DNA of 64,000 nucleotides. Source: an uncultured Bacteroidia bacterium. GTDB taxonomy: Bacteria; Bacteroidota; Bacteroidia; Bacteroidales; Prolixibacteraceae. Of this stretch, positions 1 through 64,000 are shown piece after piece. A program made the position numbers and the translations under genes. Positions within the stretch are counted from its first letter, which is position 1. Every line of letters begins with the position of its first letter. The DNA lies in NCBI GenBank assembly GCA_903923905.1, contig CAIXZH010000052.1, forward strand, positions 62,001 to 126,000, read 5' to 3'. Under the pieces are notes generated by a model. That model saw nothing but the letters and a program-made list of their open reading frames with translations, made no database searches and was not told the origin of the DNA.

Positions 1-19
1 GCAAATACAAAAATTGCCA

Positions 20-97
20 TGTAATCTTTTTGTAATATTATTTAATTTAATTGTGATTTAGTTGTAATGCCATTGTAACAATATTAAGGAAATTTTG
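20..97 (+). promoter_or_regulatory. Pho-box array and promoter of the porin gene
   Basis: Hexamers TGTAAT (20), TGTAAT (31), TTAATT (42, weak), TGTGAT (52), TGTAAT (63) and TGTAAC (74) repeat at 11-bp spacing, with one 10-bp step. This is the repeat period of PhoB boxes. AAATTTTG at 90-97 resembles the Bacteroidota -7 element (TAnnTTTG) and begins 16 nt after the start of the last hexamer. The start codon is at 134. The array is seen directly; binding by the PhoB-like regulator at 6298 is inferred. Confidence 0.75.
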
Positions 98-133
98 CAT
101 CGTAGAAAATCAATTAATTTAAAACATTAAAAA

Positions 134-1543
134 ATGAAAAAAACACTGCTTACAATTTTTACGATGCTGGGGCTTATCATTGGCACCTTGAGTGCACAAG
201 ATAAATCAGCATTTAAACCTTCAGGTAATCTTTGGGGATACACTTTTGGTGACTATTATTACATGGGGCATGCCGACTCATTGGGTAGAGGTGCAGGAAA
301 TGTGCAATACAAACCTTACTCTACTACCTCATCCTTAAATGCCAGTATTCCGACAAGTGCAACCAGTGTAACAACTACCACAGGTGGAACCACCACAACT
401 ACTACAACCCTGACGAACACAAAAACCAACCTGCTTAGTTCAGGGACGAACAACAATACCAATTCCAACGCTTTTCAGGTTAGACGTTTTTATCTGGGAT
501 ACGACTATAATTTTGCCCCAAAATTGACAGCTTATGCTGTATTGGCCCATGAGCAAAATCTTGATGCAAGTGGTCAGAATACAGTTTATTTAAAATATGC
601 CAATGTAAAATGGTCGGATGTTTTTAATCACAAGAACCTGCTGAACCTGATTATCGGTCAACAATCTACACCTTCATTTGCCACTCCGTTTGGTACTGAG
701 CCTTTGTGGGGTTATCGCGCTATTGAACGAACTGTTATGGATATTCATAATAACGATTCTTCAACTGATTTAGGCGTAGCTTTACAAGGAGATCTTTGGC
801 ATGGAATGTCGGGTGATTCACTAAAACCAAACCTTATTGGATATATGATTCAAATTGGAAACGGAAATGGAGCTAAACCTGAAAACGACCATTATAAGAC
901 ATTAAGATATAATTTCTATACCAGTTTGATGAAGCAGAAACTTACAATGGGTGTTTACGGTGATTTTCGCACAATAGCAATTGGAGCAGTAAACCAATCT
1001 GCACATACTTTAAAAGCATACGCTGCCTATAATACCTCAAAATTCAAAATCGGGGGTGAAGTATTTTCACAGGTTCTAGTAAATGGTGCAAAATTAAAGA
1101 CCGGAACCTATGAAGATGTTAATATTTCAGGATGGTCTTTATGGCTCTCGGGAAAGATCCTGCCAAAAATGAACTATTATGCAAGGCTGGATAAGTATAA
1201 TCCTGATACAAAATATAATGCTAACAATATTTATACGTCTGTTCCTGGAGTAATTACTCCTCAATATACACCTTCAGGTTCAGTATATTCAATTGGATCT
1301 AGCGCTGTCAGCCAGTCGGCGGTATTTTCAACCCAAACATTTTACACCCTTGGATTGGATTTTACAGTGATGAACAGGTTTCATATTATGCCAAACGTTT
1401 GGGTAACCCAATTTAACAGTATGGCAAACCTTTCAGCAGCCGCAGTAAAAGCAAGTAAAGACTATGACTTTGTTCCCAGGGTAACATTCTATTATTTGTT
1501 CAATGCATCGAAGAAGGTAGGTAATAACGGTATGGACAATTAA
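134..1543 (+). CDS. Outer-membrane porin, probably phosphate-starvation induced
   Basis: A 469-residue protein with a signal peptide (cleavage probably after LSA, about residue 21) followed by alternating aromatic and polar strands typical of a 16-18-strand beta barrel. A Thr-rich low-complexity stretch at about residues 76-98 looks like a surface loop or linker. The C-terminus (YYLFNASKK) resembles the last strand of porin O/P-like proteins. It lies just upstream of pstS and behind its own Pho-box array, so phosphate entry across the outer membrane is the likely role. Family assignment rests on general barrel character and context, not on a diagnostic motif; a general anion or sugar porin is possible. 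Confidence 0.65.
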   Translation: MKKTLLTIFTMLGLIIGTLSAQDKSAFKPSGNLWGYTFGDYYYMGHADSLGRGAGNVQYKPYSTTSSLNASIPTSATSVTTTTGGTTTTTTTLTNTKTNLLSSGTNNNTNSNAFQVRRFYLGYDYNFAPKLTAYAVLAHEQNLDASGQNTVYLKYANVKWSDVFNHKNLLNLIIGQQSTPSFATPFGTEPLWGYRAIERTVMDIHNNDSSTDLGVALQGDLWHGMSGDSLKPNLIGYMIQIGNGNGAKPENDHYKTLRYNFYTSLMKQKLTMGVYGDFRTIAIGAVNQSAHTLKAYAAYNTSKFKIGGEVFSQVLVNGAKLKTGTYEDVNISGWSLWLSGKILPKMNYYARLDKYNPDTKYNANNIYTSVPGVITPQYTPSGSVYSIGSSAVSQSAVFSTQTFYTLGLDFTVMNRFHIMPNVWVTQFNSMANLSAAAVKASKDYDFVPRVTFYYLFNASKKVGNNGMDN

Positions 1544-1589
1544 ATCTTTCTATTCATTGCATAGACAGAATAATTCAATTCGTGCAATA

Positions 1590-1646
1590 TGTAACAAGAT
1601 TGTAACATTTTTGGAATCAAATCGAAATATCACATTCTTTACTTTG
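1590..1646 (+). promoter_or_regulatory. Pho-box array and promoter of pstS
   Basis: TGTAAC (1590), TGTAAC (1601), TGGAAT (1612) and a degenerate CGAAAT (1623) are exactly 11 bp apart. A -7-like TTACTTTG lies at 1639-1646, 16 nt from the start of the last unit, the same offset as in front of the porin and pit. The start codon is at 1673. Control by the PhoB-like regulator is inferred. Confidence 0.75.
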
Positions 1647-1672
1647 TCGTAATAAAATTTAAAATAAAAAAA

Positions 1673-2740
1673 ATGAAAAAATTATTAGCAATCGTATTCG
1701 TCATGTCAGTTTTCGCAGCAGTTGCAGGAAACAACCAGAATACAAGCACAGGAAATGATTCAAAAAGCATCAGTATTTCGGGTGCAGGAGCAACCTTCCC
1801 TCTGCCATTTTACAATCAGTTAATTGCTGATTATTCAACCAAAACAAGCATGTTGGTCACTTATGGTGGAATTGGCTCAGGCGGGGGAATCCGCAGCCTA
1901 AAAGATAAAGTGGTCGATTTTGGCGCTACAGATGCTTTTCTTACAGACGCTCAGGCAGCAGAATTTTCTGCTCCGGTTGTCCATATCCCCACTTGTCTTG
2001 GAGCAGTGGTTTTAGCCTACAATTTACCAGGAGTAACCTCTTTAAAACTTAAGAATGACGTTCTGGCAAAAATCTTTATGGGTGAAATTACCAAATGGAA
2101 CGACAAGCTGATTAAGGCAGAAAACCCTGAGGCAAACCTTCCAGATATGAGTATTTCAATTATTTACCGTTCTGACGGAAGTGGAACAACCTTTATTTTC
2201 AGCGACTTCATGAGCAAAATCAGCGAAAAATGGTCAAAAGAGGTTGGAACCGGAAAAACATTAAAATGGCCTGTAGGTATGGGTGCCAAAGGTAATCCCG
2301 GAGTGGCTGGAACGATTAAGCAAACAATTGGCGCATTTGGTTACATTGGTTCTGAATATGCTTTTGCTCAAAAAATCCCTTTTGTAAAATTGCAGAACAA
2401 GGCAGGCAATTTCATTGAACCATCAGTTGCCTCGGTCAGCGCTGCCGCTCAAGGAGATATCCCTGCAGATACCCGTGTAATGCTGACTAATTCTGCTGAT
2501 CCGCAAGCTTATCCAATCAGCGCTTTTACCTGGATTATTCTTTATAAGGAACAGTCTTACAACGACAGAACTCTTCAACAGGCTGAAGAAACAGTAAAAT
2601 TTCTTAGCTGGGTTATAGACACTGATGCTCAGGCAGTTGCTCAGAAGGTTGATTATGCTCCACTTCCTGCAAAAGCGGTTTCTCTTGCAAAAACTATTTT
2701 AAAATCAGTTACTTACAAGGGCACTCCGATTGTAAAATAA
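1673..2740 (+). CDS. pstS: Phosphate ABC transporter, substrate-binding protein PstS
   Basis: A 355-residue periplasmic phosphate-binding protein. A signal peptide (about residues 1-18) is followed by the PstS motif GAGATFP (about 38-44), the glycine-rich GGIGSGGGIR loop and the SGTTFIFSDF phosphate-binding segment, which are the family's phosphate-contact regions. It captures inorganic phosphate for the PstCAB complex encoded next. A strong hairpin lies between it and pstC, so pstS is probably made in excess of the membrane components, as is usual for binding proteins. An 11-bp-phased Pho-box array precedes it. Confidence 0.95.
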   Translation: MKKLLAIVFVMSVFAAVAGNNQNTSTGNDSKSISISGAGATFPLPFYNQLIADYSTKTSMLVTYGGIGSGGGIRSLKDKVVDFGATDAFLTDAQAAEFSAPVVHIPTCLGAVVLAYNLPGVTSLKLKNDVLAKIFMGEITKWNDKLIKAENPEANLPDMSISIIYRSDGSGTTFIFSDFMSKISEKWSKEVGTGKTLKWPVGMGAKGNPGVAGTIKQTIGAFGYIGSEYAFAQKIPFVKLQNKAGNFIEPSVASVSAAAQGDIPADTRVMLTNSADPQAYPISAFTWIILYKEQSYNDRTLQQAEETVKFLSWVIDTDAQAVAQKVDYAPLPAKAVSLAKTILKSVTYKGTPIVK

Positions 2741-2817
2741 GTATTCGATTAACAAGAAAATTAAAATCAGATTTTATCTCTTCTGATTCATCCTGATAAA
2801 CTTCGAATATAATTTGA

Positions 2818-2862
2818 AAAAAGAGAAACATGGAGATACAATTAATCCATGTTTCTCTTTTT
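2818..2862 (+). terminator. Intergenic hairpin between pstS and pstC
   Basis: A 17-bp perfect stem (2818-2834 with 2846-2862, core GAGAAACATGGA) with an 11-nt loop, ending in a T run. It fits a rho-independent terminator or partial attenuator after pstS. It would lower pstCAB expression relative to pstS if read-through occurs, or separate the units if pstC has its own promoter. Confidence 0.8.
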
Positions 2863-2973
2863 AGTATGTTTAAGATAGAGTATCCAATGGTTTAAAATAT
2901 CAACGTTCAGGAATTTTGTACTTTAGCAGTGAAAATAAAGCATAAAATCCAGACAATTTATCTCTTTTAAAAA

Positions 2974-3828
2974 GTGAAAAGCGAAAAGATCACAAAACTT
3001 ATTTTAATCATTGCTTCTTTGGTGATTCTTCTGATATTTGCTGGGATGGCCTGGGCGATGATTAAAGGTGCCTACCCTGCTTTCCAGAAGTTTGGTTTCT
3101 TTGGATTCCTCTTTTCAACTGAATGGAATCCTACCGAAGGAAAAGAAGCTTACGGGGCTATGCCATTTATTGCCGGCACAGTAATCACTTCAGTACTTGC
3201 CCTGATAATATGTTTTCCACTCGCTTTCTCAACCTCGCTTTTCATTGCCGAGTACTTCCGGAAGAGACGAATTGCAATAATCCTCGGGACTTTGGTCGAT
3301 TTGCTTGCAGGGGTGCCCAGTATAGTTTACGGACTTTGGGGGTTTTATACCCTTCGTCCATTAATTGCCTCTCTCGGATTTCAGGGGCAGGGTTACGGAA
3401 TTTTTACTTCAGGTTTGATTCTGGCAATCATGATTATTCCTTATGCCACCTCGATCAGCAATGAGATAATCACAATGGTTCCCAATGAACTAAAGGAAGC
3501 GGCCTATTCTCTTGGGGCAACACGATTAGAGGTTATTTCTAGTGTCATCATCCCTAATTCACGATCCGGACTTGTGGCTGGTTACATCCTTGCCTTAGGA
3601 AGAGCGCTTGGTGAAACCATGGCAGTTACCATGTTGATCGGCAATGCCAATATCATACCCAATGGATTATTCAGTCCAGGAAATTCGATGGCAAGCGTCA
3701 TTGCCAATCAGTTTGGCGAGGCAGATGGATTAAAGCTGAGTTCATTAATTGCCATTGGCCTGCTCCTTTTTGGGGTAACTGCGATAGTCAATGCCATTGG
3801 GAAAATCATCATCCGTAAATTCGCTTAG
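2974..3828 (+). CDS. pstC: Phosphate ABC transporter permease PstC
   Basis: A 284-residue inner-membrane permease with six predicted helices and the cytoplasmic EAA loop (ELKEAAYSLGATRLE, from about residue 171) that contacts the PstB ATPase. It begins at GTG (2974), which gives a charged N-terminus before the first helix; no better ATG lies nearby. It pairs with PstA, encoded 10 nt downstream, to form the phosphate channel. Length and motif agree with PstC. Confidence 0.93.
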   Translation: MKSEKITKLILIIASLVILLIFAGMAWAMIKGAYPAFQKFGFFGFLFSTEWNPTEGKEAYGAMPFIAGTVITSVLALIICFPLAFSTSLFIAEYFRKRRIAIILGTLVDLLAGVPSIVYGLWGFYTLRPLIASLGFQGQGYGIFTSGLILAIMIIPYATSISNEIITMVPNELKEAAYSLGATRLEVISSVIIPNSRSGLVAGYILALGRALGETMAVTMLIGNANIIPNGLFSPGNSMASVIANQFGEADGLKLSSLIAIGLLLFGVTAIVNAIGKIIIRKFA

Positions 3829-3838
3829 AACAAGAAAA

Positions 3839-4726
3839 ATGGACAGCAAAGAGAGAATTGCCGAGGGAGAGAATTCCAATTGGAGGGAGAGAAAAGACAA
3901 ACTGTTCTTCGGAATAGTTGTAATCCTATCCTTCATCACTATATCCCCTATTGCATTAATCCTTTATAAACTCATTGTCAAAGGATACAAACAAATTAAT
4001 CTTGATTTCTTTTTTAAAGTGGCCCCTGATACGCTTCAGGCAATGACTGCAGTGCGAAACGGAGAGCTTCTGCCAGGTGGAATCGCCAACGGTATTACCG
4101 GCACCTTGCTTATGGTGGCAGTAGCTTCAGTGATTGCTATTCCGTTAAGCATTTTAATCGGCATATTCCTTTATGAGAATCAGGGAAAACAATATGCCAA
4201 CCTCATCCGAAGCCTTACCGATATTCTTCAGGGGGTTCCATCAGTTGTTTTGGGAATAATTGCCTATATCTGGATTGTTCAGGGGATTACCAAAGGGTTT
4301 TCAGCCCTTGCCGGAAGTGTTGCCCTGGCCATCATGATGTTACCTCTGATCATCCGGTCAACCGAGGAGACGCTGAAAATGCTTCCAATTTCGATTAAAG
4401 AGGCAGGTGCCGCATTAGGAGTTCCTTATCATAAAATCATATTAAAAGTGATGATTCCATCAGGCTTTAGTGGGCTTATGACCGGAATATTACTTTCCAT
4501 ATCAAGGGTAATAGGCGAAACTGCACCTCTTATGCTTACGACATTAGGAAGTACTGCCATAAACCTGAACATTACAAAACCAACCAGTGCTGTACCTTTA
4601 CAAATTTGGGAATTTTACAATAACCCAAATATGATTGACCTCGTCTGGTCGTCATCTCTTTTTCTATTAGGCTTTGTTTTAACCTTAAATATCATTGCAA
4701 AACGGATCTCAAATCAGTTTAATTAA
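3839..4726 (+). CDS. pstA: Phosphate ABC transporter permease PstA
   Basis: A 295-residue inner-membrane permease, partner of PstC, with six hydrophobic helices and an EAA loop (SIKEAGAALGVPYHKI, about residues 186-201). An ATG further upstream at 3791 would overlap pstC by 38 nt; the ATG at 3839, 10 nt after the pstC stop and giving a charged N-terminus (MDSKERIAEGE), is preferred. It continues the pst operon into pstB, 24 nt downstream. Confidence 0.93.
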   Translation: MDSKERIAEGENSNWRERKDKLFFGIVVILSFITISPIALILYKLIVKGYKQINLDFFFKVAPDTLQAMTAVRNGELLPGGIANGITGTLLMVAVASVIAIPLSILIGIFLYENQGKQYANLIRSLTDILQGVPSVVLGIIAYIWIVQGITKGFSALAGSVALAIMMLPLIIRSTEETLKMLPISIKEAGAALGVPYHKIILKVMIPSGFSGLMTGILLSISRVIGETAPLMLTTLGSTAINLNITKPTSAVPLQIWEFYNNPNMIDLVWSSSLFLLGFVLTLNIIAKRISNQFN

Positions 4727-4750
4727 GATTCGTAAAACAAAATAGCAATC

Positions 4751-5533
4751 ATGAACGAGAATATTTTACAAATTCAGCATCCTGTTTTATCCATTAGCAA
4801 TCTGATGATCGCCTATGGGAAAGATAAGTCAGCCGTGAGAGATGTAACAGCCGACGTGAAACGAAACGCGATTACTGCCATCATGGGTCCATCGGGATGC
4901 GGCAAAAGCACCTTACTAAGGGCCATCAACCGAATGCATGAATTGTACCCCAATATCCAAACCACTGGTGACATCCTGCTAAACGGTGAGAGTATCTATA
5001 AAATGTCGACGACACGACTACGCAGAAAGATCGGGATGGTTTTTCAACGGCCAAACCCATTCCCAACAATGAGTATTTATGAAAATGTAATTGCTGGATA
5101 CGATCTCAATGGGAGTAAATTGAAAAAAGGGGAGAAAGATGCTATCGTTGAAAGTTCTCTTCACGATGTGGGTCTGTTCGAAGAGGTGAAGGATTCGCTA
5201 AACAAAAAAGGAAATTTTCTTTCAGGAGGTCAGCAGCAACGACTGTGTATTGCCCGTGCATTAGCATTTAAACCCGAGGTAATTCTTATGGACGAGCCAA
5301 CTTCAGCTCTCGACCCGCTTTCAACCGCAAAAATTGAGGATCTGCTGGTCGAATTAAAGAAACAATATACCATCGTACTGGTTACCCATAATATGTCACA
5401 GGCTGCCCGAATTTCAGATAATGCCATGTTTATGTACCTTGGAGAATTGGTGGAATATGACAAAACAAAGAAAATGTTTACAAATCCGGCTGATTCACGC
5501 ACTGAGGGTTATCTGACCGGTAAATTTGGCTGA
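4751..5533 (+). CDS. pstB: Phosphate ABC transporter ATPase PstB
   Basis: A 260-residue ATPase that powers PstCA. Walker A GPSGCGKST is at residues 46-54, the signature LSGGQQQR at about 157-164 and Walker B VILMDEP at about 177-183, followed by the VLVTHNM switch histidine. PstB-specific features include the GMVFQRPNPFP Q-loop. Length and all motifs are complete. It is the fourth gene of the pst run and is followed by phoU. Confidence 0.95.
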   Translation: MNENILQIQHPVLSISNLMIAYGKDKSAVRDVTADVKRNAITAIMGPSGCGKSTLLRAINRMHELYPNIQTTGDILLNGESIYKMSTTRLRRKIGMVFQRPNPFPTMSIYENVIAGYDLNGSKLKKGEKDAIVESSLHDVGLFEEVKDSLNKKGNFLSGGQQQRLCIARALAFKPEVILMDEPTSALDPLSTAKIEDLLVELKKQYTIVLVTHNMSQAARISDNAMFMYLGELVEYDKTKKMFTNPADSRTEGYLTGKFG

Positions 5534-5596
5534 TCCGTAATTATAATTTCCAATGATATCTAAAATAAATTCCTTAACCTTAAAATACGACAACAG

Positions 5597-6298
5597 ATGA
5601 ATATTAAAAAAGAGAATGCGATCCATAACATTTTTGATCATTTTGAGGATTATGCTAACCTGATCTTAAGCCAGTTATCCATTCTTGAGAAAGTTATTAG
5701 CTCAGGATCACTGGTTATTCCGGAAGAAATTTTGAAGGAATTAAATATCAATGAAGATAAATCAGACAAATTTGAGGTCAAGCTGAGTGAAAAAATTGTC
5801 GATACGATCGTTTTACAAAAACCGGTTGCCTCAGATCTCCGTAAACTGATGGCCTGTTATCAGATCGTAATTAACCTCGAGAGAATCGGTGACCTGGTGA
5901 TAGACATTGTAAAATTTATTCCCAGGATCAAAGAATCAGAAACCTACAACCGGATGTCGGAAGTGATCTATAACATGTTGCTGGTAAGTGTTAATATGGT
6001 ACAGAAATCATTGCTCTCTTTTATAAACAGTGATAAGGAATTTGCAATTTGGACGATCAGAAATGATGAAGTCGTGGATGATATGAACCACAAGCTTATC
6101 CGAAAGGCAATTGCGAAAAGCAAGATGTCTGATGAAACCCAGCAGCTGATGTTTAGTTTTATCCATATAAATAGTATTATTTCGAGCATTGAACGGATAG
6201 CCGATCATGCGACCAATGTGGCGGAGGCTTCAATCTACGCAATGGAGGGGACAGATATTCGCCACCACAATCTTGAAAATGAAACAAACGAAAAATAA
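5597..6298 (+). CDS. phoU: PhoU-family phosphate signalling regulator
   Basis: A 233-residue all-helical protein with two PhoU bundles, each carrying the metal-binding motif: NLERIGDLV at about residue 92 and SIERIADHA at about 196. In the family PhoU connects the Pst transporter to the PhoR kinase and represses the Pho regulon in phosphate sufficiency. Its stop codon overlaps the start of the response regulator by one base (TAATG), so the transport genes and the regulator genes are translationally linked. Confidence 0.92.
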   Translation: MNIKKENAIHNIFDHFEDYANLILSQLSILEKVISSGSLVIPEEILKELNINEDKSDKFEVKLSEKIVDTIVLQKPVASDLRKLMACYQIVINLERIGDLVIDIVKFIPRIKESETYNRMSEVIYNMLLVSVNMVQKSLLSFINSDKEFAIWTIRNDEVVDDMNHKLIRKAIAKSKMSDETQQLMFSFIHINSIISSIERIADHATNVAEASIYAMEGTDIRHHNLENETNEK

Positions 6299-6984
6299 TG
6301 AATGAAGATTCACGTATACTTGTAGTTGAGGACGAGGAGGATCTGAATGAGATTTTACAGTTCAATCTGGAAAGCGAAGGATACCAGGTCGACACTGCAT
6401 TCTCTGCAGAGGGGGCTTTGAAAAAAGACCTCTCAGTTTACCATTTAATTCTGCTTGATGTAATGATGGGGAAGATATCCGGGTATAGTCTTGCCCAAAG
6501 AATTAGAAAAGAGCTGCATCTTGAAGTCCCGATCATCTTTCTTACTGCACGTGATACTGAAAATGATTTATTGACCGGATTTAATCTTGGAGCTGATGAC
6601 TACATAACCAAACCATTCTCAATAAGAGAGCTTCAGGCACGGGTTAAAGTAGTCTTAAAAAGATATAAAATAGTTCCTGCGGATGAGGCAAACAACTTGC
6701 TACCCATAGGTGAAATCATTTTGGATAAGGAAATCAAACGGCTTCTTATAGGAGAAAGGAAAATTGAACTTACCCGTAAGGAATATGAAATAATTTTATT
6801 ATTAGCCAGATCTCCAGGGAAAATTTTTTCACGTGAAGAGATACTTCGCCGGATCTGGGAGAGTGACGTCATTGTCACTGATCGTACAGTTGATGTCAAT
6901 ATTACCCGTTTACGCAAAAAAATGGAAGAATATGGCAATTACATCCGAAACAAACCAGGCTTTGGCTATTACTTTGATATTTAA
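6298..6984 (+). CDS. phoB: PhoB-type response regulator (OmpR family)
   Basis: A 228-residue regulator. The receiver domain has an acidic pair at residues 11-12, phosphoacceptor Asp54 (LILLDVMM), Thr83 and Lys105 (TKPFS). The C-terminal winged helix (about 130-228) has the OmpR/PhoB pattern ending RNKPGFGYYF. It is coupled to phoU by a one-base overlap and followed 17 nt later by a sensor kinase, so it is the likely reader of the 11-bp Pho boxes seen in this window. The name phoB is by context and could be phoP in Firmicutes-style naming. Confidence 0.9.
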   Translation: MNEDSRILVVEDEEDLNEILQFNLESEGYQVDTAFSAEGALKKDLSVYHLILLDVMMGKISGYSLAQRIRKELHLEVPIIFLTARDTENDLLTGFNLGADDYITKPFSIRELQARVKVVLKRYKIVPADEANNLLPIGEIILDKEIKRLLIGERKIELTRKEYEIILLLARSPGKIFSREEILRRIWESDVIVTDRTVDVNITRLRKKMEEYGNYIRNKPGFGYYFDI

Positions 6985-7001
6985 CCTTAAATTCTATAAT
7001 T

Positions 7002-8777
7002 ATGCTTTTTAACCGACATACTATTAAATGGAAGTTGTTCATTTATTACTTTCTGTTATTCGCCGTATTCACTTTTTCGGTAGTCCTGTTTCAGAATAGG
7101 CGAGAACATCACTATAAAATTGCGGAGCTCGAAACAAAACTAAACGAATATACCGACCTGACAAACAGATATATCGAAAATTATAAGGTTTCTCAGGAAA
7201 TGAATTTTTCGAAACTTGATAGTCTGAAAAAAATTATTCCTCCTAATTTGGCTCGTATAACTGTTATCGATTATGAGGGCAAGGTATTGTATGATAATAC
7301 AGTTAATGACTTTGCTCATTTGACCAGCCATAAAGAACGGCCAGAATTTCAAAAGGCACTATACAGTGAATTTGGAGAGAACATTCGTCATTCGGATACA
7401 ACAAATGAGGATTACATTTATTATGCAAAGTCCTACAAAAATTATGTAGTCAGGGCGGCAGTAATTTATAACACAGAGGTTAAAGCATTTCTAAAAACAG
7501 AACGGATCTTTATCTATTTCTTTGTTTTATTATTCCTTATTTTTGGTTTCCTGCTCCGCTATATTGCAAATCATATTGGTGATTCTGTTACAAAACTGAA
7601 GGATTTTGCAGTTAAAATCAGGAAAAATGAAGCAGTTGATGTAGACGGCACAACCCAATTTTCGAATGACGAACTTGGATTTATCAGTCGGGAAATAATT
7701 CAATTATACCAACAACTGAGAAAAACCAAGACAGAGCTTGTCTTGGAAAAAGAAAAGCTCATCAGCCATCTTTTTGTATTAAAGGAGGGGATTTCATTCT
7801 TTTCGTCCAGTAAAAAAGCAATATTGAATAACAGCCATTTTATTTTTTATATCAACATCATCGCGGAAGAAACTACAATATCAGTCGAAAAAATCTTTCA
7901 AGCTGAAGAATTTAAGGACGTCAATGCATTTATTGATCGAACTATTGCAGATCAAAACACCTTTCATCCACAGGAGCTCCCTAGAATGGACTATCTGGTT
8001 CAGAATGATGGATATAGTTTTAATATTCAGTGTATTATCTTTCCAGATAAAAGCTTTGAAATTCTTATTTCAGACCAAACCCAACTCATGCGGAGAAGTA
8101 TAATGAAACAGCAAATTACTTCCAACATTTCACATGAACTAAAAACACCTATTTCATCTGTTAAAGGCTACCTGGAAACAGTTTTAAATAATCCTGACCT
8201 GGAACAAAGCAAACAGCAGTATTTTATTGAAAAAGCCTATAATCAAACCGAAAGGCTTACTCAGTTGGTAAATGACATTTCTCTCTTGAACAAGATTGAA
8301 GAGTATTCTGAACTATATGTCCGGGAAAAAGTGCAAATTAGAAAAGTAATTAATGAGGCTATTGAGAGTTTTAGTGATCTGATCAAACAGAAGGGGATTC
8401 AGGTTGATTGCACAATTGAGGACGAACTTGTCATTAATGCAAATCACTCATTGATTTTTTCCGTCTTTCGTAATCTAATGGAAAATTCTGTCAATTATGG
8501 CGGAGACAATATTACGGTTTCAATCACCAAATACCACGAAGACAATACATTCCACTACTTTTCATTTTCTGACAACGGTGCTGGAGTAGACGAAGAGCAT
8601 TTGTCACGACTTTTCGAAAGGTTTTACAGGGTAGATTCTGGGCGTTCTCGCAAGGAAGGGGGAACCGGCTTAGGGCTGGCCATTGTTAAAAATGCCATTC
8701 TCAGCTTCAAAGGTGAAATTTCTGCCCGTAAAAGAAAAGACGGTGGACTTGAATTTTTGTTTTCGCTACCAAAATAA
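7002..8777 (+). CDS. phoR: PhoR-type sensor histidine kinase
   Basis: A 591-residue membrane kinase: an N-terminal helix, an extracytoplasmic domain to about residue 165, a second helix (about 168-188), a HAMP-like linker and coiled coil, a degenerate sensor region, then HisKA with His378 (NISHELKTP) and a HATPase domain with the N box (NLMENSVNYGG), G1 (DNGAGVDEEH) and G2 (GGTGLGLAIVK). It follows the response regulator by 17 nt and probably senses phosphate status through PstSCAB-PhoU. Unlike E. coli PhoR it has a sizeable periplasmic domain, so direct ligand sensing is also possible. Confidence 0.9.
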   Translation: MLFNRHTIKWKLFIYYFLLFAVFTFSVVLFQNRREHHYKIAELETKLNEYTDLTNRYIENYKVSQEMNFSKLDSLKKIIPPNLARITVIDYEGKVLYDNTVNDFAHLTSHKERPEFQKALYSEFGENIRHSDTTNEDYIYYAKSYKNYVVRAAVIYNTEVKAFLKTERIFIYFFVLLFLIFGFLLRYIANHIGDSVTKLKDFAVKIRKNEAVDVDGTTQFSNDELGFISREIIQLYQQLRKTKTELVLEKEKLISHLFVLKEGISFFSSSKKAILNNSHFIFYINIIAEETTISVEKIFQAEEFKDVNAFIDRTIADQNTFHPQELPRMDYLVQNDGYSFNIQCIIFPDKSFEILISDQTQLMRRSIMKQQITSNISHELKTPISSVKGYLETVLNNPDLEQSKQQYFIEKAYNQTERLTQLVNDISLLNKIEEYSELYVREKVQIRKVINEAIESFSDLIKQKGIQVDCTIEDELVINANHSLIFSVFRNLMENSVNYGGDNITVSITKYHEDNTFHYFSFSDNGAGVDEEHLSRLFERFYRVDSGRSRKEGGTGLGLAIVKNAILSFKGEISARKRKDGGLEFLFSLPK

Positions 8778-8971
8778 AATTGTAATAAGCTTGATTGAAT
8801 AAAATCCATACCCGACTATTTAACGAAGTAAGATCACCGATTATTATCTTTTCGAGCGTTGTTTGAATCATTACTTACCTTCTCCACCAGCGTAAATTAA
8901 AATTAATTCACAGTCTATTCAACAATATAATCGAAAACCGTACTGATTGGAAGCTTAATTTCGGAAACGAC

Positions 8972-9694
8972 TTAATGCAATTGCTTTTCTCTTACCCGTC
9001 TGTATTCATTAAAAAATGCTGGATTCGTGCTTTCAAACTGAAGAGCAAATTTATCGATCTTTTTAGCCACTAGTTTTTTTGAATCTTTAAAAATCATTTT
9101 CATCTCCACAATCGCGTTCTCCTTTTCTTGCACGACCCTTTGATATTTAGTAAATGAGTTAATAAAGCGAATAGTTGCTTCTTCTATATTTTTAATCATA
9201 TCAGGAATTAATCCGTATTTCTTTTTGAATTTGAGAGTGGCTTTGGAATGTTCAGGATTTAGAGCAGATTTAATTTTATTGGCAAAGTTGGTTGCATATC
9301 CCCCGTGTTTATTCGCAATCAGCCAAATCTTCTGTGAAATTTTAATTAAATCCATTTCCGAACTTTCCAGAAGAAATTCGGGGGTATAGTGTTCCAATCG
9401 AAGTTGAAGATTCTTTTTCTTTTTATCAGTGGCAAAAACCTGCATTACCTGAATGATTATCATAGTCTTGTCTATCAACTCATTCTTTCGGTCATTCTTG
9501 GTATTTTCTATTGAAGTTATATCCCTGGAAAACATCAAATTTAAATCAATTGACTTTTTATGATTCGAAACAAGTACTTCGTAATGATCGTGAAATCTGG
9601 ATTCCTTTGACATGATTTCCAGATTTCTTGACAAAACATCAATTACCAGAGCATTGCTCTGTAATCTCGAATTAAAATCCTTAAATTCTTCCAT
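8972..9694 (-). CDS. Hypothetical all-helical protein
   Basis: A 240-residue protein, Lys/Glu-rich and almost entirely helical, with no signal peptide or membrane segment. The N-terminal 100 residues and the C-terminal segment (about 185-230) have coiled-coil-like heptads. I recognise no family. It faces the pho operon tail-to-tail and precedes two other small leftward genes, separated by ordinary gaps, so an operon is not evident. Confidence 0.6.
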   Translation of the reverse strand: MEEFKDFNSRLQSNALVIDVLSRNLEIMSKESRFHDHYEVLVSNHKKSIDLNLMFSRDITSIENTKNDRKNELIDKTMIIIQVMQVFATDKKKKNLQLRLEHYTPEFLLESSEMDLIKISQKIWLIANKHGGYATNFANKIKSALNPEHSKATLKFKKKYGLIPDMIKNIEEATIRFINSFTKYQRVVQEKENAIVEMKMIFKDSKKLVAKKIDKFALQFESTNPAFFNEYRRVREKQLH

Positions 9695-9814
9695 GAAATA
9701 TTTTAATAAATTAGCTATAAACAGATAATCTTTACCCCATTAGGTTCAGAACGTTAAGGAAACCCAATTCAATTGGCAAATTAAATCCATACTGGCTATT
9801 CTTGGGCTATTCAT

Positions 9815-10189
9815 TCACTCGATAGCCATTTCTTCCGGATTAAATCCATATTTATTTTCACCGTCTATCCCTTTTTTGCACAATAAGATAAAGAGCCAAA
9901 TTATTCCCACAACTGGAATCAATATGATCAGGGAAAACCAACCACTTTTACCTACATCATGAAGTCTTCTGACTGCAACAGCCAATCCCGGTATGATAAC
10001 TGCCAGGATATAGAGAAAGTTGAATAACCCATACGGAAGGCCTGCTGCTGTGGTTCCTGTTATATTGTCAGTTATAATTGCAGCTCCAACAAACGCCAGG
10101 TTATAAATTACAAACATCAACAACTCTTTTTTACTTGCCCTTCCGCGAAATTCATCATACTTTTTAAGAACATTAAAATACCATTTCAT
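9815..10189 (-). CDS. DUF805 family small membrane protein
   Basis: A 124-residue inner-membrane protein with the DUF805 layout: an N-terminal FRGRASKKE segment, four hydrophobic helices, the conserved AVAVRRLHDVGKSGW motif (about residues 72-86) and a short polar tail ending in an NKYGFNP motif. Members are common in bacteria; the role is not established. It stands alone here on the minus strand. Confidence 0.9.
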   Translation of the reverse strand: MKWYFNVLKKYDEFRGRASKKELLMFVIYNLAFVGAAIITDNITGTTAAGLPYGLFNFLYILAVIIPGLAVAVRRLHDVGKSGWFSLIILIPVVGIIWLFILLCKKGIDGENKYGFNPEEMAIE

Positions 10190-10246
10190 CCCTCTTGAAT
10201 TTAGTAATTAATAACGCTATCTGAAAAGTCAAAGAGGTAGCGACAC

Positions 10247-10822
10247 CTAATTCATTATCAATTCCGGCAGAAGTGAAAGTGAATTGGGAATTTGGAAATA
10301 TTTATTTCCCTCATTTACACTATCCTCTATTGTTTTTCTTTTAAAATTATTTGCCGGTGAGTCATAAATTAGGAGGTTAAGATCCTGGTTATATAAACCT
10401 CCAGTCTGGCGAAAACCATATTTGCTTAAAATATGGATCATTGAAGATTTTCTTGTCGTGGCATAAATGGAGTTCTTCCAGATAAGGTGAAACAAAATAT
10501 CAAGTAAGTCCTGACAATGCCCCTGATTCTCATAGTTAGGGTGTGTTACGATAAAACCCAGTTCTTTAGTGTAATCACCCGGTGATTTTTGGGCCGCCAA
10601 CATAAAAACCTTTTCCCGGTATTCCGGGTACGGATTCTTAAGTGTAGCAGTACAAACTACAATTTCATCCTCACACATATAGGCAATAATATCTGCAAGG
10701 AATAATAAGTTTCTAATATCTTTCGTATTGCCTTTTATTTGTCCACCCTGGACAATTAGGTCGAGGATTTGTGAAAGATATACCTCACTTATTTCTGTCG
10801 CTTTACATATCCAGATTTCCAT
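10247..10822 (-). CDS. GNAT-like N-acetyltransferase
   Basis: A 191-residue protein whose middle part (about residues 50-135) follows the GNAT order: a strand (CEDEIVVCTATL), the LGFIVTHPNYENQGHCQDLLDIL segment typical of strand 4 plus the acetyl-CoA pyrophosphate loop (here NQGHCQ rather than the usual R/QxxGxG/A), and the YGFRQTGG strand typical of the C-terminal half. The loop is degenerate, so catalytic competence is uncertain. Substrate unknown; no operon partner. Confidence 0.6.
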   Translation of the reverse strand: MEIWICKATEISEVYLSQILDLIVQGGQIKGNTKDIRNLLFLADIIAYMCEDEIVVCTATLKNPYPEYREKVFMLAAQKSPGDYTKELGFIVTHPNYENQGHCQDLLDILFHLIWKNSIYATTRKSSMIHILSKYGFRQTGGLYNQDLNLLIYDSPANNFKRKTIEDSVNEGNKYFQIPNSLSLLPELIMN

Positions 10823-11254
10823 AATATTTTAGATTTAAACCAAAAATATAAGATCATTATTACATAAAGATTCCAAACAAAATACGATTCGATTAAACAT
10901 GCATTAATGGTTTTAGAGAGCTCACGTACCTCCTGATGATTTGGAATCCCTAGTGCTGCGTTCACAAACTGATCTCCATAATGGTGAAATCAAATTATCC
11001 CGAACTTGAATAATGGATGAATTAGTTGTTAAGTGAACCATTCGATTTATAATCAAATCAATTTTCAATAAACAACATCTATCTGATTATTAGTACTATA
11101 TATGTATTTCTAATATCGAAATTCATCTGATTGAATACTCTAATTAATGAAACTGATGTGTAACACCTTTTAATTGAACTGTTTTATAAACGAAATCAAA
11201 GTGAAATATAATTGGTCTTATTTTGACTAATATTATTTTGTCTAAATAAATATA
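10823..11254. other. Intergenic region between acetyltransferase and TonB-receptor genes
   Basis: 432 bp, AT-rich, between divergent genes. It has no open frame with recognisable homology. It contains the possible degenerate Pho box at 11148-11175 and a -7-like TTATTTTG at 11233-11240. The part from 10823 to about 11100 shows nothing I can name. Confidence 0.5.
11148..11175 (+). promoter_or_regulatory. Possible degenerate Pho box upstream of TonB receptor
   Basis: TGAAAC (11148), TGTAAC (11159) and TTAATT (11170) are spaced 11 bp, as in the strong arrays at 20, 1590 and 20860. However, no -7-like element sits at the 16-nt offset seen there; the best one (TTATTTTG, 11233-11240) is much further away. 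It is therefore a weak candidate. Confidence 0.3.
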
Positions 11255-14086
11255 ATGAAACTTTTACTTGCTTTTTTAATTGCTTTTGGTTTTGCCTCCG
11301 TCTCCTTTGCATCGTCAATTACGGGTTTTGTTTACGACAAAAAAGGTAGTGAGCAACTAGTTGGTGCTGTTGTTATTTTACAGCCTGGGTCCTTCAACTC
11401 TTTTTCATCATTGGAGGGTAAATTTTCTTTAAACAATATTAAAACAGGTAATTATAAACTAAGGGTGTCCTATATTGGATACAAAACCATAGATACTACC
11501 TTGGCAATAGTATCAAATATCGATTTCAAGGTGGATTTTTATATGATTTCAAATAGCACCAACTTAACTACTGTTGTTGTGTCATCAAAGGGGGGAAGGG
11601 AATCAGATGGTTATGCCAAAAGAGCAGAGCAAAGAGCTGATAATGTTGTAAATATAGTTTCAGCCAATTCCATAGCCATATCGCCTGATATTACAGTAGC
11701 AAATGTGATGGCCAGGGTTTCAGGCGTATCGGTTGAACGGGGAAACACTGGTGAAGGACAATATGCGATTATCAGAGGCATGGATAAAAGATATAATACC
11801 ACGCTGATAAACGGAGTCAAGATTCCAAGCCCGGATAATAAAAACCGATATGTCCCGCTGGATATATTTCCTTCCGATTTAATAGAGCGGATTGAAGTTT
11901 CAAAATCTTTAACTGCTGAAATGGAAGGTGATGCTTCGGGAGGCGTAATTAACCTGGTCATGAAAACAGCACCAGATGATTTCAGGTTGGAAGGTAATGT
12001 TGGTGCTGGTTATTCGGCCTTATTTTCACAACGGCCATTCGATAGTTTTAGCACCTCTTTTGTCAATAAGAAGTCTCCGGCTGAAATTTTGGGAAGCGGT
12101 GTTGAGTCTCAAATTTCCGCTTTCCCATACCAAAACTTGATTACTTCTACGAAAAAATCTCCAATCAACAGTAATTATAGTCTCACAATCGGAGATCGGT
12201 TTTTAGATAAAAGGTTAGGAGTCATTTTTTCAGGTAGCTATCAAAATACCTATGCCGGGAATAATACCTCGCGACTGGTCGAGAATGCCACTTTAGGTCC
12301 GGCTCAGGGGCCAAATGCAGAAATGACCCAGGTTTTTCCCGAATATCTCACAAGAAAATATTCATCACTAACTAATCGGCTAGGACTTATCTCGACTATT
12401 GATTACAGGTTTAATCCTGATAATGCGATAAGTTTGTTTGGAACCTATTTACAACTTAACGAAGACCGTGTCAGACTGACTAATGACCTGCTTTTGGGAA
12501 ACTATTCCTTTCAGGGATATACCGGTGGTTTCCAGCAAAGCTATGAAACACAAACCCGGCAGGATCTTCAAAGCATTTACAGTTTAATCCTGCACGGAAA
12601 TAATAAACTGGCCGGTTTGTTAACGACCGATTGGGATTTAGCATACTCTAAAGCAAAGCAGCAATTACCTGATATGGCAGCATTTAACACAACACAGCAA
12701 ATTAGTCCGAATACTTCCGGAACAGCGACTTCAATTGTGTATGGCCCACTGACGGTGAGACCTGAAAAGAGGGAATGGTCACACAATACAGACAAAGATC
12801 TGTCAGGGTATTTGAATCTGCATTACAATTCTGAGATCATGAATCATCAGTCCTTAATTACATTTGGAGGGATGTTTAGGCACAAAAGCAGGGACAACTA
12901 CGATAACCAGTACAGTTTGAATGCCCCGCCTGATGCCAATTCTATCGACCAGAAGTATATTTCAATTCCGGCTTCCCAGTTTAAATTTATTCCGCATACC
13001 GATGCGTTGGGAACAGCCTTTAGTAATGCAGGTGTCTATACATTTAATGAAAACGTTCAAGGGGTTTACGGAGAGGCTAAATATTTTATTAAAGATAATT
13101 TTGACGTTTTGATCGGCTTAAGAGTTGAGAATACAAGTCAGAATTATAATTCATCCTTGCCGGCGACGATTGCCGGAAAATCGGCGACGATAAGCTATCT
13201 TGATTTTTTACCTAGTCTCAATGCTAAATATTCACTTAATAATAACCAGGCACTTAGATTATCTTACTTTACTTCTGTTTTGCGTCCTGCCTATTCAGAT
13301 CTTGTACCCTATTTAGATAAAACCGGATTCTCGCAAGATGACTTTGGAACGATTGGTAATCCAAATTTGCAGCATACTGTTATCAATAATTTTGATTTTC
13401 GCTATGAGGTCTTCCCAAAAGGGCTTGACCAGTTTATGATTGGCACTTTTTATAAATCCATCTTTAATCCAATTGAATATGCATTAGTTCAGACAAGTTT
13501 TGCAGCCGACCTGGAACTTACCCCAAACAATTTTGGGACAGCTCACAATTATGGTCTGGAAGCAGTTTTCAGAAAGTATTTTGGGAATATAGGTATCTCA
13601 GGTAATTACACTTATACCTACTCGGTAATAAATTCTTCAAAGAAATTTAATTATATCGATCCAACGGACAATAGTTTTCACAATATTGATGTAAACCAAC
13701 CCAGACCTTTACAAGGACAGGCGGCTCACATCGGCAATATTTCCCTTTTATTTAAAAGCGGCAAAAGTAAGGTTGACGCTCAATTAGCTGCGGTATATAC
13801 TGGCGCAAGAATAAATACACTGTCGATGTATAAGGATCTGGATAACTGGGAACGACCCACTTTCAATCTTGATTTCTCCGCACAAAAAGAGTTTGGCCGG
13901 CATTATATCATCTATGTCAAAATCAACAATCTTTTGAATACCCCCTATCAATTAATTGTCAAACAAACAAATAGGGCATATAGCGGAATCAATAAATTGC
14001 CGATACAGGATAGTCCCAAATACGCTACAATTGAAAAGGATGTCTATTATGCACGGTACTCACTGGGTTTTCGCTTTAAATTTTGA
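11255..14086 (+). CDS. TonB-dependent outer-membrane receptor
   Basis: A 943-residue receptor. A signal peptide (about 1-19) is followed by a carboxypeptidase-regulatory-like domain (about 20-105, starting ITGFVYDKKG), a plug domain (about 125-240, with SVERGNTGEGQYAIIRGMD and SGGVINLVMK) and a 22-strand beta barrel ending in an aromatic C-terminal strand (SLGFRFKF). It would import a bulky ligand with TonB-ExbBD energy. It lacks the SusC-specific features and has no SusD neighbour. The two following genes, a beta-helix lipoprotein and a metallophosphoesterase, suggest a phosphate-ester ligand; this is inference from position. Confidence 0.88.
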   Translation: MKLLLAFLIAFGFASVSFASSITGFVYDKKGSEQLVGAVVILQPGSFNSFSSLEGKFSLNNIKTGNYKLRVSYIGYKTIDTTLAIVSNIDFKVDFYMISNSTNLTTVVVSSKGGRESDGYAKRAEQRADNVVNIVSANSIAISPDITVANVMARVSGVSVERGNTGEGQYAIIRGMDKRYNTTLINGVKIPSPDNKNRYVPLDIFPSDLIERIEVSKSLTAEMEGDASGGVINLVMKTAPDDFRLEGNVGAGYSALFSQRPFDSFSTSFVNKKSPAEILGSGVESQISAFPYQNLITSTKKSPINSNYSLTIGDRFLDKRLGVIFSGSYQNTYAGNNTSRLVENATLGPAQGPNAEMTQVFPEYLTRKYSSLTNRLGLISTIDYRFNPDNAISLFGTYLQLNEDRVRLTNDLLLGNYSFQGYTGGFQQSYETQTRQDLQSIYSLILHGNNKLAGLLTTDWDLAYSKAKQQLPDMAAFNTTQQISPNTSGTATSIVYGPLTVRPEKREWSHNTDKDLSGYLNLHYNSEIMNHQSLITFGGMFRHKSRDNYDNQYSLNAPPDANSIDQKYISIPASQFKFIPHTDALGTAFSNAGVYTFNENVQGVYGEAKYFIKDNFDVLIGLRVENTSQNYNSSLPATIAGKSATISYLDFLPSLNAKYSLNNNQALRLSYFTSVLRPAYSDLVPYLDKTGFSQDDFGTIGNPNLQHTVINNFDFRYEVFPKGLDQFMIGTFYKSIFNPIEYALVQTSFAADLELTPNNFGTAHNYGLEAVFRKYFGNIGISGNYTYTYSVINSSKKFNYIDPTDNSFHNIDVNQPRPLQGQAAHIGNISLLFKSGKSKVDAQLAAVYTGARINTLSMYKDLDNWERPTFNLDFSAQKEFGRHYIIYVKINNLLNTPYQLIVKQTNRAYSGINKLPIQDSPKYATIEKDVYYARYSLGFRFKF

Positions 14087-14149
14087 TAATCTAAGAATAA
14101 TTTAATATAATAATTTAGTAATCAATCATTTAATTAATAATTTAAAATC

Positions 14150-15571
14150 ATGAAACATTTAATAAATGCCTTATTTATGCTTGCCATTTTTGTGTTTGCA
14201 TCGTGCACAAAAAAGGATACGGCTGTCGTATCTGCACCATTGTTAAAAGTCGGTGTAACTGTAAGTAATACTGCTCCATTGTCGGGTGCAATTAAAGGAA
14301 CTTTTCTTGCCAATCAAACCTATAGCATCTCTGGTGATGTTATCATCAATGCAACAGATACTTTGTTGATTCAGGAGGGTGTTAAAATCAATATCACAAA
14401 CGGTGCCAATTTTATTGTCCACGGGACCTTCATAAGTCTGGGTTCAAAAAGTGCTCCAATTATTATCAGTGATCCTTCAAAAACCAAAACTATGGGTAAT
14501 TCTTCTGCGGCAACAGATCCAGCTTATGTTGGAGGCTGGGGAGGTATCTATTGCGATGTTACTTGTCCGCTTTTGGTAATCAAATGGACTCATCTTGACT
14601 TTGGAGGTGCCGGTCTTGTTGCTCCGCCTTTCACCGGACCGTCAACTGGCGACCAGTATATTATTTACTGGCAGAATCCAAATGGGAACCTGATCCTTGA
14701 AGATTCCTGGTTATATGGAAGTCCGGATGATGCAATACGTTTTTACGGCGGACATATTAACGTGATGCGAAACACTCTTGAAAAACTTGGAGGCACCGGT
14801 GGAGATGGATTTAATGCCAAGGGTGGTACACAAGGGAATATGGCCTATAACCTGATTATCGGTGGTGCTACCAACGGAACAAAATCAGCCAATGACGGTG
14901 CCAAGGGATCTATTCAGACCCAGATCGCCATGTACAATAATACCTATGTAAACGGAGGATTTAGAAATTCCGGGACCTATGGCGCAAGGAGCGGGTCTAT
15001 CGAGGTTGAAAATAATTCAAGAGCACTGGCTTATAATAACCTGATCGTGGATTGCAATTTTGGTGTTCGTATTGCAGGAGGGAATAATGTGACTGCCAAA
15101 GTTTACCTGGCTGATACCTTAAGCCACGTTGATGGTCCAATTATGAAAACTGCATATGGTCACAATTTTTTCTATGTAGACAATGTAGCTCAGGCAAATC
15201 AGATCGTTCCAACAAACATCGCTCAGGCGGTTGTGACTCATCCGCAAGCAACAGATATTCCAAATATGTTTGCCTTCTTAGGTCCGACATATACTTTTGG
15301 TTTCGCTTATGATGGTTCCAGCCTGGTTGGTCAAAATAATCCAAAATTTGTTAACTATCCGCTTCCCAATTTGAACTTTGCCAATCAGGCATCCGTTGAT
15401 GCTTTTGATTTTCATCTTTTGGCAAGTTCCCCGGCAGCCGGAAAAGGGTTAACCACCTTCTCCCCGATTAACAATGTCCCAATTGATAAAAACTTTGGTT
15501 CGACTGAAATCACTCCTCCCGGAAAAGATATCGGTTGCTACCAGCTTGATGGCACAGGAAACCAGCATTAA
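14150..15571 (+). CDS. Beta-helix repeat lipoprotein
   Basis: A 473-residue lipoprotein with lipobox FASC (Cys19). The body has repeated short strand-turn units (for example GSPDDAIRFYGGHINVMRN and the AYNNLIVDCNFGVRIAGG region, about residues 190-320) typical of a right-handed parallel beta-helix, as in pectate-lyase-like surface proteins. No catalytic motif is recognised. It lies 63 nt after the TonB receptor and is followed by a hairpin and a metallophosphoesterase, so it is likely a surface partner of that receptor. A ligand-binding or degradative role cannot be decided. Confidence 0.65.
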   Translation: MKHLINALFMLAIFVFASCTKKDTAVVSAPLLKVGVTVSNTAPLSGAIKGTFLANQTYSISGDVIINATDTLLIQEGVKINITNGANFIVHGTFISLGSKSAPIIISDPSKTKTMGNSSAATDPAYVGGWGGIYCDVTCPLLVIKWTHLDFGGAGLVAPPFTGPSTGDQYIIYWQNPNGNLILEDSWLYGSPDDAIRFYGGHINVMRNTLEKLGGTGGDGFNAKGGTQGNMAYNLIIGGATNGTKSANDGAKGSIQTQIAMYNNTYVNGGFRNSGTYGARSGSIEVENNSRALAYNNLIVDCNFGVRIAGGNNVTAKVYLADTLSHVDGPIMKTAYGHNFFYVDNVAQANQIVPTNIAQAVVTHPQATDIPNMFAFLGPTYTFGFAYDGSSLVGQNNPKFVNYPLPNLNFANQASVDAFDFHLLASSPAAGKGLTTFSPINNVPIDKNFGSTEITPPGKDIGCYQLDGTGNQH

Positions 15572-15600
15572 TAACAGCATATAATAAACCTTGAATCTCA

Positions 15601-15634
15601 ACAACCTCCTGCTTCTCGACCGGCAGGAGGTTGT
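15601..15634 (+). terminator. Hairpin between lipoprotein and metallophosphoesterase genes
   Basis: A 12-bp perfect stem (ACAACCTCCTGC at 15601-15612 with 15623-15634) and 10-nt loop. The downstream T tract is poor, so it may be an attenuator or mRNA-stabilising structure rather than a full terminator. Confidence 0.55.
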
Positions 15635-15655
15635 ATCATAAAATCACTTTTTTGA

Positions 15656-16882
15656 ATGTCTAATTCCTGTTTTTTTATTCAAACTGAAATGCATAAAATA
15701 TCCTCCGTTCAAATTAAAGGTTCTGGAACCGGAATCATTAAAAATGTTAAGTTAATCCTCTGCGCCTTTTTAATTTTTATCTCTAATGTTGAAGCAAAAC
15801 AACCCCATAACACTAAACTACTTCAATTTGTTATCACTTCAGACTCACATTTTGGAATTAAAAGGCTCACTTTTCAAGGAGACTCAAATGTATATTCCAA
15901 TGATGTGAATGCTGCTATGGTTGCCAAGATAAATAGATTACCATCTTTAAAACTGCCCAATGATGGAGGTGTAAATGCCTCGAATACGGTTGGTGGTATT
16001 GAATATTTAATCAATGCCGGAGATCTTTCTAATCGGGAGGAGTATGGAGTTCAAACTTCTGAGAAATCGTGGAGTCAGTTTGCTGCTGTTTATTTAAAGG
16101 GATTAACTCTCAAAAACAATCGGAATAAGAAAACCGAAATATTACTTCTGCCTGGTAACCATGACATTTCCAATTCAATAGGTTATTGCCGAAAACTCTC
16201 ACCCCTGACTGATAATACGGCGCTGGTTGGGATTTTCAATTACATGTTCCCGAGGCATCCTAAAAATACATCGACTTTTAACTATTCCATAGATAAGGTT
16301 CATTATTCAAGGGATAAGGGAGGAATCCATTTCGTTTTCATTAATATGTGGCCTGATTCCAGTGAACGCGTCTGGATTGAAAAAGATTTAAAAACAGTTC
16401 GCCCTAACACTCCTGTAATCATGTTTGCACATGATCAACCTGCTGTAGAATCCAAACACTTTACTAACCCAAATGGAAACCATACGATTAATGGTACAGA
16501 CAAATTTGAGAATATTATTCCGGAAGTTTTCAAGGACGGAACGAAAACTTCCGATCCAAGTTTGATTGAACAACGTTCCTTTGTTGCCTTTATAAAAGCA
16601 CATCCAAACATCAAAGCTTATTTTAATGGAAATGCTCATGAGAATAAGATGTACGAATACAAAGGACCAGATAATGATATCAGTTTGAAAACATTCCAGG
16701 TTGATTCGCCCATGAAAGGGATTATTTCCTTGAAAGACGAGACTAAATTATCCTTCCAATTGGTCACGATTGATCTGCGAACAAAAACAATGACAGTGCG
16801 GGAATGTCTTTGGAATCCGAATCCTAATACCACTTCTGAACTTATCTCCTGGGGGACAAATGCTTCAATATCTTTAAATTAA
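15656..16882 (+). CDS. Exported metallophosphoesterase
   Basis: A 408-residue calcineurin-like phosphoesterase. The metal-ligand motifs appear in order: SDSHFG (about residue 62), GDLSNR (about 122), GNHD (about 168), FAHD (about 257) and NGNAHEN (about 326, replacing the usual GHTH). A hydrophobic stretch at about 30-46 ending NVEA looks like a signal peptide; the ATG at 15689 gives a shorter and more usual N-region than the ATG at 15656, so the start is uncertain. It is the third gene after the TonB receptor and probably releases phosphate from an organic ester in the periplasm or at the surface. Confidence 0.8.
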   Translation: MSNSCFFIQTEMHKISSVQIKGSGTGIIKNVKLILCAFLIFISNVEAKQPHNTKLLQFVITSDSHFGIKRLTFQGDSNVYSNDVNAAMVAKINRLPSLKLPNDGGVNASNTVGGIEYLINAGDLSNREEYGVQTSEKSWSQFAAVYLKGLTLKNNRNKKTEILLLPGNHDISNSIGYCRKLSPLTDNTALVGIFNYMFPRHPKNTSTFNYSIDKVHYSRDKGGIHFVFINMWPDSSERVWIEKDLKTVRPNTPVIMFAHDQPAVESKHFTNPNGNHTINGTDKFENIIPEVFKDGTKTSDPSLIEQRSFVAFIKAHPNIKAYFNGNAHENKMYEYKGPDNDISLKTFQVDSPMKGIISLKDETKLSFQLVTIDLRTKTMTVRECLWNPNPNTTSELISWGTNASISLN

Positions 16883-16938
16883 TCTGGAAATTAGGAGTAC
16901 ACCGAGTAAAAATAAGTTATTCATGCACTTTGCGATTT

Positions 16939-18093
16939 TTATAATAAGGTCAGTAAAAATCCCAATCCTGAACCTCCTATAACAACCAGTGCACTGTTGA
17001 TCCTTCTGAAACCAAAGACGACTGTTAGGCTCAGTATGGCAATCAGGACAGTTCGCCAGTCAGAAATAGTTTCTTTCCCTAATTGATAACAGATTACAGC
17101 GATGATTGCCACTGATGCCACATTTACAGCATCCAGAAATGCCGAGAAGGATTTTGAGTTTCTCATCTTCCGGACAAGCGGATTTAGTAAGGCAACGAAT
17201 AAAAATGAGGGGAGGAATATTCCTAAGGTTGCGATTAAAGCTCCTGTAAAATAATTTATTTGATAGCCAATAAAGGTTACTGATGAAAAAACCGGGCCGG
17301 GGGTAAATTGTCCGACAGCGATGGCATCTACTAATTGCTGCCGCGATATGATTCCCTTAGCTACAAGTTCCGTGTCCAAAAAAGCAAATAGAACATAACC
17401 GCTACCATAAAGAATTGCTCCAATCTTTAGGAAAGTTAAGAATATACCCAGGTTCCTTAAATTGAAAAATCCGTTTCCCGTGAATTGCAAAATTGCCAAA
17501 GGGAACGCACTGTTTAAAGTATTTATTTTTCGAAGTCTGATAAGGGTCAATGCGAGAGCAATCAGTCCTGCTCCAAACATGACATAAATCTCATTAAATC
17601 CGCAAAGGCAAAGAATAAAGGATATTATACCAATTAAACCTAATTCAATCGTCTTGATTGATTTTTTAGCCAAAGGATAAACTGCTGAAAGAATAATTGC
17701 GATAATCGCCGGGCTTATCCCATAAATGAATGGCTGAACAATTGGTAAATGTCCGTATTCTTTATATAGAACTGCGAAAATTCCGGTAATAATTACGGCT
17801 GGCACAATGAAGCATAAACCAGCTACAATTAAACCTTTCCAACCTGCCCGTTCATGACCAATATGAATAGCCATTTCGGTGCTGTTTGGACCAGGAATAA
17901 GATTTGTCGCCCCAATAAGATCGAGAAAATGTTGTTCGTCAATCCATTGACGCTTTTTTACAACCTCTTCTTTCATCATAGCGATATGCGCTGCAGGCCC
18001 CCCAAAAGAAATCGTGCCAAGTTTTAGAAACAATAGGGCTACTTCCTTCAATCGTTGGTTGCTAAACTTTTGATTTGAGGCCATTTTGTCCAT
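16939..18093 (-). CDS. chrA: Chromate transporter, ChrA/CHR family
   Basis: A 384-residue two-domain (LCHR) inner-membrane protein. Each half carries the CHR signature: FGGPAAHIAMM near residue 28 with LIPGPNSTEMAIHIG, and VGQFTPGPVFSSVTFIG near residue 260. About ten to twelve helices are present. The family exports chromate by ion exchange, though many members are untested and may move sulfate-like anions. It is the last of three tightly spaced leftward genes (15 nt after the preceding gene). Confidence 0.88.
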   Translation of the reverse strand: MDKMASNQKFSNQRLKEVALLFLKLGTISFGGPAAHIAMMKEEVVKKRQWIDEQHFLDLIGATNLIPGPNSTEMAIHIGHERAGWKGLIVAGLCFIVPAVIITGIFAVLYKEYGHLPIVQPFIYGISPAIIAIILSAVYPLAKKSIKTIELGLIGIISFILCLCGFNEIYVMFGAGLIALALTLIRLRKINTLNSAFPLAILQFTGNGFFNLRNLGIFLTFLKIGAILYGSGYVLFAFLDTELVAKGIISRQQLVDAIAVGQFTPGPVFSSVTFIGYQINYFTGALIATLGIFLPSFLFVALLNPLVRKMRNSKSFSAFLDAVNVASVAIIAVICYQLGKETISDWRTVLIAILSLTVVFGFRRINSALVVIGGSGLGFLLTLL

Positions 18094-18108
18094 GTATCAG
18101 AAATTTAA

Positions 18109-18852
18109 TCAGATCGTCCATTGTAAACCTACATAGCAGCTCAAGATGCTGGTATTTGCCAAACTGTGACCCAAAGAAAAGATGAAATGGGTTGTTTTGC
18201 CCGCGTTAATTAACCCGCCAAAATTGAGCGCTGTTGAGGATTTACTTCCAATAATGTCAGCAGAACGATGGTAAATTTCTGCACCGAATGTAACAACCGG
18301 TGATAGATCGTATTGGGCTTCCCATCCAGTGAAAGTCCAGTTTTTATTGTTTGTCCCTGGATTTATCCAGTAACCGACCCCCCCATAAGTTGTGAACTTA
18401 CCCCATGACTTTTGAGCCCAAACCGGAAGGTAGATCTGAGTTCTCCCACTACTAAAAGTGCTGTTTTTTACCGTCGGCAATTCTACAATTGGAAATGTGC
18501 CGATCTGGGGAAGATCTTTTGTCTCCTGTATAAAGCGATATTTCATTCCAACTTCGGTATCTGCATATCCGAAATCAGCATGTTGATGCCCGTTATAATT
18601 GTAGTTCATTGGAACGATCAGATGAACCTGAACGTTTGGAATTAATCCATAGTTCACTTCAGCATGTGGACTTGTCCCTGTCCAGGAACATTGTTGAAAT
18701 GAATTAATTGAAGAAATATAGTATTCCCAATGTCTGAAATCAACCGGTTGGGGATCGTCGGTAAAAAATGGTGGTCCGGCATAACTCATCTGGGTTAACT
18801 GGCATAAAAGCAATCCTGAAAGTAGAAATTTTCTCCAACTTAATATTTGCAT
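18109..18852 (-). CDS. Outer-membrane protein, MetA-pathway-of-phenol-degradation-like
   Basis: A 247-residue protein with a signal peptide (MQILSWRKFLLSGLLLCQL, cleavage after SYA) and a beta-barrel-like body. The mature start GPPFFTDDPQPVDFRHWEYY and the segment YGGVGYWINPG match the Phenol_MetA_deg/transporter group of outer-membrane proteins. Substrate is unknown. It starts 3 nt after the DoxX gene and is followed 15 nt later by chrA, so the three are an operon. Confidence 0.65.
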   Translation of the reverse strand: MQILSWRKFLLSGLLLCQLTQMSYAGPPFFTDDPQPVDFRHWEYYISSINSFQQCSWTGTSPHAEVNYGLIPNVQVHLIVPMNYNYNGHQHADFGYADTEVGMKYRFIQETKDLPQIGTFPIVELPTVKNSTFSSGRTQIYLPVWAQKSWGKFTTYGGVGYWINPGTNNKNWTFTGWEAQYDLSPVVTFGAEIYHRSADIIGSKSSTALNFGGLINAGKTTHFIFSLGHSLANTSILSCYVGLQWTI

Positions 18853-18855
18853 AGT

Positions 18856-19311
18856 TCAACGTTTTGGCATGTCACCTATTTTAAAATCTAAGGACCACCT
18901 TCCGGAACCATAAATAGTCAAATAAATCAAAAGGAGTGTCAATGCAAAATCGGTCCGGTATTCGTGAAGAAGCGCCCAAAATCCTTTATCCAAAAGAATT
19001 GGAAATTTAGTAGAGACAAAGGCTGTTAGCATGATAATTAGAAGTGGAATAGCTGCAATTCTGGTCACTAGACCAACTAATACCAGGGTGCCACATACAA
19101 CTTCGAAAGTTCCTGTAAAATAAGCCCAGAAAGAGGCGTCACAAAAACCTATTTTTAAAAACCTTCCCGGTCCCAATAATTCAGGAAACAAATATTTTTG
19201 AATCCCTTCAGACAGGAAGATCAAACCAACAACAATTCTCAGGATAATTATCCCGTTATCCCTTTTCGTTTTAATGACGTTTATTTTAATTGTTCCAATA
19301 CTTTTTCTCAT
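18856..19311 (-). CDS. DoxX family membrane protein
   Basis: A 151-residue four-helix inner-membrane protein. It has the DoxX pattern: RIVVGLIFLSEGIQKYLFPE in helix 1, FFTGTFEV-type loop (AYFTGTFEVVCGTLVLVG) and a C-terminal RWSLD tail. DoxX proteins are linked to thiosulfate or redox metabolism in some organisms, but function is generally unassigned. It is the first gene of the leftward DoxX-OMP-ChrA operon. Confidence 0.85.
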   Translation of the reverse strand: MRKSIGTIKINVIKTKRDNGIIILRIVVGLIFLSEGIQKYLFPELLGPGRFLKIGFCDASFWAYFTGTFEVVCGTLVLVGLVTRIAAIPLLIIMLTAFVSTKFPILLDKGFWALLHEYRTDFALTLLLIYLTIYGSGRWSLDFKIGDMPKR

Positions 19312-19461
19312 AACTGAAATTTAATATCATCATCTCAAGAAGTCAATTATTTATTTGACGGGAACTAATTGCCATACCTATAACAACTCAATAACGATTT
19401 AGGTTTAAACTCTAGTGTGTCATAAAATTATTCGATAAATTTCAATTTACCCATGAAAACA

Positions 19462-19629
19462 CTAGACTTCTTCATCATCGTCGACCTCAAATTTTTTTTC
19501 TGTGTTAAACTTATCATTAAAAAATCTGATCGTTTCTTTTTTATCCTTCAAATTCTGAATGATAAGATAAACAACTAAAATAATCGCACAAAATGCGAAA
19601 ATGCCAAGAACCAACCAATTTATTTCCAT
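19462..19629 (-). CDS. Small single-pass membrane protein, 55 residues
   Basis: ATG at 19629 opens a 55-codon frame ending TAG at 19462. The protein has an N-terminal membrane helix (NWLVLGIFAFCAIILVVYLI, about residues 4-23), a basic stretch (NLKDKKETIR) and an acidic tail (EVDDDEEV). This layout resembles short membrane proteins common in Bacteroidota. It lies 111 nt downstream of pit on the same strand, so it may be co-transcribed and act as a small accessory subunit; that is inference. Confidence 0.7.
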   Translation of the reverse strand: MEINWLVLGIFAFCAIILVVYLIIQNLKDKKETIRFFNDKFNTEKKFEVDDDEEV

Positions 19630-19740
19630 TGCTTCTATTCTTAAATAAAGTTTAAGGGAATATTATCTACATTGTAAATAGTTAAGTGAGCTGATTGTTA
19701 AAAGATTGGTAAAAGATGACCTAATTTCTAAATGGGTAAT

Positions 19741-20784
19741 TTACCCCAGATTTATAAGTTTAAGAATCCAATAAATAAGGGCTGCAAGTGCCATTGAAAC
19801 TGGAATTGTAAGTATCCAGGCATATAGTAAATTCACGGTTACGCCCCATCGTACAGCGGAAACCCTTTTTGTTAAGCCAACCCCCATAATGGCACCAGTT
19901 ATAGTATGCGTAGTACTGACAGGAATACCAAATGCTTCCGTTCCAAACAGCAAAATGGCTCCGGCACCCTCAGCTGCAACCCCTTCAAAAGGGCTAAGTT
20001 TTGTGATTTTTGACCCCATTGTTTTAACAATTTTCCATCCCCCAATCAGAGTTCCAGCTGAAATAGCAGTATAACAACCATAAACAATCCATAATGGGAT
20101 AGCATGGATTTTACCATCTACAAAAGTGATTTGAGCCCAATGTGGAATTAAAGCGGGATCGGTAGTTTTAAAATAGACCAATAAAGTAGCTGAGATTATT
20201 CCCATTACTTTTTGGGCATCATTTCCGCCATGTCCAAGACTAAATAATGCAGAAGAGAATAACTGTCCAATTTTAAACCATCGCTTTAATCTGTAAGGAT
20301 TGAAGCTCTTGAAAATCCATAGGAGTGCAATGGATATAAAATAGGATAGCATCATTCCAATCAATGGAGCAAGGAAGATAAAGGCAGCAATTTTGATAAT
20401 CTTATCTGAATGAACAACTCCCCATCCAGCGAAAGCAATTGCTGCCCCTGCAAATCCTCCGACCAAAGTATGGGATGAACTGGAGGGTATTCCCAGATAC
20501 CATGTGATCAGGTTCCAAATGATGGCTGCGATTACTCCCGCCAATATCACCTGAAGATTTATAGCGCCAGTATCCACAACTTTTGCTATCGTATCTACTA
20601 TGTGAAGTTCAAATATTGCGTATGCCGCAAAATTGAAAAATGCGGCCCAGATAACTGCCTGTAAAGGAGTTAGCACCTTGGTCGATACTACCGTAGCAAT
20701 TGAATTCGCTGCATCATGAAATCCATTGATAAAGTCGAAGATAAAAGCCAACACAATAATGGCAATCAAAAGTGTAAAGTTCAT
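19741..20784 (-). CDS. pit: PiT-family inorganic phosphate transporter
   Basis: A 347-residue inner-membrane phosphate:cation symporter. Both PiT signature repeats are present: FINGFHDAANSIATVV (about residues 19-34) and ALFSLGHGGNDAQKVMGI (about 180-197), together with SSSSHTLVGG and VSTTHTITGAIMG. It has about ten helices. A Pho-box array and perfect -7 element lie directly upstream, so this transporter appears to be starvation-induced rather than constitutive. Confidence 0.93.
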   Translation of the reverse strand: MNFTLLIAIIVLAFIFDFINGFHDAANSIATVVSTKVLTPLQAVIWAAFFNFAAYAIFELHIVDTIAKVVDTGAINLQVILAGVIAAIIWNLITWYLGIPSSSSHTLVGGFAGAAIAFAGWGVVHSDKIIKIAAFIFLAPLIGMMLSYFISIALLWIFKSFNPYRLKRWFKIGQLFSSALFSLGHGGNDAQKVMGIISATLLVYFKTTDPALIPHWAQITFVDGKIHAIPLWIVYGCYTAISAGTLIGGWKIVKTMGSKITKLSPFEGVAAEGAGAILLFGTEAFGIPVSTTHTITGAIMGVGLTKRVSAVRWGVTVNLLYAWILTIPVSMALAALIYWILKLINLG

Positions 20785-20803
20785 AGCTCCATAATAGGTT
20801 ACT

Positions 20804-20860
20804 CAAAATTATGATTCTGTTGTTACATTACGGTTGCATTGTTGTTACATTTATATTACA
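20804..20860 (-). promoter_or_regulatory. Pho-box array and promoter of pit
   Basis: On the minus strand TGTAAT (from 20860), TGTAAC (20849), TGCAAC (20838) and TGTAAC (20827) are exactly 11 bp apart. TAATTTTG at 20811-20804 is a perfect TAnnTTTG element, 16 nt after the start of the last hexamer and 20 bp before the start codon. This is the cleanest example of the array in the window. Confidence 0.8.
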
Positions 20861-21075
20861 GTAGCGCTTTAGATAGATGATACAATTATTTTCGAGACAC
20901 TAAAATGAACTCTGTCTTAATCAAAAAAAAATTATAATTGATTTTTAGCCAACAAGAGTTATGGAATCAGAAAAATTTAATCGATGTGTTTTTACCTCCA
21001 TTCCAAAATAAAACAATTGGGTAATAAAAGTATTCCTCGAGATAAGGGCAATGATAATTTCCTAACTCGGCAGTG

Positions 21076-21276
21076 TTATTTCCACGGTGTTGTCCCAATA
21101 AAAACAGTATGAGTGGTCATCTGGTCAAGTCCTGCCAATTCACCGCAATCTTTGATGTGGTTATTGAACTTTCGGTTAGATATTCGGGGTAAAACATTAA
21201 CCGGGTACGGACAATTGTCACTAATCTTTTGGGCCTGGGGTAAAATCGGAATCTTGGCCGGCTCTTTACCTTCCAA
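21076..21276 (-). pseudogene. Decayed tyrosine recombinase (phage/conjugative-type integrase) fragment
   Basis: About 66 codons on the minus strand (reading back from a TTG at 21276) match the catalytic-domain stretch of Bacteroidota tyrosine recombinases: IPILPQAQKI, then NCPYPVNVLPRISNRKFNNH, then IKDCGELAGLDQMTTHTV. In intact proteins this runs into the HxxRHTFAT box, but here the homology ends at TTHTV and the frame soon stops at 21076. The upstream frame has stops. It is a remnant, with no partner element visible nearby. Confidence 0.6.
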
Positions 21277-21730
21277 ATTATCTTTTCATTATATCTGTTT
21301 TTCAGGTAGTCCTGTCTTAATTGCATCAGGTATCAAGACGCCAAGAAGGAGAAGATTGTTGAATCCGGATTAGATGTTTATGGTTTAATATGTCGTATTT
21401 GTTTCAGTTCAACTTAACTATCACGGATTAAAGCACTTACACCAAAACAATTTATATATCATTTAAAGTCCTAACAAGAACAGGAAAAGTCATTTCCTGT
21501 AAAACAAAATCCGCCTGACTTTTACCACGCATCAAGACAATTATAAAATTGAGATTCAGGTGAAAAAATTGATAATTTTATACGCTGAAAAATGAGATGG
21601 TTTTAATTTACAGCCTACAAAAAATAGGGGGACTGAGATAAAAAGAGAACCCAATTTCATTGAACTGAGCTCAAAAAACGATAAAATGATCTGAAGAAAG
21701 AAACTGTAATAATAACGAAATTAAAAAATT

Positions 21731-22243
21731 ATGAATCTGATAATTAAAGAACAAATAAGACGGGCTCTAATAAGCCTGCTCCTATTAATATTTTCTTCCG
21801 CATTGGTTGGTCAGAATCGGCAGAATAAAGAAGCCGGTCTGATGGCGCTCGATGAGCAATATGGTTTCCTAAATATAAAACTGGAAACTCCTTTAAGTGC
21901 GTTTAAAGGTTTATTAAAAGAGGATGGCGACAAATCGTGTTATAAAATGGCACAGGCGGAGTACATTCTGGGTAAATATAAGTTTGAAGCGGTTTACCTC
22001 ACCTTTTACAAAGACCAGGTTACCACCATGGAACTTGAAACCAAGGGGTGGAAAAACACAAATGGAATACTATACATTTTACAGGAGGCTTATAGCGAAG
22101 GAAATAAAAGGGAGCACTTTGGATATAAATGGAAAGGCCAAAAAGTATGGATGAACTTTGCCATCAACGAATCTGATGGGAACAGTGTATTAAGTTTACA
22201 CAGTGTTCCGTTAATGACCAAGGAAATTGGTGAAAACGAATAG
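21731..22243 (+). CDS. Secreted hypothetical protein
   Basis: A 170-residue protein with a signal peptide (about residues 1-26, cleavage near LVG) and a mixed alpha/beta body rich in aromatic residues. No family or catalytic motif is recognised. The C-terminal half (KWKGQKVWMNFAINESDGNS) resembles a small beta-sheet domain. It stands alone between a recombinase remnant and the leftward CDF-like gene. Confidence 0.55.
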   Translation: MNLIIKEQIRRALISLLLLIFSSALVGQNRQNKEAGLMALDEQYGFLNIKLETPLSAFKGLLKEDGDKSCYKMAQAEYILGKYKFEAVYLTFYKDQVTTMELETKGWKNTNGILYILQEAYSEGNKREHFGYKWKGQKVWMNFAINESDGNSVLSLHSVPLMTKEIGENE

Positions 22244-22360
22244 AATAGGCTGAATTTTAACCTGATACCCGGTAATTTGTGATCCAGGGTTCCCATTCTG
22301 CACAATGTTTTATCAAGGGAGGGTTATATCTGTTGAATAATTCCGGCAAGATGTTGCCAC

Positions 22361-23002
22361 CTATTTCGTTTCACAATGATCACATTTGCAATTTTTACCT
22401 TTCGCTTTTTTGAAGGCTTCCTTACCTTCTGAAAATGAGAAATATATGAGACCTGCCGTACCAAAAGAATCGGCAAAGGCAAATCCTGTCAATTCGTAAA
22501 ACAGACTTGAGATCAGCAAAACAATTGACATATAGACACAAATTTTGGTGCAGTTACTATCCGAAATGATAGGGTCGGAATTCAATTGTGTACCGACTTG
22601 CCTTTTCACAGTCATGAGCCAGGTCATAACAAGTATTGAGATCAAAGATATGATGATCCCCCAAAAAGTCGTTTCTGGCTTGTGTTTTTCAATAATGTTA
22701 ATGGTAATTCCGGCTAATAGCCCGATTGACAGCAAATAAAAAGCCGCACCTGTTATTTTAAGGGCTTTAATCTCAAACTCATTCTTCGAACTTGACGGAT
22801 TATTTTTAATACGCAAAATCATTACTGCAATTCCTATTCCTGATATTACTTCGATAAAACTGTCTACACCAAAACCGAATAAGGTAAGCGTTTCATCATG
22901 ATAACCCAATATCATAGAAACAAAACCTTCAGCAATATTGTAAATTATCGTGAATAAACTTAACTGATAAGCTCTTCGGTAAAGTTTAAGTTCCTGCTCC
23001 AT
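22361..23002 (-). CDS. CDF-like cation transporter
   Basis: A 213-residue membrane protein with five to six helices. It has the CDF-like intramembrane acidic pattern (YNIAEGFVSM in helix 1, GFGVDSFIEV in helix 2, and a later LTGFAFADSFGTAG helix) and ends in a cysteine-rich tail (KNCKCDHCETK) that could bind metal. It lacks the long C-terminal cytoplasmic domain of full-length CDF proteins. The likely role is divalent or heavy-metal export; the metal is unknown. It diverges from the tripartite efflux operon, with 218 bp between. Confidence 0.7.
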   Translation of the reverse strand: MEQELKLYRRAYQLSLFTIIYNIAEGFVSMILGYHDETLTLFGFGVDSFIEVISGIGIAVMILRIKNNPSSSKNEFEIKALKITGAAFYLLSIGLLAGITINIIEKHKPETTFWGIIISLISILVMTWLMTVKRQVGTQLNSDPIISDSNCTKICVYMSIVLLISSLFYELTGFAFADSFGTAGLIYFSFSEGKEAFKKAKGKNCKCDHCETK

Positions 23003-23168
23003 GGGTTAAAGAGAAATACTGCTCTGTTAAGTGAACGTAAAAAGAAACATGGGTTTAATCGTATAACAGTCGTTTATGGGTAAAGTTTAAGATATCTCTA
23101 CCTTTTAGAATATAATTCGCATAAAATACCGCTAATTGTCGATAAAAACATCCCAAACGTCGATATTA

Positions 23169-23200
23169 TTTCAAAAGGTTTTCATTCAAAAATACTTTTG
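23169..23200 (+). promoter_or_regulatory. Bacteroidota-type promoter of the TolC-Mac operon
   Basis: TACTTTTG at 23193-23200 is a full match to the -7 consensus TAnnTTTG. TTTC at 23169-23172 sits at a 20-bp spacing where TTTG is expected. The start codon is 20 bp downstream. Confidence 0.6.
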
Positions 23201-23220
23201 TTTCAAAATAACAGTCGTAT

Positions 23221-24558
23221 ATGAAAACATTTCAAACGAGTTTTTTAATTGCCTTTCTTCTTTTGATTTTCTCAGGTTACGAAGGTAAGACGCAGAACAA
23301 AACCTGGACCCTGGATGATTGCATCACATATGCGTTGGGTAAAAATATCCAGGTTCTCAAGGCTGATCTGACAAGCAATCAAAATCAACTTTATGCCAAT
23401 CAGTCTAAATTGAACCGTTTACCCGGATTGAATGCATCAGTAAGCGAAAATATGAATTGGTATAAAGGATTTGATTCGGCATCTGGTCATTATGGAAGTG
23501 CCAGCGGTTCTAACGCTACGAATTATGGTGTAAATTCTAATGTAACACTGTATAATGGTAAAAAACTTAGCACTCAGATTAAGCAGACAGAACTTAATTT
23601 TCAAAGTGGGAAGTTTTATTCACAAGCGGTAAGAGAATCGGTTGGACTGAATATTATCAATGCATATTTGCAGGTACTCTATGCATACGAAAGTGTCAAT
23701 AATGCTGAGAAGCAAGTCGAATCGACCACAAAACAACTGGCCCTGGCCAAGGAGCGGATGGATCTTGGAGCAATTGCATCTTCCGATTATTTGCAGATCA
23801 AATCTGAGCTGGCCACAGAGAAATTCACTTTGGCAACCGCCCAAAGTCAGCTATCTACCGATAATGTTACTTTGGAACAGCTCATCGAGTTACCGGTTGA
23901 TCCCAATTTTAAGATCAGCTCGCCGAACCTCGAAAGTTTACTCGTGCAATTTGTCAACCCCAATTCACAGGAAGTTTATAATCTGGCACTTGGAATAAAA
24001 CCGGAGATTAAGAATATTGAACTGACGAAAGAGAGTACCACTCTGAACCTGAAGATTGCCAAAGCCGATTTCATCCCCACCATTTCGATGAATGCAGGAT
24101 TATCCAGTAATTATTCAAGCCTGAACACAGGATCGTCGTATAACAGTCAGTTATCCAATACATTTAGTCCATCGGTAGGGATCTCGCTCTCGATACCAAT
24201 CTTTCAGAAAAATCAGGTTAAAACCAACGTGGGGCTTGCCACTATTGCAATATCCAATGCGGAGCTCGATGTTGTTAATGCAAAGAATCTGCTCCGTAAG
24301 GAAATTGAGCAGGCCTGTACAAATGTGACTTCAGCATGGAGTCAATACTCTGCCAGCCTTGATCAGATGCAATCTTCGAAGGAGTCCTATGACGTCACGA
24401 CTGAAAAATTCAGAGTCGGATTGCTTAATTCGGTTGACTTTTTGGTTCAGAAAACCAGCTTAATCACCTCCGAAAGCAAATTACTCCAGGCAAAATTCAA
24501 TCTGATTTTTAGTTATAAGGTATTGGATTTTTATAAAGGAGTTCCGCTGACATTGTAA
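23221..24558 (+). CDS. TolC-family outer-membrane efflux protein
   Basis: A 445-residue outer-membrane channel with a signal peptide (about 1-24) and two OEP repeats of long helices (ESVNNAEKQVESTTKQLA at about 159, and the mirrored segment at about 350-430). WTLDDCITYAL is the usual N-terminal OEP start. It opens an operon with a MacA-like adaptor (58 nt later), a MacB ATPase and a MacB permease, and so supplies the exit duct of a MacAB-TolC-type pump. Confidence 0.88.
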   Translation: MKTFQTSFLIAFLLLIFSGYEGKTQNKTWTLDDCITYALGKNIQVLKADLTSNQNQLYANQSKLNRLPGLNASVSENMNWYKGFDSASGHYGSASGSNATNYGVNSNVTLYNGKKLSTQIKQTELNFQSGKFYSQAVRESVGLNIINAYLQVLYAYESVNNAEKQVESTTKQLALAKERMDLGAIASSDYLQIKSELATEKFTLATAQSQLSTDNVTLEQLIELPVDPNFKISSPNLESLLVQFVNPNSQEVYNLALGIKPEIKNIELTKESTTLNLKIAKADFIPTISMNAGLSSNYSSLNTGSSYNSQLSNTFSPSVGISLSIPIFQKNQVKTNVGLATIAISNAELDVVNAKNLLRKEIEQACTNVTSAWSQYSASLDQMQSSKESYDVTTEKFRVGLLNSVDFLVQKTSLITSESKLLQAKFNLIFSYKVLDFYKGVPLTL

Positions 24559-24616
24559 GATCTGAAAACTGAAATAGATAGAAATAAATAGAAATAGATT
24601 GTAATATTACAAAACC

Positions 24617-25852
24617 ATGAAAAAGAAACTTTTATTCATTGGATCGGCCTTAGTCCTGATTGTTGTCGGTTTCCTTGTTTATAAATCGTTTGGAAGTACT
24701 GACAAAACCATATCGTTTGAAACTTCAAAAATTTCAAAAGGGACAATCAGCAATACTGTGACTGCAACAGGGACACTTGAAGCGGTTAAAACCGTTGAGC
24801 TTGGCACCCAGGTTTCAGGGGTAATCACAAAAATCTACGTTGATTATAATTCGAAGGTAAAGAAAGGGCAGTTGCTGGCTCAGATTGACGAAACGCCTCT
24901 TTTGGCTCAGCTGGCTCAAAGCAAATCAAGCGTTGATCAGTCCGAAGCCGAGGTTAAATATCAAAAAGCCACTTACGAACGTTACAAAGCATTGATAGAT
25001 AAGAAATTAATTGCTCAATCAGATTATGACCTGGCTGAATACAATTATAACAAAGCGGTGGCAACCTTGCACAATGTCAAATCAATGAACGACAAGGACA
25101 AAATTAACCTGTCGTATGCCAAGATTTTTTCTCCCATCGATGGGATTATTCTCAGCCGCGCAGTGGATGAGGGACAAACGGTCGCTGCAAGCTTTAGTAC
25201 CCCTACCCTGTTCACGATCGCCAATGACCTTACGCAGATGCGGGTAGAGGCCAAAGTGGATGAAGCCGATATAGGAAAAATCGCTAACGGTCAGCGGGTG
25301 GAGTTTACTGTGGATGCCTTCCCTTTGAAGAAATTTTCGGGTGTAGTTACCGAAATCAGACTTAAGCCGGTAACGTCCGCCAATGTAGTCACCTATACAG
25401 TAATCATTAATGCACCAAATCCGGATAAAATATTGATGCCGGGAATGACTGCAAACGCTTCGTTCTTTGTAACTGAGCGAAAAGATATTATACTCGTTCC
25501 GTCAAAATCAACTCAGTTCTCCCCAGACATGGAAGCACTGGCAACTTACAACCAGAATGGAGCTGGCAATTTACCTCCTATGCCTCCAATGGGAGAAGGT
25601 GGTCCAAAAGATAAACAAAATGACTCAGACAAGACAGTCTGGGTAAAAGATGGATTATCAGTGCATCCACAAAAAATCAAGGTTGGGGTTACTGATGAAA
25701 TTCATTACGAAGTTTTATCGGGATTAAACGAAGGTGATGAAGTAGTCTTGTCTATGAGTACAGGTGCTGATGATGCAAAGACGAAAGCAGGTCCAGCCAA
25801 AAGCCCGTTTATGCCCCAAAGGCCGGGAAGTAACAGAAAAACAACAAAATAA
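24617..25852 (+). CDS. macA: MacA-like periplasmic adaptor (HlyD family)
   Basis: A 411-residue membrane-fusion protein: an N-terminal anchor helix (about 5-24), a lipoyl half-motif (GTQVSGVITKIYVDYNSKVK, about 68-87), an alpha-helical hairpin (about 95-150), the second lipoyl half (KIFSPIDGIILSRAVDEGQ) and beta-barrel domains. A Pro/Gly/Met-rich linker (NLPPMPPMGEGGPKD) lies near residue 317. It links the TolC-like channel to the MacB components encoded immediately downstream (2-nt gap). Confidence 0.88.
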   Translation: MKKKLLFIGSALVLIVVGFLVYKSFGSTDKTISFETSKISKGTISNTVTATGTLEAVKTVELGTQVSGVITKIYVDYNSKVKKGQLLAQIDETPLLAQLAQSKSSVDQSEAEVKYQKATYERYKALIDKKLIAQSDYDLAEYNYNKAVATLHNVKSMNDKDKINLSYAKIFSPIDGIILSRAVDEGQTVAASFSTPTLFTIANDLTQMRVEAKVDEADIGKIANGQRVEFTVDAFPLKKFSGVVTEIRLKPVTSANVVTYTVIINAPNPDKILMPGMTANASFFVTERKDIILVPSKSTQFSPDMEALATYNQNGAGNLPPMPPMGEGGPKDKQNDSDKTVWVKDGLSVHPQKIKVGVTDEIHYEVLSGLNEGDEVVLSMSTGADDAKTKAGPAKSPFMPQRPGSNRKTTK

Positions 25853-25854
25853 CC

Positions 25855-26601
25855 ATGAATAAATCAATCATACAGGTTAATCAGCTGAAGAAAGATTTTT
25901 ATGTTGGTGAAATCACAGTCCACGCACTTCGGGGCATTAATCTCGAAATCAAACAGGGGGAGTTTGTTGCCATCATGGGAACAAGCGGTTCCGGAAAATC
26001 GACCATGTTGAATATTCTGGGTTGCCTGGATAAACCAACCTCAGGATCCTACTTTCTGGATGGAATCAGCATGGGCGAACTTTCAAAAAACGAACTTGCA
26101 GGATTACGCAACATGAAATTGGGATTTGTCTTTCAATCCTATAATCTTTTGTCGAGAACTTCTGCCCTTGAAAATGTGGAACTTCCATTATTCTACAATC
26201 CTAAAATTAAATCCAAGGAGCGCCGCGAACGAGCCGAAGCAGCCCTGGAAGCTGTCGGTCTTAGTGACCGGATGCATCATATGCCCAATCAATTGTCAGG
26301 AGGACAACAACAAAGGGTGGCTATTGCACGCTCATTGGTTAATGACCCTGTGGTCATCCTGGCTGACGAGGCAACCGGGAATCTCGATACCCGGACCTCC
26401 TTCGAAATCATGGCATTACTTCAGGATCTGAATCAAAAAGGTAAAACCATCGTATTTGTGACTCATGAAGCAGATATTGCGAAGTTTATGACCCGTCAGG
26501 TTGTTTTCCGCGACGGTCATATTATCCGTGAAGAATTAGTGACCAACAGAAACAATGCTGTGGAATTACTGAAGGCTCTTCCGATTGATGAAACTGCTTA
26601 A
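25855..26601 (+). CDS. MacB-type ABC ATPase
   Basis: A 248-residue ATPase of the LolD/MacB group. Walker A GTSGSGKST is at residues 42-50, the Q-loop VFQSYNLL follows, the signature is LSGGQQQR and Walker B is VILADEATGNLD. The family's fused MacB is here split into a separate ATPase and permease, which is common in Bacteroidota. It works with the permease encoded 11 nt downstream. Confidence 0.92.
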   Translation: MNKSIIQVNQLKKDFYVGEITVHALRGINLEIKQGEFVAIMGTSGSGKSTMLNILGCLDKPTSGSYFLDGISMGELSKNELAGLRNMKLGFVFQSYNLLSRTSALENVELPLFYNPKIKSKERRERAEAALEAVGLSDRMHHMPNQLSGGQQQRVAIARSLVNDPVVILADEATGNLDTRTSFEIMALLQDLNQKGKTIVFVTHEADIAKFMTRQVVFRDGHIIREELVTNRNNAVELLKALPIDETA

Positions 26602-26612
26602 ATATACTGATA

Positions 26613-27830
26613 ATGAATTACTTAAATTCAATAAAAATAGCTCTGAATGCACTGAAAAGGAATAAATTCAGGGCATTCCTCACCATGCTGGGAATCATCA
26701 TCGGGGTTGCTTCCGTAATCGTGATGCTTGCCATCGGTCAGGGATCGAAAAAGAGTATTCAGGACCAAATGGCCGGGATGGGAACTAATCTTATTTTTGC
26801 CTTCCCGGGTGGGGAACAAAAAGGTGGTGTCCGGATGGGAAACAGCGATGCACAAAGTATGAAACTAAGCGACGTTGAAGCCATAGAAAAAGATTGTCCG
26901 GCAATCAGCGATGTTTCTCCGGAAGTTCGTTCAAGCGGACAGGCCGTGGTTGGAAACCAAAACTGGCCAACCTCCATCTTTGGGGTCAATAATAAATACT
27001 TCAATATCCGGAAATATACGATCGGATCGGGCCGCAGTTTCACGGAAAACGAGATTAACACCTATGCGAAAGTGTGTTTGGTAGGCAAAACCGTTGTCAC
27101 TAATTTATTCGGGAAAATCAACCCAATTGGGCAGACGGTCCGTTTCGGGAATATCCCGCTGCTGATTATCGGTATTCTGGGAGAGAAAGGGGAAAATGGG
27201 ATGGGTCAGGATCAGGACGACCTGATCATGGCTCCCTATACAACGGTTCAAAAACGGATACTTGCCATCACGCATATTCAGAGTATTGCCGCATCGGCAG
27301 CCAGTGAAAATCTGAATGCCGCAGCAATTGACCAGCTCACTAAATCCCTGAGGAGCAGTCATAAACTAAAAGATAAAGCAGCAGATGATTTTCAGGTCAG
27401 GTCTCAATCTGAAATGGTCCAGACTTTTAGCTCTATCAGTGATATCATGACGGCACTGCTGGGAGCTATATCAGGAATCTCCCTGCTGGTTGGGGGAATT
27501 GGAATTATGAACATCATGTATGTTTCGGTAACCGAACGGACCCGCGAAATCGGTCTCAGGCTTTCCGTTGGAGGTCGTGGAAATGATATTATGATGCAGT
27601 TCCTCATTGAATCGATCTTACTGAATGTCTTTGGAGGGATCATCGGAATTTCCCTGGGAATAATCGCCACCAAGGTTATGTCTTCGATTCTGAACTGGCC
27701 GGTGGTCATTACGACAATCTCAGTGGTTATGGCCTTTTTGGTTTGTTCTGCCATTGGGATCTTCTTTGGGTGGTATCCTGCCAGAAAAGCGGCAAGTCTG
27801 AACCCGATTGATGCATTACGATATGAATAA
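26613..27830 (+). CDS. MacB-type ABC permease (FtsX-like)
   Basis: A 405-residue permease with the MacB layout: an N-terminal helix (about 20-42), a large periplasmic domain, and three C-terminal helices with the FtsX motif (GIGIMNIMYVSVTERTREIG, about 293-312). It ends in AAKLNPIDALRYE-like sequence (AASLNPIDALRYE), as in MacB. It probably drives efflux or export of a peptide or drug-like molecule by transmitting ATPase motion to the adaptor and TolC. Confidence 0.92.
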   Translation: MNYLNSIKIALNALKRNKFRAFLTMLGIIIGVASVIVMLAIGQGSKKSIQDQMAGMGTNLIFAFPGGEQKGGVRMGNSDAQSMKLSDVEAIEKDCPAISDVSPEVRSSGQAVVGNQNWPTSIFGVNNKYFNIRKYTIGSGRSFTENEINTYAKVCLVGKTVVTNLFGKINPIGQTVRFGNIPLLIIGILGEKGENGMGQDQDDLIMAPYTTVQKRILAITHIQSIAASAASENLNAAAIDQLTKSLRSSHKLKDKAADDFQVRSQSEMVQTFSSISDIMTALLGAISGISLLVGGIGIMNIMYVSVTERTREIGLRLSVGGRGNDIMMQFLIESILLNVFGGIIGISLGIIATKVMSSILNWPVVITTISVVMAFLVCSAIGIFFGWYPARKAASLNPIDALRYE

Positions 27831-27832
27831 TA

Positions 27833-27840
27833 TATCTTTG
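27833..27840 (+). promoter_or_regulatory. Possible internal -7 element before the LytS kinase
   Basis: TATCTTTG matches the TAnnTTTG consensus and lies just after the permease stop, 15 bp before the GTG start of the kinase gene. No good -33 TTTG is seen at the expected distance, so internal promoter activity is only possible. Confidence 0.3.
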
Positions 27841-27855
27841 TAAAAACTGGATACC

Positions 27856-28953
27856 GTGCTTAAATCATTTTCAATTCCTGGTAAGAAAATTGTTGTTTCA
27901 CTGCATGTTATGGCATGGGTATTCCTGATAATTATACCCCTTTATTTAAGCAATGCATTCGGGGGAGACGATCAGCATCAAATCATTCAGTTCTATATTC
28001 ACTTTCTATCGGCTGGTATTATCTTTTATCTTGGTTACCTGTGGCTCGTTCCAAAATATTTCCTGCAGGAAAAGAAAATTACTTATTTAATCATTCTGAT
28101 TGGTTTAACCCTGATTACCTACTTCCTTACCGTCTTCATCAACGATTATATCCTTTTTGATCCGGTAAAGGAGTCGAAATTCTGGGAAGCCATGAATAAG
28201 GTAACAGGCAAGGATATTCATTTCCGCCCGCCGATGAAAGCATTTGGTTTTTACAACCATATCCTCACATCTGCCCTGATATCAGGATTTGCAATCGGAC
28301 TTGGTGTAATGGATAAACTGAAACAGAACGAAAAGAGGCAAAAGGAACTTGAAAAGGAAAAGCTGAATTCAGAACTTGCGTTCCTGAAAAATCAGATTAG
28401 TCCCCATTTCTTCTTTAATACCCTGAATAACATCTACTCATTAATCGGGATCGATGGTCCGATAGCCCAGGAGTCGGTGCTGAAACTGTCCAAATTAATG
28501 CGTTATCTTCTTTATGAATCTGATCAGGGTGAGACATTGATCAGTAAGGAAATCAGTTTCATGAACAATTATATTGATCTGATGAAATTACGGCTAAGTC
28601 CCCGGGTTGATTTGATCATTGATTTTCCTACGGAATTTTTTGATTTTTCATTTCCACCCTTGCTTTTTGTTCCATTTATTGAGAATGCATTTAAGCATGG
28701 TGTAAATTCACGCGAACGTTCATTTATCAATCTTCAATTGAAAATCGGAGAGGATAAAATCAGGTTTAGTACCGAGAACAGTGTAGGTAAAGGCCGGGTG
28801 TTAGAAAATAATCAGCACACAGGCATCGGTCTTGAAAATGTTCAGAAACGGCTTGGACTTTTGTTCCCGGGAAGATATGATCTGAAGATTGATCAGAATG
28901 AGGCCATTTTTCGGGTTGAACTTGCCATTGACAGGGGGAGATCACAATTATGA
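27856..28953 (+). CDS. LytS/YehU-type sensor histidine kinase
   Basis: A 365-residue kinase with four N-terminal helices (about 14-160), then a His_kinase domain with His184 in QISPHFFFNTLNN and an HATPase with PLLFVPFIENAFKHG and GIGLENVQKRL. It starts at GTG (27856). It overlaps the response-regulator gene by 4 nt (ATGA), so the two proteins are co-produced. Sitting right after the efflux genes, it probably senses envelope stress or the pump substrate. Confidence 0.88.
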   Translation: MLKSFSIPGKKIVVSLHVMAWVFLIIIPLYLSNAFGGDDQHQIIQFYIHFLSAGIIFYLGYLWLVPKYFLQEKKITYLIILIGLTLITYFLTVFINDYILFDPVKESKFWEAMNKVTGKDIHFRPPMKAFGFYNHILTSALISGFAIGLGVMDKLKQNEKRQKELEKEKLNSELAFLKNQISPHFFFNTLNNIYSLIGIDGPIAQESVLKLSKLMRYLLYESDQGETLISKEISFMNNYIDLMKLRLSPRVDLIIDFPTEFFDFSFPPLLFVPFIENAFKHGVNSRERSFINLQLKIGEDKIRFSTENSVGKGRVLENNQHTGIGLENVQKRLGLLFPGRYDLKIDQNEAIFRVELAIDRGRSQL

Positions 28954-29666
28954 AACTCAGAACCATTGCCATTGATGATGAGCCACTTGCGATAAGACTG
29001 GTATGTGATTATATCAGCAAGACTCCGTTTCTTGAGCTTGCAGGTTCATTTGACAACCCTTTGGATGCGATCGATTTTCTTTCCACCCAGACGGCAGACC
29101 TGATATTCGTGGATATCCAGATGCCCGATTTGACAGGGATAGAATTTATCCGGACTTTGGAGGAGGGGCCCAAAATCGTCTTTACAACGGCCTATGAGAA
29201 GTATGCGCTGGAGGGATTTAAGCTTAATGCGATTGATTATCTGCTCAAACCCTTTAGTTATGAGGAGTTTCTGATTGCAGCCGGCAAGGCGCGCAAGCAG
29301 GCGGAATTGGAAGCAAATGCAGTGACCTCCATTGAAGCAAATAACCAGTTTTTGTTTCTTAAATCAGAATATAAGATCAGGCGGATTAACTTCAACGATA
29401 TTTTATATATCGAAGGATTAAAAGATTACATCAAAGTTTATGTCAGCGGGGAAATCAAACCGATCATATCGCTTAACTCCATTAAATCGCTGGAACAGAA
29501 ATTGCCGGAAACGGGATTTATGCGTGTCCACCGCTCCTTTATCGTGAACCTGAACAGAATTGAGATTATTGAGAACAATCGTATTGTATTTGGTAAGACC
29601 TATATTCCGATCAGCGACCTTCACAAAGAGAAGTTTCAGGAATACCTCGATAAGAATTTTCTCTAA
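28950..29666 (+). CDS. LytTR-family response regulator
   Basis: A 238-residue regulator with a receiver domain (Asp55 in LIFVDIQMPD, Lys near residue 104 in YLLKPFSYEEF) and a LytTR DNA-binding domain (about 130-238, with YIEGLKDYIKVYV and FMRVHRSFIVNLNRI). It is the cognate partner of the LytS-like kinase (4-nt overlap) and probably controls the upstream efflux operon. No repeat that could be its target was obvious to me at the tolC promoter. Confidence 0.9.
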   Translation: MKLRTIAIDDEPLAIRLVCDYISKTPFLELAGSFDNPLDAIDFLSTQTADLIFVDIQMPDLTGIEFIRTLEEGPKIVFTTAYEKYALEGFKLNAIDYLLKPFSYEEFLIAAGKARKQAELEANAVTSIEANNQFLFLKSEYKIRRINFNDILYIEGLKDYIKVYVSGEIKPIISLNSIKSLEQKLPETGFMRVHRSFIVNLNRIEIIENNRIVFGKTYIPISDLHKEKFQEYLDKNFL

Positions 29667-29764
29667 CGGTTTTTCAATTCCTGAATTTAAGGTAACTTTT
29701 TAGAGATTAATGAATTCTGCAAATGGCAAAATGGACTGTTGTAAAAACTCATTTAACAAAAGGA

Positions 29765-30919
29765 TTAATGGGTCAACAGGTAATTATCCGCTACACACCT
29801 GAAACCGGTATGTTCCATGCTGGTATCCTCTGTACTTTTCATGCGCCGGGCATTGCGATAACCACTGCAATACCGATCGTTGCAAAGGAATGATCCGCCC
29901 CTCAGCACCCGCTTGGTAGCGAAGGGTTCGTCCGGATCGTAACTTTTATCAGGTCCTTTGGGATTCTTAATTCCATCAGGGATATTGCTTTCTTTGTAGT
30001 AATCTACATGATAAAGATCTGCACACCACTCCCACACATTGCCGGAAATATCATAAAGTCCGTAACCATTAGGTTTAAATGATTTTACCGGTGAAGCGCC
30101 GTAAAAATGATCGCGCATCGTGTTTTTGTTCGGGAAATTACCCTGCCAGGTATTCGCTTTAGGCTCCCCGTCATCCACATTCTCATTCCCCCAGGAATAA
30201 ATGTTATTGCTCAGTCCGCCCCTGGAGGCAAATTCCCATTCGGCCTCGGTTGGCAACCTTTTGCCCGCCCATTTGCAATACGCCTGAGCATCCCGCCACG
30301 AAACCTGAACAACCGGGTAATTTTCTTTCCCCTTGATATCCGAGTCTTTCCCTTGCGGATGTTTCCAGCTGGCCCACTCCTTCCATACCCACCATTGGCT
30401 GTAATCATTTAATCCTACCTCATGATCAGGTGGTGAAAAGACCAATGATGAAGGGACTAAAGTGCTCTCATCCGGTTTTTGAGTCCCCGGAGGCAGTTGT
30501 TTCTTCAGTTCTTCCCAATCGGGTTTCTGCTCTGAAGTAGTCAGGTACCCGGTAGCCTTGACGAATTCAGCAAATTGGGTGTTAGTCACCTCTGTCTCAT
30601 CGATCCAAAAGCCGTCAACGGTCACTTTATGTTTTGGATATTCATCGGGTGCAGCCTGGTTGTTGTCGCCACCCATCTGAAAGGTTCCTGCTTCAATAAA
30701 AACCATACCCTTACGGGAGAGATTTCCCTCTTTGACCGCCTGATTTGTATCTGCGATAGCTGCAAACCGGACTGGTGCTTTCATGCAGCATGACTTCACT
30801 GAGGAGGTATCTTTGGCAGATGTGGATAGTTTGGATTTACCAGCCGGGGCACAGTTTTCGAACAAGAGCAAAAGTGCGCTGCAATAAATAATGAGTTTGG
30901 GAAAATCGGGTCTTATCAT
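29765..30919 (-). CDS. Formylglycine-generating-enzyme-like lipoprotein (SUMF1/FGE)
   Basis: A 384-residue exported protein with a hydrophobic N-terminus ending near FENCAPAG, which may be a non-standard lipobox. The FGE-sulfatase domain (about 65-380) is complete: GTFQMGG, TNTQFAEFVKATGYLTT, GNVWEWCAD, and GGSFLCNDRYC. The Cys346 and Cys351 pair corresponds to the two catalytic cysteines of true formylglycine-generating enzymes (CxxxxC), which many FGE-like proteins lack. It should convert a sulfatase active-site Cys to formylglycine, but no Cys/Ser-type sulfatase is within view. Confidence 0.82.
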   Translation of the reverse strand: MIRPDFPKLIIYCSALLLLFENCAPAGKSKLSTSAKDTSSVKSCCMKAPVRFAAIADTNQAVKEGNLSRKGMVFIEAGTFQMGGDNNQAAPDEYPKHKVTVDGFWIDETEVTNTQFAEFVKATGYLTTSEQKPDWEELKKQLPPGTQKPDESTLVPSSLVFSPPDHEVGLNDYSQWWVWKEWASWKHPQGKDSDIKGKENYPVVQVSWRDAQAYCKWAGKRLPTEAEWEFASRGGLSNNIYSWGNENVDDGEPKANTWQGNFPNKNTMRDHFYGASPVKSFKPNGYGLYDISGNVWEWCADLYHVDYYKESNIPDGIKNPKGPDKSYDPDEPFATKRVLRGGSFLCNDRYCSGYRNARRMKSTEDTSMEHTGFRCVADNYLLTH

Positions 30920-30945
30920 ATGGTTTTGGATAACAGATTAACAAT

Positions 30946-31659
30946 TTAAAGGGGAAGCACGATATTCCAATTGGGATCAAACTTCTCCACATTCTCAAAT
31001 AATTCCCGCAATTTAAAAATATTTCCTTCTCTTTTTACATCATTGCCAAGGACTATTTCTCTAAACCTGGCCCGATCAGCCAGTCCTTCAATAAATTTTT
31101 GCTTTGAAATGGTTAATGTGAAATCGGCAAGTACATCAGGCTTATTTTCTTTATAATGCAACACCCCATTTTTCAGCGTTACCAACAGGTTTTTGGCTTC
31201 AACCTCGGGCAGCTTGTTGTAATTTGCCGGATTACCATCCCACCATCCGAGATAAAACTGATACACAGTCTTGGAGTTGTGCTGGACGGTACCGTAAACT
31301 CCCTGATTATACCATTGTTTCCCTAATTCATCAGGCAGCTTAATGGTCTCTGCAATCTCATCCATGTTAAACCCTTTATTGGCCAGATGGACTGTCTGAT
31401 CATGGATATATTTGTATAAGTCGCGCTGGTCTTCCAGAAACTTTATACTTCGCTCATGACCGAATATGGGCCAGTGATGAGAAGGAAAAACCACCTCTGT
31501 TTTGTCGCCAAAAAGATCAATAGCCTCATCCAAAAAATAGGCCCAGGCTTTTGCATCTCTCACCTTGGCACCGCGGGGCGTCAGCACGTTATGCAGAGTA
31601 TGCGTCTCATTTTCTGCAGAGCAGAACGCTTTGTATTTAGGCACAAAGAAATCCAGTAC
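30946..31659 (-). pseudogene. Alkylsulfatase (SdsA/BDS1-like) C-terminal fragment
   Basis: About 238 codons match the C-terminal half of metallo-beta-lactamase-type alkyl/aryl sulfatases: LDFFVPKYKAF, ENETHTLHNVLTPRGAKVRD, PSHHWPIFGHERSIKFLED, and a C-terminal SCP2-like alkyl-binding domain. The N-terminal metallo-beta-lactamase part with the THxHxDH zinc site is missing. Reading back, the frame meets a stop at 31660-31662, exactly where a tolC-like gene begins in another frame. A deletion has therefore joined the two genes. A GTG at 31644 could start a short protein, but without the catalytic domain it would be inactive. Confidence 0.8.
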
Positions 31660-32389
31660 TTACCGCAACCGGTTTTTCCGAAGCAAGAAATTGAGCGAGG
31701 TTAATCTGCATTTGGTCCTTATATTTTTGAAAATTCAGCAAATCGATCTTCGCCCTCGAGATTTCTGCCTTGTACATCGCCGTATCGACTCCAGGTTTTA
31801 TTCCGCTTACAACCAAAGATTTGATTATCTTTAGATTAGCCTCCGTCCTGGAATAGTTGTTTTCATACACTTTAACCAGTTCATTGGAGACGAGAAGATC
31901 GAGATAGGCATTGATAACCCTCACCTTATGCTGGAAAATTTCGTTCTGAGCTTCTGCGGAGGATTGCTGAAGTCCGGCTTTTGAAAAATCCACCTCCTGT
32001 GCACCACGCTGACCAAAAGTCACCGGTTGCCAGTTTAGGACAATCCCTGCGCTGCTGCCAAAAACACCGGAATAATTATTCCCTGATGATGGTGGTCCGC
32101 TGATTGGGATCAGGTAGGTGGGAGATGACATCCCGATAATGTTGTTATAAGTGGCAAAGTTAGCCTGATATGCAGCGTCCAGTGATGGAACAAGGGTTCT
32201 TTTACTCGCAATTACCCCTCTTTCCGCTGCCTGGACTTCATACCCTATGGACCTGAGCAGCGGATAATTTGCCACAGCCTGCTTGAGCAGTTATTTTAAA
32301 TTAGGAGAAGATGGATGATCCTGGGCATTAAGATTGAAAGCAAGCGAAATGAATAGGATCAAAAATATTCCTGAAATGAACTTTATCAT
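31637..32389 (-). pseudogene. TolC-family outer-membrane protein, nonsense-interrupted and 3' truncated
   Basis: Reading from ATG at 32389 gives a signal peptide (MIKFISGIFLILFISLAFN), then a TAA at 32291-32293 in place of codon 33, after which the same frame continues with LLKQAVANYPLLRS and about 200 residues of OEP helix 1-2 sequence (VINAYLDLLVSNELVKVYEN). The protein then ends after about 250 codons with LASEKPVAVSTGFLCA, where alkylsulfatase sequence begins in another frame. Intact TolC proteins are 420-500 residues. Two independent lesions make this a pseudogene. It is distinct from the tolC-like genes at 23221 and 48265. Confidence 0.82.
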
Positions 32390-32819
32390 ATTTTGATTTA
32401 AAATGTTTCACTCAAAAATAAACAGATAACAGCCAATAAAGTTAATTGAATATGGTGAGCCAAACCTGAATAAGTATTGCAAATATCAGTAAACCGGCAA
32501 TTTACTTCAATACCTATAATGCTGTATTTCTTCTACCCATTTATAGTGGTTTTTTAGAGATTATTAAGTTCAATAACTTGTTTAAAATTCAACTTATGCT
32601 ATTTCGGACATAAGTGGGATAATGCGAGCAGATACGAGGTTACACCATCAGGATGTGATATCACTGCCAGAATACCATAAACATGGTAGTTAAATTACCC
32701 TTTAAAGGGGATTTCGTAAACCCGCCGAATCCACTTATTTCGTACTTTAAAATGGTGCAACCTGTGACACAGGAACAAAAGTGAAGAAAATTGAAAATAC
32801 TACGAAATAAGTTTAAAAT
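32390..32819. other. Palindrome-rich leader upstream of cysD
   Basis: 430 bp with no open frame of interest. The cysD-proximal half holds several perfect palindromes: GTGATATCAC (32655-32664), TACCAT-4 nt-ATGGTA (32673-32688), CCCTTTAAAGGG (32698-32709), CCTGTGACACAGG (32761-32773), and a 12-bp inverted pair ACTTATTTCGTA (32733-32744) / TACGAAATAAGT (32801-32812) that brackets the last one. It could be an operator region or structured leader for sulfate assimilation. No known riboswitch core was recognised. Confidence 0.5.
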
Positions 32820-33725
32820 ATGGAGCCTAAAAAATTAACCCACTTGAAGGAACTCGAGTCAGAATCGATCTTCATCTTACGTGAAGTAGCGGCACAATTC
32901 GGGCGTCCTGCGCTCCTCTTTTCCGGGGGGAAGGATTCGATAGTTATGGCCCACCTTGCCTACAAGGCTTTTTACCCGGCAGCTATCCCGTTTCCCTTTG
33001 TTCATATCGATACCGGTCACAACTTCGAGGAAACCCTCGTATACCGCGATGAACTGGTAAAAAGACTGGGTGCAACGCTGATTGTAGGTTCCGTCGAGGA
33101 GTCAATCCGTCAGGGCCGGGTTTATGAAGAAAAAGGATTCAATGCCAGTCGAAATAATTTGCAAACTGTCACACTACTCGATACGCTTGAAAAATACAGG
33201 TTTGACGCTGCATTGGGCGGAGCACGCCGGGATGAGGAGAAAGCCCGTGCCAAAGAGCGGTTTTTTTCGCATCGTGACGAATTTGGCCAGTGGAACCCTA
33301 AAAATCAGCGACCTGAATTATGGAATATCTTTAACGGAAAGAAAAAAGAGGGGGAACATTTCAGGGTCTTCCCGATCAGTAACTGGACTGAAATGGACGT
33401 CTGGCAATATATCCTTCAGGAAAACATCGAATTGCCATCACTCTATTACACCCATAAGCGGGAGGTATTTGAGCGCGATGGTTGCATTTATGCTGCCTTA
33501 CCGGCCATTCCCCGCAGACCTACCGAGCAGGTGGTCGTCAAGAGGGTCAGGTGCCGCACCATTGGCGACATCACTTGTACCGGTCTTACCCTTTCAACAG
33601 CCAATACGCTGGAAGAGATCATTTCGGAAATAGCAGGTTCACGCATTACTGAGCGTGGAGGACGTTCGGATGATAAACGATCAGAAGCCGCCATGGAAGA
33701 CCGGAAAAAGGAAGGCTATTTTTAG
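32820..33725 (+). CDS. cysD: Sulfate adenylyltransferase small subunit CysD
   Basis: A 301-residue PP-loop enzyme (family length about 300) that makes APS from ATP and sulfate with CysN. The P-loop LFSGGKDSIVM (about 33-43) and GGARRDEEKARAKER (about 134-148) are intact. The C-terminal GRSDDKRSEAAMEDRKKEGYF is the usual CysD end. It is followed by cysN; no cysC, cysH or cysI is in the window, so APS use downstream is not visible. Confidence 0.94.
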   Translation: MEPKKLTHLKELESESIFILREVAAQFGRPALLFSGGKDSIVMAHLAYKAFYPAAIPFPFVHIDTGHNFEETLVYRDELVKRLGATLIVGSVEESIRQGRVYEEKGFNASRNNLQTVTLLDTLEKYRFDAALGGARRDEEKARAKERFFSHRDEFGQWNPKNQRPELWNIFNGKKKEGEHFRVFPISNWTEMDVWQYILQENIELPSLYYTHKREVFERDGCIYAALPAIPRRPTEQVVVKRVRCRTIGDITCTGLTLSTANTLEEIISEIAGSRITERGGRSDDKRSEAAMEDRKKEGYF

Positions 33726-33782
33726 CGAAAACAACTCCATATATCTGTATATCTTATATTTACCATCACAAACCACAAAGCA

Positions 33783-35150
33783 ATGTTACAACAAATCAAT
33801 AAATCCGGTATTCAAACATTTCATACCCCCTCTCCGGCAGAAGAGGGAGGTCAAAGTCTAACTGGTTTTTTGGATATGGAACTGCTCCGTTTTAGCACTG
33901 CCGGAAGTGTTGATGATGGGAAAAGCACTCTCATAGGGAGACTGCTTTATGACAGCAAATCGATTTTTGAAGATCAGCTGCTGGCTGTGCAGGAAGCGAG
34001 TAACCGACTGGGAAATGAAGAAATAAACCTGGCTTTGCTTACTGACGGGCTTCGGGCGGAACGGGAACAGGGGATTACCATCGATGTAGCCTACCGTTAC
34101 TTTGCCACTCCAAAGCGTAAATTTATCATCGCCGATACCCCCGGACATATCGAATATACCCGGAATATGGTGACCGGTGCATCTACTGCAGATGTGGCCA
34201 TCATCCTGATTGATGCACGAAATGGAATCGTAGAGCAGACCAAAAGGCACTCCTATATCGCTTCATTGCTCCAAATCCCAAATGTGATCCTTGCCATCAA
34301 TAAAATGGACCTGGTCGACTTTTCAGAAGAGGTTTATAATGCGATTCAGCAAGAATTTGAGGGAATTGCTGCAATACTTAAACTCAAAAAAATTCATTTC
34401 ATCCCGATCTCCGCTAAAAACGGGGACAATGTGGTCGATGCATCACTGCATACACCGTGGTATAAAGGAAAGACGATCCTGAACCTCCTAGAGAGTATTC
34501 CCGTTCATCAAATTGATAACGAAATACCTCCACGTTTTCCGGTTCAATATGTCATCGAATCACAAAATGATCGTTACCCTGTTTACAAGGGATTTGCAGG
34601 TCGGATCTCAGGAGGAGTTTTCAGTGTGGGGGATATCCTTCTTGCAATACCCTCCAACAGGCTGTCAACCATAACTGCGATCAACGAGGGTCCGGCAGAA
34701 CTTTCGGAAGCCTTTACTCCACAATCGGTTACACTTAGCCTGGACGGGAATACCGACATTAAGCGGGGTGATATGCTGGTAAGGCTTAATAAGAAATATC
34801 CAAAATACAGCTCGACTATCTCCTTGCAGGTTTGCTGGCTGAACATAAAACCGTTAACAGTCGGTGCAAAATATATCATCAAGCATACTACCGATGAGAC
34901 AAAAGCAAGTATTACAGACATCCGTTACAAGGTAAACATCAATACCCTTGAGAATATTACAGATGTAAAAAGTGTTTTAATGAATGATATTGCTTTAATC
35001 ACCCTTAAGACACTCAAACCCCTGAAATATGATGATTATTGCGAAAATCGTCTCACCGGCAGCCTAATCCTAATCGATGAAAATACCTTCGAAACGGTCG
35101 GAGCAGGGATGATTGTTACAGACGAAGAGATCTTCTCCTTTAATATCTGA
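33783..35150 (+). CDS. cysN: Sulfate adenylyltransferase GTPase subunit CysN
   Basis: An EF-Tu-like GTPase of up to 455 residues. G1 GSVDDGKST (about 41-49), G3 DTPGHIEYTRNM and G4 NKMD are present, followed by beta-barrel domains. No APS-kinase (CysC) domain is fused. The usual N-terminus begins near LLRFSTAGSVDDG, so about 30 residues from the ATG at 33783 are extra and include a repeat-like hairpin. The ATG at 33876 (MELLRFST) would give a standard-length protein of 424 residues; no clear ribosome binding site decides between them. Confidence 0.9.
   Translation: MLQQINKSGIQTFHTPSPAEEGGQSLTGFLDMELLRFSTAGSVDDGKSTLIGRLLYDSKSIFEDQLLAVQEASNRLGNEEINLALLTDGLRAEREQGITIDVAYRYFATPKRKFIIADTPGHIEYTRNMVTGASTADVAIILIDARNGIVEQTKRHSYIASLLQIPNVILAINKMDLVDFSEEVYNAIQQEFEGIAAILKLKKIHFIPISAKNGDNVVDASLHTPWYKGKTILNLLESIPVHQIDNEIPPRFPVQYVIESQNDRYPVYKGFAGRISGGVFSVGDILLAIPSNRLSTITAINEGPAELSEAFTPQSVTLSLDGNTDIKRGDMLVRLNKKYPKYSSTISLQVCWLNIKPLTVGAKYIIKHTTDETKASITDIRYKVNINTLENITDVKSVLMNDIALITLKTLKPLKYDDYCENRLTGSLILIDENTFETVGAGMIVTDEEIFSFNI
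33828..33847 (+). repeat. Repeat-like hairpin in the cysN 5' end
   Basis: CCCTCT (33828-33833), 8-nt loop, AGAGGG (33842-33847), within a pyrimidine-then-purine tract. The shape is like REP/IS200-type palindromic repeats. It translates in frame as part of the atypical N-terminal extension of CysN. Confidence 0.4.
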
Positions 35151-35186
35151 TTCCACTATTTTGCCTTGTCATACATTGGTGATACT

Positions 35187-35233
35187 AATAACGAAAGAAA
35201 CCTACCGGAATTCAGTAGGTTTCTTTCGTTATT
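35187..35233. terminator. Bidirectional terminator between cysN and the acyltransferase gene
   Basis: A perfect 19-bp stem (35187-35205 with 35215-35233, core GAAAGAAACCTAC) and 9-nt loop between convergent genes. T-rich flanks lie on both sides, so it can terminate either strand. Confidence 0.85.
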
Positions 35234-35234
35234 T

Positions 35235-36356
35235 TCAGATTTTAATAAAAATCCGGTTTTTGTATAACCAGTAACAGATATACCACATTCCACCCCATGC
35301 CGCAAGGCTTGTGATCATTTCGACGGTCAGATCTCCATTCCCTGAAAACAATACCTTTGTGAAGGGCACAAATATCTTGCTAACCAGATCGGCCCCGCCA
35401 AGTTCAAAAAAAAGATAAATAAATATGCAGTTCATACCCACTATGGTAAAGAACTTTGAGCCATTGGCAAACAACTTCTTCACATCAATGAGCCAGTATG
35501 AGAGGCAAAGAGCCAGGATCGCCCAGCCACCGCTCGCAAATACAAAGGAAGATGTAGCTATCTTCTTGATAATTGGGGTTATATCTAACCAATCAAGGGA
35601 GAAACCAATCAACAGCGCGGCAACACCTGCGATCAGCATAAGCTGAATTTTCTTTTTCGCCGGACGGTCGCTCATGAGAAGCTGTCCGAATAATACCCCC
35701 CAAACCGTGTGAGCTATTGTAGGAATCGCATTGAGAGACGCCCAGATACTTGGTTTGGGTACACCTTCAATCTGGATATTTACCCATGCTCCAAGATTAT
35801 GATAAGCCTCCCAGGGGTGATTAAAGCCATCGACAGGGAAGTACCGGTAGGAAAGATCGGTCAAAAGCAGAATAGCCAGGGTGAAAATTAACTGAAAGGA
35901 GAAGCTTTTCCGCATTAACAGGAACGCTACAAGATATGTTACTGATAATTGCGCGAGTACGTCCTGAAGCCGAAAACCGATTTGGCCGGGTCCGATACAA
36001 TAGAGAGCCCATCCTAAAAACAACAGCAGCAGGGCACGTTTAATCGCGTGATGCAGGATTTGCTGATGAGTATCTCCCTTCCTTATTCTGTTCGCAACGG
36101 CAAAAGGGATGGCAACTCCGACAATAAACATAAAAAAAGGTTGAATCAGGTCCCAAAAGTGCAAGCCATGCCATTCGTGATGACTCAGCTGGGTACCAAA
36201 AAATTTGGTTATACTGCTCCCCTCAATTGAATTGATTTGGCCAAACAGCCGGGTGCTTTCCCCGATCAGCAGAAACATGGTCACACCGCGAAAAAAGTCA
36301 ATCGAAGTAACCCTTTCAGCAATTACAGGTGCCGGATCCTTTGCATTTTTATCCAT
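35235..36356 (-). CDS. NagX/HGSNAT-like membrane acyltransferase
   Basis: A 373-residue protein with about ten helices. The N-terminal motif TSIDFFRGVTMFLLIGEST and the later LSHHEWHGLHFWDLIQPFFMF-region match the heparan-alpha-glucosaminide N-acetyltransferase/NagX group (DUF5009-like in Bacteroidota). Known relatives move acetyl groups across a membrane onto amino sugars. It diverges from an FHS-family sugar permease, an arrangement like nagX/nagP loci for N-acetylglucosamine use. Substrate is inferred from that context. Confidence 0.75.
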   Translation of the reverse strand: MDKNAKDPAPVIAERVTSIDFFRGVTMFLLIGESTRLFGQINSIEGSSITKFFGTQLSHHEWHGLHFWDLIQPFFMFIVGVAIPFAVANRIRKGDTHQQILHHAIKRALLLLFLGWALYCIGPGQIGFRLQDVLAQLSVTYLVAFLLMRKSFSFQLIFTLAILLLTDLSYRYFPVDGFNHPWEAYHNLGAWVNIQIEGVPKPSIWASLNAIPTIAHTVWGVLFGQLLMSDRPAKKKIQLMLIAGVAALLIGFSLDWLDITPIIKKIATSSFVFASGGWAILALCLSYWLIDVKKLFANGSKFFTIVGMNCIFIYLFFELGGADLVSKIFVPFTKVLFSGNGDLTVEMITSLAAWGGMWYICYWLYKNRIFIKI

Positions 36357-36664
36357 TCGGATTTTCGTTTAAATTTAAATATATCAGCCTGTTTCAAAGA
36401 ATTTTAGAAGATATCACAACAGCCGGTTGATTTTCAGTAATTTGGAATAATGAATCCCACGCCCGGAATGATTCGGTATGATTTGTCAATATTAGAAATA
36501 AAATCCGTAAAAATGGATTCGTGTGTCCCGGATTCTGAAAAATAAAACCTTTTAAACGGTGAAAGTTGGTAAATCTGGAATACAAATTACCCCTTGTTTT
36601 AAATTAACTGCTATTTTTACACCCTAATTTTCGTAAAGTTAGTTAACCAAATAAAAAACTACGA
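36357..36664. other. Divergent promoter region between acyltransferase and sugar permease
   Basis: 308 bp between head-to-head genes, AT-rich. A near -7 element TAATTTTC lies at 36625-36632 ahead of the permease, and GTTAAC gives a small palindrome around 36652. No convincing shared operator was seen, and no gene. Confidence 0.4.
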
Positions 36665-37912
36665 ATGGCCAAAAAACACAGTCTAACTACAAAAGAATTC
36701 CTGTTACCTTTTATTTTTATCTCTTTTCTTTTTTTCCTCTGGGGAATAGCACACGGGATGATTGACACGCTGGACAAACATTTTCAGCAAATTATGCATT
36801 TGAAAAAATCGGAGTCAAGCCTGATTCAGTTTTCTCTATATGGAGCTTACTTCGGAATGGCCATACCTGCCGGGTTATTTATGCGCAGATTTGGATACAA
36901 GAAAGGGATTGTTTTCGGCCTTTCCCTTTTTGCAACCGGAGCCTTCCTGATAGCCGGAACAACCTCGTTTGAATCTTTCTGGTTATTTCTTTCCTGTCTT
37001 TTTATTCTGGGATGCGGATTGGCAACCTTGGAAACAGCTGCAAATCCATATACTACCAAATTAGGGAACAAAGAGTCTGCTGCACAACGAATAAATTTCT
37101 CCCAATCATTTAATGGTTTGGCCTGGGTGATCGGACCCCTTATCGGTTTATACATTTATGGAGATCATGGTGCTGCTCCGGGTGAAAAACTTACTTCAAT
37201 GATTTTGCCATTTGCCCTCATCGGTCTGGTCGTATTTATTGTTGCCTTAATTTTCCTCCGTCTTCCCCTGCCTGAAATTTCAGAAGAGGAGATTGGTGTT
37301 GCCCATGGGATTGTTGAGTCTGAGGTTGCCGAAAAACCAACCTTTCACAAGCCGTTGATGAAGCAATCCCATTTTGTGATGGGTGTCGCGGCACAGTTCT
37401 GTTACGTAGCCGCTCAAACGGGAGTTTTTAGCTACCTGATTAATTTTGTCACCGATAAAAGCCAGACACCTCATTTTGATGTGAAAAATGGTCCCTACTT
37501 TCTCTCCATAGGATTTGCATTATTTATGATTGGACGGATGTCTGGGAGTTACATCATGAGTTATTTTAAACCAGCCAGGATATTGGCCTTATACTCAGGA
37601 TTATGTATCCTGCTTTTACCTGTTGTCAGTTTAAATATGGGCTGGTATTCGGTGATTGCTCTGTACGGTGTGTTTTTCTTTATGTCCATCATGTTCCCTA
37701 CAATTTTTGCACTCGGGATAAAGGATCTTGGACCACAAACCAAGAAAGCCGCATCATTCATTGTGATGGCGATAGTTGGCGGAGCCGTATTCCCTCCATT
37801 AATGGGCTATGTATCAGATCTCTATACCATGTCGATTGGCTTCTTTGTCCCAATCCCGCTGTTTGTATTTATTCTTTTTTATGCGCTGAAAGGGCATCAC
37901 GTTAAAGCTTAA
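36665..37912 (+). CDS. FHS-family sugar:H+ symporter (FucP/NagP-like MFS)
   Basis: A 415-residue, twelve-helix MFS transporter. The FHS group is indicated by FFLWGIAHGMIDTLDKHFQQ near residue 21, the RRFGYKKGI loop, and LGCGLATLETAANPYTTKLG (about 118-137) with QSFNGLAWVIGPL. Known relatives import L-fucose, glucose/galactose or N-acetylglucosamine with protons. The divergent NagX-like acyltransferase favours an amino sugar, but this is context only. Confidence 0.85.
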   Translation: MAKKHSLTTKEFLLPFIFISFLFFLWGIAHGMIDTLDKHFQQIMHLKKSESSLIQFSLYGAYFGMAIPAGLFMRRFGYKKGIVFGLSLFATGAFLIAGTTSFESFWLFLSCLFILGCGLATLETAANPYTTKLGNKESAAQRINFSQSFNGLAWVIGPLIGLYIYGDHGAAPGEKLTSMILPFALIGLVVFIVALIFLRLPLPEISEEEIGVAHGIVESEVAEKPTFHKPLMKQSHFVMGVAAQFCYVAAQTGVFSYLINFVTDKSQTPHFDVKNGPYFLSIGFALFMIGRMSGSYIMSYFKPARILALYSGLCILLLPVVSLNMGWYSVIALYGVFFFMSIMFPTIFALGIKDLGPQTKKAASFIVMAIVGGAVFPPLMGYVSDLYTMSIGFFVPIPLFVFILFYALKGHHVKA

Positions 37913-38004
37913 AAAGATTAATATTTAATTTCAGAAAGTCAATTGAGACAGTACATTCCTGCCTTTGCGACAGGCTGGTAAATGCAATATAAAATCACAA
38001 ATTC

Positions 38005-38047
38005 TAAAGGCTGCAATTTGCTTACAACAGGCATTTTGCAGCCTTTA
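38005..38047 (+). terminator. Terminator after sugar permease gene
   Basis: A 12-bp stem (TAAAGGCTGCAA at 38005-38016 with 38036-38047), 19-nt loop, AT-rich flank. It separates the permease gene from tcdA. Confidence 0.65.
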
Positions 38048-38112
38048 AAAACTTCGGAATAATACCGGGAAATGATCATTCCGGAAAATCATAAACTCTA
38101 ATAATTTTATAA

Positions 38113-38916
38113 ATGAGGACAAAAAAAGGGATATTTCAGCGTACTGAGCTCTTGTTCGGCAAGGAAAAAATGGACGAGATTGCAGGTAAGAAGGTGATTA
38201 TCCTTGGAATTGGGGGAGTAGGCAGCTGGTGTGCTGAAAGTCTTATAAGATCAGGCATTCATTTCCTGACTATCGTTGACTCGGACAGGGTTTGCATTAC
38301 CAATATCAACAGGCAGCTTCATGCAACGATGAATACTGTTGGAGAGGTTAAAACCGAGGCCTTAAAAAAGCGTCTGCTCGAAATCAACCCGGATGCGGAG
38401 ATCACCACCATCCAGAAGATCTACAGCAAAGTTAATCATGAAGAGTTTAACCTTGAATCGTATGATTATATTATTGATGCCATAGACAGCCTTGGGAATA
38501 AGGTACATCTGATCAGGATGGCAACCAGGTGCAACGGCGTCCTCTTTTCGTCGATGGGAGCTTCCCTTAAAATTGATCCTACACAAATACGGGTTGCCGA
38601 ATTCTGGAAGGTTCAGGGATGCCCGTTCGGATCGAAAATCAGGAAATATATTCGAAAAGGGGATCTCCCGGCAAAACCATTCCTGTGTGTCTACAGTGAA
38701 GAGGTTCTTGAAAACCGGGGAACCGGTGCCTCGTGTGGAACGGCTCAATGCCTTTGTCCCAAAATTAAAAGCGGCGTAGGTGATCCTGAATTGGACGACC
38801 ATGAATGGTGCAGTCAAAAGGCCGTGATCAACGGAACGATCGCCCATATCACTGCAATTTATGGATTTACGCTGGCTGGTCTGGTTATGCAGGATATCTA
38901 TCGCCAAACAATCTGA
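38113..38916 (+). CDS. tcdA: tRNA threonylcarbamoyladenosine dehydratase (TcdA/CsdL)
   Basis: A 267-residue E1-like (ThiF/MoeB superfamily) enzyme that dehydrates t6A37 to cyclic ct6A on tRNA. The nucleotide-binding GIGGVGSW (33-40), DSDRVCITNINRQLHA and RTELLFGKEKM segment are characteristic of TcdA, as is RNRGTGASC-like ENRGTGASCGTAQCLCP near residue 200. Family length (about 250-270) agrees. It is followed 36 nt later by a DsbA-like gene. Confidence 0.88.
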   Translation: MRTKKGIFQRTELLFGKEKMDEIAGKKVIILGIGGVGSWCAESLIRSGIHFLTIVDSDRVCITNINRQLHATMNTVGEVKTEALKKRLLEINPDAEITTIQKIYSKVNHEEFNLESYDYIIDAIDSLGNKVHLIRMATRCNGVLFSSMGASLKIDPTQIRVAEFWKVQGCPFGSKIRKYIRKGDLPAKPFLCVYSEEVLENRGTGASCGTAQCLCPKIKSGVGDPELDDHEWCSQKAVINGTIAHITAIYGFTLAGLVMQDIYRQTI

Positions 38917-38952
38917 ACCCGTTAATTGTTAGTTTGAAAAAGAGAAATTGAC

Positions 38953-39702
38953 ATGGAGGCATTTAATAAAGATAATCTGGTGATGGCTGAACTGCCAAAA
39001 ATGAAGGTTGAAGTTTGGAGCGATATTATGTGTCCCTTTTGTTACATCGGAAAGCGAAATTACGAAACAGCACTGAAACAATTTACCGGCAGAAGTCAGG
39101 TCGAAATTGAGTGGCACAGCTTCCAGCTGGATCCGAACATTCCCGCTTCCTCTGATAAAAAGGTAACGGTCTATCAATATTTAGCCGATAAAAAAGGGAT
39201 GACTTACGAACAATCGGTAAATATGCACAAAGGGCTCATCCAAACTGCCAAAGAGGCCGGACTTACCTATAATTTTGAAAATGCGATCGTAGCCAATTCG
39301 TTCGATGCGCATAAAATGATTCAACTGGCAAAGGAGAAAGGGTTTGGAGACCAGGTTGAGGAGCGCCTCTTCCTTGCCTACTTTACCGAAGGAAAAGACT
39401 TTGGCAAACTTGAAACCCTGGTCGGATTAGGTACAGACATTGGATTAACCGAAGAAGAAATTATAGCCGCAATTCAAAGTGACGAGTACGCATATAAGGT
39501 CAGACTCGACATCCAGGAGGCTCAGAATATTGGCGTCCGGGGAGTTCCCTTCTTCGTATTTAACCGGAAATATGCCATATCGGGGGCACAGCCACCCGGG
39601 TTCTTTTTACAGACACTTGAACAATCCTTTAAGGAATGGTGTATCAATAATCCTGATCATCACACCTCCGGTCCAATCTTCAAACCGGCTACAAATCATT
39701 AA
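38953..39702 (+). CDS. DsbA family oxidoreductase, FrnE-like
   Basis: A thioredoxin-fold protein of 249 residues with a CPFC active site (Cys27/Cys30 from the first ATG) in the pattern VEVWSDIMCPFCYIG, the central helical insertion, and the cis-Pro segment GVRGVPFFVFNRKYAISGAQ. There is no signal peptide, so it is cytoplasmic like FrnE. The ATG at 38983 (MAELPKMKVEV) would remove ten residues of no family similarity and may be the real start. Its 3' end overlaps the convergent next gene by 14 nt. Confidence 0.88.
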   Translation: MEAFNKDNLVMAELPKMKVEVWSDIMCPFCYIGKRNYETALKQFTGRSQVEIEWHSFQLDPNIPASSDKKVTVYQYLADKKGMTYEQSVNMHKGLIQTAKEAGLTYNFENAIVANSFDAHKMIQLAKEKGFGDQVEERLFLAYFTEGKDFGKLETLVGLGTDIGLTEEEIIAAIQSDEYAYKVRLDIQEAQNIGVRGVPFFVFNRKYAISGAQPPGFFLQTLEQSFKEWCINNPDHHTSGPIFKPATNH

Positions 39703-40771
39703 TTACGCGCCCCAGCATCATTGCCAGGATATCGGCACTACCCGAAACCCGGAGTATCGGACTCTTTCCCGTATCTTTTTCAATCCCCACCCCGTCGCTG
39801 TAAGGGGTGACAGACAATACTTTGCTGAGCAGTATATTTGAATTCTTTTTGTTCCCGGTAAATATGATCCGTTTATTGGTGATATAGAGCGTCCCATTGT
39901 CTATCTCCTGAAGTTGCTCAGAGGTTATCCGTTGTACCCCTACACTTCCGGCCCTGTAATAAACCCCCTTCATTATTTTTATCCGGAGCGCAGGCCCTCC
40001 GTAATTAATCCGCTGTTTCACTGTGCGATTCTCAAGCCAGACAGCTTCCGTGATAAAATAACATTGTTCACTCTTTGGTAAATTAATGTTGACCACCAGA
40101 ACCGGAAGCTCCCCCTTTTCAATCAACCAGTAATGCTTGAATTTTTCGAGCTGCTGTTTCGTCGCATCATCAAACTGAACTGTCACATTCAGGTTTCTGG
40201 CAATCTGGGTAAATTCACTCCACTCCTCGGGCGACACTCTTCTGTCGGCAACGATCTTCTTCAGCTGCATATCCATGAAATGATTACGGCTCTCGTCCGA
40301 TATTTTTCGGGCAATTTCTTCGGGCAGTCTTATGTTTTGCTGAAGCGAATCAATGAGATCCTCCGTTGATTTTTCAAGCTTGCCGCCACTGATGGCCGCC
40401 TCGTATGATTTCCGGTAAATATCCGAGACCAGCTTGTTATGAAGTTCTGTAACCTCATTATCAGACAAGGCTAAAAGATGTTTGAGCGAATTTAGCGCGT
40501 TAAGTTCATCCTCTGAAAGGTTATTATCCGACAGGCACCGCTGTAAATAACGGTGATAAAGACCCATTAACCGGGAGTTGAATTTTCGGTGAAGATTGAC
40601 TTTATACCTGGCCGCAATCACCTCAATTTCATCAACTTCAATAGTGTCCAGCGGCCTGCTTCCCAGCAGATTATTAATCTCAATAATCGCGTTCTCTTTC
40701 GGAGTTATTTTGAACAACCTCTGAAAGAAATTAGGCTTTTTTAATGGGGTGATCGGGTACAGATTGTCCAT
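39689..40771 (-). CDS. Hypothetical protein with TerB-like helices and a PH-like C-terminus
   Basis: About 360 residues from the ATG at 40771; an earlier ATG at 40819 adds 16 residues that look non-coding. The middle (about 75-210) is helical and acidic with LSDNEVTELHNKLVSDIY and ADRRVSPEEWSEF segments, which resemble TerB-type helical repeats. The C-terminal about 100 residues (GTLYITNKRIIFTGNKKNSN, then SVTPYSDGVGIEKD) follow the pattern of bacterial PH/GRAM domains. It has no signal or membrane helix. Function unknown; a scaffold or membrane-associated stress protein is possible. Confidence 0.6.
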   Translation of the reverse strand: MDNLYPITPLKKPNFFQRLFKITPKENAIIEINNLLGSRPLDTIEVDEIEVIAARYKVNLHRKFNSRLMGLYHRYLQRCLSDNNLSEDELNALNSLKHLLALSDNEVTELHNKLVSDIYRKSYEAAISGGKLEKSTEDLIDSLQQNIRLPEEIARKISDESRNHFMDMQLKKIVADRRVSPEEWSEFTQIARNLNVTVQFDDATKQQLEKFKHYWLIEKGELPVLVVNINLPKSEQCYFITEAVWLENRTVKQRINYGGPALRIKIMKGVYYRAGSVGVQRITSEQLQEIDNGTLYITNKRIIFTGNKKNSNILLSKVLSVTPYSDGVGIEKDTGKSPILRVSGSADILAMMLGRVINDL

Positions 40772-40906
40772 GGCTAATTTTTTAAGGCAGGTTTTCGATT
40801 GCAAAGATATAAAAATCAACCCGCGGGAATGCAGGCTAACCCTGTTTAATGGTTTTAAGTAATTTGGATTCCTTTATTAGAAATTTTTATTTTTCTTTCA
40901 AAATAA

Positions 40907-40939
40907 TTTGGAAATCTGAATCAAATAGTTTTATATTTG
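40907..40939 (+). promoter_or_regulatory. Consensus Bacteroidota promoter of the ABC-GntR operon
   Basis: TTTG at 40907-40910, a 21-bp spacer, then TATATTTG at 40932-40939: both elements match the phylum consensus at the expected spacing. The start codon is at 40986, leaving a short leader in which the GntR-type repressor could bind. Confidence 0.75.
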
Positions 40940-40985
40940 TACTGTATTAGTTATGTAGTACACTAAAACATTAAAACTGCAATAT

Positions 40986-41798
40986 ATGATTCAGATTAAA
41001 GACCTTCATTTTGCTTATCCACGGCAACAGGCGCTTTTCAACAGCCTCACCGCAGATCTCAGGGCCGGCAGTATTACCGGACTACTGGGAAAGAATGGCG
41101 CCGGGAAAACGAGCCTGCTTAAACTCCTTACAGGACTTCTTCACCCGGTGTCGGGTGAACTCTCGGTGATGAGCCACGCTCCCCGAAAACGGGAAGTTTC
41201 GTTTTTGAACGATGTTTTTATGGTACCCGAGGAATTTTATTTTCCCACAATCTCCATCCTCGATTACCTGAAGGCCTACACCCCGTTTTATCCCAGGTTT
41301 GACCTTGAGCTTTTGGATCGGATCCTTGTCGAATTTGAACTGGGAAAGGAACGAAATTTACAACGTCTCTCCCACGGGCAGAAGAAGAAATTTCTGATTG
41401 CCTTTGCCCTTGCAACCCGATGCCGGCTTCTCGTACTGGATGAACCTACCAATGGTCTGGACATTCCGTCAAAGGCGCTGTTTCGAAAAATCATCGCAGG
41501 TTATCTTGATGAAGACCAATTGGTTATAATTTCTACCCATCAGGTTAAAGACGTTGAAAATCTGATCGATAAAATTATCATTCTCGATAATGGAGAAATA
41601 ATATTTCAGCATACCATCGAGGAAATTTCCCAAAAGGTGTGTTTCGTTTCAGGAACCTCAAAGGATGTTGAAGGGGCAATTTACTGTGAGGCAATACCCG
41701 GCGGTTTCCGGTTAATGATGCCCAATGGACATGCCGAGACGGAAGTCGATATCGAATTACTTTTTAACGCCATTACCAACGGATATAAAATCGGATAA
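40986..41798 (+). CDS. ABC transporter ATP-binding protein (YtrB-like)
   Basis: A 270-residue ATPase. Walker A GKNGAGKT is at residues 35-42, the signature is LSHGQ (instead of LSGGQ) at about 125-129 and Walker B is LLVLDEPTNGLD. It belongs with the short ABC-2 type exporters that accompany GntR/YtrA regulators. The permease gene starts 4 nt after its stop, and the operon continues with the regulator and a GIN-domain protein. Confidence 0.88.
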   Translation: MIQIKDLHFAYPRQQALFNSLTADLRAGSITGLLGKNGAGKTSLLKLLTGLLHPVSGELSVMSHAPRKREVSFLNDVFMVPEEFYFPTISILDYLKAYTPFYPRFDLELLDRILVEFELGKERNLQRLSHGQKKKFLIAFALATRCRLLVLDEPTNGLDIPSKALFRKIIAGYLDEDQLVIISTHQVKDVENLIDKIIILDNGEIIFQHTIEEISQKVCFVSGTSKDVEGAIYCEAIPGGFRLMMPNGHAETEVDIELLFNAITNGYKIG

Positions 41799-41802
41799 AG
41801 CT

Positions 41803-42597
41803 ATGCAAACAAATAATTCATTTTCATTTCACCGGTTGGTGTTATTGTTCAAGCGATCGCTGATTATAAATAAAAAGCGTTTTGCAATCGCCATTTCAGC
41901 CTTTTCGGGAATTCTGTTTATCACTCTGGTCTGGGCTCAGGCATCTGTAAATTTCAGTAATTGGGGAGAGCATGCCTACCTGAGTACCTTTGTTTCAGTA
42001 TTCCTTTCATTGGGAATATCCTATGCCGCTTTCTCGTTTCCGGCATTCCGCTCGAAAGAAAAGAGTATGACCTACCTGATGTTACCGGCATCGGCAGCTG
42101 AAAAATTTGTTTTTGAACTGCTCTCCCGGATAGTGGCTTTTATCATCCTGATGCCCTTACTCTTCTGGGTTATTGCCAATCTCGAAGGGGCGCTGGTTCA
42201 TCACTATTATCCCGAATTGATCAACTATCAGTTATCATTTGGAAAATCGTTGACCGAGGCTACCAAAGATCATGAATTTAATCAGGTTATATTTCTTATC
42301 ATTCAGATGGTTCTCTTCGGATTTATTGCAGCATTTACCGGAGCAAGCCATTTTTCAAAATCACCGCTGTTTAAAACTTTGCTTACCTTTTCGATCATTG
42401 TCATCAGCTATATTTTGTTTTCCCTGTTTTTAGTTAAAGCTTTTGACCTGCTCCAGGGATTATCTGCGGGAAACAAAGGCATGCATTTCAGAGGTAACAC
42501 GGATATGGTAATCATAGTGTTTAAAATCGGATTTACGCTGACTAATTTGGTTCTATTGGCAATTGCCTGGTTCAGTTTAAAAGAGAAGGAGGCCTGA
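41803..42597 (+). CDS. ABC-2-like membrane subunit
   Basis: A 264-residue membrane protein with about six helices, partner of the preceding ATPase. The ATG at 41803 lies 4 nt after that gene's stop and gives a basic N-terminus; an ATG at 41725 would place 26 residues over the ATPase gene and is rejected. No signature motif, but size, helices and operon position fit an ABC-2 type permease. Confidence 0.75.
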   Translation: MQTNNSFSFHRLVLLFKRSLIINKKRFAIAISAFSGILFITLVWAQASVNFSNWGEHAYLSTFVSVFLSLGISYAAFSFPAFRSKEKSMTYLMLPASAAEKFVFELLSRIVAFIILMPLLFWVIANLEGALVHHYYPELINYQLSFGKSLTEATKDHEFNQVIFLIIQMVLFGFIAAFTGASHFSKSPLFKTLLTFSIIVISYILFSLFLVKAFDLLQGLSAGNKGMHFRGNTDMVIIVFKIGFTLTNLVLLAIAWFSLKEKEA

Positions 42598-42599
42598 TT

Positions 42600-42980
42600 A
42601 TGGAATTTAAAAATACCAAAGGAATCTTTCTCCAGATAGCCGACAACATCTCGGAGAAAGTGATGGAGGGGAAATATCCCCCGGGAGAGAAGATCCCGTC
42701 TGTCCGTGATCTGGCCACCGAGATGGGAGTAAATCCCAATACCGTAATGCGTACCTACAGCGAATTGCAGAGCCGGGGAATCATCGACAACAAACGGGGA
42801 GTAGGATATTATGTGAGCAATGAAGCAATCGGTATCATCCGTCAGTGGAAACGGCAGGAGTTCTTCGAAACCGATCTCCCATTGATCGTGAAACAGACCC
42901 GGATCCTGGATATCTCTTTCGAAGATCTAAAACCCTATTTCGAATCTATACTAAATTCAAATCCTCATGAAAACCAGTAA
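42600..42980 (+). CDS. GntR-family transcriptional regulator (YtrA subfamily)
   Basis: A 126-residue regulator with an N-terminal winged helix-turn-helix (residues about 10-75, PSVRDLATEMGVNPNTVMRT and GIIDNKRGVGYYV) and only a short C-terminal dimerisation tail, which is diagnostic of the YtrA subfamily. These usually repress their own ABC-transporter operon. It starts 2 nt after the permease stop and overlaps the next gene by 14 nt. Confidence 0.9.
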   Translation: MEFKNTKGIFLQIADNISEKVMEGKYPPGEKIPSVRDLATEMGVNPNTVMRTYSELQSRGIIDNKRGVGYYVSNEAIGIIRQWKRQEFFETDLPLIVKQTRILDISFEDLKPYFESILNSNPHENQ

Positions 42981-43662
42981 AATTATATTTGTTTCCCTTC
43001 TAAGTACCATCGCTGTTGTAATTCTTGCTTTTTTTATTGATGTGCGTATCTTAGGCCGCCGGGATAATGGAAGCGGGTCCGATTTCAACATAAAAAAGCA
43101 TGAGCTAAAGTTTTTTAAAGTGCTTTACATCTCCAAAAGCATGAATGTTACACTGGTTAAAAACGACTCTACCTTTCTGGAAGTCAACAGTATGAAGGAT
43201 TCCATAGCGCCAAAGGTGAATTTTTCATTGAGGGAGGATACTTTGCGGATTTCGGACTTTGAGAAGACAAACCACCATAATGTTTCGATCAGGATTTATA
43301 CCGGAGATTCATTACGAAGGATTCTTTTGAAAAATGCTGATTTAGCTGTTGAACACTCTAACTTTGGAGCACTTTCACTGGATATGAGTCAAAGTTCAAT
43401 CTGGTTTAACGAGGATGACAAGATTAAATCCCATATCCGACAGTTAAGTATAGTGGCAAATGACCATTCTCATATAAACACCAATTCATTTTATGCCGAT
43501 TCAATCAATATTGTGCTTCGTAATTCGGAAGCGAATCTCGAAACTATTTCGAAGAAGCTGACTGGCTCTTTATCTGATAGTTCCAGGATTCAGGCCAGGC
43601 AGCCTCAGGAGATTTGGCTTAAAAAGGATGGTACGAGCAAGATCAATATTAATGATTATTGA
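42967..43662 (+). CDS. GIN-domain-like (DUF2807) membrane-anchored protein
   Basis: A 231-residue protein with an N-terminal helix (about 6-26) and an extracytoplasmic beta-rich repeat region (about 50-230) rich in short strands of alternating Ser/Asn/Asp, resembling the putative autotransporter-adhesin GIN domain common in Bacteroidota and often placed next to GntR-ABC genes. It overlaps the regulator gene by 14 nt, so it belongs to the operon. Role unknown. Confidence 0.55.
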   Translation: MKTSKIIFVSLLSTIAVVILAFFIDVRILGRRDNGSGSDFNIKKHELKFFKVLYISKSMNVTLVKNDSTFLEVNSMKDSIAPKVNFSLREDTLRISDFEKTNHHNVSIRIYTGDSLRRILLKNADLAVEHSNFGALSLDMSQSSIWFNEDDKIKSHIRQLSIVANDHSHINTNSFYADSINIVLRNSEANLETISKKLTGSLSDSSRIQARQPQEIWLKKDGTSKININDY

Positions 43663-43686
43663 TACTAGAACGGCAGGTCATATTCT

Positions 43687-43757
43687 ACCACAGAGACATG
43701 GAGAAACGGAGGTTCACGGAGTAAATTTTTCTCTGTGGATCTCTGTGCCTCCGTGGT
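43687..43757. repeat. Imperfect inverted repeat with CACAGAGG-type units
   Basis: TACCACAGAGACATGGAG on the left and its imperfect complement CTCTGTGCCTCCGTGGTAA on the right frame a 70-bp element made of (A/C)GGAG and CAGAG words. Similar ACCAC(A/G)GAGG elements are dispersed in many genomes. Here it marks the boundary between the GntR operon and the hybrid efflux locus. Confidence 0.55.
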
Positions 43758-43877
43758 AATTTTTTTGATAAAAATTTATCATATCTTTATACAAACTAAT
43801 TAAACCTTTTCACCGCGGGGAAGTCAAAAGTGTATTCAAAAATCAAATTCATACTCAACCACTAATACCCTTAAAGA

Positions 43878-44774
43878 TTGAAGATCGAGATCAACGGGCT
43901 GAATAAGGTCTATCCCAACGGAAATCACGCATTAAAAGATGTGACCATGACCATTGGAAACGGGATGTTTGGCCTGCTGGGACCTAATGGCGCAGGGAAA
44001 TCAAGCCTGATGCGCATCTTGGTTACGCTGGCAAAACCTTCATCCGGCGAGGTTCTGGTGAATGGGCTCGATTTGCAGAAGAACCGGAAGGAGATTCGTA
44101 CGATGCTAGGTTATCTTCCCCAGGATTTCCGCTTTTTTGCCAAACTGCGCACCTATGAATTCCTGGATTATATTGCCCGATTATCGGGAATGAACTACTC
44201 TTCCGTACGAAAGGATGCAGTGGAGAAAATGCTCGAGGAGGTTGGCCTTTTTGAAGCGAGGAATCGTTTTGCCAACAACCTTTCAGGGGGTATGAAACGG
44301 AGGTTGGGAATTGCCCAGGCGTTAATTGGGGATCCGCAGATTATCATTGTCGATGAGCCCACTACCGGACTGGATCCTGAAGAGCGCATACGCTTCCGGA
44401 ATCTGCTCACCCGGATCAGTGAACGCGATGTCATCATTATTCTCTCCACCCATATTGTGGGTGATATCTCAAGTACATGCAACGACATGGCCCTGATGAA
44501 CAAGGGAACCCTGGCATTTAAGGGATCGCCCGAACTGCTAATCAGCCAGGCCCGCAACAATGTCTGGAAAATTACAGCCACTGATACTGAATACCAGGAG
44601 ATACAGGATAAATACCCGATCATCTCGTCCATTCCGTCTGAAGAGGGATGGGAGGTACAGGTAGTATCAAAACATATTAACGGCTATTCCGGGGAACAGA
44701 TTGAACCTAACCTGGAACATGCCTACGTGAATTTTATGGAAAATGAGCTTAATCAGCACTGGCATGAGATCTGA
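43878..44774 (+). CDS. ABC transporter ATP-binding protein (CcmA-like)
   Basis: A 298-residue ATPase: Walker A GPNGAGKS (35-42), Q-loop YLPQDF, signature LSGGM (about 136), Walker B IIIVDEPTTGLDPEER. It starts at TTG (43878); no ATG gives the conserved first strand IEINGLNKVYP. It is close in sequence to the ATPase domain fused to the RND pump at 54489 (shared GLLGPNGAGKS, IGYLPQ, ERIRFRNLL), so the locus carries two related ATPases. It pairs with the ABC-2/M1-like permease 60 nt downstream. Confidence 0.88.
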   Translation: MKIEINGLNKVYPNGNHALKDVTMTIGNGMFGLLGPNGAGKSSLMRILVTLAKPSSGEVLVNGLDLQKNRKEIRTMLGYLPQDFRFFAKLRTYEFLDYIARLSGMNYSSVRKDAVEKMLEEVGLFEARNRFANNLSGGMKRRLGIAQALIGDPQIIIVDEPTTGLDPEERIRFRNLLTRISERDVIIILSTHIVGDISSTCNDMALMNKGTLAFKGSPELLISQARNNVWKITATDTEYQEIQDKYPIISSIPSEEGWEVQVVSKHINGYSGEQIEPNLEHAYVNFMENELNQHWHEI

Positions 44775-44834
44775 TCCTGTAACTTTCCCTGATTCCGTTT
44801 TGGTTTTAAGCTCCACAATATTAACAGCCAACTT

Positions 44835-47800
44835 ATGAAGGCAATTCACAATATACTGACTGTCTCGAAATACGAGTCAAAAACCCTGTTCCGAAGCTGG
44901 TTTTTCCGAATCTTCTCCATTTTGGCGCTTCTGTTTGTCTTCCTCTACAACCTGGGGACCCAGACCGGTGTCGGCTGGCCCAACGGCGATCTGGTAGCGC
45001 TTCCTTCAATGATTCCGTTTATAAATCTGTATATCATCAATGTTGCCCAGGCCATTATTGCCGTTTTCCTGGCTTCCGATTTTCTCAAACGGGATAAGAA
45101 ACTCGATACCACAGAGGTGATCTACATGCGTTCAATGACCAATACCGACTACGTCATCGGAAAGACCATCGGCAATCTCTGGGTCTTTTTCATGCTGAAT
45201 GTGGTTGCATTGGGCATGGTGGCATTATTTAATATTGCCTCACCTTATAACCAATTCTCCCCGGCTCCTTATTTATACTATTTCCTGCTGATTAGCCTTC
45301 CCACCCTGATTTTTATCCTCGGGTTCTCCTTCTTCCTGATGTCGGTGATCAAAAATCAGGCAGTTACTTTTGTAATCCTGTTGGGATACATTGCAGCAAC
45401 ATTATTCTACCTTCAGAATATCTACCACTATCTTTTTGATTATATGGCATTTCACCTGCCAATGACCTTCTCGGATTTTGTAGGGTTCGGCTTTCTGAAT
45501 GAAATTCTGATCCATCGGGGAATCTATTTTTTCCTTGGGCTGGGTTTTATCGGGTTGACCATTCTGCTGCTTCAACGTCTTCCACAGTCTCCCTTTGTCC
45601 GGAAAACTACCATGCTGTTTAGTATCCTATTTTTGTCTGTCGGGATTGGATTGGGAGTAAAATACATTGAAAAGATCAATGTCAGCGATAGTCACCGCAA
45701 TCAAATGCTTGAGTTAAATAATAAATATTCAGCCAGTCCGATTGCCGAAGTGACAAAGTGCGACCTTGTTCTTGAACACAAAGGAGAAAGAATCAGCGGT
45801 GAAGCCGCCCTGACTCTGACGAATCAGAATCAGAATCCGCTACAGGAGATCATCCTCACTTTGAATCCGGGTCTGGAGATTCAATCCATGAGTGGGGCGA
45901 AATTCAGCCGTGAGTTACAGCTGATTAAAATTACACCGGACGCCCCTTTGCAAAAAGGAGCAGAGTTGAATATCAAGATCTCCTATTCCGGAACAATCGA
46001 CGAAACGTTTTGCTACCTGGACATGAACCGTGACCGGCTGGAGTTATGGCTTCAACGCGGAAATGGAATTGCAGACAAGAAACATGCCTTTCTTAAACCC
46101 GACTATTTGCTACTCACACCTGAAACACGGTGGTATCCAACGGCAGGAATTACCTATTCAACCAAGGGTTTGAAATGGCAGACCATGCAGTTTTCCGAAT
46201 TTCATTTGAAGGTCAGGACCCGGAATGGGTTGAAAGCAATTTCACAGGGGAAGGTAACTGACGAAGGAAACGGGACTTTTGATTTCACCCCTGAGCACCG
46301 GATACCTCAAATTTCGCTTGCTATTGGGAGGTATCAGACGCGTTCAGTAGAAGTGGACGGGGTTACTTTTAACCTGAACTTTCTGGCAGGTCATAATACC
46401 TTTGACCCGTATTTTAAAATTCTTAAAGATTCAATCAAGCCGGTAATCCGGGATCTCCGAAAGAGCTGGGAGGCAAAGGTTCATTTCACCTATCCCTATC
46501 AACGGTTGAATTTAGTGGAGATCCCAGTACAGTTTTGCTCTTTTGATCATGTCTGGAGCGGAGCGGGAGAACAGGTACAACCCGAAACGGTTTATCTGCC
46601 TGAGGGTGGTTTTAAACTTCCAAGTGCAAATTTCGCAGAAGCCAAAAAGAACAATGAGCGGTTTGGAAACCGCGATAACCAGACGACCAGTCCAAGGGAG
46701 AATGAAGAAAATTACCTGAAAAGGTTTGTGAATGATGTGCTTTTAAGCAGTAAATCGGCTCCTCAACGCGGTGGCGGAGGACCCGGAATCCATTTCGGCG
46801 CCCCTGCCCCTACCCAGGAAGAGATCAATCCATATTTCATCTTTCCAGAATATTACACCTTTGTAACCCACCTAAAATCTGAAAATTATCCGATCATAAA
46901 CCGCGCGATTGAGTCCTATTTATCGAAAGCGGCCACTGAAACCGGAAATTCCTTCACACGCTCTTTTACAGGATTATCCGACAACGAGAAGGGGAATATT
47001 GCCCTGCAGGATGCCTCCTTTTCCGACATCCTGGATAACCAGATTGATCCAGACGTGATAAGTAATGTAATTCTTACCAAAAGTGGTTTTCTTTTTGCTC
47101 TGATGAAGGGGGCTGTCGGACCAGATAAATTTGATGAATTTATCCACAAATTCATCGAAACCAAAAGGTATGAGACCTATTCGATTGATATTCTGAATGA
47201 TCAGTTAAAGAGCTCTTTTAAGCTTGATTTGAATCAGTACCTTCCGGACTGGTACAATTCAAAATCACTTCCCGGCTATATTGTGACCAGGGTCAATACC
47301 ATGAAACTGAAAAAGGACGATCAGATTAAAACGATGGTCTCATTCGTGATTACCAATACCGAAACCGTGCCTGGGGCTGTCTCGGTGAGCTTCAGAATGG
47401 GTGGAAGTCAGCGGGGCGGTGGATTCCGGATGCGGGGCGGCGGTGGATCTGATGATAATATTGAAAAAACCGTCCTGATCGAAGGGAAGGTTTCCAAGAG
47501 GATTACTTATCTGTTTAACCGTGAACCCAGGTCGATGACAGTAAATACCTTTGCTTCACATAATATTCCGTCAAGTATCACCCAACAGTTTGGGAAAATC
47601 GAGATTGACGAGAAATTGCAGGCAACAGAAGCCGAAGAGCGTATCGCTTACACCGAGGGGATCGAACCAAATGAAATCATTCTGGATAATGAAGATCCCG
47701 GATTTAAACTGAGTCAACCAAAAAGCACCAGCCTGATTCAACGAATCTTTTTGCCGTCGGAGAATGCCACCGGATCACAAAATACTCCCCAGAGGTCCTT

Positions 47801-48248
47801 CTCGATTAACCTGCGAAAAAATAAGCTTCTCAAGTATAAAGGACTCGTATTCTGGAACCAACCGGTCGAATGGACCCTGACTACCAATGAGCAGTTTTAT
47901 GGGAAACAGATCCGGTCGGCCTATTACCTGAAAGGTGGATCCGGAAACCGGAAGGCAACCTGGAATGTACCGGTAAAAGCGCCCGGATATTATAAAGTAT
48001 ATGCCTTTATCCCAAAAATCAGGGGAGGCTGGGGTGGTGATAACAACAATGAAGAGGACTATCATTTTACAGTATTTCACGATGATGGCCAGGATCGCCA
48101 GGTAGTAAGTATGAAGAACAACGATGGAGGATGGATGGAGATCGGTTCCTATCATTTATCTCCGGATTCTGTCAAGATCGAACTCTCCAATTTATCCAAG
48201 GCCAACACCATTTATGCTGATGCCGTCAAACTCGTTAAATTAAATTAA
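44835..48248 (+). CDS. ABC-2 permease fused to M1-peptidase-like and golvesin-like domains
   Basis: An 1137-residue three-part protein. Residues about 1-285 are an ABC-2 permease with six helices. Residues about 300-830 follow the M1 aminopeptidase fold (strand-rich N-domain, then VPVQFCSFDHVWSGAGEQ in the place of GAMEN), but no HExxH zinc motif exists anywhere, so it should be inactive as a peptidase. A Gly/Arg-rich linker lies near 850-875. Residues about 990-1137 match golvesin-type C-terminal domains (RSAYYLKGGSGNRKATW, GGWMEIGSYHL, YADAVKLVKL), which are normally on secreted proteins. ABC permease/M1 fusions are known in Bacteroidota; the golvesin tail is not usual. It follows its ATPase gene directly. 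Confidence 0.8.
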   Translation: MKAIHNILTVSKYESKTLFRSWFFRIFSILALLFVFLYNLGTQTGVGWPNGDLVALPSMIPFINLYIINVAQAIIAVFLASDFLKRDKKLDTTEVIYMRSMTNTDYVIGKTIGNLWVFFMLNVVALGMVALFNIASPYNQFSPAPYLYYFLLISLPTLIFILGFSFFLMSVIKNQAVTFVILLGYIAATLFYLQNIYHYLFDYMAFHLPMTFSDFVGFGFLNEILIHRGIYFFLGLGFIGLTILLLQRLPQSPFVRKTTMLFSILFLSVGIGLGVKYIEKINVSDSHRNQMLELNNKYSASPIAEVTKCDLVLEHKGERISGEAALTLTNQNQNPLQEIILTLNPGLEIQSMSGAKFSRELQLIKITPDAPLQKGAELNIKISYSGTIDETFCYLDMNRDRLELWLQRGNGIADKKHAFLKPDYLLLTPETRWYPTAGITYSTKGLKWQTMQFSEFHLKVRTRNGLKAISQGKVTDEGNGTFDFTPEHRIPQISLAIGRYQTRSVEVDGVTFNLNFLAGHNTFDPYFKILKDSIKPVIRDLRKSWEAKVHFTYPYQRLNLVEIPVQFCSFDHVWSGAGEQVQPETVYLPEGGFKLPSANFAEAKKNNERFGNRDNQTTSPRENEENYLKRFVNDVLLSSKSAPQRGGGGPGIHFGAPAPTQEEINPYFIFPEYYTFVTHLKSENYPIINRAIESYLSKAATETGNSFTRSFTGLSDNEKGNIALQDASFSDILDNQIDPDVISNVILTKSGFLFALMKGAVGPDKFDEFIHKFIETKRYETYSIDILNDQLKSSFKLDLNQYLPDWYNSKSLPGYIVTRVNTMKLKKDDQIKTMVSFVITNTETVPGAVSVSFRMGGSQRGGGFRMRGGGGSDDNIEKTVLIEGKVSKRITYLFNREPRSMTVNTFASHNIPSSITQQFGKIEIDEKLQATEAEERIAYTEGIEPNEIILDNEDPGFKLSQPKSTSLIQRIFLPSENATGSQNTPQRSFSINLRKNKLLKYKGLVFWNQPVEWTLTTNEQFYGKQIRSAYYLKGGSGNRKATWNVPVKAPGYYKVYAFIPKIRGGWGGDNNNEEDYHFTVFHDDGQDRQVVSMKNNDGGWMEIGSYHLSPDSVKIELSNLSKANTIYADAVKLVKLN

Positions 48249-48264
48249 CAGAACTATTTATCCG

Positions 48265-49764
48265 ATGAAGAAACAGAAATTTTTCCTGATGATGTCATTA
48301 TTTCTCGTATTGATTCAGGTGAAAGCACAACCGATTCTGACGCTTGAACAAGCATTGCAGCATGCCGAAAAGGGGAGCCCAAGTTTACAAAGCTCATTAT
48401 ACAACCTGCAGCGAACCACGGAAACGCTTAATGCACAGCTGGCTGCGCTGAAATCACAGTTCTCACTGAGTTTAAACCCGATCGTCTACAGCAACAGCCG
48501 TCAGTTCGATACCCGGTTTTCGCAATGGTACACCAACCGGAGTTTTGCCCCTTCCGGAACCTTCACGGTTGCCCAGCCAATTCCATTGACTGATGGGGTA
48601 ATATCTCTGGTGAATCAGTTCGGATGGCAGTCTAACCTTTCAAATGCCCAGGGAGTTACCAATGAAAACAAAGCATTTTTCAATAACCTTAACCTGAGTC
48701 TTACCCAGCCGTTATTTACGTACAACAGGACGAAAATGGCCATAAAGAATGTGGAATACGACAATGAAAATGCGATGCTGAGCTACGCCATTCAACGGAT
48801 GACCCTTGAAATGAGTGTGTCACAGTATTTTTATAATGTCTATATGGCGCAGATGAGCCTGACTATCAACCAGGAGGAATTGACAAACACTGAAAAGAGC
48901 TACGAAATCATTAAAAATAAAGTCGACGCGGGACTTACCGCCAAAGAGGAACTCTATCAGGCAGAGGTGAATCTGGCAACGTCAAAATCAGCGGTTGCAT
49001 CGGGTCGTGTTGACCTGGAGAATGCAAAGGATATTTTCAAGCAATATATCGGGATGGATATTTTTGCCGATATCACCGTAATGGCCGATGTGGTGGTAAA
49101 CCCTATTGAGATTGACGGCAAGAAGGCGCTCGAACATGGTTTAGCCAGCAGAATGGAATTAAGACAACGAAAGATCAACATCGAGACCTCCAAGTTAGAC
49201 ATGATCGTGGTGAAATCGTTCAATGAATTCAACGGATCGATGAACCTGTCAATCGGGTTGTCGGGTGATGATCCCACACTTGCAAAGATTTATGATAAGC
49301 CGACACAAAGCCCGCGCTATACCTTAGGTTTTAATATACCTATATTCGACTGGGGCCAGCGGAGAGCGAAAATAAGATCACAGGAGGCTGTCATTAAGAC
49401 CCAGGAACTCAGTCTTTCGGTCCAGGAAACCCAGATTAAGCTCGATATCCGGCAGGCAGTCAGGAGTCTGGGCAATCTGAAAAATCAGATCGAACTGGCA
49501 TTTCAGAACCAAAAAAACTCACAGCTAACTTATGATATCAACCTTGAGCGATACAAAAACGGGGACCTTACCAGTATGGATCTAAACCTGTTTCAGCAAC
49601 AGCTCTCCACCAAGAAAATGGCCTATGCCCAATCGTTGATTAATTATAAAATCGCACTGCTTAACCTGAAAATCGTATCGCTTTACGATTTCAGCACAAA
49701 CCAGCCTGTTATTCCGGAGAAGTTCGTCAAGGAATATAAGGCAGGAAAGATGAAACTTCAATAA
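48265..49764 (+). CDS. TolC-family outer-membrane channel
   Basis: A 499-residue outer-membrane efflux protein with a signal peptide (about 1-21, cleavage after VKA) and two OEP domains (LTLEQALQHAEKGSPSLQSS at the N-terminus; KLDIRQAVRSLGNLKNQIE near 393). It lies 16 nt after the ABC permease gene and is followed by an RND-type adaptor, so it is the exit duct for the locus and is translationally close to the ABC part. Confidence 0.88.
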   Translation: MKKQKFFLMMSLFLVLIQVKAQPILTLEQALQHAEKGSPSLQSSLYNLQRTTETLNAQLAALKSQFSLSLNPIVYSNSRQFDTRFSQWYTNRSFAPSGTFTVAQPIPLTDGVISLVNQFGWQSNLSNAQGVTNENKAFFNNLNLSLTQPLFTYNRTKMAIKNVEYDNENAMLSYAIQRMTLEMSVSQYFYNVYMAQMSLTINQEELTNTEKSYEIIKNKVDAGLTAKEELYQAEVNLATSKSAVASGRVDLENAKDIFKQYIGMDIFADITVMADVVVNPIEIDGKKALEHGLASRMELRQRKINIETSKLDMIVVKSFNEFNGSMNLSIGLSGDDPTLAKIYDKPTQSPRYTLGFNIPIFDWGQRRAKIRSQEAVIKTQELSLSVQETQIKLDIRQAVRSLGNLKNQIELAFQNQKNSQLTYDINLERYKNGDLTSMDLNLFQQQLSTKKMAYAQSLINYKIALLNLKIVSLYDFSTNQPVIPEKFVKEYKAGKMKLQ

Positions 49765-49963
49765 AATATTCCAATACAAGCACAAAAGTAAAATCCAGGT
49801 TTGCCAATCGACCAAAAGAACAAATTTTTTCAAGACAATATCATTAACAAAGAAACAGCCTATTATGAATCAAACATTTACAAAAAGCACTAGCAGGCAC
49901 GGGAATAAGTTAATACGAATCATTCCACAGATTCAGGATCCAACAAATTCACTGAATAGACTG

Positions 49964-51028
49964 ATGCAATCAAAGAAAATGGCTCCCTGGTTAGGGCTGG
50001 TTTTTATCCTGTTTATGGCTTCATGCGGAAATCAGGGTAACCAGGTCAATAATGAGCTTGCCATCCCGGTTTCGGTATCCGATGTGGTTAAAAAACCGAT
50101 TGTTCAATTCATCAGTACAACCGGAACTGCTACAGCCGCCAGCGTGACCACCCTGAGTACGGAGATGGCAGGGATCTATTTCCTGGTTAAAAATCCAAAG
50201 ACCGGCAGTGATTTCAAATTGGGTGATATCGTCGAGAAAGGACAGGTCATTATTCGTCTGGAGAATCCCGAAACAGAAAATACCATTGCCATCAAGACTA
50301 AAAAGCTGAACCTCGACATTTCGGAACTGGAATACCAGAAACAAAAATCGCTTTATGAAAAAGGGGGAGTCACCCTTCGCGAGATGAAAAACTCGGAGGT
50401 CTCCCTGGCCACTGCAAATACCGATTATGAGAACGCGAAAATTCAGCTGGCAAAGATGCAGATCATATCCCCTTTCAGGGGTGCCATTGTCGATTTGCCG
50501 CAAGTCACCAACGGAACCCGCGTGATTCTTGGCGCAGCCGCCGTTACCTTGATGGATTACAGCAAATTACTGATGGAGATCAATTTGCCGGAAAAAAACA
50601 TTACGACGATTCATGTTGGACAGGATGTGGCCATTACCAATTATACGTTGCCTAAGGACACCCTTAAAGCGAAGATCAATGAACTTTCGCCTGTGGTCAG
50701 TACCGAAACCCGCACATTTAAAGGGAGATTGGTGATTGACAACCCAGCCTTAAAGCTTCGCCCGGGGATGTTTGTGAAAGCCGATATCGAGGTGGCCAGA
50801 CGCGACAGTGCAATCGTTATCTCAAAAGAGATTGTTGTTTCGGGTAACCGTGGAAAAACCATTTACATCGTTGAAAAAGGGGTAGCCCGCGAACGAATCA
50901 TCACTACCGGACTTGAAAATGAAACCTCCCTGGAAGTGATTGAGGGGTTAAAAAAGAATGAACGCGTGGTCACCAAAGGTTTCGAAACGCTGCGGAATAA
51001 CTCCAAGGTAAAGATTATTAATCAGTAA
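49964..51028 (+). CDS. RND periplasmic adaptor lipoprotein
   Basis: A 354-residue membrane-fusion protein. The ATG at 49964 puts a lipoprotein signal (LGLVFILFMASC) at the N-terminus; an ATG at 49865 would add 33 polar residues in front of the signal and is less likely. Lipoyl halves (LGDIVEKGQVIIRLENP and MQIISPFRGAIVD), a helical hairpin between them, and the C-terminal beta-barrel/membrane-proximal domains (LRPGMFVKADIEV) are present. It connects the TolC-like channel to the RND pumps encoded next. Confidence 0.85.
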   Translation: MQSKKMAPWLGLVFILFMASCGNQGNQVNNELAIPVSVSDVVKKPIVQFISTTGTATAASVTTLSTEMAGIYFLVKNPKTGSDFKLGDIVEKGQVIIRLENPETENTIAIKTKKLNLDISELEYQKQKSLYEKGGVTLREMKNSEVSLATANTDYENAKIQLAKMQIISPFRGAIVDLPQVTNGTRVILGAAAVTLMDYSKLLMEINLPEKNITTIHVGQDVAITNYTLPKDTLKAKINELSPVVSTETRTFKGRLVIDNPALKLRPGMFVKADIEVARRDSAIVISKEIVVSGNRGKTIYIVEKGVARERIITTGLENETSLEVIEGLKKNERVVTKGFETLRNNSKVKIINQ

Positions 51029-51044
51029 GGTAGTTAGGCTAATA

Positions 51045-51129
51045 GGCTGTTAGGCTGTAGGCTGTTAGGCTGTAGGCTGTTAGGCTGTAGGCTGTTAGAC
51101 TGTAGGCTGTTAGGCTGTAGGCTGTTAGG
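51045..51129 (+). repeat. Tandem repeat, 15-bp unit, about 5.7 copies
   Basis: The unit GGCTGTTAGGCTGTA occurs at 51045, 51060, 51075, 51090 (one G to A change) and 51105, with a partial copy at 51120-51129. A related short inverted stretch of AAGCCTAAAAGGCT type follows at about 51183-51210. It fills the 249-bp gap between the adaptor and first RND gene. The near-identity of units suggests recent slippage or expansion. Confidence 0.9.
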
Positions 51130-51250
51130 TTTTTTTGTGGAACCAAATATACGTTTGTCTAAAAGATTCTTTGATCTGACCCTAAAAGCCTAAAAGGCTA
51201 AAGCCTAAAAGTCAAAAAAACAAACCGAATCCCGGAATCAACAAATTAAT

Positions 51251-51282
51251 TAAGTAAGTTAATCTAAATTTATTCGAGTGAA
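51251..51282 (+). repeat. 32-bp leader repeat A, covering the RND1 start
   Basis: This 32-bp segment (core GTTAATCTAAATTTATTCGA) ends in the GTG start codon and next two bases of the first RND gene. An identical copy sits at 54462-54493 in the same position before the second RND gene. The surrounding sequences and proteins are divergent. Confidence 0.9.
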
Positions 51283-54200
51283 AAAACTGACTTCTTTTGC
51301 AGTCAATTATCCTGTAACCGTATTAATGGCCATTATGGGGATATTGCTCCTTGGGGTGATCTCGTACCAGAAATTAGGGATTGACCTTTTCCCTGACCTG
51401 ACATCTCCAAGGATTTTTGTGGAGATAAAATCGGGCGAGCGACCACCTGAAGAGATGGAAAAGATGTTTATCGAGAAGATCGAGGCGGTAGCCATCCGGC
51501 AGAACGGGGTCATGGAGGTTTCGTCAATTTCACGGACGGGATCAGCACAGGTCACGGTTGAATATGCCTGGAATAAAGATATGGATGAAGCTTTCCTTGA
51601 TCTTCAGAAAGCCCTGACAAGCTTCTCCCAGAATACACTGATCGATGCCCTGACAATAACACAGCTCGATCCGAATACTCAGCCGGTAGTCATTGTCGGA
51701 CTTTCGCACGAGACCATAACCGACATGAACGAGTTGCGCAAGGTTGCCACCAATTATATCCGCAACGAACTGGTTCGTCTGGAGGGGATTGCTGACGTTG
51801 AGCTGTCAGGCGTGGAGGAGAATGAGGTGCGCATTGATACCGATCCTTACAAGCTCGAATCGTTCAATATCACGGTGGATCAACTCTCCCAAAAGATCCA
51901 GGCCTATAACAAGAGTATCTCAGGGGGGACAATCACCGAAAGCGGACTGCAATACGTAGTGAAAGGGGTCAGCCTGCTTCAGCAGAAAGAAGATTTCGAG
52001 AAGCTGATTATCGGATATGCCTCACCAGTTGCAGGTAGCACAACAGCTGAAAAATCGGCCACTTATCTGCGTGACGTTGCCAGTGTCAGTTTTTCAAACA
52101 AGGAACCGGTTAATATAGTCCGGATAAACGGGGTCCGCTGTCTGGCCCTGTCGGTCTATAAAGAGACCCGTTACAATACCGTTAAGGCGGTTGAAGATAT
52201 CCAGAAAGCGCTTGTGAGCATCACCAAGGCACTTCCGGGATACAAATTTACGATGGTTACCAACCAGGGGACATTTATCCGGACAGCCATCGATGAAGTT
52301 CAAAATACGATGATTATCGGAGTCATCCTGGCCATCCTGATCCTCTTCATTTTTCTTAGGAAGATTGGGACGACCCTGATTGTGAGTCTGGCAATTCCTA
52401 TTTCCATCATAGCCACCTTCAACTTAATGTACTTCAACCATCTGTCATTGAATATCATGACCCTTGGAGGGCTAGCCCTGGGGGCCGGAATGCTGGTTGA
52501 CAATGCCATAGTCGTGATGGAGAATATTTTCAGGAATCATGAACTCGGGATGTCAGCCAAGGAAGCAGCTATCGTCGGGACTGCCGAAGTAGGCGGTGCC
52601 ATCACCTCATCAACGCTGACCTCAATAGTGGTATTTCTGCCGATTGTATACATACACGGAGCATCAGGTGAACTGTTTAAGGATCAGGCCTGGACGGTAG
52701 CATTTTCACACTTCTCTTCGCTGTTTGTGGCGATATTCCTGATCCCGATGCTTTACCACCAGTTCTTTAAGAAAAAAGGGATGCAGGCGCCTAAAGGGGC
52801 TAAATTTGCCGGCTATGGAAATTTCATTTCCCGGCTGCTTCCCCACAGGTGGCTAATTACAATCATCTCATTGGTCCTGATGGGGTTATCTTTTCTGCTG
52901 GTTCCTTATATCGGTTCTGAATTTATGCCCAAGAGTGACAGTAAAGAGTTTACCATTAATGTAAAGATGACTGAAGGAACCTCACTTCAACGGACTTCCT
53001 CAGCTATAGGTTCTCTTGAAAAGATGGTGAAGGAGTTATTGGGCGATGAAGTTCAATCAGTATATTCCAGAATTGGTCCATCCACCGGCACAACAACCTC
53101 TGCGACTGCCGTTTATGAAGGAGAAAATACAGCTCAGGTAAAAGTAATCCTCAAACCTGAAGGGAAATATGCGGCATCGCAGGTGACGGCGGCAATTGCC
53201 AGATGGTATGCCGAAAACCCGCAGTTCCAGGTAACCTTTACCCAGGATGAAACAGCCTTGCAAAGTATTCTTGGAACTCAGGATGCCCCGGTTGTAGTGG
53301 AAGTTCGCGGGGCCGACCTTGACGTAATCAAAAAGATCACCAAACAGGTGGAAGCCTCCGTGAAGGATATTCCGGGCCTATATAATATTCAGACCAATAT
53401 GGAGGGAGGTTATCCGGAAATAAATGTCCAGGTTGACCGGTTCAGGGCAGGATCCTATTCGCTGGCTGTGACAGATATTGTGAGCCAGGTGACTGCAAAA
53501 TTAAAAGGGGAAAACGCCGGGCAAATGGATAAAGAGGGTGAGCTGAGGGATATTACCATCTATGTTCCCAAAATTGGGGTAGCCGCACTTGGAGACATGA
53601 TTATTAAAAACGGGACCTCGGTAATCAGGCTTTATGAAGTTGCAAAACTGGAACAAACGGTAGCCCCAACTGAAATTTACAGGCGGAACCAGACCCGGAT
53701 CGGGAAGGTAATGGCTGAACTCGACAAGAACAAGGCGCTGGATAAGGTAATTGCTGACGTTCAGGCCAAAATCGCACCCATCATTCTGCCGGCAGATTAT
53801 TCAATCAAGGTGGCCGGTGAAGAGCAAAAACGACAGGAATCCATGAGCAATCTCCGCTTTGCGCTACTGTTGTCTATCGTATTGGTATACATGGTTATGG
53901 CGAGTCAGTTCGAGTCCCTGATACACCCATTGATCGTGATGTTGACGATTCCGTTTGCTATTGTCGGGACGATCCTCCTCTTTTTTATTCTGGGTCAGAC
54001 TTTCAATATGATGGCACTTATCGGTATAATCATGCTGGGTGGAATCGCGGTAAACGATTCAATCATCCTCATTGACCGGATCAATCAGCTAAGAATGACC
54101 GGAATGGAAAAACGACTGGCCATATCTCTGGGAAGTCAGCAACGGTTGAGACCAATACTCATGACCAGCATCATCACGATTATTGCCTTGTTGCCGCTCA

Positions 54201-54352
54201 CATTCGGATTTGGAGCCAGCACCTCCCTGCGTTCGCCAATGGCCTACGCTGTAATTGGGGGAATGGTTACCAGTACGTTACTGACACTTTTGGTGATCCC
54301 ATGTGTATATGATCTGATGACGAGCAACAAACCGATGAAAAAGGACGAATAA
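51278..54352 (+). CDS. RND efflux transporter (HAE1/AcrB-like)
   Basis: A 1024-residue inner-membrane pump with twelve helices and two large periplasmic loops, normal AcrB-family length. The proton-relay helix 4 reads GAGMLVDNAIVVMEN, with Asp408 but Asn409 where AcrB has a second Asp. GGIAVNDSIILID in helix 10-11 and FPDLTSPRIFVE near the N-terminus are typical. It starts at GTG inside leader repeat A. It belongs to the hybrid RND/ABC locus and may form a hetero-assembly with the RND-ABC fusion encoded next. Confidence 0.9.
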   Translation: MKKLTSFAVNYPVTVLMAIMGILLLGVISYQKLGIDLFPDLTSPRIFVEIKSGERPPEEMEKMFIEKIEAVAIRQNGVMEVSSISRTGSAQVTVEYAWNKDMDEAFLDLQKALTSFSQNTLIDALTITQLDPNTQPVVIVGLSHETITDMNELRKVATNYIRNELVRLEGIADVELSGVEENEVRIDTDPYKLESFNITVDQLSQKIQAYNKSISGGTITESGLQYVVKGVSLLQQKEDFEKLIIGYASPVAGSTTAEKSATYLRDVASVSFSNKEPVNIVRINGVRCLALSVYKETRYNTVKAVEDIQKALVSITKALPGYKFTMVTNQGTFIRTAIDEVQNTMIIGVILAILILFIFLRKIGTTLIVSLAIPISIIATFNLMYFNHLSLNIMTLGGLALGAGMLVDNAIVVMENIFRNHELGMSAKEAAIVGTAEVGGAITSSTLTSIVVFLPIVYIHGASGELFKDQAWTVAFSHFSSLFVAIFLIPMLYHQFFKKKGMQAPKGAKFAGYGNFISRLLPHRWLITIISLVLMGLSFLLVPYIGSEFMPKSDSKEFTINVKMTEGTSLQRTSSAIGSLEKMVKELLGDEVQSVYSRIGPSTGTTTSATAVYEGENTAQVKVILKPEGKYAASQVTAAIARWYAENPQFQVTFTQDETALQSILGTQDAPVVVEVRGADLDVIKKITKQVEASVKDIPGLYNIQTNMEGGYPEINVQVDRFRAGSYSLAVTDIVSQVTAKLKGENAGQMDKEGELRDITIYVPKIGVAALGDMIIKNGTSVIRLYEVAKLEQTVAPTEIYRRNQTRIGKVMAELDKNKALDKVIADVQAKIAPIILPADYSIKVAGEEQKRQESMSNLRFALLLSIVLVYMVMASQFESLIHPLIVMLTIPFAIVGTILLFFILGQTFNMMALIGIIMLGGIAVNDSIILIDRINQLRMTGMEKRLAISLGSQQRLRPILMTSIITIIALLPLTFGFGASTSLRSPMAYAVIGGMVTSTLLTLLVIPCVYDLMTSNKPMKKDE

Positions 54353-54387
54353 CCATACAAGTGGCGAAACAAATTATAAACGGATGA

Positions 54388-54441
54388 AACCCTCATGGAC
54401 AGTCGTTCACAAAAAAAGTATAAATAAAATCTATGAGGGTT
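54388..54441 (+). terminator. Inverted repeat between the two RND genes
   Basis: AACCCTCAT (54388-54396) and ATGAGGGTT (54433-54441) form a 9-bp stem with a 36-nt loop. It is weak as a terminator; it may be an mRNA structure in the 136-bp gap. Confidence 0.3.
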
Positions 54442-54461
54442 CCGCGAGAATCAAGAATCTA

Positions 54462-54493
54462 TAAGTAAGTTAATCTAAATTTATTCGAGTGAA
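54462..54493 (+). repeat. 32-bp leader repeat B, covering the RND2-ABC start
   Basis: Identical to the segment at 51251-51282 over 32 bp, and it likewise includes the GTG start codon (54489) of the downstream RND gene. The match ends two bases after the start codon, where the coding sequences differ. Confidence 0.9.
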
Positions 54494-57400
54494 TTTTATA
54501 ATCAACAGAAAGGTTCTGATCAGCATGCTCTTCCTGGGCTTAAGCCTGATGGGATATTTTTCGTGGAAAAATCTCTCCATGGAGCTGTTTCCCAATGCGG
54601 AACTTCCAATGCTCTACGTGCAGATCACCAGTCAGCTGGAGGTTGATCCCAAATATATGGAGAGCCAGGCGATTGTTCCCCTCGAAGGGGCAATCGGGAC
54701 ACTGCAGGGAATCCAGAACATGGAGTCCACAGCCGAGTCGCGTCAGGGTTCGATCATGGTTGAATTCAACAAGAACATCAATTTTAAATATACCTATCTT
54801 AAAGTTCAGGAAAAGGTCGACGAAATAAAGGCGACACTTCCGGAACAGTTTAAGGTGACGGTGGTTAAGGTTGACCTCAACCAGATGAATAACCAGTTCA
54901 TGCAGCTGCAGGTTCTTGGCGGAGGCGATGTTGACCGTGTGCGGAATATTACCGATCTCAAAATCAAAACCGAATTAGGGAATATAGATGGGATTGCAGG
55001 GGTGAATGTTTTTGGTGGTCATGAGAAATCGGTTGAGATCCAGCTCGATATGGATGTATGCCAGGCCTACCATATCACCGCCGCAACAATCCGGAATAAG
55101 ATCACCCAGAATTACAAGGCCAGGGCCTTTGCCGGAAATGTGTATGAGGCCAATAAAGAATATTTTGTCCAGGTCACCTCCGAATTTGATGACCTCAGTG
55201 AAATCGGAAACCTCGTGATTGCCACCGGCCCGATATTGTTGAAAGATGTGGCAAAAGTCTATTTCGGAACAAAGGAGGAGACTTCTTATTCGAGGGTCAA
55301 CGGGAAAAGTGCCGTATCGATTACCCTGGTCAATGATGCCCAATCGAACCTGATCAAGCTATCTCACAATACACTTGCGGCTATCGACAAACTTAATGAG
55401 ACCCTGGCTTCGAAGGATATCCAGATTAAGGTGCAGAATAATGCGGCCGATACCATGGAGAAAAATCTCGATCAGATAGGTGAACTTGCCTTAATCGGAG
55501 GTCTCCTGGCTATCTTGGTGCTCTGGATTTTCCTGAAGAATTTCCAGCTGGTTTCCATCATTTCACTGGCAATTCCTATCTCGGTTTTAACAGCTTTCAA
55601 TGTTTTTTACGGAGCAAATATCTCCATCAACAGCCTCACCCTGGTGGGAATGGCGCTGGCAGTAGGGATGCTGCTCGATAACAGTGTGGTTGTGCTGGAG
55701 AATATATACCGTTTGCGGGGACTAGGAAAGTCTCCGCGGGAGTCGGTCGTGCAGGGAACAACTGAAGTATGGCGCTCGGTATTTGCTTCTACCCTTTGCA
55801 CGGTTACCGTTTTTCTTCCGTTCATCTTTTCGAGTAATTTCCTGATCACCCTGATTGGAAAGAACGTGGGGGTCTCCATTATTTCGACACTCTCCATCTC
55901 CTTGCTGGTAGCGGTCCTGCTGGTTCCGATGATGGCCTTTTCATTTCTCAAGCGAAAAAACAGTAACAACCTGAGTTTTAATGTTGTTTCAACACGCAAC
56001 AAGCTGGTCCAGGCCTATGTTATGCTGATGAAATACTCGTTGCGAAAGCCGGCGCAAACGATTATCGGGGTATTGATTTTCTTCTTTGTCACGATCTTTC
56101 TCTGTCTGGCGGTGAGTATGAATACGCTTACCCAGGTAGAAACGAATGCTTTCCGGATCAGTGTTACCATGCCGGTGGGCTCCACCATTCAGGCTACGGA
56201 TAAAATAGTGGCGCAGATCGAAAGCCGGATTGATACCATTCCCGAGAAAGAAGATATTACCAGTAATATGCAGTTGGAGAGTGCAACAGTCAATGTACTG
56301 CTCAAGGAAAAATTCAAAAATATCAGGAACAGATCCATTGCCCAGATTCGGGAAGATGTTAAGCGGAGGGTTGCCAATATTCCCGGAGCGGTTATTGACA
56401 TCGCGGATGCCTCCCAAACGACCTCCGGTTCAGGAGGTGGCAGCGGTGGACGACAGAGTAACGGCGGAACCGGGAATATGATGAAATTATTGGGTATCGG
56501 TTCAAACCAGGAACGGATTCTGATCAAAGGACAGGATTTTGATGTGATGAAAAATGTCGCCGGAGACCTTCAATATTATCTCGAATCGCTTGAGTCCATG
56601 AACCAGGTGCGTGTCAGCTATTCAGACAACCGTCCGGAGGTTCACCTGCGGTTCCATCCCCTTTCGATGAATGAGAATGACATCTCTCTGACAAGCGTCC
56701 TTGGAGAACTTAACTCCTTCAGCAAGGAAACCAACACCAATATTAAGTTTAAACAGGGAACCGATGAATATGACATCATCATCAAGGAGATGCCCAAACT
56801 GGGGACCACCCTTGAACAGCAGAAGAAACCGCGAACCATCTATGATCTGCGCACCCTTCCTGTTCCAGATACAAAAGGGGGATTGCACGAGCTTCAAAGT
56901 ATCAGTGAGATTGTTTATTCCTCAGGTGCGGCTAACATAACCAGGGTTAACCGTGAAAAGCAGATCGAAGTGACCTATTCATTTGTCTCGGCAGCCCAGG
57001 ATTCAAAAGATTTGCTGACCACCTACCGGCAAGAGGTCGACAAGGTGGTTGAAAGCTATAAACTGCCAGCAGGTGTTGCAGTGCAGGTGATCCATGAAGA
57101 GGATGAACTGAAAGATTTCTACTTTCTGATCCTGGCAGCCTTCATCCTGATATTTATGATCCTGGCTTCTGTATTTGAGTCACTGACCACCCCTTTCGTG
57201 CTGATGTTCTCAATACCTCTTGCCGCAATCGGCTCTTTTGTCGCCCTGATACTTACCGGGAATACCCTCTTCAGTGCGAATACACTCATCGGGTTCATCA
57301 TCTTAATCGGCATCGTGGTCAATAACGGGATTATCCTCATCGATTATACCAATATTCTCAGGAAGCGGGGATTCCGGACTGAACGGGCATTGATTCTTGC

Positions 57401-59237
57401 GGGAATGTCACGGATTCGTCCGATCCTGATTACAGCAATCGTCACAGTAGTTGCCATGTTTCCGCTTGCAATGGGTGATAACGAGTATGTAGGGGCAATC
57501 GGTGCACCTTTTGCAATCACGGTAATCGGCGGGCTCAGCATGAGCACTTTGTTGACCCTGATTTTTATCCCTACCTTCTACTTCGGCCTTGAAAATGCGG
57601 TTCGCTGGATGAAGGGGTTGTCCGTGAGAACCAAAGCAATACAGTTAGTGATCCTGGTATCAGGCATCTATTTGATCTATATGAGAGTTGATGCCTTCCT
57701 TTGGCAGATGCTCGACCTTATCGCAATCGTCATAGTCATTCCCGGTTCCACCTGGTTTATCATGAATAGCTTACGGAAGGCCAAGGAGACGGTGATCGAT
57801 CCGAATGAACCGATCCATATCACGGTCCAAAACCTGGTAAAGATTTACGACTGGGGCAGCCGTTTCCAGCGGGAGTGGATTGGCAACCGGAATATCCGTG
57901 AACGTGCAGGCCAAATCAAGTATTACCGGCACTGGAAAGACTTCGATGACTTTGCCTGGGAACTGCCTGTCCTCGGATTCCTGTTTTACTTCACTTTCGG
58001 ATACCTGAAGAACGGACTCTACATGTTTATTCTGGCTCATGTTATATTCTTCCTGATGCTCTACCTGTGGGGACCAGTACAACAATATCTTAGTTATAAA
58101 GGTGACCGTGATCAACTGAAATGGCCCGCCAGATTATCCGAATGGGGTTACTCCTTCATTTACTGGGTAGTTCCGCTGATTTTTCTGATCCTTTTTCACC
58201 TGATCTGGAAATCAACCGGCTCTGTAATCATGATTGGTATCCTGTGGTATTTTGCCCTGACTGTCCAGATGACAGCCCATATGCTCTATGATAAAAAAGT
58301 GAATATTGAAAGGCTGCAGGGTCGCTTTGCAGGATCCAGACGGATCTTTTTCAAATTGGTTGAGCAAATGCCGGTAATTGGTCGCAAGCGCGATGCGTTT
58401 AAGGCACTCAAGGGGGTATCGCTGGAGATTGAGACCGGTATGATTGGTTTATTGGGTCCCAACGGGGCCGGTAAATCTACGATGATGCGGGTGATTTGCG
58501 GAATTTATGAGCAAAGCTATGGCAAGGTTTGGATCAATGGAATAGATACCCAGGAAAAAAGGGAAGAATTGCAGGGACTTATCGGCTACCTTCCTCAGGA
58601 ATTCGGGTCATATGAGAATATGTCGGCCTATGAGTTTCTTGATTACCAGGGTATCCTGAAGGGGTTGACTATTCCTTCAGAACGTGCAGCCCGTATTGAA
58701 TATGTACTCTCTTCAGTTCATCTGTGGGATCGGAAGGATGATAAGATCGGTGGATTTTCAGGAGGGATGAAGCAACGAATCGGAATCGCCCAGATCCTGC
58801 TTCACCTGCCACGAATCCTGGTTGTCGACGAACCTACTGCCGGCCTTGATCCGCGTGAACGAATCAGATTCAGAAATCTGCTGGTTGAATTGAGCCGTGA
58901 AAGGGTGGTTATTTTCTCGACGCATATCATCGAAGATATCTCAAGCTCGTGTAACCAGGTTGCCGTGGTCAACCGCGGACAACTTCATTATGCCGGGAAT
59001 CCTGCCAATATGGTGAAACTGGCCGATGGGCTGGTCTGGCAATACACCATTCCTGCCCGCGATTTTGATGCCTTCCCTGCAAAAGACCGGGTGGTACATC
59101 ATATGCGCGACGGCGAAAATATAAAACTGAGGTTCCTTTCTGCCGAAAAGCCATCGGAAGATGCCATTCCTGTAAAACCGGTACTCGAGGAGGCCTATCT
59201 GTGCCTGCTGAAGGGTATTAAAGTGAAGAGGGAGTGA
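54489..59237 (+). CDS. RND transporter fused to a membrane-interrupted ABC ATPase
   Basis: A 1582-residue fusion. Residues about 1-1040 are an RND pump (twelve helices; helix 4 LLDNSVVVLEN with Asp397; helix 10-11 IVVNNGIILIDYTN). Two more helices follow (about 1055-1100). Then an ABC-type first strand, ITVQNLVKIYDW (1111-1122), is cut off from the rest of the ATPase by about 180 residues containing four helices. The ATPase resumes at AFKALKGVSLEI (1303) with Walker A GPNGAGKST (1323-1331), Q-loop YLPQEF, signature FSGGM, Walker B ILVVDEPTAGLDPRER and a switch His in STHI. All ATP motifs are intact. The gene starts at GTG inside leader repeat B. The fusion couples proton- and ATP-driven families in one chain, which I know of no characterised precedent for. 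Confidence 0.9.
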   Translation: MNFIINRKVLISMLFLGLSLMGYFSWKNLSMELFPNAELPMLYVQITSQLEVDPKYMESQAIVPLEGAIGTLQGIQNMESTAESRQGSIMVEFNKNINFKYTYLKVQEKVDEIKATLPEQFKVTVVKVDLNQMNNQFMQLQVLGGGDVDRVRNITDLKIKTELGNIDGIAGVNVFGGHEKSVEIQLDMDVCQAYHITAATIRNKITQNYKARAFAGNVYEANKEYFVQVTSEFDDLSEIGNLVIATGPILLKDVAKVYFGTKEETSYSRVNGKSAVSITLVNDAQSNLIKLSHNTLAAIDKLNETLASKDIQIKVQNNAADTMEKNLDQIGELALIGGLLAILVLWIFLKNFQLVSIISLAIPISVLTAFNVFYGANISINSLTLVGMALAVGMLLDNSVVVLENIYRLRGLGKSPRESVVQGTTEVWRSVFASTLCTVTVFLPFIFSSNFLITLIGKNVGVSIISTLSISLLVAVLLVPMMAFSFLKRKNSNNLSFNVVSTRNKLVQAYVMLMKYSLRKPAQTIIGVLIFFFVTIFLCLAVSMNTLTQVETNAFRISVTMPVGSTIQATDKIVAQIESRIDTIPEKEDITSNMQLESATVNVLLKEKFKNIRNRSIAQIREDVKRRVANIPGAVIDIADASQTTSGSGGGSGGRQSNGGTGNMMKLLGIGSNQERILIKGQDFDVMKNVAGDLQYYLESLESMNQVRVSYSDNRPEVHLRFHPLSMNENDISLTSVLGELNSFSKETNTNIKFKQGTDEYDIIIKEMPKLGTTLEQQKKPRTIYDLRTLPVPDTKGGLHELQSISEIVYSSGAANITRVNREKQIEVTYSFVSAAQDSKDLLTTYRQEVDKVVESYKLPAGVAVQVIHEEDELKDFYFLILAAFILIFMILASVFESLTTPFVLMFSIPLAAIGSFVALILTGNTLFSANTLIGFIILIGIVVNNGIILIDYTNILRKRGFRTERALILAGMSRIRPILITAIVTVVAMFPLAMGDNEYVGAIGAPFAITVIGGLSMSTLLTLIFIPTFYFGLENAVRWMKGLSVRTKAIQLVILVSGIYLIYMRVDAFLWQMLDLIAIVIVIPGSTWFIMNSLRKAKETVIDPNEPIHITVQNLVKIYDWGSRFQREWIGNRNIRERAGQIKYYRHWKDFDDFAWELPVLGFLFYFTFGYLKNGLYMFILAHVIFFLMLYLWGPVQQYLSYKGDRDQLKWPARLSEWGYSFIYWVVPLIFLILFHLIWKSTGSVIMIGILWYFALTVQMTAHMLYDKKVNIERLQGRFAGSRRIFFKLVEQMPVIGRKRDAFKALKGVSLEIETGMIGLLGPNGAGKSTMMRVICGIYEQSYGKVWINGIDTQEKREELQGLIGYLPQEFGSYENMSAYEFLDYQGILKGLTIPSERAARIEYVLSSVHLWDRKDDKIGGFSGGMKQRIGIAQILLHLPRILVVDEPTAGLDPRERIRFRNLLVELSRERVVIFSTHIIEDISSSCNQVAVVNRGQLHYAGNPANMVKLADGLVWQYTIPARDFDAFPAKDRVVHHMRDGENIKLRFLSAEKPSEDAIPVKPVLEEAYLCLLKGIKVKRE

Positions 59238-59280
59238 TTTTGAAAGACTGAGTGACTTTGATGGGGTGACTTGGGGAGTG
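59234..59280 (+). repeat. Degenerate GTGACTTTGA-type repeats
   Basis: Three imperfect units beginning GTGATTTTGA, GTGACTTTGA and GTGACTTGGG lie right after the RND-ABC stop codon. They are related to the 16-bp units at 60248-60311 on the other side of the ABC permease gene. Confidence 0.5.
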
Positions 59281-59475
59281 TCCAGAAGTCTATTATTTAC
59301 CACAATGAACCCAAGGATTTGCACGAAAATGCAAAATTGAAAATGCAAAATGCAAGCTGAAAAGAGCGCTATTTTGAATACTGTCGGATCCTCCGAAAGG
59401 GCCGACGCAAAAATGTCTGGGAAGATTAGACAATGCAACCCGGGATAAAAACAAAGCAGAGAGAAATTGAATTAA

Positions 59476-60234
59476 TTGAATACTAAGATAATGGATACAT
59501 CACCGAACATATTTTCCAAACAGAGTCGCTTCTATTTCTGGACCGACCTGATTTATAAAATGGCTCGCTATAACCTCAAAATCATTTTTGCAGGCAGGTT
59601 CATCTGGTTCGTCCTTGCCGCCCTGTTGTTTTTTATTTTGCTTTCTATTAATGTTGTTTTCAATACTCCGGGGTATGACTCGGCTTCGGTATATGCCATT
59701 CTTTTCTTTCCGGGTATTCTCCTTGTTTTTTACCCGACAGTCTTTGGAATTCAAAGCGATGCCGATACCAGGATCCTGGAAATCCTCTTCGGGATTCCCG
59801 ATTACCGTTACAAAGTCTGGATGGTTCGGCTGGTGATGATCTTTTTATTGACCTGGTTTTTTCTTTACCTTTTTTGCTGGATAGGTTACTACGGGTTGAT
59901 CCCCTTCCCTGTTTTCGAGATGTCATGGCAATTGATGTTCCCGATCCTGTTCCTGGGATGTCTCGCCTTCTTAGTCTCAACGATCGTAAAAAACGGGAAC
60001 GGAACAGCGGTAGTGATGATCATTATCGGTGTCCTCCTTTTGATGTTCAGTGATGCTCTTTCCAGAACTCAATGGAATGTATTTCATAATCCTTATTCCA
60101 TTCCTGAAAAGATGAATGAGATGATCTGGGCCCAGGTTTCCCAGAAAAACCGGTTGTTTCTCTCCATATCTAGTGTCATCTTCTTTCTCGGCGGATTAAC
60201 CAACCTTCAGCGCAGAGAGAAGTTCCTGAAGTAA
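59476..60234 (+). CDS. ABC-2 type permease
   Basis: A 252-residue inner-membrane protein with six helices (first at about 38-58). It resembles the short permeases of the ABC-2/YhaP type but has no signature motif. As the gene directly after the RND-ABC fusion, and with no separate ATPase next to it, it is the likely membrane partner of the ATPase domain fused to the RND pump. It is flanked on both sides by related short repeats. Confidence 0.72.
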   Translation: MNTKIMDTSPNIFSKQSRFYFWTDLIYKMARYNLKIIFAGRFIWFVLAALLFFILLSINVVFNTPGYDSASVYAILFFPGILLVFYPTVFGIQSDADTRILEILFGIPDYRYKVWMVRLVMIFLLTWFFLYLFCWIGYYGLIPFPVFEMSWQLMFPILFLGCLAFLVSTIVKNGNGTAVVMIIIGVLLLMFSDALSRTQWNVFHNPYSIPEKMNEMIWAQVSQKNRLFLSISSVIFFLGGLTNLQRREKFLK

Positions 60235-60247
60235 CCTCTGGGAGGGA

Positions 60248-60311
60248 GAGATTTTGAGATGGAGAGACTGAGGGATGGAGAGACTTTGAGATGGAGTCAC
60301 TTTGAGATGGA
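60248..60311 (+). repeat. 16-bp tandem repeat, four units
   Basis: Units at 60248, 60264, 60280 and 60296 share the form G(A/T)(G/C)A(T/C)TTTGAGATGGA (second unit more divergent). They lie between the ABC permease and the convergent amylase gene and end near a small GGACGGAG / CTCCGTC inverted pair at about 60313-60335. Confidence 0.75.
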
Positions 60312-60364
60312 AGGACGGAGTTTTGACACTCCGTCTCATTGCCTCTAAGTCATTCCGTCATTTC

Positions 60365-61759
60365 TTATTCCCCTTCCAGAACAATATATTCCCAGGGCTC
60401 AAAATAGCAAACGCGGTTATCGGAATCGATCCGGATCCTGTTTTTATTCAAGACATTAATGTATTTGCCATCGGCCACGTTACTGGTTATATTTGACGTA
60501 ATGGGTTCTGAACTCATGTTGATCAGAACCATTACCCGGGCATTACCAGCAGTTCTCAGGAAAGAAATTACTTTACCGGGTGCTGTGTTTGGAATTTGAA
60601 CCAGTTTTCCACCATAGGGAGGGTTCCATATCGCTTGATTCCGGTGTTTCAGACCGGTCATTTTTTTATAGAATGGAACAAACCGTGTGTCGCTCCAAGT
60701 GATGGTGTCTTTGGCGAAGAAACGAAGCCGTTTGGTCATTCCTGCCTCTTGTCCGTTATAAATCAATGGCATTCCCGGAAGGGTAAAGGAGAGAACCACA
60801 CAACAGTTTTCGCCGTTGCCAAATTTCTCTTTAGCCGTGCCGTTCCATGAGTTTTCATCGTGATTGGTTATAAAATTCAGTTTGAATGCTCTTGAAGGCA
60901 GGAGTGAATCGATCCTGGACTGCAATTCAAGGATCTCACTGACTTTCTTTTTTCCCTGGGTTACATCCGCCAAGAGGTGATGCATCTCCCACCCGTAGTC
61001 GGAGTCAAATGCGATCCTGCACATTTCCGGTTTGTCTTCATTTTCGGCAAGCATATAAAGCGGTTTGACTTTTTGAAGTTCCATCCGGGCATCTTCCCAG
61101 AAATCGGTAGGGACAAGTCCGGCCATGTCGCATCTGAAACCGTCAATATCAAAATCAGTTAACCAGTATTTCATTGAACTGACCATTGTCTTGCGCATCT
61201 CCTTGTTGCCGTAATCCAGCTGGGCACAGTCAGTCCAATCAAAGGGTGTTGCAATATTTCCATTTTTATCTTTTTTATACCAGTCGGGATGTTCCGAAAT
61301 CCAGTGATTATCCCTGGCAGTATGGTTGGCAACCCAATCCAGAATTACCTTAAACCCCATTTCGTGAGCCGATTTTACCAGACTTTTAAAATCATCTGCA
61401 GTCCCGAATTCAGGATTGATCGCCTCATAATCCCGGACCGAATAATAACTTCCCAGACTGGTTTTAGCCCCTTCAGAAACTTTGCGCCCTTTCTCTCCTA
61501 TCGGGTAAATTGGCATAAACCAAAGGATATCTATACCCAACCCCTTTATCCTCGGCAGATCAGCCTCCATGGCTTTAAACGTTCCTTCAGGCGAATATTG
61601 CCGGGTGTTTATCTCGTAAATCACACTGTTCTTTACCCATTCAGGATAGGGAGTTGCCTTTGGGGCATCCTTCTTAAATAGAAAGCACCCTGAAAATAGA
61701 ACTGTAATTGAGAAAAGGAGAAAGACCTTGAATTGGTTAGTCATCATGATGTTATGCAA
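60365..61759 (-). CDS. GH13 alpha-amylase family lipoprotein
   Basis: A 464-residue glycoside hydrolase. A lipoprotein signal (TVLFSGC) follows three closely spaced Met codons, so the exact start is open. The GH13 (beta/alpha)8 regions are in order: DWVANHTARDN (region I), DGFRCDMAG with nucleophile near residue 211, the acid/base Glu near 239 (LAENED), and FITNHDEN with Asp near 301. It should hydrolyse alpha-glucans at the cell surface or in the periplasm. No sus operon lies beside it. Confidence 0.9.
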   Translation of the reverse strand: MHNIMMTNQFKVFLLFSITVLFSGCFLFKKDAPKATPYPEWVKNSVIYEINTRQYSPEGTFKAMEADLPRIKGLGIDILWFMPIYPIGEKGRKVSEGAKTSLGSYYSVRDYEAINPEFGTADDFKSLVKSAHEMGFKVILDWVANHTARDNHWISEHPDWYKKDKNGNIATPFDWTDCAQLDYGNKEMRKTMVSSMKYWLTDFDIDGFRCDMAGLVPTDFWEDARMELQKVKPLYMLAENEDKPEMCRIAFDSDYGWEMHHLLADVTQGKKKVSEILELQSRIDSLLPSRAFKLNFITNHDENSWNGTAKEKFGNGENCCVVLSFTLPGMPLIYNGQEAGMTKRLRFFAKDTITWSDTRFVPFYKKMTGLKHRNQAIWNPPYGGKLVQIPNTAPGKVISFLRTAGNARVMVLINMSSEPITSNITSNVADGKYINVLNKNRIRIDSDNRVCYFEPWEYIVLEGE

Positions 61760-61830
61760 TTTGTTTTTACTGTTTAAAAATAGGATAAATTGGAATAAAA
61801 TTGGTAATTTTAATAATAAATCAGCGTAGT

Positions 61831-62013
61831 ATGACTGATAAATTCAGAAATAAATATCGTATTTCATCATCCCGGGCTCCATGGTGGGATTATAGCCACA
61901 ATGGTGCTTCCTTTGTAACAATCGTTACCCAAGACAGTGAATGTTATTTTGGGGAAATTTTAAATATCATTCATAATCCGTCCGACTGGGAAAATGGCAG
62001 ATTTAAAATTTAA
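61831..62013 (+). pseudogene. Internally deleted REP-associated tyrosine transposase (RAYT)
   Basis: A 60-codon frame begins FRNKYRISSSRAPWWDYSHN then GASFVTIVTQDSECYFGEI, the conserved N-terminus of Y1-type REP-associated transposases, and then ends IIHNPSDWENGRFKI, which matches the C-terminal NNPxxW motif of the same family. The 120-160 residues between, with HUH and the catalytic Tyr, are missing. The frame is intact across the join, so the deletion was in phase. Its 3' end overlaps the possible upstream start of the AlkD-like gene. Confidence 0.7.
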
Positions 62014-62032
62014 ATTTACCAAGAAAAAGAAC

Positions 62033-62740
62033 ATGAGCTCTATAATCGAAATTGTCCGCCACGATTTATCTGAAAACAGAAACGAACAGCTTCAAAAAAG
62101 CACACAACACTTCTTCAGGGAGGGGGTCAAATGTTACGGAATAAAGAGCACAACTGTTGGATCCATCGGCAAGGAACATTTTAAAACCATCAAAGGATTG
62201 CCAAAAGCTGAAATCTTCGGATTGTGTGATGAATTATGGAAATCAGGTTATATCGAAGAGTCGATTATTGCATGCGACTGGTCATATAATTTGAACAAAA
62301 CATTTGAACCTTCTGATTTTAAAATATTTGAGGAATGGATAGATGGTTCGGTGAATAACTGGGCCTCCTGTGACACCTTTTGCAACCATACCGTCGGTAA
62401 ATTTATTGAGATGTATCCAAGGTATCTTACAGAATTGAAAAGGTGGACTCAATCCCAAAATCGCTGGATGCGCCGGGCTTCTGCTGTTTCTTTGATAATC
62501 CCCGGCCGCCAGGGAAAATTTTTAAAGGATATCCTTGAAATTGCTGGTCTTTTACTTTTGGATCAGGATGATATGGTACGGAAAGGGTATGGATGGATGC
62601 TGAAAGTTGCCAGTAACAAACATCAAAAGGATATTTTTGACTATGTCTTCGCAAACAAAGCCCTGATGCCCAGAACCGCACTTCGATATGCCATCGAGAA
62701 GATGCCTGCTGAATTAAAAAGTAAAGCGATGGAAAGATAA
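62033..62740 (+). CDS. AlkD-like DNA alkylation repair protein
   Basis: A 235-residue HEAT-repeat protein matching the AlkD/DNA_alkylation group: NSYPTVGSI-like KSTTVGSIGKEHFKTIKGL, LCDELWKSGYIEESIIACDW, CDTFCNHTVGKFIE, RWMRRASAVSLI and RKGYGWMLKVAS. In characterised relatives it removes bulky or positively charged N-alkylated bases. An ATG at 61994 would add 13 lysine-rich residues lying within the transposase remnant; the ATG at 62033 is preferred. Confidence 0.82.
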   Translation: MSSIIEIVRHDLSENRNEQLQKSTQHFFREGVKCYGIKSTTVGSIGKEHFKTIKGLPKAEIFGLCDELWKSGYIEESIIACDWSYNLNKTFEPSDFKIFEEWIDGSVNNWASCDTFCNHTVGKFIEMYPRYLTELKRWTQSQNRWMRRASAVSLIIPGRQGKFLKDILEIAGLLLLDQDDMVRKGYGWMLKVASNKHQKDIFDYVFANKALMPRTALRYAIEKMPAELKSKAMER

Positions 62741-62750
62741 ATTGTAATAG

Positions 62751-62800
62751 GATAGTCTCACTCAAAGTGAGGCTTTCACTATTTGACAGGTGAGACTATC
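62751..62800. terminator. Alternative hairpins between convergent genes
   Basis: An 11-bp stem GATAGTCTCAC (62751-62761) / GTGAGACTATC (62790-62800) encloses a region that can instead fold locally as AGTCTCACT / AGTGAGGCT (62754-62774). The two folds exclude each other. As the flanking genes converge here, a bidirectional terminator is the simplest reading. Confidence 0.55.
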
Positions 62801-62822
62801 ACCAATATTCAGGGACGGCAAT

Positions 62823-64000
62823 TCAGATTAAATGGCTTAATATTAATGCTCCCAGCAATCCCAAAACACCAATCAGGGTTTCCATAACGGTCCAGATCAG
62901 GAAGGTTTGTTTCACCGAGGCATTAAAATACTCCTTAAACATCCAGAATCCGATATCGTTAAAATGGGAGAACATCAGGCTGCCTGCACCGGTGGCAATC
63001 ACCATCAGTTCCGGGGCGACCCCTGTGCCGGCCATCAGGGGCATCATCAAACCAGCAGCAGTGATACAGGAGACTGTTGCCGAACCAATTGAAAAGCGTA
63101 TTAAAGCAGCTACACTCCAGGTAAGGAGAATCGGGGACATATGGAATCCTCCGGCCATCAGTTTAATGTAATCGGCTGTACCGCTGTCAATAAGCACTTG
63201 CTTAAAAGCCCCCCCCGAGGCGATGATCAGCAATATCATGGCAACACTTGCCGTAGAATCGGACAAACTCTTCATAACCTCCGACATCTGCCGCTTTCTC
63301 CGGATTCCGAACAGATATACACCAATAACAACGGCCGAAAAAAGGGCAATTGTGGGGTCACTGATAAACTTTAAAAATTTGTTTTCACCATAGGAAGCAG
63401 GAACAGCCATCTGGATAACAGCACCCGAGAGCATTAGGACAATTGGACTCAGTGCGGTGATTAAACTGGCAGAAAGTGAAGGGAGTTCTTCTTTGGAAAA
63501 TTCGCGGGCCACAAATAACCCTTTAGGTGGCGTAAGATTCCATTTAGTGTAAAACCGTGACAACCATGGTCCGGCAATCAGTATGGTTGGTAGGGTAACG
63601 ATCATGCCGTAAAGCAAGGTTTTATTCAGATCAGCATGAAACAGGAATGCGATGGATGTTGGAGCAGGGTGTGGCGGAAGGAACCCGTGAGTCACCGAAA
63701 GTGCAGCGCACATGGGTAAACCAAGATAGATCAGCGGTAACTTTGTGGATGCGGAAAGGGCATAAATTAATGGGATCAGTACCAAAAATCCGGCATTATA
63801 GATCATGGGTAATCCCACTAAAAAACCAGTGATCATAATTGCGAATTGGATCCGGCGTAACCCAAACAGGTCAACGAGTCTGTTGGTAATCTGGTATGCT
63901 GCACCACTCTCCTCGAGAAGTTTCCCCAACATTGCCCCAAAAACAATGATAAGTGCCAGGCTTCCCATAGTTTCTCCAAGCCCTGAACTGATCGAATGGA
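62823..64000 (-). CDS. GntP-family gluconate:H+ symporter, N-terminus beyond window
   Basis: At least 392 residues; the frame stays open to the right edge of the window (ISSGLGETMGSLALIIVFGA), so the true start lies outside. About eleven helices and the GntP motifs GAMLGKLLEESGAA, FLPPHPAPTSIAFLFHADL and LMFSHFNDIGFWMFKEYF are present. Relatives import gluconate or similar sugar acids with protons. The family is usually about 440 residues, so roughly 50 are missing. Confidence 0.85.
   Translation of the reverse strand, partial: HSISSGLGETMGSLALIIVFGAMLGKLLEESGAAYQITNRLVDLFGLRRIQFAIMITGFLVGLPMIYNAGFLVLIPLIYALSASTKLPLIYLGLPMCAALSVTHGFLPPHPAPTSIAFLFHADLNKTLLYGMIVTLPTILIAGPWLSRFYTKWNLTPPKGLFVAREFSKEELPSLSASLITALSPIVLMLSGAVIQMAVPASYGENKFLKFISDPTIALFSAVVIGVYLFGIRRKRQMSEVMKSLSDSTASVAMILLIIASGGAFKQVLIDSGTADYIKLMAGGFHMSPILLTWSVAALIRFSIGSATVSCITAAGLMMPLMAGTGVAPELMVIATGAGSLMFSHFNDIGFWMFKEYFNASVKQTFLIWTVMETLIGVLGLLGALILSHLI

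Follow-up and report, generated by a model that had tools for sequence, protein, structure and literature searches.

Results

Genes at the locus

The window analyzed here is a stretch of 64,000 nucleotides from an uncultured Bacteroidia bacterium of the Prolixibacteraceae (assembly GCA_903923905.1, contig CAIXZH010000052.1), whose source genome amounts to 5.41 Mb in 119 contigs. An open reading frame on its forward strand (54489–59237) opens with a GTG start, contains no internal stop, and encodes a single chain of 1,582 amino acids. Pfam finds in this chain a full-length RND permease domain (ACR_tran at residues 2–1032, E 2.4e-159, covering positions 3–1018 of the 1021 in the profile) and, further along, an ABC ATPase (ABC_tran at 1307–1451, E 4.2e-29). 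The gene is the sixth of seven that stand on one strand, and all are listed in Table 1. Counts out of 29 in the table refer to wide stretches of sequence taken from genomes with a match to the linker, and the count out of 80 to the best 80 of 102 relatives described below.

Table 1. Coordinates of the seven genes in the window and of the parts of the RND-ABC fusion
Feature	Position	Strand	Evidence
ABC1, free-standing ABC-2-type ATPase, 298 aa	43878..44774	+	ABC_tran E 4.2e-31; first gene in 27/29
ABC2M1, 1137 aa: ABC-2-like membrane domain (N-terminal), M1-peptidase-like region, Golvesin_C	44835..48248	+	Pfam
TolC-family outer membrane channel	48265..49764	+	NCBIfam type_I_sec_TolC E 1.1e-21, under curated cut-off; 28/29 stretches
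Periplasmic adaptor (HlyD_D23)	49865..51028	+	HlyD_D23 E 4.4e-23; 28/29 stretches
RND1, ordinary-length RND permease without ATPase	51278..54352	+	ACR_tran E 7.2e-215; 28/29 stretches
RND-ABC fusion, 1582 aa	54489..59237	+	Whole in a single ORF in 64/80 relatives
RND permease domain, residues 1-1035	54489..57593	+	Pfam ACR_tran 2-1032
Two extra helices TM13 and TM14, about residues 1046-1095	57624..57773	+	AlphaFold model helices 22-42, 46-71; hydropathy
ABC beta-1 and A-loop, ITVQNLVKIY, residues 1111-1120	57819..57848	+	Profile score; model strand; Y1120 79/79
Insert, residues 1121-1300: conserved basic segment and four TM segments	57849..58388	+	Walker A distance; hydropathy; charges
Insert TM segments, about 1158-1173, 1178-1199, 1222-1239, 1244-1264	within 57849..58388	+	Hydropathy, charges
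Remainder of ABC ATPase, residues 1301-1512	58389..59024	+	ABC_tran 1307-1451; conserved motifs
C-terminal extension, residues 1513-1582, conserved P.LE.AYL	59025..59234	+	Nearly invariant columns, alignment A1
ABC2b, small ABC-2-like permease, 252 aa (weakly so)	59476..60234	+	Weak Pfam matches in members; co-occurrence with fusion

Recurrence of the fusion

With the C-terminal 544 residues as query against species genomes we obtained 102 relatives and retained the best 80. Among these best 80 of 102, the complete fusion occupies one open reading frame of 1,569–1,741 codons at 64 loci; 14 others begin at a contig end, and two (L080 and L088) are frame-broken. One copy, that of Draconibacterium orientale FH5T (L055), lies within a complete chromosome. 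Because relatives carry the fusion as a single frame, we can exclude the frameshift or assembly join at 57.8 or 58.4 kb that the sequence-only reading had named as the observation that would undo it. The genome is a multi-contig assembly and nothing else was found in favor of an artefact, an explanation that the relatives have already refuted and to which we attach a vanishingly small probability.

The closest relatives among the matches listed come from Prolixibacteraceae and other Bacteroidota. Within the same order, 41 of the 295 genomes sampled match the linker (G239 only weakly), as do 7 of 395 genomes drawn from the phylum (G500 only weakly), and in a draw on the class the C-terminal profile was found at E <= 1e-110 in 5 of 395; these draws overlap one another, and some of their genomes coincide with those of the 80 loci. 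Two of the 80 loci lie in MAGs that bear the labels Calditrichota (L114, on 3,181 bases of contig) and Actinomycetota (L111, on 12,345 bases), their lineage being given by the MAG label only. The two weak linker matches were set aside: G239 (E 4.8e-4) has no profile match at E <= 1e-60, a strict limit for a genome 65% complete, and at G500 (E 4.9e-4; L147) none of the seven genes is nearby. Plasmid records gave no match.

A nucleotide-binding domain divided after its first strand

In the free-standing ATPase of the same unit, 27 residues separate the strand motif (LNKVY) from Walker A; in the fusion the corresponding distance (from LVKIY) is 207, so that the fused ATPase contains about 180 extra residues and lacks the contiguous nucleotide-binding domain of an ABC-2-type ATPase. 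With identical C-termini left out, 116 non-identical members were available for counts of spacing and hydropathy. The spacing is 189–207 residues in 112 of them; single members have 234 and 251, and L134 and L135 both have 135. All 116 fall between 135 and 251, and none is near 27.

The identity of the displaced strand was examined with a position profile of the beta-1/A-loop region, built from 28 free-standing ATPases (27 from relatives and that of the window) and slid along whole fusion chains. On the window's chain residues 1111–1120 score 17.4 bits, and the same strand element gives the top-scoring position of the entire chain in 28 of 28 relatives. Conservation points the same way. In 79 C-terminal sequences (the window and 78 of the 80 loci, L083 and L115 being too short), no substitution occurs at I1111, V1117, K1118 or Y1120 of the A-loop, and the A-loop tyrosine, Q-loop glutamine, signature SGG, Walker B DE, D-loop aspartate and H-loop histidine are each present in all 79; the Walker A lysine is kept in 78. 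An AlphaFold model of residues 1025–1582 (46 sequences, best of five, mean pLDDT 79.6, pTM 0.56) makes 1111–1120 a strand of ten residues, with block pLDDT values of 85 and 68, and places every other strand in the ATPase or its C-terminal extension. Given the DSSP definition of a strand and this location of the others, 1111–1120 must pair within the ATPase or the extension; its partner is probably 1304–1314, as in ordinary ABC ATPases. Foldseek with the first model returned a list whose top 50 matches are dominated by ABC ATPases and which does not state how the first strand aligns.

The profile scores, the invariance of the strand and A-loop, one fair AlphaFold model and two relatives with a shorter insert together support an ABC nucleotide-binding domain that is split by membrane helices after its first strand. 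One could suppose instead that 1111–1120 is an unrelated conserved cytoplasmic segment and that the ATPase simply has no first strand. A larger AlphaFold run (residues 505–1582) lends this some color, being low in confidence near the strand (block pLDDT 37–49), which is there only four residues long, but that model is poor overall (mean pLDDT 61.5) and counts neither way. The better model names no partner, so a strand of the C-terminal extension could in principle serve, yet it does give a full ten-residue strand. The next-best profile scores, 10.8 bits in the chain and 1.3 in the linker, the recurrence of the same top-scoring element in every relative and the invariant A-loop tyrosine also speak against an unsplit ATPase, which we regard as very improbable.

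The sequence-only reading of this DNA had therefore seen the main features correctly: a complete RND pump and an ABC ATPase in one chain, about 180 residues with four helices after the first ATPase strand, intact ATP motifs, and an ATPase fold interrupted by a membrane insertion are all borne out by the domain matches, the spacing, the hydrophobic segments, the conservation and the profile. The structure prediction it had called for agrees in making 1111–1120 a strand that pairs in the ATPase or the extension, and leaves the partner itself as our inference.

The helices around the strand

Two helices (about 1046–1066 and 1070–1095) precede the strand and four follow it. The first two, which lie between TM12 of the RND domain and the strand, are an addition to the sequence-only reading. 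By hydropathy the insert has four membrane segments in 101 of the 116 members, three in 12 and five in one. For the two short-insert relatives, L134 and L135, the count gives two and one, and two hydrophobic stretches can be seen by eye in both; their insert is shorter, apparently with two helices. Loss of one hairpin would leave strand and ATPase on the same side of the membrane, as a split domain requires. Charges were counted in 46 sequences with segment borders drawn by hand. The three longer segments expected to be cytoplasmic carry on average 15.0, 4.5 and 10.5 lysines plus arginines over 64, 22 and 39 residues (about 0.2–0.3 per residue), and the periplasmic turns 0.2–0.6 (about 0.05–0.15 per residue). 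With 3–4 residues each, these turns do not allow a stringent test, and the 12 residues that follow TM12 carry no more than 0.8 on average.

Searches for the origin of the insert gave little. The window's insert matches nothing in Pfam beyond E 5, the insert of 46 members has scattered weak Pfam matches (best E 0.0013) and no convincing family, and among solved structures two engineered chains alone were found (E 0.045 and 0.074). The idea that two plus four helices make six, a hidden ABC-2 membrane domain, was tried by profile comparison with both permeases of the operon and dropped, the matches being of 19–20 columns only; the insert shows no relation to either of them.

A fixed unit of seven genes

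The order ABC1, ABC2M1, TolC, adaptor, RND1, RND-ABC, ABC2b on one strand is kept in 27 of the 29 wide stretches. The exceptions are L166, where the contig ends inside ABC2M1, and L147, the weak hit, which has no gene of the unit; the adaptor and outer membrane channel, the partners of an RND permease, are thus present in 28 of 29. Among the best 80 of 102 relatives, partly from the same genomes as the 29 stretches, ABC2b lies downstream in 75 loci, and RND1 is upstream in all 65 loci with more than 300 bases of upstream sequence. Of the five loci without ABC2b, four end within 300 bases and one (L067) has 676 bases past the fusion; in L070, ABC2b begins about 650 bases beyond it. The remainder of this fixed unit, with its second ATPase and second permease, lies beyond what the sequence-only reading had described. 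A GntR-type regulator found upstream was left out of the unit, since it was matched in 2 of 29 stretches and upstream sequence is often short.

The genes also co-occur across genomes. At E <= 1e-6 the ABC2b profile finds 40 of the 295 genomes, namely the 41 with a linker match minus the weak G239. The membrane profile of ABC2M1 finds 42, of which 37 are shared with the fusion and five are extra; it misses three fusion genomes (G011, G262 and G282), whose fusion matches lie at most about 2.4 kb from the upstream contig end. The genomes with ABC2M1 and no fusion (G014, G136, G182, G187 and G276) were rejected as counter-examples, the unit in each of them running off a contig end. Four ABC2M1-like loci (L197, L198, L199 and L201, in G178 and G290) have no ABC1, RND or ABC2b gene in the stretch examined.

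In a tree the fused ATPases form one clade and the free ATPases another, and over 27 genomes the pairwise distances of the two rise together (Mantel r 0.78, a value reached in 0 of 2000 permutations). Joint inheritance of the unit would lead to such a correlation, as could the relatedness of the species by itself. ABC1 is the best ABC match of the fused ATPase in its own genome (41% identity). We make no claim that fused and free ATPases are sisters: from the 16 own-genome stretches taken as outgroups the motif filter let only five rows through, four of which have long branches, and it removed the second-best paralogue (contig 14).

Pfam matches among 28 members of ABC2M1 are to Golvesin_C in 28, ABC2_membrane_2 in 21 and Peptidase_M1 in 15, and the profile resembles a solved M1 enzyme (E 5.5e-5). 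The HExxH zinc motif of M1 aminopeptidases is missing from the middle of the protein in 27 of 28, the lone instance being HETKH at position 884 of the L164 chain, and the M1-like and Golvesin_C domains look non-catalytic. ABC2b matches ABC2_membrane_3 in 5 of 29 members and ABC2_membrane_2 in 2 (best E 1.3e-4), the window's own copy matches no ABC-2 membrane family in Pfam, and hhalign of ABC2b with the membrane domain of ABC2M1 aligned 169 columns without significance (E 0.069, probability 0.8%); we call it ABC-2-like in a weak sense.

The proton relay

PMC8277102 gives the AcrB relay as D407, D408 and K940 with R971 and T978. The corresponding positions were matched through an alignment with MdtB and the AcrB numbering in 66 fused and 58 RND1 sequences, RND1 open frames outside 980–1080 codons being left out of the relay counts. 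In the fusion the D407 equivalent is aspartate in 66 of 66 and the D408 equivalent asparagine in 65; the K940 equivalent is asparagine in 65 and serine in one, and at the positions of R971 and T978 65 sequences keep the AcrB residue (one gap). RND1 is similar, with aspartate at the first TM4 position in 58 of 58, asparagine (50) or aspartate (8) at the second, and asparagine (50) or serine (8) at the TM10 position. Of 13 other RND proteins from this genome, 8 have both aspartates and 5 a single one. By its relay, then, the fusion is an RND-fold protein and not an AcrB-like (HAE-1) one. With the TM10 lysine missing and the second TM4 aspartate mostly so, proton coupling of both RND proteins is no more than plausible, and it would not be of the AcrB type.

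Discussion

A possible export machine

RND pumps are normally driven by protons, and the constancy of six other transporter genes around the fusion in the genomes examined suggests a single export machine that draws on two sources of energy. In a fixed order the unit encodes two ABC ATPases, one free and one RND-fused, two subunits that resemble ABC-2 permeases, in one case weakly, and a pair of RND proteins together with a single adaptor and a single outer membrane channel. We think it somewhat more probable than otherwise that the seven gene products form a single envelope-spanning assembly in which a tripartite RND pump has a heteromeric ABC-2 exporter tethered to it. No simpler arrangement than a hetero-ABC-2 exporter on the flank of a hetero-RND pump would find a use for all of the conserved parts. 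The fused ATPase and ABC1 would pair as one asymmetric dimer and drive two ABC-2-like membrane domains, that of ABC2M1 and ABC2b. This ATP-powered step would bring a cargo, be it lipid-like, a glycan or a peptide, to the periplasmic face by moving or extracting it, perhaps assisted by the M1-like and Golvesin_C domains, and would be held beside the periplasmic entrance of an RND heterotrimer that hands the cargo onward through the adaptor and TolC. The inserted helices may hold the ATPase against the flank of the RND protein and present a docking face for ABC2b. Docking of the following permease through these helices was one of two reasons that the sequence-only reading had put forward, ATP-dependent gating of the RND pump being the other; the occurrence of ABC2b in the same 40 genomes as the strong linker matches lends the docking idea indirect support, and the helices would be a candidate surface for it. 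MdtB and MdtC assemble in a ratio of 2:1, and the same ratio of RND1 to RND-ABC would give exactly one ABC transporter per pump. As to cargo, ABCA transporters, which have a role with lipids, lead the solved relatives of the fused ATPase, and together with Golvesin_C they hint, as a lead only, at something amphiphilic or glycan-bearing.

In favor of one machine we counted the intact gene order, the co-occurrence of ABC2b with the fusion, the contig ends that cut the unit in the five genomes with ABC2M1 and no fusion, the in-step divergence of the ATPases, the conserved motifs of the fused one and its ABCA relatives; against it stand the weak likeness of ABC2b to ABC-2 permeases, the lack of relation between the insert and the permeases, the reduced RND relay and the solitary ABC2M1-like genes. 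A stronger form of the proposal would make this a transporter class in which one polypeptide joins a proton-type pump to an ATP motor: the dimer of fused and free ATPases drives the ABC-2 exporter, and the inserted helices time the RND trimer, which couples its cycling mechanically to ATP hydrolysis. This seems to us doubtful.

The main rivals to a single machine are a mere tether and direct gating by ATP. If the fusion does no more than fix location and stoichiometry, RND and ABC parts would each handle the same cargo, or related ones, without help from the other, and ATP hydrolysis would leave the RND cycle untouched. Both halves do keep near-complete machinery, and the remaining members of the operon are separate chains, both of which speak for a tether. 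Yet the C-terminal query, which was able to find stand-alone genes, met no such gene: among the best 80 of 102 relatives, 66 loci are uncut at the 5′ end, of which 64 have the fusion and two are frame-broken, and the ATPase is attached through several helices rather than one plain flexible linker. A simple tether is accordingly an unlikely account, if one to be taken seriously.

The fused ATPase might alternatively gate the RND trimer itself or stand in for some of the proton motive force, and the remaining ABC components would then be accessory. The relay is what commends this idea: asparagine holds the second TM4 position in nearly all fused and most RND1 sequences, and the TM10 lysine is absent from both, in contrast to the eight other RND proteins of the genome that keep the aspartate pair. 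The first TM4 aspartate, however, is invariant in both proteins, the TM11 arginine and threonine are nearly always kept, the genome's five other RND proteins without the pair likewise have a single aspartate, and RND1, which has no ATPase, shows the same reduced relay. Direct gating also leaves the dedicated small permease unexplained, and we judge it rather improbable.

Relation to known systems

Each part of the putative machine is known in kind; what appears to be undescribed, as far as the open papers searched can tell, is their covalent union, the splitting of the ATPase by membrane helices and the constant set of seven genes. In these papers, which left most subscription papers and preprints outside their scope, we found no description of an RND-ABC fusion, in keeping with the earlier opinion that such fusions are not known among the characterized transporters; the architecture may nevertheless stand uncommented in sequence databases. 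One close likeness is MdtABC, where one unit also holds full ACR_tran proteins, an adaptor and TolC, with two different RND proteins adjoining, and MdtB is the best solved relative of the RND part by sequence. MdtB and MdtC are stated to form heterotrimers (PMC8277102). Here, by contrast with MdtABC, one of the RND proteins bears six extra helices and an ABC ATPase, and the AcrB relay is reduced. The ABC-2-type ATPases DrrA, GldA, NosF and ABCA share the ATP motifs and provide the best NCBIfam and PDB matches, with scores under the NCBIfam cut-offs (GldA, TIGR03522, 174.7 of 402.6 bits; DrrA, 160.4 of 312.45); the fusion differs from them in that its first strand lies about 180 residues away across membrane helices and in being joined to an RND protein. 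In MacAB-TolC, an ATP-driven step is likewise coupled to an adaptor and TolC. MacB is a single ABC protein of another type and works without an RND protein, unlike the present case, in which ABC and RND parts share one polypeptide. In SMC and Rad50 proteins an ABC-type ATPase is interrupted by a large insertion, a coiled coil; there the fold is broken elsewhere, and in the present protein the break comes after the first strand and A-loop and is filled by membrane helices.

These observations bear on domain assembly, since they suggest that an ABC ATPase can still fold when membrane helices part its first strand from the remainder of the domain. RND pumps and ABC exporters have been treated as separate classes with different energy sources, and a conserved fusion is a natural covalent link between them. 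Found with its fixed seven-gene escort in about one in seven of the 295 sampled genomes of the order, it makes the coupling of an ATP step to an RND step directly testable.

The insert with membrane segments that splits the ATPase of RND-ABC, the RND pump fused to an ABC ATPase, varies in length among the fetched loci. It is about 70 residues shorter at L134 (genome G272) and L135 (G078), where it apparently holds two helices versus the usual four. At L124/L132 (G105) and L133 (G223), it is lengthened by a low-complexity stretch, rich in acidic residues and Ser or in Gly, Ser and Arg, that lies after the A-loop segment and before the first inserted helix. Other long RND open frames are present in the window's own genome, one of 1134 codons on contig 88 (L207) and one of 1394 codons on contig 85 (L215).

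Genes in the window upstream of the seven-gene unit
Feature	Position	Strand	Remark
ABC ATPase, membrane protein, short GntR-type regulator, 231-aa protein	40986-43659		Immediately 5′ of the unit
375-aa protein	39689-40819	-	Matches Tic110

The GntR-type regulator was matched on the upstream side in only 2 of the 29 stretches fetched around linker matches (L156 and L158), and the 231-aa protein has no match in Pfam. The 375-aa protein matches the Pfam family Tic110, a chloroplast envelope transporter, at E 1.5e-13 in this Bacteroidota genome.

Genes resembling ABC2M1, the unit's permease with an M1-peptidase-like region, were found at L197, L198 and L199 (G178) and at L201 (G290). Since no ABC1, RND or ABC2b gene lies around any of them within the stretch fetched, this type of permease occurs outside the unit as well.
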